Source: Oscillospiraceae bacterium (lineage in GTDB: Bacteria; Bacillota; Clostridia; Oscillospirales; Acutalibacteraceae). From it: a DNA stretch of 36,494 nucleotides. The notes below the pieces were generated by a model. That model made no database searches. It was not told the origin of the DNA and worked only from the letters and a program-made list of their open reading frames with translations. The DNA is taken from NCBI GenBank assembly GCA_015065505.1, contig SVQE01000025.1, positions 1 to 36,494 of the forward strand. Direction: 5' to 3'. Position 1 is the first letter of the stretch. The number at the start of each line of letters is the position of its first letter. Positions 1 through 36,494 of the stretch are shown here, piece after piece. Made by a program: the position numbers and the translations under genes.

Positions 1-3000
1 TCGCTTTCATTGTAATTTCTTACATTGTAATCCGAATACCTTCCGCTCTGCTCTATTGCGCCTGCTGCTTCAAGATACGCGTTTTTGAATGCATTCCAGC
101 GTTTTTCGCTCCATCTGCCGTCGCGGTTATCCGCTTTGAAGATATTTCCTACCTCTTCATCACCCTCAACTGCTGCGTGAAGGCTTGCGTTATTTGCCGC
201 AGGTGATTCAAGAAGCTCGGTATATGCATTCCACAGATTTGTATACCTTGTCTGGCACGCGCTTTCAATATCCTCCGCGGTCATATTTCCGTAATCCATA
301 TCAGCTCTCGCTGCCGAAAGTGCTGCTGTGAAATTATTCCACGGTGTTATCTGATAAACCTGCTCCTTATCCTCATATACTCTGCAGCGGTTTATCAGCT
401 CTATCAGGGGCGCTATGTTCATTACATAGGTCGTTTGGGTGTAGGCGTTTCTGTCGTGGGAGTAGCCGTGCCACAGAATTGAAGTGTTGATATATTTCCA
501 GTAGTAAACCATACCTATATTCGATTCAAGCGTGTGCGCCGTCATTTTGGGAACAGTTGATGCAGAAAGCGTTTTTTTCGGCTCTCTCGGTATTGAAACG
601 GTGAACTGACCGTTAATATCCGTATTGCCGTGACGAGCGGAAACAATACCCTTTAAATCGTTATATTCACAGCCCTGGGTTGACGAAAGCACCTCGTCGA
701 ATAAGAACGAGCTGTCGTAAACATCCGTGCCGTCGATTGTTCTTCCGAGTCTGTCCGCAGAGGAATAGCTTACAGTCAGATTTTTAATCTTATATGTGCT
801 GTTTTCCTCGGTTGACGCCGAAAGCATTCCCGGGAAATTCTCTGCCTGGTCCTCAATCGAAACGCCGTCAAGGCTTCCGAATATCTTATACTGCCTTGTT
901 CCCGACTTTATTTCGCCTACTCTGTTATCGCCCACATCATAGATGTTGATTGTGTCGAGATGTCCGTCGTGGTCCTTATCACCCGAATACCATATGAATT
1001 TAGCACCGCCGAGGTCAACTGTGAAGGGGGCATATTCCGTTCTGAAAACAACAACATTATTATTTCTTACGAAATTAAGAGTCCATCTGTCGTCGTTATC
1101 ATCGGTTGACTTAACCTTTGTTTCATCGTTTGAGGTGTAGCTTCCCCAGGTTCCGTTTGTTATTTTATCAAACGCAGGCCGAAGCAGATTAATCGCATTT
1201 ATAATTGCCTTTGTTTTTTTCTTATATTCGCTGATTTTGTTTTCAATGCAACCCTTTGACGCATTGTTAACGGTTACAACAAAGCTGTTTGCGGCTGCAA
1301 CCGCCGAAGCAAGCTCGGCATAGTTGCCGTAGTCCTCGGACGAATAATTTGAAGCCCACGCAATCGCCGAATTCATCGACTTATCATCAAGCGAGCTTAT
1401 TGTTGCATCCCTGTTGATTTTCAGCTTATATATCGCCTCTTTAACGGCGTTAATCTGATTAGTAACAGTTTCGGTGCTTTCATCGCTGAGATTGAGCTTA
1501 TATTTAGCATTGGGATAGTTTTCCTCTTCGCCCCAGACAGCCGTTTGAGCTGCCGAAACAACCGCTTCAATATTTGATGCTTCATATGAAGCTTCGGTAA
1601 ACATCGTTATGTTTGCAGCGGCATAATCCGCTTCGTTAATAACGGTTTCAAGCTCAAAGGAATCAACCTTATCGTAAAGCGTTACAAGCTCATAAGCATT
1701 GAGCTGGCTTGCTGCCTGAGCGGCATATTCGCCCGTTGCGGTTTCATCGGTTTTGCTGTTATAGCCCGTTTGCTGAACATCTGCAAAAATCCTTACAGCT
1801 TCATTATAGAGCGCGGAAAACTCGCTCCAGGATTCAGCCTTATAGCCCTCCTCGCCTGCTTCATATATGCGCTTTTTGGCGTTGATTGCTTTTCGCAGAT
1901 TTTCGTAGCCGATTTCATCAGAGCTAACCTCTGCGCCGTCAAGCGCGTTGCAGGCATTTTCAATATCCGAAGCAATTCTGTTTAAATTTGAGGTATCTGA
2001 ATAATCATAGCTGCACGCATTAACCTTTGTTGCAATATCATATGCTTCAAGCAGAGGCTTCAAGCCGCCCTGGGTATATGTGTTTTCGGATACAGAAAGA
2101 TATGCAATATTATTAACGCTGTTAATTCTTTCAAGCAGCGGCTTAACATTAACAACATGAATCTGATTTGAGGGGCTCATAACCCTGAAATCGCTGATGT
2201 CGTTGCCTGAAACGCCGTACCAGTCAACAGTGTAGGATTTAACATATTCGCTCTGATTGCCCCTGAATCTCAGCGTGTTTGCAAAGGATGCCCAATAGTT
2301 TATTGCGCCTGCGCCGAACATACCGTCGTTTCTTGAGAGATAAAGGCGCATATCCGTTGCTGTTGCACCTGCTTCACCCTTAATGTAGCCAACATCCTCA
2401 CCCGTTTTCTGATTAACGGTCCAAATCCAGTTATGCGTTCTGTGTGTTTTTCCGTTTGAGCCGTACCAGCGAGTATCCGACGATGTTCCGAGCTTGAAAT
2501 GCTCGCTGTTTGATATATCCTCTGCCGAAGCGCAGGGATATAGCTGATAAACATATCTTGTGCTTGAGGTGTCTCTTTTCGCCATACCCAAAACGGGCAT
2601 TGCAGGCGCGGTTATTCCGTCGAGCAGAAGCACCGTATTCATCGGGTACCAGAGCTCAATAACGCAGTCGGCGGTTTCGTTTGAAAACTTTGCGCCGTCG
2701 TTTTCATACGGGCTTCCCCAATAGATAACATTTGCAACGCCGTTTTCGGCATATGCGCTGTTATCGCCCGTATCGCCGTCGAAATACGGGGTTACGGTTT
2801 CGGCCTTATATTCCCATTTTTCAAGTGAATCGGTTTTCTCATTGAGAAGCGAGGCATAAAAATCAAGGTCAACCTCGGCGTTTCCGTATTTATACGCATC
2901 ATATGCCTGATTTGCCTTAACATATGCGTCGTAAGCGTCCGCCATATCAAGATAAACTGTGCCGTTCATCTTCTTTTCGTATTTTGAAATTGCCTTAACC

Positions 3001-4613
3001 AGTCTGCCTGCAGGGGTTTGGGGAACATCGGTTTCTTCCTCGTCCTCACCCTCTTCTCCCGAGTAGAAGGTTATATTTCTGTATTCAAGTCCTTTGAAGA
3101 AATACTGATTATCGTCGTCACCGATTTTAATGCTTGAAATCGTTGTGTCGTTGATATTATTAAGGCGCGAAATAAAGGTTTCTTCCGTTGTTTCGGCTAT
3201 GCTCTGAATAAGGTTGCCGCTTTCATCGGTTATATATGCCTTAAAGCTGTTGCCCGTAAATTCGGCAATATAGTGATAGTTAACGCCAACGGAAAGATGC
3301 CCGTTGTTTGCAGTAATTGAGGTTGCCTTTGACTGCGTTCCTGCGTTATGGCCGTCGTTGTCCCACGAGTAGCAAACGCCGTTTGCATTCTGAGCAAAAT
3401 AGCAGAACGCCGCATTCTTTTCGGCAGGGGCGCTCAGATTATCGGTGTATACATACATCTTGATGAAGGAATATTCATCGCTGTTATAATAATCTGCGCT
3501 GTCGGCAGTTTTGAATCTGAAGCCGAAATCAAGCTTCCACCTTGATGCGCCCGTTATCGGAACAGAGCCGCCCTCATAACCCGAAAGATACATATATCCG
3601 TCGGGGATATAAACAGCGCCGTCCTCCGAATTTGAAGCGCTGCCGTTATTTGTGTAAACGCCCGTTGACCAGGTCATAGCGCTTCCCATATTGTTATAAA
3701 GCGCCGCCTCGCCCATACTGCCGTTTGTAACAGCTTCGCTCTGCGTGAAATCGCTTGACGCAATCGGGCTCCACACCGTTGGTGCAGGAATCTCCTCGCC
3801 CGAATAGAAGGTTATATTTCTGTATTCAAGTCCTTTGAAGAAATACTGATTATCGTCGTCGCCGATTTTCAGCGCGGTTATTGTGTTTGAATTGATGTTG
3901 TTAAGGCGGGAAATGAAGGTTTCTTCCTCGGTGTCGGCTATTGTCTGAACAACAACGCCGTCCTCATCCCTGATATATGCCTTAAAGCTGCTGCCCGTAA
4001 ACTCGGCAATATAATGATAATTAACGCCTGAAAGCAGATTGCCGTTGTTCGCAGTTAATGATGTTTCCTTCGATTTAGTGCCTGCATTGTGGCTGTCGTC
4101 CTCCCAAGAATAGCACAGCCCGTTAGCGTTTTGAGCAAAATAGCAGAACGCCGCATTCTTTTCGGCAGGATTGCTGAGATTATCGGTGTAAACATACATC
4201 TTGAGGAAGGAGTATTCATCGCTGTTATAAAACTCATCGTCGCCGCTTTCGTTCGTTTTGAATCTGAAACCGAAATCGAGCTTCCACTTTGATGAACCGT
4301 TTATCGGCGCAGCACCGCCCTTATAGCCTGAAATATACATATATCCGTCGGGAATCGAAACAGAATCCTCTGTGACCGAAGGATTGCCCGTCCAGTCGAA
4401 CAAATGCCATGTTATCGTGTTACCCTTGCCCTTATAGGTTGACGGGGTAATATTTGAATCGTTTGAAATGCTTTCAATGCCCGAGAAATCCGATGACGCA
4501 ACCGCGGTCCATTTTATTGCTGCCTCAGCGACAAAAGGAACGGCAGACAGCGTTGACACAAGCAACACCGCCGAAAGCATTAACGATATGACTTTTTTAA
4601 CCGATTTTTTCAT
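1..4613 (-). CDS. Large secreted/surface protein, partial (C-terminal part lies beyond the window start); two tandem LamG/ConA-like modules near the N-terminus, then helical and jelly-roll-like regions
   Basis: ATG at 4611-4613 (minus) with RBS-like GGTGG and signal peptide MKKSVKKVISLMLSAVLLVSTLSAVPFVAEA. Hand translation of many segments stays open to position 1 in the same frame. The ORF track misses it because there is no stop in the window. A ~741-bp internal duplication is visible. Confidence 0.88.
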   Translation of the reverse strand, partial: MKKSVKKVISLMLSAVLLVSTLSAVPFVAEAAIKWTAVASSDFSGIESISNDSNITPSTYKGKGNTITWHLFDWTGNPSVTEDSVSIPDGYMYISGYKGGAAPINGSSKWKLDFGFRFKTNESGDDEFYNSDEYSFLKMYVYTDNLSNPAEKNAAFCYFAQNANGLCYSWEDDSHNAGTKSKETSLTANNGNLLSGVNYHYIAEFTGSSFKAYIRDEDGVVVQTIADTEEETFISRLNNINSNTITALKIGDDDNQYFFKGLEYRNITFYSGEEIPAPTVWSPIASSDFTQSEAVTNGSMGEAALYNNMGSAMTWSTGVYTNNGSASNSEDGAVYIPDGYMYLSGYEGGSVPITGASRWKLDFGFRFKTADSADYYNSDEYSFIKMYVYTDNLSAPAEKNAAFCYFAQNANGVCYSWDNDGHNAGTQSKATSITANNGHLSVGVNYHYIAEFTGNSFKAYITDESGNLIQSIAETTEETFISRLNNINDTTISSIKIGDDDNQYFFKGLEYRNITFYSGEEGEDEEETDVPQTPAGRLVKAISKYEKKMNGTVYLDMADAYDAYVKANQAYDAYKYGNAEVDLDFYASLLNEKTDSLEKWEYKAETVTPYFDGDTGDNSAYAENGVANVIYWGSPYENDGAKFSNETADCVIELWYPMNTVLLLDGITAPAMPVLGMAKRDTSSTRYVYQLYPCASAEDISNSEHFKLGTSSDTRWYGSNGKTHRTHNWIWTVNQKTGEDVGYIKGEAGATATDMRLYLSRNDGMFGAGAINYWASFANTLRFRGNQSEYVKSYTVDWYGVSGNDISDFRVMSPSNQIHVVNVKPLLERINSVNNIAYLSVSENTYTQGGLKPLLEAYDIATKVNACSYDYSDTSNLNRIASDIENACNALDGAEVSSDEIGYENLRKAINAKKRIYEAGEEGYKAESWSEFSALYNEAVRIFADVQQTGYNSKTDETATGEYAAQAASQLNAYELVTLYDKVDSFELETVINEADYAAANITMFTEASYEASNIEAVVSAAQTAVWGEEENYPNAKYKLNLSDESTETVTNQINAVKEAIYKLKINRDATISSLDDKSMNSAIAWASNYSSEDYGNYAELASAVAAANSFVVTVNNASKGCIENKISEYKKKTKAIINAINLLRPAFDKITNGTWGSYTSNDETKVKSTDDNDDRWTLNFVRNNNVVVFRTEYAPFTVDLGGAKFIWYSGDKDHDGHLDTINIYDVGDNRVGEIKSGTRQYKIFGSLDGVSIEDQAENFPGMLSASTEENSTYKIKNLTVSYSSADRLGRTIDGTDVYDSSFLFDEVLSSTQGCEYNDLKGIVSARHGNTDINGQFTVSIPREPKKTLSASTVPKMTAHTLESNIGMVYYWKYINTSILWHGYSHDRNAYTQTTYVMNIAPLIELINRCRVYEDKEQVYQITPWNNFTAALSAARADMDYGNMTAEDIESACQTRYTNLWNAYTELLESPAANNASLHAAVEGDEEVGNIFKADNRDGRWSEKRWNAFKNAYLEAAGAIEQSGRYSDYNVRNYNES

Positions 4614-4659
4614 ATTTTTATCCACCAAAATTAATATTTTAAAATATTGATTCAGTTTT

Positions 4660-4688
4660 ATTATATAACATATCAAGCATACAGTCAA
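4660..4688 (-). promoter_or_regulatory. Sigma-A-type promoter for the large secreted protein
   Basis: Minus strand TTGACT (4683-4688), 17 bp spacer, TATAAT (4660-4665). Confidence 0.7.
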
Positions 4689-4690
4689 CA

Positions 4691-4733
4691 AAATAAAAAA
4701 GCAGGCAGCATTTAATACTATCTGCTACCTGCT
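4691..4733 (-). terminator. Intrinsic terminator downstream of the lipoprotein gene
   Basis: Minus strand AGCAGGTAGCA - loop - TGCTGCCTGCT (one U.G wobble) followed by TTTTTTATTTT; the 5' arm lies inside the heptamer repeat. Confidence 0.6.
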
Positions 4734-4762
4734 ATCTGCTACCTGCTACCTGCTATCTGCTA
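4718..4762. repeat. Heptanucleotide tandem repeat, (T/C)CTGCTA x6
   Basis: tctgcta cctgcta tctgcta cctgcta cctgcta tctgcta read directly; includes the TAG stop of the adjacent CDS. Confidence 0.9.
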
Positions 4763-5512
4763 GTAAATCGTATTTTCCGAAATTGTGCAATCGGTAATTG
4801 CGCCGCCGCTCACAATGCCTTCAACAAGAACAAGCGTTCCGAAGGCAGGCAGCTCATAGTCGCCCGAAATCTGAATAGTCCACGAGCCGTCGTAATACGC
4901 ATCCTCAAGCGTGCTCTCATCAAGAACTCTGCCGTAGCCGCAAACGCTCTTGCCCTCGAATTCATCGGGAAAATTAACAATGTTTATAACCTGAACTCTT
5001 TCAAGCGTGTTGCTCATACTCTGCATATCAATGTCCGCATCCTTTTCGGCGAGCTTGCTTTTAACTGTTATTTTCGGATTAATAATCCAGAAGCCGTCGA
5101 GCCCTTTTTCGTTCACCTCGTATGTTCCCTGAACGGATATGCGCGAGCCGCAGGGCGGAAGCGACGAAGCATCGTCAATTTTAAGCTCCCACTGCCAGTC
5201 ACAGCACTTTGTCTGGTCGTTATAGCCCCAGACATAATATCTTTCAACGCCGCTGTAGGCATCATGGATTTTTGTGAAAATACCGTCCTTGTTTGCAGGC
5301 TTGCCATCATAATCATCGGCGGTGTCGTTATAAAAAATATTCTGATATAAGGTGTATTCAGCGGTGTTTAAAACCGTTTCCATCGTTTCTGTTGCAGCAA
5401 CTTCGGATGATTTTTCTGCCTGCTTTGATTTTTCGTCCGCTGATTTAGAACAGCCGCAAAAAGCGCAAGCAAGCATCAATGCGCTTAGAGCTATCGCAAT
5501 AATCTTTTTCAT
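4760..5512 (-). CDS. Lipoprotein of unknown function, last gene of a metal-uptake operon
   Basis: 250 aa; lipobox-like ...LACAFCGC; sits 9 bp downstream of the ABC permease gene on the same strand; two similar beta-rich halves each with a V-x-G-x-Y/R type motif. Confidence 0.85.
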   Translation of the reverse strand: MKKIIAIALSALMLACAFCGCSKSADEKSKQAEKSSEVAATETMETVLNTAEYTLYQNIFYNDTADDYDGKPANKDGIFTKIHDAYSGVERYYVWGYNDQTKCCDWQWELKIDDASSLPPCGSRISVQGTYEVNEKGLDGFWIINPKITVKSKLAEKDADIDMQSMSNTLERVQVINIVNFPDEFEGKSVCGYGRVLDESTLEDAYYDGSWTIQISGDYELPAFGTLVLVEGIVSGGAITDCTISENTIY

Positions 5513-5521
5513 ATTAACCTC

Positions 5522-6382
5522 CTATGCCTTAGCTGCGCCGCGTGAGAGCGCGCCGATAATCCAGAACAGGAAAAACGCGAGCATATCTATTGCCACTATC
5601 GTTGAGCCGACAGGCGTTGACGCAAGAATTGAAACAAATATTCCGAGCGTTGTGCATATAACCGAAAATATTGCCGAGCAAATTGTTACCGCCCTGAAAT
5701 TCTTGAACACCCTCATTGCCGAAAGTGCAGGGAAAATAACAAGTGCCGAAATAAGCAGCGAGCCCACGAGATTCATTGCAAGAACTATTATAACCGCAAT
5801 TATAACCGCAATAAGCAGATTATAAAGCGAAGCGTTTGTTCCCGTTGCCCTTGCAAAGCTTTCATCAAAGGTTACTGCGAAAATCTTGTTATAAAACAAA
5901 CAGAAAACAATAACTACAATAATCGAAAGAATAACGCAAAGCCAGACATCAAGCTTTGAAAGCGTTAATATCGAGGTTGAGCCGAAAAGCGTTGTGCAAA
6001 CATCGCCCGAAACATTGCTTGAGGTCGGGAACAGATTCATAATCAGATAGCCTATTGCAAGCGAGGCAACGCTTATTATTGCAACGGCGGCATCGCCCTT
6101 TATTTTTCTGTTTTTGCCCCCTGCAAGAAGCAGAATTGCCGAAATAATTGTTATCGGAAGAACTAAAAGCATCTGGTTGGTTAAATTTGTAACCGCTGCA
6201 ACAGCCATTGCGCCGAAGGCAACATGGGAAAGTCCGTCGCCGATAAATGAAAATCTTTTTAAAACAAGCGTAACGCCGAGCAGCGAGGAACAAAGTGCAA
6301 TCAGCACGCCAGAAATCAGCGCATATCTTACGAAGGGATATTCAACAATATACATCGTTATTTTTGAAATAATATCAGCCAT
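5522..6382 (-). CDS. znuB: Metal (zinc/manganese-type) ABC transporter permease, ABC-3 family
   Basis: 286 aa multi-TM protein; FSFIGDGLSHVAFGA motif typical of ZnuB/MntB permeases; 1-bp overlap with the ATPase gene. Confidence 0.9.
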   Translation of the reverse strand: MADIISKITMYIVEYPFVRYALISGVLIALCSSLLGVTLVLKRFSFIGDGLSHVAFGAMAVAAVTNLTNQMLLVLPITIISAILLLAGGKNRKIKGDAAVAIISVASLAIGYLIMNLFPTSSNVSGDVCTTLFGSTSILTLSKLDVWLCVILSIIVVIVFCLFYNKIFAVTFDESFARATGTNASLYNLLIAVIIAVIIVLAMNLVGSLLISALVIFPALSAMRVFKNFRAVTICSAIFSVICTTLGIFVSILASTPVGSTIVAIDMLAFFLFWIIGALSRGAAKA

Positions 6383-7083
6383 TATTCAGTCCCTCCCGAT
6401 GCAAAAAGCTTTGAGCGCTCGCTGTTTAAATATTCTTCCTTCGTGCCGAAGAAAACATCGCCCGACATATGAAGAATATGGCTTGCATATTTTACCGCAG
6501 CCGAAATATCGTGGGAAATCATAATAATTGTTATGCCCGATTTATTGATGCTTTCAATAAGCGCATACATCTCGGCAGTAACCTTCGGGTCAAGCCCCGA
6601 AACGGGCTCATCAAGAAGAAGCAGCTTTGAGGTTGCGCAAAGCGCCCTTGCAAGAAGAACTCTCTGCTGCTGACCGCCCGAAAGCTCGCGATAGCAGCGC
6701 TTTTTAAGGTTGGTAATTCCCATTAATTCCATATTGTATTTTGCATTCTTTTTATCCGCTTCGGAATAAAAAGGCTTGATTCCGCCGCGCGAAAGATTGC
6801 CCGAAAGAACTATTTCCCAGACGGATGCGGGGAAATCGCGCTGAACAACGGTTTGCTGGGGCAGATAGCCTATTTCGTTTTTCTTAAGCCCCTCGCCCCT
6901 GATTATCTCACCGCCGAGCGGCTTTTGAAGATTTAAAAGGGTTTTCATAAGCGTTGATTTGCCCGAGCCGTTTTCACCGACTATACAAAGATAATCGCCG
7001 CTGTTTATTTCAAAATTTATGTTCCTTGCAACAATGCTTTTATCGTAGCCGAGAACAAGATTTTCACATTTTAATATCGACAT
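6382..7083 (-). CDS. znuC: Metal ABC transporter ATP-binding protein
   Basis: Walker A GENGSGKST, signature LSGGQQQRVLLARAL, Walker B LLLLDEP. Confidence 0.93.
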   Translation of the reverse strand: MSILKCENLVLGYDKSIVARNINFEINSGDYLCIVGENGSGKSTLMKTLLNLQKPLGGEIIRGEGLKKNEIGYLPQQTVVQRDFPASVWEIVLSGNLSRGGIKPFYSEADKKNAKYNMELMGITNLKKRCYRELSGGQQQRVLLARALCATSKLLLLDEPVSGLDPKVTAEMYALIESINKSGITIIMISHDISAAVKYASHILHMSGDVFFGTKEEYLNSERSKLFASGGTE

Positions 7084-7095
7084 AGTTTTTATTCC

Positions 7096-8076
7096 TTAAT
7101 TTAACGCTGTTTTCAGTGTTTCAAGATTTTCCTGCATAATACCGAGATAGCTTATGTTATTTTTCAAATCATCTGCGGTTATTGACTGCATTGAATTCAT
7201 TGTTAAAATCTTTGCATTTTTTGATTTCGAGCTGTTTATTATAGTTTCGGCAAGCTTATGCTCTGTTCCCTCAAGAGTTATAACATATTTAAGAGAAAGC
7301 TCATCAAGCTTTTTTGCAAGAAAGCTTACTGTTTCAAAGCTTGCCTCGGTTTCCGCCGAGCAGCCGATAAACGCCGCATAATAATCTATATCGTAGTCAT
7401 CGGTTAAATATCTGAACGGAAAACGGTCGCCGAAAAGAAGAGTTTTGGTTTTTGCCGAGCTTACACAGCTTTCATATTCATCATCAAGCGCTTCAAGCTT
7501 TTCTTCATAAGCCTTTGCGTTTGCTTTATATGCATCGCTGTTTTTTGAATCAACCTCGCAGATTGCCTCGGTTATCTCTTCAACAAGCTCATCGGCGTTT
7601 TTAAGCGAAAGCCAGATGTGTTCATCGTATTCGGCTTCCTCCTCGCCTTCTTCGTCTTCTTCCTCTTCGCCCTGCATTCCTTCAACAAGCTCTTCCTCTT
7701 TTGCGCTGTCGCCGAGAAGCTCGAGCAGATTTAAAGTCCTTTGTTTTTCATTCTGAGAGTTTTCGGTTGCATCCTCTGCCCATTCATCGCTCTCACCGCC
7801 GACATAAATGAAAACATCGCTTGTCTGAATGCTGATAATATCATCAGCCGAGGGCTGAAAGCTGTGAAGGTCGGCACCGCTGTTTATAAGCATACTCACT
7901 TCAACGCCGTCAACACCCTCTGTTATATTCTTAACCCAGTCGTAAATCGGGAATATTGTTGTTACAATTTTAATTTCCGCATTCTTTTTGCCGTTTTGCT
8001 CATCAGAGCACGAAGCAAGAATTATCGAGCCGATAAGCAAAACAAGGCAGAGAAAAACGCTTACTATTTTTTTCAT
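7096..8076 (-). CDS. znuA: Metal ABC transporter substrate-binding lipoprotein (ZnuA-like) with a Glu/Asp-rich loop
   Basis: Start moved to MKKIVSVFLCLVLLIGSIILASC (RBS GGAGG just upstream). KIVTTIFPIYDWVKNI, HSFQPSADDI and DEHIWLSLKNA motifs typical of the family; acidic loop EEEEDEEGEEEAEYDEH. Confidence 0.9.
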   Translation of the reverse strand: MKKIVSVFLCLVLLIGSIILASCSDEQNGKKNAEIKIVTTIFPIYDWVKNITEGVDGVEVSMLINSGADLHSFQPSADDIISIQTSDVFIYVGGESDEWAEDATENSQNEKQRTLNLLELLGDSAKEEELVEGMQGEEEEDEEGEEEAEYDEHIWLSLKNADELVEEITEAICEVDSKNSDAYKANAKAYEEKLEALDDEYESCVSSAKTKTLLFGDRFPFRYLTDDYDIDYYAAFIGCSAETEASFETVSFLAKKLDELSLKYVITLEGTEHKLAETIINSSKSKNAKILTMNSMQSITADDLKNNISYLGIMQENLETLKTALN

Positions 8077-8172
8077 AAAAATAAACCTCCAAAAAAACAC
8101 ACCGAGAAAAAGGCGCTATACGCCCTTGGTCAGCAATTATCATTTCTTTAAATCAGATAGTAATTGCGTGTG

Positions 8173-8469
8173 TTAATTTGAAAGTTTAACTTTAAGCTGT
8201 GTTAAAGATTTTCTGTTTGCTGCAGAGTGCACTGCCCCGATAACCGAAATAACTGCAAATGCAAGCAAAACGGCAAAGCCCTCGGTTTCGGGCTTCGGGG
8301 TTATCTTGTTTAATTTGCCTATGCAAAGGTTTATCTGAGCGCAGATTTCGCAATCATTGCCCGAGCATTTATGCTGAGAATTATGAGCAATAAAGAACAC
8401 GGAAAAAATCAAAGCAAAAGCCATGGCAAAAGCAGTTATAAATGCAATTATCCGTTTCTTCTTTGTCAC
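8173..8469 (-). CDS. Small membrane protein with an H-x-C-x4-C-x2-C motif, first gene of the metal-uptake operon
   Basis: 98 aa; N-terminal TM, HNSQHKCSGNDCEICAQI motif, second hydrophobic segment; RBS GGAGGTGAG upstream. Confidence 0.82.
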   Translation of the reverse strand: MTKKKRIIAFITAFAMAFALIFSVFFIAHNSQHKCSGNDCEICAQINLCIGKLNKITPKPETEGFAVLLAFAVISVIGAVHSAANRKSLTQLKVKLSN

Positions 8470-8493
8470 ATTCTCACCTCCTGCAACGCTTTA

Positions 8494-8521
8494 ATTATAT
8501 CACTGACGGAATATTTGTCAA
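8494..8521 (-). promoter_or_regulatory. Sigma-A-type promoter for the metal-uptake operon
   Basis: Minus strand TTGACA (8516-8521), 16 bp spacer, TATAAT (8494-8499). Confidence 0.7.
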
Positions 8522-8596
8522 TGTGTTTAGTTTATACTTGACTTATTATCGGGACTGATATAGTATTGACTCGAAACGAAATTGTGAGGTTTTGTT

Positions 8597-10144
8597 ATGA
8601 AAAAAAGACGAACGCCCATTGATAAACTGCACACACTGCTTTTCGGCAAGGATTTAAGAATAACCGAGGGTGAAAGATTTGAGGAGGAGTATGAGCTTGA
8701 CTACACCTCATATCTTCCGCTTGAAAGCTATATTCATCCGCAAAGAACGCCCGAGGAAAACGCATTTTACATAAAGGATTTCGGTGCTATACCGAATAAT
8801 AAAGAAATTGATAATGCAAAGGCTATAAACGCCTGCATTGATGAATGTGCAAAAAACGGAGGCGGATATGTTGTTGTAAGCGGCGGAGATTTTACCACTA
8901 AAACCGTTGAGCTTAAAAGCAACATCACTCTTTTTGTTGAAAGCGGCAGCTCGCTTGTTGCCGAGGGAAGCGGTGAGAGCTATGCTCACCCAACGCTTAT
9001 TTATGCAAAAAACTGTGAAAACATCTGCATAACGGGCGGCGGAACAATCAACGGCAACGGTCACCTTTTTGGAAGAAAGCCCCTGCTTGACGCAAATGTT
9101 ACCGAAGCACCCGATGTTATTGATGTAATAGAAATGCGGCGCACATCACGCGCGCAGCTTCGCTTTGCACATCCCTCTAAATACGGCAGACTTGTTTTAA
9201 TTGAGGACTCCGAAAACATAAAGATTGAAAACATCATTCTTTATGACAGCGCATACTGGACCTTGAAGCTCACAAGGTGCGACGGTGTTTCAATCAAAAA
9301 TCTTGTTATTAATGATAACCGCCATGTTGCCAACACCGACGGAATTGATATGCTGCAAACAAGCAATGTTGAAATAAAACACTGCTTTATTTCCTGTGCC
9401 GACGACGGAATCTGCCTGAAAAACGCTGTATGGGAACACTGCGACGGAGAAATGAAAAACATTCATATTTCCGACTGCGAGGTTATCACAAGAGCAAATG
9501 CATTTAAAATCGGAACAGAAACAACCCACGGCATAAGCGATATAACCGTTGAAAACTGCAAATTCTATATGACGGATTTATACCCCGGAACCGTTTCTGG
9601 AATTGCCGTTGAAAGTGCGGACGGCGCCGAGGTTTCAAATATTAACATTAAAAATATTGAAATGAACAGATGCTGCTGCCCGATTTTTATTCGGCTTTGC
9701 AACAGAAACAGAGCCGCCGAGGTTGACGAAAACAGCGCTTCGGCTATCGAGTTCGGCAAAAAGGTCAAGGGCAAGGGCGTTGACAAAAAAACCTATGATA
9801 TGAAGGGCGAGGTTCACGATATCGTGATTGAGAACATATCTGCAAAGGATGTTGAAATACCAGTTATTCTTGCCGGTTTCAAGCAAAAGGGAAAAATAAA
9901 AAGAGTTAAAAATATAACTCTTAAAAACATTAGCCTTGAATACAGAAACGCAATAGAGGTTATCGATAAGCGCCTCTTCATTCCCGAATACACAAAGGTT
10001 TATCCGGAATGCACAAGATTCAGAAATCTTCCTGCATACGCAATCTGGGCACGCCACGCTGAAAACGTTAAAATTGAAAACTTCACCTGCAAGCCCGCAC
10101 CCGATACTTGGAGAAAAGAAAAGATATTTATTGATGTAATATAA
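8597..10144 (+). CDS. GH28-type polygalacturonase-like glycoside hydrolase (right-handed beta-helix), no signal peptide
   Basis: 515 aa; KDFGAIPNNKEIDNAKAINACIDECAKNGGG, NTDGIDMLQTSNVEIKHCFISCADDGICLKN characteristic of GH28-like beta-helix enzymes; RBS GTGAGG upstream. Confidence 0.88.
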   Translation: MKKRRTPIDKLHTLLFGKDLRITEGERFEEEYELDYTSYLPLESYIHPQRTPEENAFYIKDFGAIPNNKEIDNAKAINACIDECAKNGGGYVVVSGGDFTTKTVELKSNITLFVESGSSLVAEGSGESYAHPTLIYAKNCENICITGGGTINGNGHLFGRKPLLDANVTEAPDVIDVIEMRRTSRAQLRFAHPSKYGRLVLIEDSENIKIENIILYDSAYWTLKLTRCDGVSIKNLVINDNRHVANTDGIDMLQTSNVEIKHCFISCADDGICLKNAVWEHCDGEMKNIHISDCEVITRANAFKIGTETTHGISDITVENCKFYMTDLYPGTVSGIAVESADGAEVSNINIKNIEMNRCCCPIFIRLCNRNRAAEVDENSASAIEFGKKVKGKGVDKKTYDMKGEVHDIVIENISAKDVEIPVILAGFKQKGKIKRVKNITLKNISLEYRNAIEVIDKRLFIPEYTKVYPECTRFRNLPAYAIWARHAENVKIENFTCKPAPDTWRKEKIFIDVI

Positions 10145-10146
10145 CA

Positions 10147-10190
10147 GTTGCGAGTGCCGAGCTCCGAGCTCCGAGTTTTCGGATACTCGG
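10147..10190. repeat. Heptamer-period intergenic repeat (GTTGCGA/GTGCCGA/GCTCCGA family)
   Basis: GTTGCGA GTGCCGA GCTCCGA GCTCCGA GTTTTCG read directly; related copy at 13027. Confidence 0.75.
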
Positions 10191-10264
10191 CTTCGCCTCA
10201 AACAAATAAAAGTAGGCATTATGGAATCGAAACAAAAAACAGGCGGAAAAGGGGCACACGCAAT

Positions 10265-10300
10265 AAAGAAGGTTGACTGAAAAATCAGCCAACCTTCTTT
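10265..10300. terminator. Bidirectional intrinsic terminator between convergent genes
   Basis: AAAGAAGGTTGACTGA aaaa TCAGCCAACCTTCTTT hairpin with A/T tracts. Confidence 0.75.
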
Positions 10301-10304
10301 ATAT

Positions 10305-10643
10305 TTACTCTGCAATATAAAACGCCGGCATTAAGTTGTTGTTAGGATATTTACTAATAACTGTTTGAATATAATCAACTATTTCCTCAATCGTTTTGTT
10401 TTCAAATCCATCATCATAAATCTGCGTTTCGGCATACATATATTCAGGATTTTTCTTATCGATATAACCGCCAGAGCTAAGAGAGTTTTTTTGTTGGTTA
10501 ATCAATATATATTCAAACCACAATATTGCTTCAACCTGACCGTTGTTTTCATATAGAATTTTCAAAAAGCTGTTCCAATCAGTGAACAGGTATTCTGCAC
10601 ACAGTTTATTTTGCTTTATGTATTCTTCTATTATACTGTTCAT
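10305..10643 (-). CDS. Hypothetical protein (112 aa)
   Basis: Start moved to MNSIIEEYIKQNKL, with GGAGG 8 nt upstream; the longer ORF start at 10739 has no support. Confidence 0.65.
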   Translation of the reverse strand: MNSIIEEYIKQNKLCAEYLFTDWNSFLKILYENNGQVEAILWFEYILINQQKNSLSSGGYIDKKNPEYMYAETQIYDDGFENKTIEEIVDYIQTVISKYPNNNLMPAFYIAE

Positions 10644-10751
10644 AGAAAATCCTCCATACAAATTATAACACAATTTATGTTCTTTGCAAGACATCATGTC
10701 ACAGATTGCAGCGAGCATAGGATTTGTACTGCAGCACATTCAGAAAAGAAA

Positions 10752-10882
10752 AAGGCTTCCCCTTGAGGGGAAGCTGTTGAGCGAAGCGAAACTGATGAGG
10801 TGGAAATAAACAATAACAACTAAAACTTACACCTCATCCGTCTTGCCTTTGGCAATCCACCTTCCCCTCAAGGGGAAGGCTT
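10752..10882. repeat. MITE-like inverted-repeat element (~131 bp)
   Basis: Left arm AAGGCTTCCCCTTGAGGGGAAGC...TGATGAGGTG; right arm CACCTCATC...CACCTTCCCCTCAAGGGGAAGGCTT; each arm also contains its own CCCCTTGAGGGG-type palindrome. Confidence 0.8.
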
Positions 10883-10931
10883 ATTATACTTTTACTTCTT
10901 TATGACGCCCACCCTAAATCCGCCTGTTTTT

Positions 10932-11801
10932 TTAAAGCATATTTTCAATTTTCGGAAGCTCGGGTAGGTTATCAAAGCCGTAGAAATTCTTTGCATTTTC
11001 GAAAAGGAATTTCGCTTTGTTTTCTTCGCTGATTTCCTTTGATTTGGTTACGAAATCATAGCTCATTTTATAGGTTATTTCAACCATTGTTCGCGGATAA
11101 TCACTACCCCACATCAATTTGTCAAAGCCGCAGATTTCAGCTGCTTCGTTGATTGCTTTGATTGCCGAGGGATAGGGGTAAAACTCCTCATTAAACAGCC
11201 AGGTTATACCGCCGCTTTCAACAAAAACATTTTTATATCTTGCAAGCTTGATTTGCTCGAGCCAGTTTTCCCTTGTTACCATACCGAAATGACCTATGGC
11301 AATTCTTAAATCGGGAAACTGCTGAATAATTTCCTTCATTTCGCCCGTCTGCGCGTCGCCGTCCTCAAGCTCGATGCAAACAAATTTGTTTTCCTTGTTT
11401 GCCTTTTCAAAAACCTCGATATGCCGCCCAATACCCGGCTGCTTAAACTTGCAGGCGCATATTTTTATGCCGTCGAAGCCGTCAAGAGTATAGGGGTCGC
11501 CGTCGTCATAAAACGCACAAATTTTTAATCTGTCGGGATACTTGGCTTTAGCTGCTTTAAAATACTCGTTCTGATTGCCATCCATAACCTCGGTGACGAT
11601 AACTGCGCCGTTAACGCCTGCATAGTTCATATTGGCTATAAGCATTTCAGGCGAGTTTTCGCCCGTTATCATATACGGCGGCATCATCTGTTTTATTTCA
11701 CCGCCAAAATCGGAAAGACCGTTTTCAAGAGTGCGAACAGGGCTGTCATCCCTTCTTCCCGTCTGGGTTTTCCAGAGGTGAACATGTGCATCAATAATCA
11801 T
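10932..11801 (-). CDS. Amidohydrolase-family (TIM barrel) metal-dependent hydrolase/lactonase-like protein
   Basis: MIIDAHVHLW metal-binding start, IAIGHFG, LMWGSDYPRT; start moved to 11801 (AGAGGA RBS) because the upstream 38 residues encode an intergenic repeat. Confidence 0.85.
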   Translation of the reverse strand: MIIDAHVHLWKTQTGRRDDSPVRTLENGLSDFGGEIKQMMPPYMITGENSPEMLIANMNYAGVNGAVIVTEVMDGNQNEYFKAAKAKYPDRLKICAFYDDGDPYTLDGFDGIKICACKFKQPGIGRHIEVFEKANKENKFVCIELEDGDAQTGEMKEIIQQFPDLRIAIGHFGMVTRENWLEQIKLARYKNVFVESGGITWLFNEEFYPYPSAIKAINEAAEICGFDKLMWGSDYPRTMVEITYKMSYDFVTKSKEISEENKAKFLFENAKNFYGFDNLPELPKIENML

Positions 11802-11825
11802 AACATTTCCTCTAATTAAAAGTTT

Positions 11826-11985
11826 TTGGTCAAAATGAATTGACTTCGTCATGAATTGGTTCCCGTGAATTGACTTCGTCATGAATAGAATTGCCCATAT
11901 CAAAAACGAAGTCAATTCTATTCATGCACATATGCAATTCATGAACGCAGTTCAATTCATGCCCCGGGCAATTCATTGAATTTAA
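11826..11985. repeat. GAATTG/CAATTC palindromic intergenic repeat cluster
   Basis: Direct copies of TGAATTGACTTCGTCATGAAT at 11836-11856 and 11866-11886, inverted copy ACGAAGTCAATTCTATTCAT at 11906-11925, then CAATTCATG.../CAATTCATGCCCCGGGCAATTCATTGAATT. Confidence 0.8.
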
Positions 11986-13008
11986 TCATTCCTGATTAAA
12001 CTCTATCAGCAGCTTTGCAAGTGAGCCGTCGTTGTTTGCAAGAGCATCGAAGGCTTCTTTTGCATTTTCTGCGCTGTAAACGCCGCTAATCATCTTTAAA
12101 ACATCAACCTTTCCGCTTGAAACGAGGTCGATAAGCTCTTCAAAATCCTTTGTGAAAGCGTTTCTGCTTCCGAAAACATTGAGTTCCTTTTTAAGAAGGA
12201 TTGAATGAACAAAGGTTGTTTCTCTTTTGCCGTTGCCGATGAGAATAATATTTGCACCGTGAGCGGCAGCGTCTATGCAGGAAAGGAAGGTTACGGGTGC
12301 GCCGCAGGCTTCAACGCAGACATCAAAGCCCTGAGAGTTGGTAAATTCCTTGCATTTTTCATCAAAATTATCGGTTTTGTTGTTGATAATGAGGTCTGCG
12401 CCGTATTCCTTTGCAAGATTAAGGCGGCTTTCAAGCAAATCGGCAATTGCAACTCTTGCGCCCATTGCCTTTGCCTTGATGAGCGCAAAAAGTCCGATAG
12501 GACCTGCGCCCATAATCAAAAGGTTGTCGCCCTCTTTAACCTCGGCTCTTGAAAGAGCGTGAGCAGATATTGAAAACGGCTCAATAAGTGCAAGCTCTTT
12601 AGCGGTTAAGCCCTTGCCCGGGATAATTCTTTCAACGGGCATTGTTATGTAGTCCTGAAAGCTTCCGTCGCGCTGAACGCCCATTGTCTGATTATCGTGG
12701 CAGGCATTTACTATTCCTCTTTTGCAGGCATAGCACTCGCCGCAGTTAAAATACGGATTGCAGGTTATAATGTCCCCTGCTTTAAGTCCCTTATCATTCT
12801 CGGGGATTTCAACTATCTGAGCCGAAAATTCGTGGCCCGGAATTCTCGGATAGGTTGTGAACGGCTGATTGCCCGTGTATGAGGCAACATCTGCGCCGCA
12901 GATTCCGCAGTAAAGCACCTTTAAAAGCGCTTCGTCCTCTTTCGCCTTGGGGGCTTCTTTTTCAACAACTTTAATATCAAATGGTTCTGTTATCTGAACT
13001 GCTTTCAT
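11986..13008 (-). CDS. Zinc-dependent medium-chain alcohol/polyol dehydrogenase
   Basis: 340 aa; GHEFSAQIVE, structural-zinc region CNPYFNCGECYACKRGIVNAC, Rossmann GAGPIGLFA. Confidence 0.92.
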   Translation of the reverse strand: MKAVQITEPFDIKVVEKEAPKAKEDEALLKVLYCGICGADVASYTGNQPFTTYPRIPGHEFSAQIVEIPENDKGLKAGDIITCNPYFNCGECYACKRGIVNACHDNQTMGVQRDGSFQDYITMPVERIIPGKGLTAKELALIEPFSISAHALSRAEVKEGDNLLIMGAGPIGLFALIKAKAMGARVAIADLLESRLNLAKEYGADLIINNKTDNFDEKCKEFTNSQGFDVCVEACGAPVTFLSCIDAAAHGANIILIGNGKRETTFVHSILLKKELNVFGSRNAFTKDFEELIDLVSSGKVDVLKMISGVYSAENAKEAFDALANNDGSLAKLLIEFNQE

Positions 13009-13026
13009 TTTCTTTCTCCTTTGTTA

Positions 13027-13054
13027 GTTGCGAGTTGCGAGCCCCGAGTTCCGA
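13027..13054. repeat. Heptamer-period repeat (GTTGCGA family)
   Basis: GTTGCGA GTTGCGA GCCCCGA GTTCCGA read directly. Confidence 0.75.
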
Positions 13055-13113
13055 GTTCTCGGTTTCTCGCTGCGCTCAGTCAATTAATTATAATTGCCGA
13101 CCGCAGGTCCCTC

Positions 13114-13146
13114 AATTCGTAATTCGTAATTCGTAATTCGTAATTA
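13114..13146. repeat. Heptamer tandem repeat AATTCGT x4
   Basis: aattcgt aattcgt aattcgt aattcgt aatta read directly. Confidence 0.9.
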
Positions 13147-13150
13147 TTAA

Positions 13151-14347
13151 CTATTCCATATATTCTTTATTCCAAACAACCGCAGTTTTAAGCGGTGCGG
13201 CTTTGGAATAGATTTTGTTTAAATAAGCATCTATCGGGTCGCTGATAAATTCATCCTTATCAATAAGCTCAACAACCTCGCCGAAACGGCTTTCGGCAAG
13301 AATTTCAATAGCCTCTTCCATATGCTTCTGAGTGAAGTTGATTGATGCTAAGATAACCTGGTTTTTGAAGCCGAAGGGCATTGTGTCGAAGGTTACCTTC
13401 GGACCGAGCGAAAAGCTGTCGTAAATTCCGTTGCAGCCAAGAGCGCTGTGCTCAAACGCAACTCTGTGTTCAACCGCGTTTCCGCTTGTTCCTACAAAGC
13501 AGGTTGCAGGCGCGCCGAAATAATCCTTGATAGCCTTTGCAGCTTCTTCCTCATTGAGATTTCCTGCGCAGAGATAATCTGCTTTAACAACCTCTTTTGC
13601 AAACTGAACCTTTGGGCTGTTTTCGTCGCTTCTTGCAACAAAAAGGATTTTAGCCTCGGGGTGCTTTCTTCTAATCTGGTCGCCGATGAAAAGTCCCGTT
13701 GTTCCGAGTCCGTAAATAACGGTGTTGGTGAAGGTTTCCTCGGTTGCAAGCTTTCTTGCCTCTTCCTCAGAGCATTTTTCCCTTGCCATAACAACGCGGA
13801 AATTCTGAGCAGAGCCGATATCGCGCATTCTTTCCTCCTGGAAGATTGCACAGGCATAGGGGTCGCAGAAAACAAGCCTTTTTGCAAGCTCTACTGGCAG
13901 CTTTTTCATACCCTCATACTTTGCAGGAAGATGCAAAAGCATATCGGGATTGAAGAAGTTTTTATCTGAGAACAAGCCGTCAGCCTGGTCGCAGCCGTAT
14001 TCAAAATAGGTTTCGTCCTCGGTAAATCTTGTTGGGTCGAAGCTGTCGCCGCCGCGGATAAGAACAATGGCAAAGCGGTTTTCAGAAGGAACCCAGACAA
14101 CGCCCTCATGGCCGTTGATAAGCCTTGTTTCGCCCTCGGGGAATTTCGGGCAAAGCTCGCCCCTCTGCCCCATACGCATAAGCTCAAGGTCCGTTCCGCA
14201 GAAACCGCAGAAAACGGGAATTGCTTCAACTCCCTCTTTTGCTTCCTCGCCTCTGAGACGCTTTCTTTTCGGGTTTATTATATTGATTTCGCCGTATCGA
14301 AGCGGCTGCTTTTCATCATTAACAAAATAGGTTGCATTAACTTTCAT
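13151..14347 (-). CDS. Divergent MDR-superfamily (glucose/sugar dehydrogenase-like) oxidoreductase
   Basis: Start moved to MKVNATYFVNDEKQP (GGAGG RBS); VFCGFCGTDLELM, NGHEGVV, VIYGLGTTGLFIGDQIRRK Rossmann motif. Confidence 0.82.
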   Translation of the reverse strand: MKVNATYFVNDEKQPLRYGEINIINPKRKRLRGEEAKEGVEAIPVFCGFCGTDLELMRMGQRGELCPKFPEGETRLINGHEGVVWVPSENRFAIVLIRGGDSFDPTRFTEDETYFEYGCDQADGLFSDKNFFNPDMLLHLPAKYEGMKKLPVELAKRLVFCDPYACAIFQEERMRDIGSAQNFRVVMAREKCSEEEARKLATEETFTNTVIYGLGTTGLFIGDQIRRKHPEAKILFVARSDENSPKVQFAKEVVKADYLCAGNLNEEEAAKAIKDYFGAPATCFVGTSGNAVEHRVAFEHSALGCNGIYDSFSLGPKVTFDTMPFGFKNQVILASINFTQKHMEEAIEILAESRFGEVVELIDKDEFISDPIDAYLNKIYSKAAPLKTAVVWNKEYME

Positions 14348-14414
14348 AATGTGCCTCCTTTTTGCAGAAATTATAGCACAGTTAATTTGCTTTATCAATA
14401 TTTATTTTAGGTTT

Positions 14415-14649
14415 CAGCCGTCAGTCGCCTGTCGTCAGTATAATTATAATAGCCGTCTGCAAGACCCTCAATTCGTCATTCGTAATTCCGACCAACGGTT
14501 CCCAAAATTTGTTATCGGCTTGGAGCGCCGACAAATTTTGACCGTTCGGCAGTTCTTATTGTTCGCTTCATCTGCCACCGGCAGCGCTCACAAACGAACC
14601 GTAATTCGTAATTTAACTATGCACTATGCACTATGTATTATACACTATA
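14415..14649. repeat. Composite intergenic repeat: heptamer blocks flanking a two-hairpin element
   Basis: AATTCGT/CATTCGT block at 14470-14490; hairpin CAAAATTTGT...CGGC/GCCG...ACAAATTTTG; hairpin GTTCG..CTGCC/GGCAG..CGAAC; seven in-phase 7-mers at 14601-14649. Confidence 0.75.
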
Positions 14650-14662
14650 AAGCTCCTTGGAC

Positions 14663-14691
14663 TTGAATACATCCGAATACTCTGTTATACT
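14663..14691 (+). promoter_or_regulatory. Sigma-A-type promoter for the signalling operon
   Basis: TTGAAT (14663-14668), 17 bp spacer, TATACT (14686-14691). Confidence 0.6.
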
Positions 14692-14717
14692 TAATTAATA
14701 AGAAAGGCGGTGAGGGA

Positions 14718-16376
14718 TTGAAGAAAACCAATATAAAGGCGGCGTCAGCTGTTTTTTTGCTTATTGCGGCGGCGGTTTTATGCCGGAGAGCTTCATACAA
14801 TATTTCACTTCCCTTTGCCGCGAGAATTTTTGATTTCACAAGAACGCTGATATATATCGGTTTATTCTCAGTCTGGGGCTTTTCGATTAATAAAAGAGTT
14901 GTTCACAGGCAGACAAAACGGCTTCTGCTTGCGGTTTGCCTGCTTGAAATATTCTGGCTGACAATAAGGGAATTCAAATACCGCTTTGTTTTTGACGCCG
15001 ACGCGCTCAGGGGACTTTGGTATTTATACTATATTCCCACGATACTCGTTCCCCTGCTCGCCCTTTATATCTCAATGCTTCTCACAAAGCCCGATGGCTA
15101 CAGGCTGAACAGGAAATCAGCTCTTTTCGCAATTCCGAGCATCGCTTTGCTGGTTCTTATGCTCGGCAACGATTTCCATCAGCTTGCCTTCAGATTCCCC
15201 GAGGGAGCGGTTAAATCCGAGCAGAGCTACACATACGGCATAGTCTATTTTTTAACCGTTATCTGGGCGGTTATATGCTCGCTTTTATCCTTTTCGGTTA
15301 TGCTGATGCGTTCGCGTCTTCCGAAAAACAGAAAGAGCATTCCCCTGCCCCTTGTTCCCATTGCGGCGGCGCTTGTTTACAGCGTTTTATACGCGCTGCG
15401 TCTTGAATTCATATTAAGAGCCTTCGGTGATGTCGCGGTTGTTTTCTGCCTTGTTTTCACAGCCTTTTTCGAATGCTGTATTCAATGCGGACTCATTCAG
15501 ACAAACACGCGCTATTCCTCTCTTTTCAACGCAACCGAGGGTATTTCGGTTATCATAACCGATAATGACTATAACCCGAAATATGCCTCGCGGGACGCCG
15601 AGAGCTTTTTACACGAGGATATGAAAAAAGCCGAAAAAGCGCCGATAATTCTTGACAGCAAAAAGCGCCTTAACAATATGAAGGTTTACGGAGGAAGAGC
15701 GCTTTGGAGCGAGGATATTTCCGAAATTCTTGAACTTTCTCAAACACTGAAGGACACCCACGAGGAATTAAAGGAGCTCAGCTCTCTTTTGCTTCTTGAA
15801 TACGAAAAGGAAAAGGAGCACAAAACCGTTGAGGAGCAAAACCGACTTTATGATTTGCTCCAGAGCAAAACCCAGCCCCAACTCAATCTGATTGATTCAT
15901 TGATGCAGAAATATAAAGCTTCAGAATCCGAAAAGGAAAAGCAGAAAATTCTCGCAAATATTCTTGTTATAGGAACCTTTATCAAAAGGCGCAAGGATTT
16001 TGTTTTATCAATGGAATATGCAGATGAATTCCCGGAGCTTATGCTCAGCAGCGCGCTGAATGAATCGTTCAGGGCGCTAAAGCTCCTCGGCATAAAAGGC
16101 TCATTTCTGGTTAATTCAAAAAGAGAGCTTGTTTCATCAAAAGCCCTCAGCCTTGCATATGATTTCTTTGAGGATATTGTTGAGGCGGTTATAGATGAGG
16201 CGCGCTATATAAACCTTCAGTTCTGCGAGGTTGGCGGAAGGCTCAGAATAAGCATTTTAACCGATTGCAAAAAGGAAGCAGCGGCGCTTGCTGCAAAATA
16301 TCCCGATATGATAATAAGCGGCGATGATGATTCCCTCGCGTTTCTCCTGAAACTTGAAGGGGGTGAGGGAATATGA
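14718..16376 (+). CDS. Membrane sensor protein, histidine kinase 7TM-type N-terminus with a degenerate kinase core
   Basis: 552 aa, TTG start with RBS-like AAAGGCGG; about seven hydrophobic segments, PAS-like segment (NATEGISVIITDNDYNPKYAS), long helical region; no recognisable H-box His or G-boxes. Confidence 0.8.
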   Translation: MKKTNIKAASAVFLLIAAAVLCRRASYNISLPFAARIFDFTRTLIYIGLFSVWGFSINKRVVHRQTKRLLLAVCLLEIFWLTIREFKYRFVFDADALRGLWYLYYIPTILVPLLALYISMLLTKPDGYRLNRKSALFAIPSIALLVLMLGNDFHQLAFRFPEGAVKSEQSYTYGIVYFLTVIWAVICSLLSFSVMLMRSRLPKNRKSIPLPLVPIAAALVYSVLYALRLEFILRAFGDVAVVFCLVFTAFFECCIQCGLIQTNTRYSSLFNATEGISVIITDNDYNPKYASRDAESFLHEDMKKAEKAPIILDSKKRLNNMKVYGGRALWSEDISEILELSQTLKDTHEELKELSSLLLLEYEKEKEHKTVEEQNRLYDLLQSKTQPQLNLIDSLMQKYKASESEKEKQKILANILVIGTFIKRRKDFVLSMEYADEFPELMLSSALNESFRALKLLGIKGSFLVNSKRELVSSKALSLAYDFFEDIVEAVIDEARYINLQFCEVGGRLRISILTDCKKEAAALAAKYPDMIISGDDDSLAFLLKLEGGEGI

Positions 16377-17611
16377 CATATTTCGCCGAGCTTTCTCAAT
16401 CGCTCAGGTCCGCAATATCGGGCGCGCTTTTTCTTGCGGTTATGAGCCTGCTTTGCGCGGTTATCTACACCTTTATTAACAGAAAGCGCACAAAAAGCTT
16501 TTATTTCAACTGCGTTTTGTTTACCCTCAGTCTCGCTCTGGCTGCGCTTTTATCCTCAGCAAGCTCCCTTGATTTCAGTTTGAATATTCCCTGTATCGTT
16601 TTGATTCTTTTCACCGCAGGGCTGTTTGTTTATTCCGCCTTTATAATTATCAACGAATATAAAATCAGTCGAAACAGCCTCTCCCCGCTATCGGTTAAGC
16701 AGGCGCTCGACAATCTTAATTCGGGAATATGCTTTTCCGATGAAAACGGCAGAATCGTTTTGATAAACCACACGATGAGCAAGCTTATATCAAGCCTCAC
16801 GGGAAATTATCCTCAAACGCTTGACGAGATTAAAGCGGCTCTTGAAAAGGCTAAAAAAGAAAACGACACCGAGGGAGCATATCATTTCAAAGACGGCAGC
16901 GTTTGGAAATTCACAATTCTTGATACAGGCTCAAGCGAGTTTTCGGGCTTTCATCAGACCTACGCTCAGAACATCAGCGATTTATATGAGGTTAACACAA
17001 GACTGATTGAAGAAAACGAGGAGCTTAAGAAAACAAACAAAAAAACAAGAATTATGCTTGAACGCCTTGCCGACAGAATCCGCGAGGAGGAAACGCTGAG
17101 GCTGAAAATGCAGATTCACGATGATATCGGAACAAGCCTTATCAAGATTTCAAAGATTATGCAGGGCGACAAAAGCGAGGATATGCAGCGGCAGCTTTCG
17201 CTTCTTGAAAACGCAATAAGCTTTTTCTCGCAAAACAGGGCGCTGAAAACAAAAAACCTTGCCGACGCCGAAAGCAAGGCGGATTCAATGGGCGTTAAGC
17301 TCAATATCAAAGGCGAGCTTCCGAAAAATGAAGGCGCGAAGGATTTGCTTTTCTCAGCGGTTTATGAATGCCTCACAAACTGCGTTATACACGCAAAGGG
17401 AAATGAGGTTTTTGTTGAAATAAATGAAAGCGAAATCAGCTATAATATTGATATATCAAATAACGGAGCGCCCCCCGATAAGCCCGTATCCGAGGGCGGA
17501 GGATTAACCTCGCTGAGAAGAAAAACCGAAGCCGAAGGCGGAAAAATGAGCGTTTCCTCCGACGGACAATTCATATTGCATTTATCAATTCCGAAACAGG
17601 AGGCACTATGA
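16373..17611 (+). CDS. Sensor histidine kinase (HisKA_3/HATPase-like)
   Basis: IHDDIGTSLIKI phosphoacceptor region, YECLTNCVIHAKGNEVFVEI N-box, GGGLTSLRRKTEAEGG G-box; ATGA overlap with the upstream gene. Confidence 0.88.
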   Translation: MTYFAELSQSLRSAISGALFLAVMSLLCAVIYTFINRKRTKSFYFNCVLFTLSLALAALLSSASSLDFSLNIPCIVLILFTAGLFVYSAFIIINEYKISRNSLSPLSVKQALDNLNSGICFSDENGRIVLINHTMSKLISSLTGNYPQTLDEIKAALEKAKKENDTEGAYHFKDGSVWKFTILDTGSSEFSGFHQTYAQNISDLYEVNTRLIEENEELKKTNKKTRIMLERLADRIREEETLRLKMQIHDDIGTSLIKISKIMQGDKSEDMQRQLSLLENAISFFSQNRALKTKNLADAESKADSMGVKLNIKGELPKNEGAKDLLFSAVYECLTNCVIHAKGNEVFVEINESEISYNIDISNNGAPPDKPVSEGGGLTSLRRKTEAEGGKMSVSSDGQFILHLSIPKQEAL

Positions 17612-18237
17612 TAAACACAATAATTGTTGAAGACAATATCTATATTCAAAACCACCTTGCTGCAATGCTTTCGGCTTATGAAGCCTACAGCGTTGTTGCC
17701 GTTTTAAAGGATGCCTTTGAAGCGGAGGAAATCTGCAAAAAAGGAAAAATTGATTTGGTTATTATGGACGTTCAGACCCAGCATAATCATTCGGGACTTG
17801 CTTCCGCCGAAAGAATCAAGGCAAAAAACAGCTCAATAAAAATAGTTGTTGTCACCTCCCTTATCGACCCCAAGGTTCTTCAAAGGGCAAAGAGCGGAGC
17901 CGCCGACAGCCTTTGGTATAAAGACCACGGCGAGGAGGAGCTGATGGAGGTTGTTGAAAAAACGATGGGCGGCGAGAACATTTTTCCCGACACCTCGCCC
18001 AATGTTGAAATCAAAAATATGTTTTCAGGCGAAATAACCCCGCGCCAGATAGATATTCTTCGCCGTTTCGTTCAGGGAATGACCTATGACGAAATCGCCG
18101 AGGAGCTGAACCTTTCAAAAAACGGCGTTCGCTGGAATCTCGACCAGATTTGCGAAAAGGGAGGCTTTGACAACAAGCATGAGCTTCTCGCGGCGGTTAT
18201 TGAAAACAAACTGATTGTTACAACGCTGATTGATTAG
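17608..18237 (+). CDS. LuxR/NarL-type response regulator
   Basis: MINTIIVEDNIYIQNHL receiver start, DLVIMDV, K at the expected position (SLWYKDHG), C-terminal HTH ITPRQIDILRRFVQGMTYDEIAEELNLSKNGVRWNLDQI; ATGA overlap with the kinase. Confidence 0.92.
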   Translation: MINTIIVEDNIYIQNHLAAMLSAYEAYSVVAVLKDAFEAEEICKKGKIDLVIMDVQTQHNHSGLASAERIKAKNSSIKIVVVTSLIDPKVLQRAKSGAADSLWYKDHGEEELMEVVEKTMGGENIFPDTSPNVEIKNMFSGEITPRQIDILRRFVQGMTYDEIAEELNLSKNGVRWNLDQICEKGGFDNKHELLAAVIENKLIVTTLID

Positions 18238-18278
18238 TGGGCAGCGCATAGTTAATTACGAATTACCCGCTGTCCACT

Positions 18279-18312
18279 AAAAAGTTACTGGCACTTGTGC
18301 CAGTGACTTTTT
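18279..18312 (+). terminator. Intrinsic terminator after the signalling operon
   Basis: AAAAGTTACTGGCAC ttgt GTGCCAGTGACTTTT then TTTATTTTTG. Confidence 0.8.
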
Positions 18313-18375
18313 ATTTTTGTTATATTATAATATAATTTGCAGAAAACTATTAATTTATTAAGAAAGGATGGTTTT

Positions 18376-20370
18376 ATGAAAAAGACATTATCATTAATCC
18401 TTGCATTTGTAATGCTTCTCAGCGTTACTGCAGGACTGAACATCACCGTTTTTGCATCGAATACGGTTTCATCCGTTTATCTTTGCAATGGTGACGGTCA
18501 GAAACTGGATTTAGGTCCGATAGACGGCGAAAATCCGTGCTTCAACATTTATGAATCAGATAACAAGGTTGTTGTTGACACGGAAAGCGAAGCTCGCACC
18601 TACACAAACGGCGTCAGGTGGCAGGACACGGCAACCTATCAGATGCTTCAGCCGACGGACACATTTGAGGCAAATCACACTTACGAGCTCAGGGTAATTC
18701 TCAAATGTGCTGACGGATATATTTTCAACACAAAAGAGGGTCATATAGATGTTAAGGCACACCTTCGCCATACAATTGTTACTGACACAGTTGCAACCTT
18801 CTATGTTGAAGGTGATGTTGAGGAATATAATGCAGACACCATCATTGTTTCAAAAACCTTCACCTGCCCCGGTATTCAGGATATTGCCGAAGCAGAGATT
18901 TCAATGACCGCACCCCAGGATGGCAAAAGAGCTTTCTATAACTCAAATCCGAGCGGCAGTAAATTCTATATCGACGAAACCGAAAGCAGCACCTTCCTCG
19001 GAAACAAGATTCGCTGGTATAATGTGACCGAAGGCTGGTTCCTCACCGAAGAGGATGTCTTTGAGGCAGGAAATGTTTACGAGGCATATGTTCGCCTGAG
19101 ACCGAATAAGGGCTATCAGTTCACAGAGGACACGGTTGTTAAATTCGGCTCGACTACTGCAACTATTCAGAGTCAGGCGGCAGATTATATCACCGCTTAT
19201 GTTGATTATACGCTCTATTACTCTGTTAAAGATGTTGAAATGACAATAGATGTTGACTTTTCACCAAGCAAGCCCGCTGCATTCTTTGCAAATTCAGAGG
19301 AGCCCGACAGATATTACTGCTATGACTATAATGACGACGCATTTGTCAGCGGCGTTTGCTACAAGGATTTAACAAACGACAGCTATATGGAGGTAGGCGG
19401 ACTTCCGTTCTTCCAGGGACACGAATACTCTGTTACCGTTGCAGTTACATGTCAGGATGCAAATAAGTTTTCGGGTCTTAATGTAATAACCTCAAGCATA
19501 AACGGAGTTGATGCTGAGGTAAGCGCAAGGTCACCGTTCGGTGAAAGAGTTGAAGGCGTCTACTTCTTTACCGCTAATCTCGGCACCTGTGCAAAGGATT
19601 TAAACGATTGCACGGTGGCTTATCCTAAAAACGCAAAATATGTTTATAACGGAAAGAAACAGAAGCTTCAGGTTATTATCACAGACAAAGGCGAACTTCT
19701 TGTTGAAGGCACGGACTATGAAATTCTCTATATGGGAAGCCACACCAATGTTGGCAAGGTAAACTTTGAAATCATCGGACTCGGTGAATACAAAGGCTCA
19801 AAATCAGGCTCCTTCAATATTACCGCAAAACCGATGTCGTCCGGTGCTAAAATCAATATTTCGGGCAAAACCTTCACCTACGACGGCAAGATTAAACAGC
19901 CCACAGTAACAGTTTACGACGGCAGCACGAAGCTTAAAAAGAACACCGACTACACTGTTTCCTACAGCTACACAAAATCCAAAAATGTCGGCGAATACAG
20001 CGTTAAGGTTACCTTCAAGGGCAATTATTCGGGTAGCAAATCCATTACCTACACAATAATTCCCAAGGGCACAACGCTTCTTAAAACCGCTTCAACGGGC
20101 AAGGACTGGATTTCGCCTCAGTGGAATAAGCAGACCACTCAGACCACGGGCTACGAGATTATGTATTCAAAGTCGGCAGGCTTCAGAAGCGGAAACAAAA
20201 CCGTAACCGTAAGCGACAACAAACAGACTGTCAAGAAGATTAAGAGCTTGAAGAAGAATACAAAATATTATTTCAAGATTCGCACCTATAAGAAGGTTAA
20301 AATCAACGGAAGATATAAAGTTTTCTATTCCTCCTGGTCACCTGTTAAGGAATTCAAGACAAGGAAGTAA
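18376..20370 (+). CDS. Secreted multidomain protein: three related beta-rich repeats, Ig/MBG-like module and C-terminal FN3-like module
   Basis: Start moved to MKKTLSLILAFVMLLSVTAGL (signal peptide, AGAAAGGATGG RBS). C-terminus FTYDGKIKQPTVTV... and TTQTTGYEIMYSKS...KYYFKIRTYKKV...SSWSPVKEFKT. Confidence 0.9.
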   Translation: MKKTLSLILAFVMLLSVTAGLNITVFASNTVSSVYLCNGDGQKLDLGPIDGENPCFNIYESDNKVVVDTESEARTYTNGVRWQDTATYQMLQPTDTFEANHTYELRVILKCADGYIFNTKEGHIDVKAHLRHTIVTDTVATFYVEGDVEEYNADTIIVSKTFTCPGIQDIAEAEISMTAPQDGKRAFYNSNPSGSKFYIDETESSTFLGNKIRWYNVTEGWFLTEEDVFEAGNVYEAYVRLRPNKGYQFTEDTVVKFGSTTATIQSQAADYITAYVDYTLYYSVKDVEMTIDVDFSPSKPAAFFANSEEPDRYYCYDYNDDAFVSGVCYKDLTNDSYMEVGGLPFFQGHEYSVTVAVTCQDANKFSGLNVITSSINGVDAEVSARSPFGERVEGVYFFTANLGTCAKDLNDCTVAYPKNAKYVYNGKKQKLQVIITDKGELLVEGTDYEILYMGSHTNVGKVNFEIIGLGEYKGSKSGSFNITAKPMSSGAKINISGKTFTYDGKIKQPTVTVYDGSTKLKKNTDYTVSYSYTKSKNVGEYSVKVTFKGNYSGSKSITYTIIPKGTTLLKTASTGKDWISPQWNKQTTQTTGYEIMYSKSAGFRSGNKTVTVSDNKQTVKKIKSLKKNTKYYFKIRTYKKVKINGRYKVFYSSWSPVKEFKTRK

Positions 20371-20467
20371 TAATTAATTAATACATGGCAGGCATTCAGC
20401 TTCCCAACCGAAACCGAACGCCTGCCGCTTTTTAACCCCAATGGCATTTACAGAAAGGAAAGGATGT

Positions 20468-23400
20468 ATGAAAAAGAAATTATTCAGCTTGTTATTGGCG
20501 GCAATGATGGTTATATCAGTTGCTCCCCTGCAGCCGTTTGCAGCATATGCAAGCGATAGAGAAGATGCGGTCACCTGTCCCCTGTGCGGTCACGAGAGAT
20601 GGGGAAACTGGCTTTGCGAGGAATGCGGAATCTGTTCGGAAGAAGCCGACACAGACTGCTTTGTTGAATCGCACTGTGAGGACTGCGGCACCTGCCTTGC
20701 ACTTGAAGGAATTTTTTGTTCGGAGTGCCACAGCTGTGAAGGCTGTATGATCGGCAATGAGGACCATTGCTCTGAATGCTATGAATGCTACAACGGCGAT
20801 TCTGATTCGCTTTGCTGGCTCTGTCGTGTGGGTCCCTGCTGCAGAGACATCTGCGATGACTGCGGACTTTGTGAATACTGCCAGGAAAGTATTCACGCAC
20901 ACTGCCCCGAATGCTACAGTTGCTTTCAGACAGTTGATTACTGCCTTGACACAGGCACAACTTATCATTGCGAAAACGAATGCATTATATGCGACCAGTG
21001 CGGCACCTGCCTTTATGAAGAAGGCATAGACCTCTGCGAGGATTGCAACCTTTGCCCCGACTGCTGCAGAGAAAACGCTGAGGCGGAAGGCTGCTCCTGC
21101 GGTGAATACTGTATTGAAAGCTCCGATTGGTTTGAGCATATCTGCGAAAACTGCGGTGTTCCCTTCTGCGATACTCCGCAGTGTGAAATCTGCGAGCTTT
21201 GCATTAATTGCTGTGAAGAAAACAGCGAATGCGACGACGGAATGTGCGTTGAAGACCCCGATTATGAAGACCATTTTTGTATGGAATGCGGAGATTGCTT
21301 CCATATCGTAAACCAGTGCGAAACCTGCTCTGAAAACAATGAAATGCGCTGTGAAACCTGCTGTGCAAAGCTTGTTAAAGAAGCAGGATGCACCTGCGAT
21401 GACCAATGCATAAGCCAACCCGGCTTTGAAAACCATCTTAAAACCGAACACAGCAGCACATATATCAAAAACCACGGCGCAACTCCCGAAAGCCGCTGGG
21501 ACTATGACGCAACATATCACTGGCTCAACTGCTCCTACTGCGACCTTGAAAGCCACCGCACAAAAAAGGCAGCTCACGATTTTGATAAATACGGCAACTG
21601 CAAAATCTGCGGTGCAAGTAATTCAAGCGCAATGGTTATTATGCAGCAGCCGAAGGACGCAAACAGCGCTGTTCCCGATTACAACAGCATCAGCGCAGAG
21701 GATAAATATCACGAAAGCAATCTTTCCGTCAGATTCTACACCGCTGTTTATTCCGTAAGCAAGGTTTCATATCAGTGGTATCAGAAAGCGGGCAGCGGCA
21801 GCTGGGTTGCTCTTAAAGACGATGTTGATAAAATCGGCAATGTAACATATCCCATTGTTAGCGGAGCCAAAACCGCAACGCTCAAAATCTGTCCGCCCGT
21901 TGATGCCTGCTATACGGATTACTCCTATAAATGCGTTATAACAAACACCAAGGGCAACAAGATTGAAACGAAGACGGCAAGACTTTTCGCAAGTCATATC
22001 TATGATAAAGCCGAGTGGGTTGGCGCCCACAAGGGACAGATTAAGCTTGCAAACGGCAAAACCGTTCATATTTATGAGGATAAGGGCCACACAATGGCGT
22101 GCCACGGCGACGGCTGTGAAGCTGTTAAGAAAAAGGTTTACCGCCACCGCTACGGCTACACCGCCGGCAAGGACAGCAAGGAAATCGTTACCGATGAAAA
22201 AGGCGGAAAATGGTGGGTGAGAACCTGTAAGGACTGCGGATTCAAGAAATACCTTGTTCAGCACGACCACGATTTCCACAATGCAGAAGTTGATTTCACC
22301 TACGACAGCTATTCACAGCATAAGCTCATATGCACCTATAACGGCATAAGCGGTTCCTGCGAGGAAACAACTCTTGAACCCCACGCTTGGACAAACTGGC
22401 AGAATGTGGGCACTCCGTGGACAAATAATGAAGGAGTCGGCGCTGCATACAGAAGCTGTGTTGTCTGTTCGCACTGGAGCAAGGATTATCAGTATCGCTA
22501 TGTTGACGGAACATTTAAGAAAACACAATGGACAAAAAAGAACGACCTTGTTTATGTTCAGTACGGCACAGCGACCTCGGATATTGTTGTAAACGGCGAT
22601 AATATTGATATTATCTTCTCGCCCTCCGATTACGAAAAAACCAATCTCATAAAGAAGGCAAATCCCTATTGCTACGGCTGGAAGGTTTACTACACTCCGA
22701 AAAAGTCCCATATGGACGACAAAACCGATATTGATGTAACAAAGTATTTCACCTTCACCGAGGCTTATCAGGGAAGCAAATACAAGGTTTCCTGCAATAT
22801 CACAACCAATTTCAGCGGATATAAGGGTGGCGGCGTGTTCTCCTTTATTCCTAAGATTTCAAATGATAACTGTAAGCACACAGGCGCCACCGAAACCGTT
22901 TTGAAAACCGACCCCGTATGCGTTAAAAACGGCTATACAGGAAATGTTATCTGCCTGCAGTGCGGCGGCGTAAAAGAATACGGTCACGTTATCCCCGGAA
23001 GCGACACCCACACAGGCAATTTAACCGTTATTCCCGGAAGCGCGAAGACCGGAGACTGTTATAACTACGGACACGAAGCAGATAAAAAGTGCGACAAATG
23101 CGGACTCAGGGTTCCCGGAAAGATAACGCCCAAGGTTCACAAAGAGGTTGTTAAAGACGCAAAGGCGGCAACTCTAACCGAGCCCGGTTACAGCGGCGAC
23201 ACCTACTGCAGCATCTGCGGAATACTTGTTAAAACAGGTAAGGAAATACCTCAGCTTTCAAACGAGATTAAAACTGTTGAACTTTTCCACCTTAACGCTC
23301 CGAAGGAAAACGCTTCACCCGATTACGATGTTACAAAGCCCGAAAATGTTAAATACGGAACAAAGCTTTCTCAGTATCCGATTATCTGGCGCGACGAGAC

Positions 23401-25375
23401 AACGGGAACCGTGATGAATAAGGACAGCAAATTCGTTGCGGGGCGCGCATATTCCGTGCTCATTCCTGTTTTTGCAGCCGATAAATATATTTTTGCAAAC
23501 TACGGCGATTTGCTATCGGCTGTAAACGCAACAATCGACGGCAAAAGAGTTTCGGTCAGAAGATATGAGGATAATTCGCTTGATGGTGTTATCGGCGTTT
23601 ACTGCTATTTCGGCGAATGCGATGATTCGGTTGTAAATGAGGTTAAGCTTAACAATGTTTCAGTGCCCGTTGCAGGACAGACTCCGAAATACACGGGCGA
23701 TGTTATGGGCACGGGTTATGTGAGAATGGCAGCTAATCTTCAAAACTGGCAGGTTCAGGGAATGAATTGGCGCAATCATGTTAAAGATTATATACTTGAT
23801 AAAACCGATATCATAGAACCAAACGGAGTTTATATCTGCCATATTGAGCTTGTTGCTCAGGACGGCTACACCTTTGATAACAAAACAAAGGCTTCCGTAA
23901 ACGGAAAAAAAGCAAATGTTGTAGAGCAAACTGCAACAACAATAAAAATTGAATGCACATTTTTGCCACAGATTCAGGTTATGGATACAATTTCCGTCTC
24001 CAATATCAAGGAGCCCGTTGTCGGCTCAAAGCCCGAATATGATATAACACTTCCGAAGGATGCCGTTTACACACTTGATACAAGCTTCAACAATGAGTAC
24101 ACGGTTAACGGCATTATGTGGGGAACTGTTACAAACGGAAATCCCTCATCGTTCTCACGAATTGCAAAAACAGATAAATTCGTCAGCGGCAAGCAATATG
24201 CAATTTCCCTTGACCTCTATCCGAAGGAGCTGGACGGACAGCCTGTTTCGAAATTTGACAGAAGCAATCCCCCAACCGTTATTTTCAACGGCGAGGTTAT
24301 AACACCTTCATTGCTTGATGTCACATACGGCGGTTCAAGCGCTTCATTAATCTATGTCTTCCCCACCCTGCATTCTCACAGCTACTCCTGGGTTAAGGCT
24401 GAGAACTCACACTATAAGGAATGTTCCTGCGGTGAGAAGAAGGATATCGGCGTTCACGTTTACGATAACGATAAGGACACAACCTGCAACACCTGCGGAT
24501 ATGTGAGAACCATTAAAGATACTCACTCCCACAGCTACACAACGCTTAAGCACAACGGCGATTACCACTGGTATGAGTGCTCCTGCGGAAACAAGGTATC
24601 ATTTGAAGAGCATATCTATTCAAACGATAAGGACGCAACCTGCAATGTCTGCGGCTTTGACAGATACCACACTCATTCCTACGATACTAAAAAATCAAAC
24701 AGCACTCAGCATTGGTACGAATGCTCCTGCGGTGCGAAAAAGGATATAGAAAAACACGAATATCTGGAAATCAACTCCTGTGCAACCTTATCAAAGAACG
24801 GCAAGATAAGCAAGCGCTGCGCGGTGTGCGGCTATCAGCCTGCCGACACGGTAATCTATATGCCCAAGACCTTTACTCTTTCAAAGAGCTCGTTTACCTA
24901 TGACGGTAAGGCGCACAAGCCGACTGTTACGGTTAAGGACAGCAAGGGCAAGGTTATTGATAAGAGCAACTACCTCCTTGAATATTCAAAGGGCAGAAAG
25001 GATGTTGGCTCCTACACGGTTAAGGTTATCTTTGACGGCGATAAGTACTACGGCACTAAAAAGCTCACCTTCAAGATTAATCCGAAAGCAACCGAGCTTT
25101 CAAGCCTCAGCGCCAAATCAAAGGGCTTTACTGCAAAGTGGAAAAAGCAAACAACTCAGACTACGGGCTACGAAATTCAGTATGCAACGGATTCAAAATT
25201 CACGAAGAACAAGAAAACCGTAACCGTTAAGAGCAACAAAACCACAAGCAAGGCAGCAAGCAGCCTCAAAGGAAAAACAAAATACTATGTAAGAATAAGG
25301 ACCTATAAAACGGTGAACAAAACAAAGTATTATTCCTCGTGGTCAAAATTCAAAACCGTTACAACCAAAAAGTAA
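20468..25375 (+). CDS. Giant secreted Cys-array protein with zinc-ribbon-like repeats, Ig/MBG-like repeats and C-terminal FN3-like module
   Basis: Start moved to MKKKLFSLLLAAMMVISVAPLQPFAAYA (signal peptide). About 60 Cys in the first ~300 mature residues, mostly CxxC/CxxCGxC; later CxxCG repeats, three HSY..HWYECSCG units, FTYDGKAHKPTVTV and TTQTTGYEIQYATDS module. Confidence 0.92.
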   Translation: MKKKLFSLLLAAMMVISVAPLQPFAAYASDREDAVTCPLCGHERWGNWLCEECGICSEEADTDCFVESHCEDCGTCLALEGIFCSECHSCEGCMIGNEDHCSECYECYNGDSDSLCWLCRVGPCCRDICDDCGLCEYCQESIHAHCPECYSCFQTVDYCLDTGTTYHCENECIICDQCGTCLYEEGIDLCEDCNLCPDCCRENAEAEGCSCGEYCIESSDWFEHICENCGVPFCDTPQCEICELCINCCEENSECDDGMCVEDPDYEDHFCMECGDCFHIVNQCETCSENNEMRCETCCAKLVKEAGCTCDDQCISQPGFENHLKTEHSSTYIKNHGATPESRWDYDATYHWLNCSYCDLESHRTKKAAHDFDKYGNCKICGASNSSAMVIMQQPKDANSAVPDYNSISAEDKYHESNLSVRFYTAVYSVSKVSYQWYQKAGSGSWVALKDDVDKIGNVTYPIVSGAKTATLKICPPVDACYTDYSYKCVITNTKGNKIETKTARLFASHIYDKAEWVGAHKGQIKLANGKTVHIYEDKGHTMACHGDGCEAVKKKVYRHRYGYTAGKDSKEIVTDEKGGKWWVRTCKDCGFKKYLVQHDHDFHNAEVDFTYDSYSQHKLICTYNGISGSCEETTLEPHAWTNWQNVGTPWTNNEGVGAAYRSCVVCSHWSKDYQYRYVDGTFKKTQWTKKNDLVYVQYGTATSDIVVNGDNIDIIFSPSDYEKTNLIKKANPYCYGWKVYYTPKKSHMDDKTDIDVTKYFTFTEAYQGSKYKVSCNITTNFSGYKGGGVFSFIPKISNDNCKHTGATETVLKTDPVCVKNGYTGNVICLQCGGVKEYGHVIPGSDTHTGNLTVIPGSAKTGDCYNYGHEADKKCDKCGLRVPGKITPKVHKEVVKDAKAATLTEPGYSGDTYCSICGILVKTGKEIPQLSNEIKTVELFHLNAPKENASPDYDVTKPENVKYGTKLSQYPIIWRDETTGTVMNKDSKFVAGRAYSVLIPVFAADKYIFANYGDLLSAVNATIDGKRVSVRRYEDNSLDGVIGVYCYFGECDDSVVNEVKLNNVSVPVAGQTPKYTGDVMGTGYVRMAANLQNWQVQGMNWRNHVKDYILDKTDIIEPNGVYICHIELVAQDGYTFDNKTKASVNGKKANVVEQTATTIKIECTFLPQIQVMDTISVSNIKEPVVGSKPEYDITLPKDAVYTLDTSFNNEYTVNGIMWGTVTNGNPSSFSRIAKTDKFVSGKQYAISLDLYPKELDGQPVSKFDRSNPPTVIFNGEVITPSLLDVTYGGSSASLIYVFPTLHSHSYSWVKAENSHYKECSCGEKKDIGVHVYDNDKDTTCNTCGYVRTIKDTHSHSYTTLKHNGDYHWYECSCGNKVSFEEHIYSNDKDATCNVCGFDRYHTHSYDTKKSNSTQHWYECSCGAKKDIEKHEYLEINSCATLSKNGKISKRCAVCGYQPADTVIYMPKTFTLSKSSFTYDGKAHKPTVTVKDSKGKVIDKSNYLLEYSKGRKDVGSYTVKVIFDGDKYYGTKKLTFKINPKATELSSLSAKSKGFTAKWKKQTTQTTGYEIQYATDSKFTKNKKTVTVKSNKTTSKAASSLKGKTKYYVRIRTYKTVNKTKYYSSWSKFKTVTTKK

Positions 25376-25390
25376 AGCTAACAGGCATAA

Positions 25391-25424
25391 AAAATAAGCA
25401 TCGATTTCTCGATGCTTATTTTTT
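25391..25424. terminator. Bidirectional intrinsic terminator
   Basis: AAAATAAGCATCGA tttc TCGATGCTTATTTTTTTATTTT between convergent genes. Confidence 0.8.
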
Positions 25425-25433
25425 TATTTTAAA

Positions 25434-27287
25434 CTATTTCCAGGTTCTTGTTGACCTGATTGCAGACCAGGCTGAATATTCCTTCTTGCCGTTTACGGTT
25501 TTATAACCTCTTACTCTGAAGAAATATTCTTTTTCAGCCTCAAGCTTTTCAACCTTAATGGTTGTATCATCGCCTTTGGATTCAACTGTTTTATTATCCT
25601 TATCAAAGGCATTGTTTGTTGCATACTCAAGCTCATAGCCCTCGTATTCCTCCGAAGCCTTATAGCTTACTGTGAAGGATTTAACGCCCGGATAAATAGT
25701 TGAGAAGAGAACTGTTTTACGAGCTTCGCCGTAGTAAACAGGAACCTTCTTGCTGAACAAGCCGTTATTGTATTCGGGAATCCAGTTCTGACCGAGGTCG
25801 CAGGTTTCCTTGAACTTTTCTTCCTTTTCCTGAACGAAAACTTCGTTAAGACCTGTAAGCTCTTTTGTGTCCTCATCCTTATAAACAGCTTCCCACATCA
25901 GGTGGTGACCTATTTCCTTAACAGATGAAGGAATATAGATATAATCAAGCCCTCTGAGGTGATAGAAAGCATCCGAACCGATTGTTGTAACTCCATCGGG
26001 AATTGAATGATAGAACTCTGTTATCTGAGGAAGCGCATCGTTATAGAAGGTTCCCTCAATCGGGGTTTCGGTTTTATAAGTGTAGATATGCTTTAATTCT
26101 TCATCCTTGAATATTGCCTGATTATCGATTACGGTAACGCCCTCAGGAATATACAAATCGGTTAAGTTTGAATATGCAAATGCAAGCTGACCGATTTTTG
26201 TAACCGTTGAAGGAATAACATAGGTTCTTGTTTTCAGGTTGTAATCATCGAAGAAATCCGAATCATATTTTGCAGTTGTTCCCCAGAGCTCCCACATATA
26301 TCTGGGATTATCTTTGGTGCTGTCGTCCTCTTCAAGCTCTGAATGGAATGCCCAGTAGTATTCCGACTGCTTTGAAGGACATGCTTTACCGTCCTTACCG
26401 GGGCATTTATAATCCTCGGGGAAGCCTTCGGGTGCTACGGCATTGGTTTCGGTTTTATACTTTTCTGCGCCTTCACCGTCGTATTTTCTGCCGCATGCTT
26501 CGCATTCCCATTCAAGATGAGCAAAGCCCTCTTTCAGACGGCGTGTTCTGTCGTAATCAATGGGATAAAGAATGATTTCGGTTTTATCCTTGTTGTAAAG
26601 AACACCGTCTATATCGCAGTAATACGGGTTTTCATCATCAACATCAACATACTGAAGGTTCCAGCATGAATAGATTGATTTGCCGTCAATGCGTTTAACA
26701 TCCTTGCCGATGTTGATTCTTTCAATAGAGCTGTCGCAGTTGAATGCATAATCGTGAAGCTCGGTTATCGGCTTTGTTTTATCCCTTGTTCCGTCGCTGT
26801 TGATATAATAGTCAACCGTTACTTCTCTTATGTTTCCCGGGTTAACATATGAAACAAGCTCAAATCCGCCCTTATCCACCGCCGAGAAGGTGTATTCAGT
26901 TGTTTTAAGCGCTCTCACCGAGAAGAAAATACTAAGTGAAATTGCAACAAGAAGAATTAAAACAACAGCAATTTTTGATTTCTTTGCATTGGCATAGGAA
27001 TGATTGATTTTCGGTGCCTGAAGTCCTTCAATCTGATAGGTCCAGATTTCGTCCTCGGGAATGTCGAGAGTATATTCGGGAGCCTGCTCAGCCATTTCCT
27101 TGGCTTCCTTAGCTAAGAAATCGCCGTCCTCTTCAGATTTAACCTCAGCGCTTTCCTCTTCCTGCTCCTCGGCAGCTTCTTCTGCCTTAATCTCTTCGGC
27201 TTCCTGAGCCATTTCTTCAAGCTCGTTTTCATTCACAGATGCAGTGAATTCATTTTCCTGAAGGTTATCCTTTTCCTTCTTACTCAT
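25434..27287 (-). CDS. Single-pass membrane protein: acidic cytoplasmic N-terminus, TM, BspA-type LRR_5 repeats interrupted by a rubredoxin-like segment, C-terminal FN3-like module
   Basis: 617 aa; KKSKIAVVLILLVAISLSIFF TM; LRR-like IERINIGKDVKRIDGKSIYSCWNLQYVDV and TYVIPSTVTKIGQLAFAYSNLTDLYIPEGVTVI; WECEACGRKYDGEG...FPEDYKCPGKDGKAC; GYELEYATNNAF...YFFRVRGYKTV. Confidence 0.88.
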   Translation of the reverse strand: MSKKEKDNLQENEFTASVNENELEEMAQEAEEIKAEEAAEEQEEESAEVKSEEDGDFLAKEAKEMAEQAPEYTLDIPEDEIWTYQIEGLQAPKINHSYANAKKSKIAVVLILLVAISLSIFFSVRALKTTEYTFSAVDKGGFELVSYVNPGNIREVTVDYYINSDGTRDKTKPITELHDYAFNCDSSIERINIGKDVKRIDGKSIYSCWNLQYVDVDDENPYYCDIDGVLYNKDKTEIILYPIDYDRTRRLKEGFAHLEWECEACGRKYDGEGAEKYKTETNAVAPEGFPEDYKCPGKDGKACPSKQSEYYWAFHSELEEDDSTKDNPRYMWELWGTTAKYDSDFFDDYNLKTRTYVIPSTVTKIGQLAFAYSNLTDLYIPEGVTVIDNQAIFKDEELKHIYTYKTETPIEGTFYNDALPQITEFYHSIPDGVTTIGSDAFYHLRGLDYIYIPSSVKEIGHHLMWEAVYKDEDTKELTGLNEVFVQEKEEKFKETCDLGQNWIPEYNNGLFSKKVPVYYGEARKTVLFSTIYPGVKSFTVSYKASEEYEGYELEYATNNAFDKDNKTVESKGDDTTIKVEKLEAEKEYFFRVRGYKTVNGKKEYSAWSAIRSTRTWK

Positions 27288-29077
27288 GCCGTCACCTCCA
27301 CTTCCTCATTTGCAGTTTCGGTGATTTCAGCAGAAGCGTCTGTTTCGCCTGCCTTTTTCTGTTCAAGCTGCTTTCTTGTTACTTCCTCACGGCGGCGAAG
27401 AACTTCCATAACCTTGTTTTGCTTATCGTCATCGTAATCCCAGAAGAAATACGGAATTGACATAAGAACATAACCTATAATATCCATGATAATCGGAATA
27501 ACGATTATATTTCTTCTTGATTCATCAATAAACAGAACGTCGAAGTTCGAGTTGAATCCGCCTCTGAGCATAAGCAGAGGAATAATAAGTCCTACAAAGG
27601 TTGTAATCGGTCCTGTAAACCAGCCGAATACGCCCGAGAAGTTTTCAAGACGCTCGCCCGAGAGATACATCTGATAGTCGGAAATACGGATATCCATATC
27701 GTGACCGACCGAAACAGGCACCGTTTTGCACATTTCCATAAGGAATAGCATAATAACCGATATAATACCGCACGTTCGTAAATCGCAGAACCAATATGCC
27801 AGAACGATTATCGTATATCCGATTGCCCTTGAATATTCATGGAAAATCATTATCTGTTTATACGAGAACCGTTTTATGAAGTACGGCGTTAAGAAATCGG
27901 GCGGTGTTCCCGCGAATGAAACAAGCGCAACAATCAAGCTGTATGCAAGTCCGCTCAGACGGAAGGTGTAAAGATAAAGAATGGTTGTGAATGCAAGCAT
28001 TCCGTTTCCGAGAGAGTCGAGCAGTCCGACGATGGTAAGCGTCCATTTATACTTATTACGCATAACGCCGAACATACCGTCCCAAATCTTGATGTTAACC
28101 TTTGCTTCAAGGGGCGGCTGCGGAATACGCTCTTTGATTCTGCCTGCAAGAATAACCGTAAGCGTTGATGAAACGAAGAAGATAATCGGAATAATCCATT
28201 TGAAAACTGCAATATCAGCCCAGTTATCCTTGGTCATACCGATGAATACGGGAACAAAGATTGCAAGAATTGAATGGAAAATATGCGAAAGCTTAATCGG
28301 ATATGTTCTTACAAGTATTCTTTCGCGCGGGTTCGGCGAAATATTCTGAGCGCACATTTCAAGGCTGTTACCAAAGCCGTATACGCAGTAAATCGCAAAC
28401 AGAAGGTTTGCAACCCAAACTCTTGTTACTTCGTCATCTTTAAAGATTTCGTAAAGCGGAAGCCAACCGATTAGTATAACCATTACGTTCATCGGGATAT
28501 AATCGCAGTAAAGCGCATACTTATATCTTCCGAATTTCGGGATGAGCTTCTTTCTCCAGAAGATGTTACGCGCGCCCTTCCAGCCCGAGTTAAGAATAAA
28601 GGTACCCAGTATCTTAATCGACGAGGCGGCGGTTATTCCCCTGAAGGAATTCAGCGTTGCTACTAACGAATTGGTTGGGTCAAGAATTCTGTCGAACGGA
28701 AGAACTATCATAAGAATACCGAGTATCGCCGACCCGATATAAACTGCGTATAGTTTCCGTTCCGTCTTTTTCGGCAGGAAGCCGAGGTTGTCTGAAACAA
28801 TCCACCAAAGAATTGCCCAGAGGTATCCGAGAGGCATATTTATAAGTCCGATAACAGAATATGTTATGTACGGAAGCTTATAGTGATACATCATCAGGTA
28901 GCAGCCTGCGCCAAAGCCTATGTATTCAAGGATTTTGGAACCTGCATAGTTACTTCCTGAGCCTATCCAGATATCAAAGTATTCCCTGTATGGAACATAC
29001 TTGCCCTTGGCAGGCTTGTTCCAATGGGTTTTGATGTCGGTGAAGAGAGCCTTCACCTTGTTTCCTTTTTCTGCCAT
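27284..29077 (-). CDS. Polytopic MFS/GPH-like transporter
   Basis: 597 aa, about 12 hydrophobic segments, Lys/Glu-rich C-terminal tail; 4-bp overlap with the downstream LRR gene. Confidence 0.75.
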   Translation of the reverse strand: MAEKGNKVKALFTDIKTHWNKPAKGKYVPYREYFDIWIGSGSNYAGSKILEYIGFGAGCYLMMYHYKLPYITYSVIGLINMPLGYLWAILWWIVSDNLGFLPKKTERKLYAVYIGSAILGILMIVLPFDRILDPTNSLVATLNSFRGITAASSIKILGTFILNSGWKGARNIFWRKKLIPKFGRYKYALYCDYIPMNVMVILIGWLPLYEIFKDDEVTRVWVANLLFAIYCVYGFGNSLEMCAQNISPNPRERILVRTYPIKLSHIFHSILAIFVPVFIGMTKDNWADIAVFKWIIPIIFFVSSTLTVILAGRIKERIPQPPLEAKVNIKIWDGMFGVMRNKYKWTLTIVGLLDSLGNGMLAFTTILYLYTFRLSGLAYSLIVALVSFAGTPPDFLTPYFIKRFSYKQIMIFHEYSRAIGYTIIVLAYWFCDLRTCGIISVIMLFLMEMCKTVPVSVGHDMDIRISDYQMYLSGERLENFSGVFGWFTGPITTFVGLIIPLLMLRGGFNSNFDVLFIDESRRNIIVIPIIMDIIGYVLMSIPYFFWDYDDDKQNKVMEVLRRREEVTRKQLEQKKAGETDASAEITETANEEVEVTA

Positions 29078-29167
29078 AAATTCACTCCTCGTAATTTATT
29101 CATAATTATAATATCATACTTTAATACAAAATGCACTAATAATTTTCATATTATTCAAATTATTTTG

Positions 29168-29830
29168 TTAAAAATTATTACCATTAAAGTCAACTATGGT
29201 TATTTCATCCTCAAACTCGTTGTTTTTTGCACAGCACGAAAGCATATAATCACCGATTTTGCTCTCATAAAACAAAAGATTTTTATAGTGTGCTTTATTA
29301 TTATAAAGCTCAATTTCAATATCCCTCGGATGAATTGAAAGCCCCTTTCCGCAGTATTTCATATAGCTTTCCTTGAGCGTCCAGAAGCGGATAAAGCTTT
29401 GCTTTTTAGCGTTTTCATCATCGGTGGATTCAATTATTTCAAGTTCCTTTTCGGTGAAAATTCTTTTTGCAATCTTCATATCGGCGCTGAAAATATTTTC
29501 AATATCAATGCCGACCTCATTTTCGGAAACGGCGCACGCGGCATATTTGCCCGAATGCGAAAGATTGAAAAACATTTCATTATTCTTAAGATAGGGCTTG
29601 CCGTTTTCGCCATAGCATAATTCTGCGTTTTTATAATCAACATTGAAATCGTTAAGCGCATTAATCAAAAGCAGCTCTGCGCCGAGGGACAGCCTTTTAT
29701 CCTTATCAAATCTCAGCTTTTCAATCTTCTGCTGTCTTTCGCGCTTTACGCAGGAGAAAAGCTTATTAAAAAGCGCTTCATCCTTTAACGAATCGCAGTC
29801 AGCAACATATATTTTTGTTTTAAAGCTCAT
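29168..29830 (-). CDS. 4'-phosphopantetheinyl transferase (Sfp-type)
   Basis: 220 aa; FNLSHSGKYAACAVSENEVGIDIE and FIRFWTLKESYMKYCGKGL motifs characteristic of Sfp-type PPTases. Confidence 0.9.
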   Translation of the reverse strand: MSFKTKIYVADCDSLKDEALFNKLFSCVKRERQQKIEKLRFDKDKRLSLGAELLLINALNDFNVDYKNAELCYGENGKPYLKNNEMFFNLSHSGKYAACAVSENEVGIDIENIFSADMKIAKRIFTEKELEIIESTDDENAKKQSFIRFWTLKESYMKYCGKGLSIHPRDIEIELYNNKAHYKNLLFYESKIGDYMLSCCAKNNEFEDEITIVDFNGNNF

Positions 29831-29921
29831 AATTCACCACCGAAATATAATAATTGAAATTTTTAAGCGTATGTATTATAATGAAATCGACCGATTGAAT
29901 AATTTATATGGGAGTAACGCT

Positions 29922-30539
29922 ATGAAAGTTGTTATTATAAACGGTTCCCCGAGAAAAGAGGGAAACACCTCGTTTGCAATCGATGAAATGCTTCGTGTTT
30001 TCAAAGACGAAAAAGTTGATTACGAGGTTTATCAGATTGGTAATAAAAACATTCGCGGCTGCGTTGCCTGCAATTCGTGTGCAGGAACGGGCAGATGCGT
30101 TTATAACGATGTTGTTAACGAAATCGCAGCTGATTTTGAAGATGCCGACGGACTCATTGTTGCAACGCCCGTATATTATGCAAATGCAAACGCAACCCTT
30201 ATCGCCTGCCTTGACAGACTTTTCTATTCAACGAAGTTTGATAAAACAATGAAGGTTGGCGCAAGCGTTGTCTGCGCAAGAAGGGGCGGTCTTTCCGCAA
30301 CCTATGACCAGCTTAACAAATATTTTTCAATCAGCTCAATGCCGATTGTTTCAAGCAATTACTGGAACAGCATTCACGGCAGAATCCCGGGCGAAGCGCT
30401 TAACGACCCCGAAGGTCTGCAAACAATGCGCCTGCTTGCAAAGAATATGGTTTTCCTTATGCGAAGCATTGAGCTCGGCAAGAAGGAATACGGACTGCCC
30501 AAGAAAGAGCAGAAAATATTTACTCATTTTGTAAGATAA
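29922..30539 (+). CDS. NADPH-dependent FMN reductase / flavodoxin-fold oxidoreductase
   Basis: Start moved to MKVVIINGSPRKEGNTSFAI (GGGAG RBS); CVACNSCAGTGRCVYNDVVNEI and ATPVYYANANATL motifs; the upstream ORF extension overlaps the PPTase antisense. Confidence 0.88.
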   Translation: MKVVIINGSPRKEGNTSFAIDEMLRVFKDEKVDYEVYQIGNKNIRGCVACNSCAGTGRCVYNDVVNEIAADFEDADGLIVATPVYYANANATLIACLDRLFYSTKFDKTMKVGASVVCARRGGLSATYDQLNKYFSISSMPIVSSNYWNSIHGRIPGEALNDPEGLQTMRLLAKNMVFLMRSIELGKKEYGLPKKEQKIFTHFVR

Positions 30540-30543
30540 TTCA

Positions 30544-30596
30544 TTATAACAAAAAAGCCTTTGCTTCGCAAGAATCAAGGGCTTTTGTTTTGTTAT
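30544..30596 (+). terminator. Probable intrinsic terminator
   Basis: TATAACAAAAAAGCCtTTG...CAAGGGCTTTTGTTTTGTTATA extended inverted repeat ending in a T-rich run. Confidence 0.55.
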
Positions 30597-30847
30597 AAAT
30601 TGTGATTTGTCGGGGAGTCGGAAATGACACAGGGGGACACACCGCCTGCGGAGGAATGTCCCCCTGTATCATTGGAGACGCAATTCTATCAGCGAACGAC
30701 TGTGGGCGTTCCCTCCACAGCACACGGGGACGTTCCTCCACCGAACCGTTGCCTTTTGAATTGCGTTCGGAGGTGCGTCCCCATGGCGAACGAATAGACG
30801 CATCCTCTTTACTTCAGTTCCGGCAACTCCGCGATAAATCATAATTT
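30597..30847. repeat. ~250-bp structured element with imperfect terminal inverted repeats (MITE or structured RNA)
   Basis: Left AAATTGTGATTTGTCGGGGAGTCGGA; right end reverse complement AAATTATGATTTATCGCGGAGTTGCCGGA; strong internal hairpins including AATGACACAGGGGGACA...TGTCCCCCTGTATCATT and GGGGACG...CGTCCCC. Confidence 0.7.
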
Positions 30848-30931
30848 GCATTAATGCAATATTTTTATTGCATAGCGCAAAAATATATGTTATTGTATAA
30901 TTGCAAAATATTTTTTTAAAGGAGAATAATT

Positions 30932-31345
30932 ATGGCACAATGTTCAACATGCGGAAGAGAATTACAGGAAAATGAAGTTGTTTTAACCAACGGCTTCCCT
31001 CAGTGCGCTAACTGCGCTGCACAGACACAGGCTGCTCCTGTTTATGCACAGCCTGCACCGGTTCAGTACAAGGCAGCTCCTGTAAAAGGAACAAACCGCT
31101 GGGCAAAATTCATTAAGGTTATCGCAATAATCGCTATCGTTCTTGAGATAATCGCTTCCATCGGCGGCGGTATCGCAATGATGATTTTCGTTGGAGACGA
31201 GACCGAGGTTATTTTAGGAGTATTGGCAGGTATCGGAACAATACTCGGCGGAATCCTTGCTGCATTCATTTCAAACGCATTCATTATGTGCTTTGCTCAC
31301 ATGGCTGATGATGTTTCGGCAATTAAAAACTATTTAAACCAATAA
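30932..31345 (+). CDS. Small zinc-ribbon membrane protein
   Basis: 137 aa; CSTCGRELQENEVVLTNGFPQCANC, Ala/Gln/Pro linker, two hydrophobic segments; AAAGGAG RBS. Confidence 0.8.
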   Translation: MAQCSTCGRELQENEVVLTNGFPQCANCAAQTQAAPVYAQPAPVQYKAAPVKGTNRWAKFIKVIAIIAIVLEIIASIGGGIAMMIFVGDETEVILGVLAGIGTILGGILAAFISNAFIMCFAHMADDVSAIKNYLNQ

Positions 31346-31365
31346 GCAATTAAAAAAAAACAAAA

Positions 31366-31403
31366 AAATCGGAGATGCATTTCTGCATCCCCGATATTTT
31401 TTT
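31366..31403. terminator. Bidirectional intrinsic terminator
   Basis: ATCGGaGATGCA tttc TGCATCcCCGAT flanked by A-run and T-run. Confidence 0.75.
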
Positions 31404-31409
31404 GTCTGA

Positions 31410-34400
31410 TTATTCAGCTGAAGGAGCGTAGTAATCAACAAGTCTTGCAAGTTTGTTATACTTATCGATTGAATTTTCAGCGGCAATTGAGAAGAGCTGT
31501 TCTGCCTTGCCGGGGAATGAACGCTTAAGAGCTGAGTATCTTGTTTCGCCCTCGATGAACTCGATGTAGTCAGCTGAAGGAGCCTTTGAATCGAGTGAGA
31601 ACGGATTCTTGCCCTGTGCAGCAAGTGCCGGGTTGTATCTGAAGAGGTTCCAGTAACCAGCCTGAACAGCTTTCTTCTGCTCTGTCTGGTTGAAAGGCAT
31701 CTTAATACCGTGGTTGATACAGGGAGCATAGCAGATAACGATTGAAGGTCCGTTATAAGCAGCAGCCTCCTGGAATGCCTTTAAGCACTGGTTGTAGTCA
31801 GCACCCATAGCAACCTGTGCTACGTATACATAACCGTAAGACATAGCAATCTGAGCGAGGTCCTTCTTCTTAACAACCTTACCCGATGCAGCAAACTTAG
31901 CAACAGCACCTGTTGGCGTAGCCTTGGAAGCCTGTCCGCCTGTGTTAGAGTAAACCTCTGTATCGAATACTACGATGTTTACATCTTCGTTAGAAGCGAT
32001 TACGTGGTCAAGACCGCCGAAACCGATATCGTAAGCCCAGCCGTCACCGCCGAAGATGAACTGATACTTCTTTGAAGCGTAATCTGCGTCCTTGAGGAAG
32101 TCCTCTGCAGCTGCAGCAGCGTCACCGCTGAGGTTTGCAGCCTTGAGTGCTGCGATAAGAGCGTTTGCGTCTGCCTCGTTCTTAGCAGCGTCGTCATATG
32201 TTGCAAGCCAAGCGTCAGCCTCTGCTACGCCGTTTTCTGAAAGGGTATGAGCGTCCATAGCGAGTCTTTCACGAATCTGCTTTTGAGCAAGCCACATACC
32301 GTAACCGAACTCTGCGTTATCCTCAAACAGTGAGTTTGACCAAGCAGGACCGTGTCCGTTCTTGTCAACTGTGTAAGGAGTTGAAGGAGCAGAACCGCCC
32401 CAGATTGATGAGCAGCCTGTTGCGTTTGCTACATACATCTTGTCGCCGTAAAGCTGAGTGATGAGCTTAGCGTAAGGTGTTTCGCCGCAGCCTGCACAAG
32501 CACCCGAGAACTCGAGGTATGGCTTTCTGTACTGAACGCCGATAAGTGTTGGCTTGTTAACTTCGTCTTTGATTTCGGTATCAACAAGAGCGTCGTAAGC
32601 CTTCTGAGCCTCAAGCTGAGAAGCGATTGGCTTCATTGTGAGTGACTTAGTAGGACATACGTGAGCACAAGAGCCGCAGCCTGTGCAGTCGAGAGTTGAT
32701 ACGATAAGTGAATACTTGAGTCCTGAATCCTTCGGTACCTTGAGGTCAACCATCTTAGCCTCAGCAGGAGCTGCAGCAGCCTCTTCTGCGTTGAGAGCAA
32801 CAGGACGGATTACTGCGTGAGGACAAACCATTGCACAGCGGTTACACTGAGCACACTTTGTTGCGTCCCACTCAGGAACGTTGATTGCAACGCCTCTCTT
32901 CTCAAACGCTGCAGAGCCCTGAGGATATACACCGTCCGGTGTGTCAAGGAATGCAGATACAGGAAGGTCGTCACCGTGAAGTCTGCCAACCGGGTCAAGA
33001 ATTTCCTTAACAAACTTCTTCATTTCAGGTCTGTCGGTAGGAATGTTAAGCTCACGAGCCTCGTCAGTTGCATCCTTCCATGATGCAGGAACGTCAATCT
33101 TAACAACTTCCTGTGAACCACGGTCAATACCGTTGCAGTTTGCGTTAACGATTGCCTCGCCCTTCTTTGAGAACTTAGCAACAACCTTTTCCTTCATATA
33201 CTTGATTGCTTCGTCAACAGGAAGAATTCCGCTGATGGTAAAGAATGCAGACTGAAGAATTGTTGATGCACGTCCCGGAAGACCAACTTCCTCGGCAATC
33301 TTGATACCGTTGATTGTGTAGAGGTTAATGTCGTTTTCTGCGATGTATCTCTTCATTGAAGCAGGAAGGTTAGCGTCAAGCTCTTCGGGGCTCCAGATAC
33401 AGTTGAGAAGGAATGTGCCGCCCGGTACAAGGTCCTGAACCATATCGTACTTAGTAACGTATGAAGGATTGTGGCAAGCTACGAAATTAGCCTTGTTGAT
33501 AAGATAAGTTGAAGTAATCGGTGATGAACCGAAACGAAGGTGTGATACAGTGATACCTCCCGACTTCTTTGAATCGTAGAAGAAGTAACCCTGAGCGTAC
33601 ATATCTGTGTGGTCACCGATAATCTTGATAGAGTCTTTGTTTGCACCTACCGTACCGTCTGAACCAAGACCCCAGAACTTACATGAAGTTGTGCCGGCAG
33701 GTGTGGTGTCAGGAGTTTCGGTAATCGGGAGTGAAAGATTTGTAACGTCATCTTCGATTGAAAGAACAAATTCCTTCTTAGGCTCAGCAGCGTTCATATT
33801 AGCGAATACTGCGATAACGTGAGCAGGAAGAGTGTCTTTAGAACCAAGACCGTAACGACCGCCGTATACAGGAACTGCATCGAACTTTGTGCCCTTAAGA
33901 GCAGCAACAACGTCGAGGTAAAGCGGCTCGCCGAGTGAACCCGGCTCCTTGGTTCTGTCGATAACAGAAATGCTCTTTACTGTCTCAGGGATAGCGTTAA
34001 CAAGATGCTCTACAGAGAAAGGTCTGTAAAGGTGTACGCAAACCATACCAACCTTTTCGCCTCTTGCGTTAAGGAAGTCAACAGTCTCTTTGATAGTATC
34101 GCAAACAGAACCCATAGCGATGATAACTCTGTCTGCGTCTTTTGCACCGTAGTAATTGAAGAGCTGGTAGTTTGTACCAATCTTTTCGTTTACTTTGTCA
34201 AAATACATCTGAGTTGTAGCAACAGCGTCGTTGTAATACTTGTTACAAGCCTCTCTGTGCTGGAAGAAGATGTCGCTGTTCTCGGCAGAGCCACGAAGAA
34301 CAGGACGCTCAGGATTGAGAGCTCTCTTACGGAAGTCTGCTACATCCTGCATATCGATAAGGTCACGAAGGTCTTCGTAATCCCAAGTTTCGATTTTCTG

Positions 34401-34940
34401 AACTTCGTGAGAAGTACGGAAACCGTCGAAGAAGTGAAGGAACGGAACACGGCTCTTAAGTGTTGAAAGATGAGCCACTGCACCGAGGTCCATAACCTCC
34501 TGTACGTTTGCTGAGCAAAGCATTGCGTAACCTGTCTGACGGCAAGCCATAACGTCTGAGTGGTCGCCGAAAATGTTAAGAGCGTGTGTAGATACGCAAC
34601 GTGCAGAAACGTGGATTACGCTTGGGATAAGCTCACCGGCAATCTTGTACATATTAGGAATCATAAGTAAAAGACCCTGTGAAGCTGTGTATGTGGTTGT
34701 GAGTGCACCTGCTGAAAGTGAGCCGTGAACAGCACCTGCTGCACCTGCTTCAGATTCAAGCTCGGCAACCTTAACGGTCTGGCCGAAAAGGTTCTTCACT
34801 CCCTTAGCAGCCATGGCATCAGTTTCTTCTGCCATTGGTGATGAAGGAGTGATTGGGTAGATAGCAGCAACTTCGGTGAAAGCATAGCTTACATGAGCCG
34901 CAGCACTGTTACCGTCCATGGTTTTTTTTGTTCTTGCCAT
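31410..34940 (-). CDS. nifJ: Pyruvate:ferredoxin (flavodoxin) oxidoreductase
   Basis: Full-length fused enzyme; [51 protein letters not shown] and [16 protein letters not shown] 4Fe-4S motifs, [20 protein letters not shown] TPP region; start moved to [11 protein letters not shown] (GGGAGG RBS). Confidence 0.96.
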   Translation of the reverse strand: [1176 protein letters not shown]

Positions 34941-34985
34941 TGGATTTTCCTCCCGAATCATATTAATTATTTTTTTGCACTGTAC

Positions 34986-35014
34986 ATTATAACACTATAT
35001 GCGTGCAAATTCAA
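34986..35014 (-). promoter_or_regulatory. Sigma-A-type promoter for pyruvate:ferredoxin oxidoreductase
   Basis: Minus strand TTGAAT (35009-35014), 17 bp spacer, TATAAT (34986-34991). Confidence 0.7.
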
Positions 35015-35064
35015 CTATTATTTTTTATATAAATATATTATAAGTGTTAGTAAATACACATAAT

Positions 35065-35372
35065 AAGCCTCCCGAATCAAAAGGCGAGGTGCGATAACGA
35101 AGGTTAGTCCAAAAATCGCATCTTTTCCGCCATAACTACATTAAAATGTCCATTAGGGCATCAGCCCAAACGGATATTTGTGCTTTGTTCTGACAAAAAA
35201 TCTGCTGATTTTAGGATGCAAAGCAGTTTTGACAAAGTAATTTTAGTTCATAAATGTATTACAAAATTCCCTGCATACTAGCGTATGCAGGGAATTTTTA
35301 ATGCTTTTAGGGACAAAAGGACAAAGTCAAAACCTATCCTTCGTTACCGCACCTCGCCTAAACGGGAGGCTT
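35065..35372. mobile_element. MITE-like element (~308 bp) with ~40-bp terminal inverted repeats
   Basis: Left AAGCCTCCCGAATCAAAAGGCGAGGTGCGATAACGAAGGTTAG; right end reverse complement AAGCCTCCCGTTTAGGCGAGGTGCGGTAACGAAGGATAG; no transposase ORF. Confidence 0.8.
35263..35300. terminator. Terminator-like hairpin inside the MITE-like element
   Basis: AAAATTCCCTGCATAC tagc GTATGCAGGGAATTTTTA. Confidence 0.65.
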
Positions 35373-35377
35373 TGTTG

Positions 35378-36494
35378 TTATATTCTTGCTACGCCGTCTT
35401 TACGGGCTGCCTCGGCAACAGCCGCTGCAACCGTATCTTTGATGCGTTCATCAAATGCGTGAGGAAGAATGTAGTCGGGGTTGAGTTCGTCATCGCTTAC
35501 AAGTGATGCGATAGCGTAAGCCGCTGCAATCTTCATACCCTCTGTAATATCGCTTGCACGAACGTCAAGCGTACCACGGAAAATACCCGGGAACGCAAGC
35601 ACGTTGTTAATCTGATTCGGGAAGTCCGAACGGCCTGTGCCGACAATACTTGCACCTGCCTCTTTAGCGAGGTCGGGCATAATTTCGGGCGTCGGGTTAG
35701 CCATAGGAAGTACAATCGGGTTGGGGTTCATCGAACGAACCATATCCTGCGATACGATGCCGGGTGCGGATACGCCGATGAAGATGTCAGTACCCTTCAT
35801 AGCCTCTGCAAGACCGCCCTTGACCATACCTCTGTTTGTAACCTTTGCGATTTCCTCTTTGAACGGGTTGAGGTTGTCTCTGCCCTCGTAGATAGCACCT
35901 GTTCTGTCGCAGAGGATAACGTCCTTAAGTCCAAGTGACATAAGAAGTTTTGCAATAGCCACGCCTGCGGCACCGGAGCCGTTGATAACAGCCTTGCAGT
36001 CGCCAAGCTGTCTGTTTGTAAGTTTCATAGCGTTGATAAGTGCTGCCGAAACAACAACTGCTGTGCCGTGCTGGTCGTCGTGGAAAATCGGAATGTCGCA
36101 ACGCTCCTTGAGTTTCTTTTCGATTTCAAAGCAACGTGGAGCAGCGATATCCTCGAGGTTGATACCGCCGAACGAACCTGAGATGTTGTAAACAGTTTCT
36201 ACAATCTCGTCAACGTTCTTGGTTCTGACACAGAGCGGAAATGCGTCAACATCGCCGAACTCTTTAAAGAGAACGCACTTACCCTCCATAACAGGCATAC
36301 CTGCCTCGGGTCCGATGTCGCCGAGACCGAGTACGGCTGTACCGTCAGTTACAACGGCAACCATATTCCAGCGGCGTGTGAGTTCCCAGCTTTTTTTGTA
36401 ATCCTCCTGGATTGCGAGACAAGGCTCTGCAACGCCCGGAGTATAAGCGAGTGAAAGTGCGTCTTTGTTGTCAACCTTTGCACGGGCAACAACT
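35378..36494 (-). CDS. NAD(P)-dependent malic enzyme, partial (N-terminus beyond window end)
   Basis: Reading frame continues past the track start to the window end: VVARAKVDNKDALSLAYTPGVAEPCLAIQEDYKKSWELTRRWNMVAVVTDGTAVLGLGDIGPEAGMPVMEGK; IFHDDQHGTAVV. Confidence 0.95.
   Translation of the reverse strand, partial: VVARAKVDNKDALSLAYTPGVAEPCLAIQEDYKKSWELTRRWNMVAVVTDGTAVLGLGDIGPEAGMPVMEGKCVLFKEFGDVDAFPLCVRTKNVDEIVETVYNISGSFGGINLEDIAAPRCFEIEKKLKERCDIPIFHDDQHGTAVVVSAALINAMKLTNRQLGDCKAVINGSGAAGVAIAKLLMSLGLKDVILCDRTGAIYEGRDNLNPFKEEIAKVTNRGMVKGGLAEAMKGTDIFIGVSAPGIVSQDMVRSMNPNPIVLPMANPTPEIMPDLAKEAGASIVGTGRSDFPNQINNVLAFPGIFRGTLDVRASDITEGMKIAAAYAIASLVSDDELNPDYILPHAFDERIKDTVAAAVAEAARKDGVARI

Follow-up and report, generated by a model that had tools for sequence, protein, structure and literature searches.

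An exported Oscillospiraceae protein with a dense cysteine block, probably a tandem array of Cys/His metal knuckles

The locus and its cysteine-dense gene

The window, by which we mean the whole stretch of 36,494 nucleotides that was analysed, harbours a long gene for an exported protein with a dense block of cysteines. Upstream of it lie a gene for another secreted protein, three regulator genes and, further away, a metal-uptake operon.

5522-8100, minus strand: metal ABC uptake operon, similar to the zinc systems AztABC and AdcA, with matches below the curated cut-offs
14718..16376, plus strand: 7TM sensor protein (HisKA_7TM), whose gene opens an upstream regulator trio that recurs beside arrays
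16373..17611, plus strand: PAS/histidine-kinase-like protein with a weak UhpB match
17608..18237, plus strand: response regulator with a LuxR (GerE) DNA-binding domain
18376..20370, plus strand: adjacent secreted fn3 protein of 664 aa
20441-25375, plus strand: ORF of the Cys-array protein, opening at ATG 20441 (1644 aa)
20468..25375, plus strand: exported Cys-array protein from its probable start at ATG 20468 (1635 aa), of which full-length homologues exist

An earlier note on this DNA had placed both a metal-uptake operon and another extracellular CxxC-bearing protein in the neighbourhood of the array gene. The operon is real, but its link to the array did not hold, as it lies about 12 kb away with unrelated genes in between and does not recur next to homologues; in the 6 kb around the array homologues, no metal transporter was found repeatedly. 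A second CxxC-rich neighbour is not supported: the gene at 25434-27287 encodes at most one CxxC and that at 18376-20370 none. A small lipoprotein-like gene (4760-5512) follows the metal-uptake operon, and the left edge of the window is reached by a gene for a large secreted protein (1-4613, minus strand), of which about 1537 aa are seen and which contains no CxxC.

Judged from the sequence, ATG 20468 is probably a better start of the array ORF than ATG 20441. It is preceded by a purine-rich stretch resembling a ribosome-binding site (GAAAGGAAAGGA) and the protein read from it begins MKKKLFSLLLAAMMVISVAPLQPFAAYA, as is typical of a signal peptide. Residue numbers are counted from ATG 20441. As described in the earlier note, a block of about one-fifth cysteine lies behind the signal peptide, and the motifs quoted there were found in the array sequence. 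The block (aa 45-324) contains 62 Cys in 280 residues (22%), which is far from chance, together with 66 Asp and Glu compared to 7 Lys and Arg (pI 4.05). CxxC occurs 30 times (overlapping count), compared to 13.5 +/- 2.9 expected from shuffles of the same residues, so that the spacing of the array is itself non-random. Across 19 stretches of this genome, about 360 kb in all, plus the window, the peak Cys density of the array ORF was 25 per 100 aa, against at most 9 in every other ORF. In the same sample, its whole-protein Cys fraction of 6.5% was more than four times the median of 1.4% for exported-like proteins, whose signal peptides were assigned with a simple heuristic. A long antisense ORF over the array (20516-21577, minus strand) is not supported, because conservation sits at the level of the plus-strand protein.

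The array is followed by further modules, and the protein was divided as follows, all on the plus strand.

20468..20551, plus strand: putative signal peptide, about MKKKLFSLLLAAMMVISVAPLQPFAAYA, recognised by its composition
20576..21409, plus strand: Cys array (aa 46-323), alternating HCxxCxxC and CxxCxxCxxC(C) units
21035..21169, plus strand: long repeat R1 (aa 199-243), CxxCxxCxxCC-x8-CxC-x3-C-x8-H-x-CxxC-x4-C, with AlphaFold pLDDT >90
21182..21298, plus strand: long repeat R2 (aa 248-286), from sequence and AlphaFold
21317..21451, plus strand: long repeat R3 (aa 293-337), in which the terminal H332 and H337 replace Cys
21434..21610, plus strand: His/Cys module closing the array (aa 332-390), from sequence and conservation
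21626..22000, plus strand: putative Ig-like domain (aa 396-520, QP..YQWY..YKCVITNTKGN), conserved in the family
22871..23230, plus strand: CxxC/H repeats C..GYTGD..CxxCG..H with 3 Cys and 1 His each, from conserved columns
24368..24835, plus strand: HxHxY..CxCG..H..CxxCG repeats (aa 1310-1465), from sequence
24869..25084, plus strand: MBG_3-like domain (E 6e-4, below the curated cut-off)
25094..25324, plus strand: C-terminal fibronectin type III domain (PF00041, E 1.4e-5, above the cut-off)

In addition to its 62 Cys, the array contains conserved His at aa 78, 109, 154, 176, 233 and 278. In the most regular members of the family HCxxCxxC alternates with CxxCxxCxxC, with gaps of 5-8 residues. 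Such a two-unit repeat holds 7 Cys and 1 His, i.e. eight candidate ligands, which is enough for two tetrahedral sites. The long repeats R1, R2 and R3 have 12, 11 and 10 candidate ligands, respectively, including His, and thus not always a multiple of four. Conserved residues of the closing module are H332, H337, H345, H360, C364, C367, H372, H379, C387 and C390. For the repeats at 22871-23230 and 24368-24835 no Pfam family scored above its cut-off; they resemble single-site zinc modules and may bind zinc.

A patchy family with exchangeable ends

When searching 245 genomes of the same order, relatives of the Cys array were found in five other genomes. A profile scan of public genomes yielded 30 array loci, mostly from ruminant-gut Clostridia and some labelled Bacteroidaceae. 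The titles of 22 of the 30 records name a ruminant host (goat, roe deer, water deer, sheep, water buffalo or yak), the other eight titles give no host, and none names a non-ruminant one. Prevalence was low and patchy in a pattern-based scan of limited sensitivity, with arrays in 8/394 genomes of the order, 4/391 of the class and 1/399 of the phylum, where the genome of the window itself is one of those counted in each case. Three further genomes from its genus were without the array.

A short version of the array was found in the human isolate Vescimonas fastidiosa MM35. This protein (WP_212821894.1, annotated as hypothetical protein; L074:7872-9428, corresponding to NZ_AP023416.1 808152-809708) has 518 aa with 48 Cys and ends in a sortase-like tail (TPQTGD, TM and KKKNRR). 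With 43% identity over 170 aa (E 3e-22), it is by sequence a true homologue. Because this human isolate has the short array, the ruminant bias of the family is strong but not absolute. A plasmid search with the array gave a single match, the 861-kb replicon of Vescimonas, and a search of a phage collection gave none. MAGs labelled Bacteroidaceae also hold arrays (L031, L036-L038 and L040). The sequences of L037, L038 and L040 cluster with those of Firmicutes in the array tree, suggesting transfer across phyla unless these are binning errors. Three of L036, L037, L038 and L040 come from one goat omasum MAG. The complete L037, L038 and L040 have C-terminal tails that look like sorting signals for type IX secretion; in the two that were tested (L037 and L040), NCBIfam models confirmed none. 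By far the largest array seen, in L011 (L011:7491-11528, minus strand, genome G186), belongs to a protein of 1346 aa with 313 Cys (23%), in which a near-continuous array is followed by a dockerin-like C-terminus.

The homologues end in different surface anchors: SLH domains in L014, choline-binding repeats in L028 and L029, dockerins in L021, L034, L035, L039 and, by sequence, L011, and a C-terminal TM helix with a basic tail (KKKK) in L016-L020, L023-L027 and L031. The window protein, L015 and L022 end in fn3, and no recognised anchor was found in the window protein. Its signal peptide and the anchors of its homologues agree with the extracellular location proposed in the earlier note. On the array tree, counting well-supported branches only, the dockerin label changes at least four times, which indicates that the head has recombined with different anchors.

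A 7TM-type regulator adjoins the array gene in about half of the loci, and because contig ends cut several loci this count is a lower bound. In 11 loci it is a divergent one-component HisKA_7TM-LuxR gene (e.g. L014:4474-5493). The window, L015, L022 and L041 have genes for a 7TM sensor, a kinase and a LuxR response regulator, and in L043 only the response regulator was matched. The secreted fn3 protein at 18376-20370 is probably co-regulated with the array gene. A literature search, with most subscription journals outside its coverage, found no paper describing the array family, which is apparently large and undescribed.

Metal ligands or disulfides

The idea of a metal-binding array was to be given up if the Cys positions were poorly conserved among homologues, and it survived this comparison. 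In 29 aligned homologous arrays, the mean majority fraction was 0.96 for Cys columns compared to 0.51 for columns of neither Cys nor His. The 67 Cys columns contain 61 substitutions, and His was the most frequent replacement (21/61, with a His background of 6.2%). Swaps from Cys to His occur in several lineages at aa 62, 93, 181, 220 and 319, and reverse swaps at aa 337 and 345. Residue 319, a Cys of R3 in the window, is His in nine homologues from several branches; as these nine sequences have the swap in common, the independent exchange events are fewer than the alignment cells. The His at aa 78, 154, 278 and 332 are invariant in the 29 arrays. Turning a Cys codon into a His codon takes two or more nucleotide changes, and the exchange is therefore not accounted for by mutation bias. 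Metal ligands characteristically show such exchange of Cys and His with the spacing kept, whereas it would not be expected of disulfides. Read from the alignment, the exchange together with the invariant His is a signature of metal ligands, not of disulfides. As in zinc-knuckle proteins generally, Cys and His replace each other at the presumed ligand positions of the array while the spacing stays the same.

The array has no Pfam, NCBIfam or PDB sequence family, and no Pfam match was obtained up to E=10. AlphaFold nevertheless predicted an ordered fold, with a pLDDT of 84.9 and a pTM of 0.53 for a 351-aa block and of 90.8 and 0.71, respectively, for aa 153-340 (188 aa). Regular secondary structure is sparse in the latter model, as is also typical of zinc-stabilised domains. 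Foldseek against the PDB gave no significant match for the array models. The best E was only 0.71, and zinc is therefore not demonstrated by homology. The 27 weak PDB matches of the aa 153-340 model consist of 18 LIM domains, three ClpX ZBD, RING, U-box, CTCF fingers and similar domains, all of which we class as zinc or zinc-type domains; no disulfide-rich fold was among the 27. The top PDB sequence matches of the array profile are zinc-binding as well (ZCCHC4 and DHHC20), with E values of 0.03-0.05 that are not significant. A BFVD Foldseek match with E 8e-5 was treated as compositional (TM 0.14, rmsd 34). The earlier note had compared the spacing to zinc ribbons or metal clusters and not to a disulfide-knot toxin. 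The metal-type spacing was borne out by the Cys/His exchange, the invariant His, the ordered model, the weak matches to zinc folds only and the lack of DsbA and VKOR described below, whereas membership in the classical zinc ribbons was not, given the empty Pfam search.

Membership of the array in the LIM, DHHC, zinc-ribbon, VSP or metallothionein families is not supported. LIM domains (PF00412) have in common with it CxxC knuckles, HxxC or HC elements, a short terminal helix and tandem runs of modules that serve protein binding. However, even at E 10 the array has no Pfam LIM match, and the LIM layout of CxxC-x16-23-HxxC and CxxC-x16-21-CxxC differs from the gaps between array units, which are mostly 5-9 residues. 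LIM proteins are eukaryotic and intracellular. The zf-DHHC and ZCCHC4 domains resemble the array in their CxxC-x(6-9)-HCxxCxxC pattern and in the weak profile match given above. In contrast to zf-DHHC, the array lacks the DHHC catalytic motif and has many extracellular copies of its unit; neither Pfam nor NCBIfam gave a match to zf-DHHC or zinc ribbons.

A metal sink, in which a metallothionein-like scavenger traps Zn, Cu or Cd on the cell surface so that the metal can be taken up, stored or detoxified, would fit the very high Cys density, the acidity and the zinc/manganese-type uptake operon within the window. Metallothioneins likewise have more than 20% Cys and many CxxC. They are flexible, whereas the array spans 280 residues with an ordered predicted fold and fixed spacing over more than 60 columns, and is exported as part of a modular surface protein. 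With the operon 12 kb away, no transporter recurring near the homologues, and linked regulators that are of the 7TM/LuxR type and not recognisable metalloregulators, we consider a metal sink fairly unlikely.

A disulfide-crosslinked extracellular array (EGF-, VSP- or TNFR-like, with intra- or intermolecular bonds at the surface), close to the crosslinked surface layer suggested in the earlier note, would account for an exported and CxxC-rich protein. The Giardia variant surface proteins (VSPs) are likewise anchored, exported, CxxC-rich surface proteins of a gut organism. They average 12.6 CxxC per kb, compared to 35.7 (overlapping; about 24 non-overlapping) in the array, and their reported zinc binding is substoichiometric (PMC2996952). 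No Pfam VSP match and no sequence relation to them was found for the array. VKOR (PF07884) and DsbA (PF01323) were each absent from all six array-bearing genomes searched, which are drafts of 71-98% completeness, while positive controls worked; the search covered these two families and not thioredoxin-fold or other oxidases. As working DsbA and VKOR are present in some clostridia (PMC12453122), this absence speaks for the six genomes and not for all clostridia. Even numbers of Cys are not preferred either, as 13 of the 26 complete homologues have an odd total, and unpaired single Cys losses were seen in L014, L015, L028 and L029. Taken with the His exchange, the invariant His and the lack of disulfide-rich folds among the structural matches, these results leave the surface layer of the earlier note unsupported and make a disulfide array unlikely.

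An acidic decoy or trap that binds cationic peptides or enzymes from the host, with zinc serving as a scaffold for stability only, would agree with the excess of acidic residues in the block and the strong association with gut hosts. The acidity may just serve secretion or solubility, and we regard such a trap as quite improbable. A surface protein that handles electrons or acts as a thiol redox buffer, the latter also raised in the earlier note, is highly improbable despite 62 potentially free thiols at the surface of an anaerobe, as no positive evidence was found, no redox partner gene recurs near array loci, bulk buffering needs neither His exchange nor strict spacing, and dockerin-borne arrays would sit on enzyme complexes and not on the membrane.

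Proposed architecture and role of the array

We favour the reading that the block is a folded extracellular run of tandem Cys/His metal knuckles, most likely loaded with Zn(II) and less probably with iron or copper, which makes up the N-terminal head of a cell-surface protein built from modules, and we hold this to be probable though far from certain. Counting every one of the 62 Cys plus the conserved His as a ligand, the array would have room for about 15-17 tetrahedral Zn(II) sites, and each pair of HCxxCxxC and CxxCxxCxxC units, with its eight ligands, would provide two of them. Both the tight spacing of the units and, as a hypothesis, the weak profile resemblance to DHHC and ZCCHC4 suggest that neighbouring sites may be interleaved along the chain. 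Exported disulfides are not expected in the anoxic gut. The metal would perform the cross-linking that disulfides provide in aerobic extracellular proteins, and the outcome would be a rigid, protease-resistant and strongly acidic head. The Ig-like, CxxC/H and fn3 domains, together with species-specific anchors, may hold this head away from the cell, while the adjacent 7TM/LuxR-type regulator probably sets the expression of the array gene. The head most likely serves to bind or adhere to a ligand or partner surface encountered in the gut. The bound metal, its identity, the topology of the sites and the adhesive function are all inferred.

A bolder proposal, which we put forward tentatively as possible but doubtful, is a new kind of extracellular architecture in strict anaerobes, in which metal knuckles in bulk replace disulfides as an open-ended, interleaved Cys/His chain, reaching 313 Cys in L011. 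This chain would have passed between Firmicutes and Bacteroidota and become joined to at least five kinds of surface anchor.

Gram-positive anaerobes are thought to exclude cysteine from exported proteins, and the array family runs counter to this avoidance. If the metal-knuckle reading is true, anaerobes would have a route to rigid extracellular domains without disulfides, and much zinc, or another metal, would be held extracellularly in the gut. The array may then also be a new surface-binding module, borne on dockerins, SLH domains and sortase-type tails. The cultured human carrier Vescimonas fastidiosa MM35 offers a convenient experimental model, which makes the array testable.
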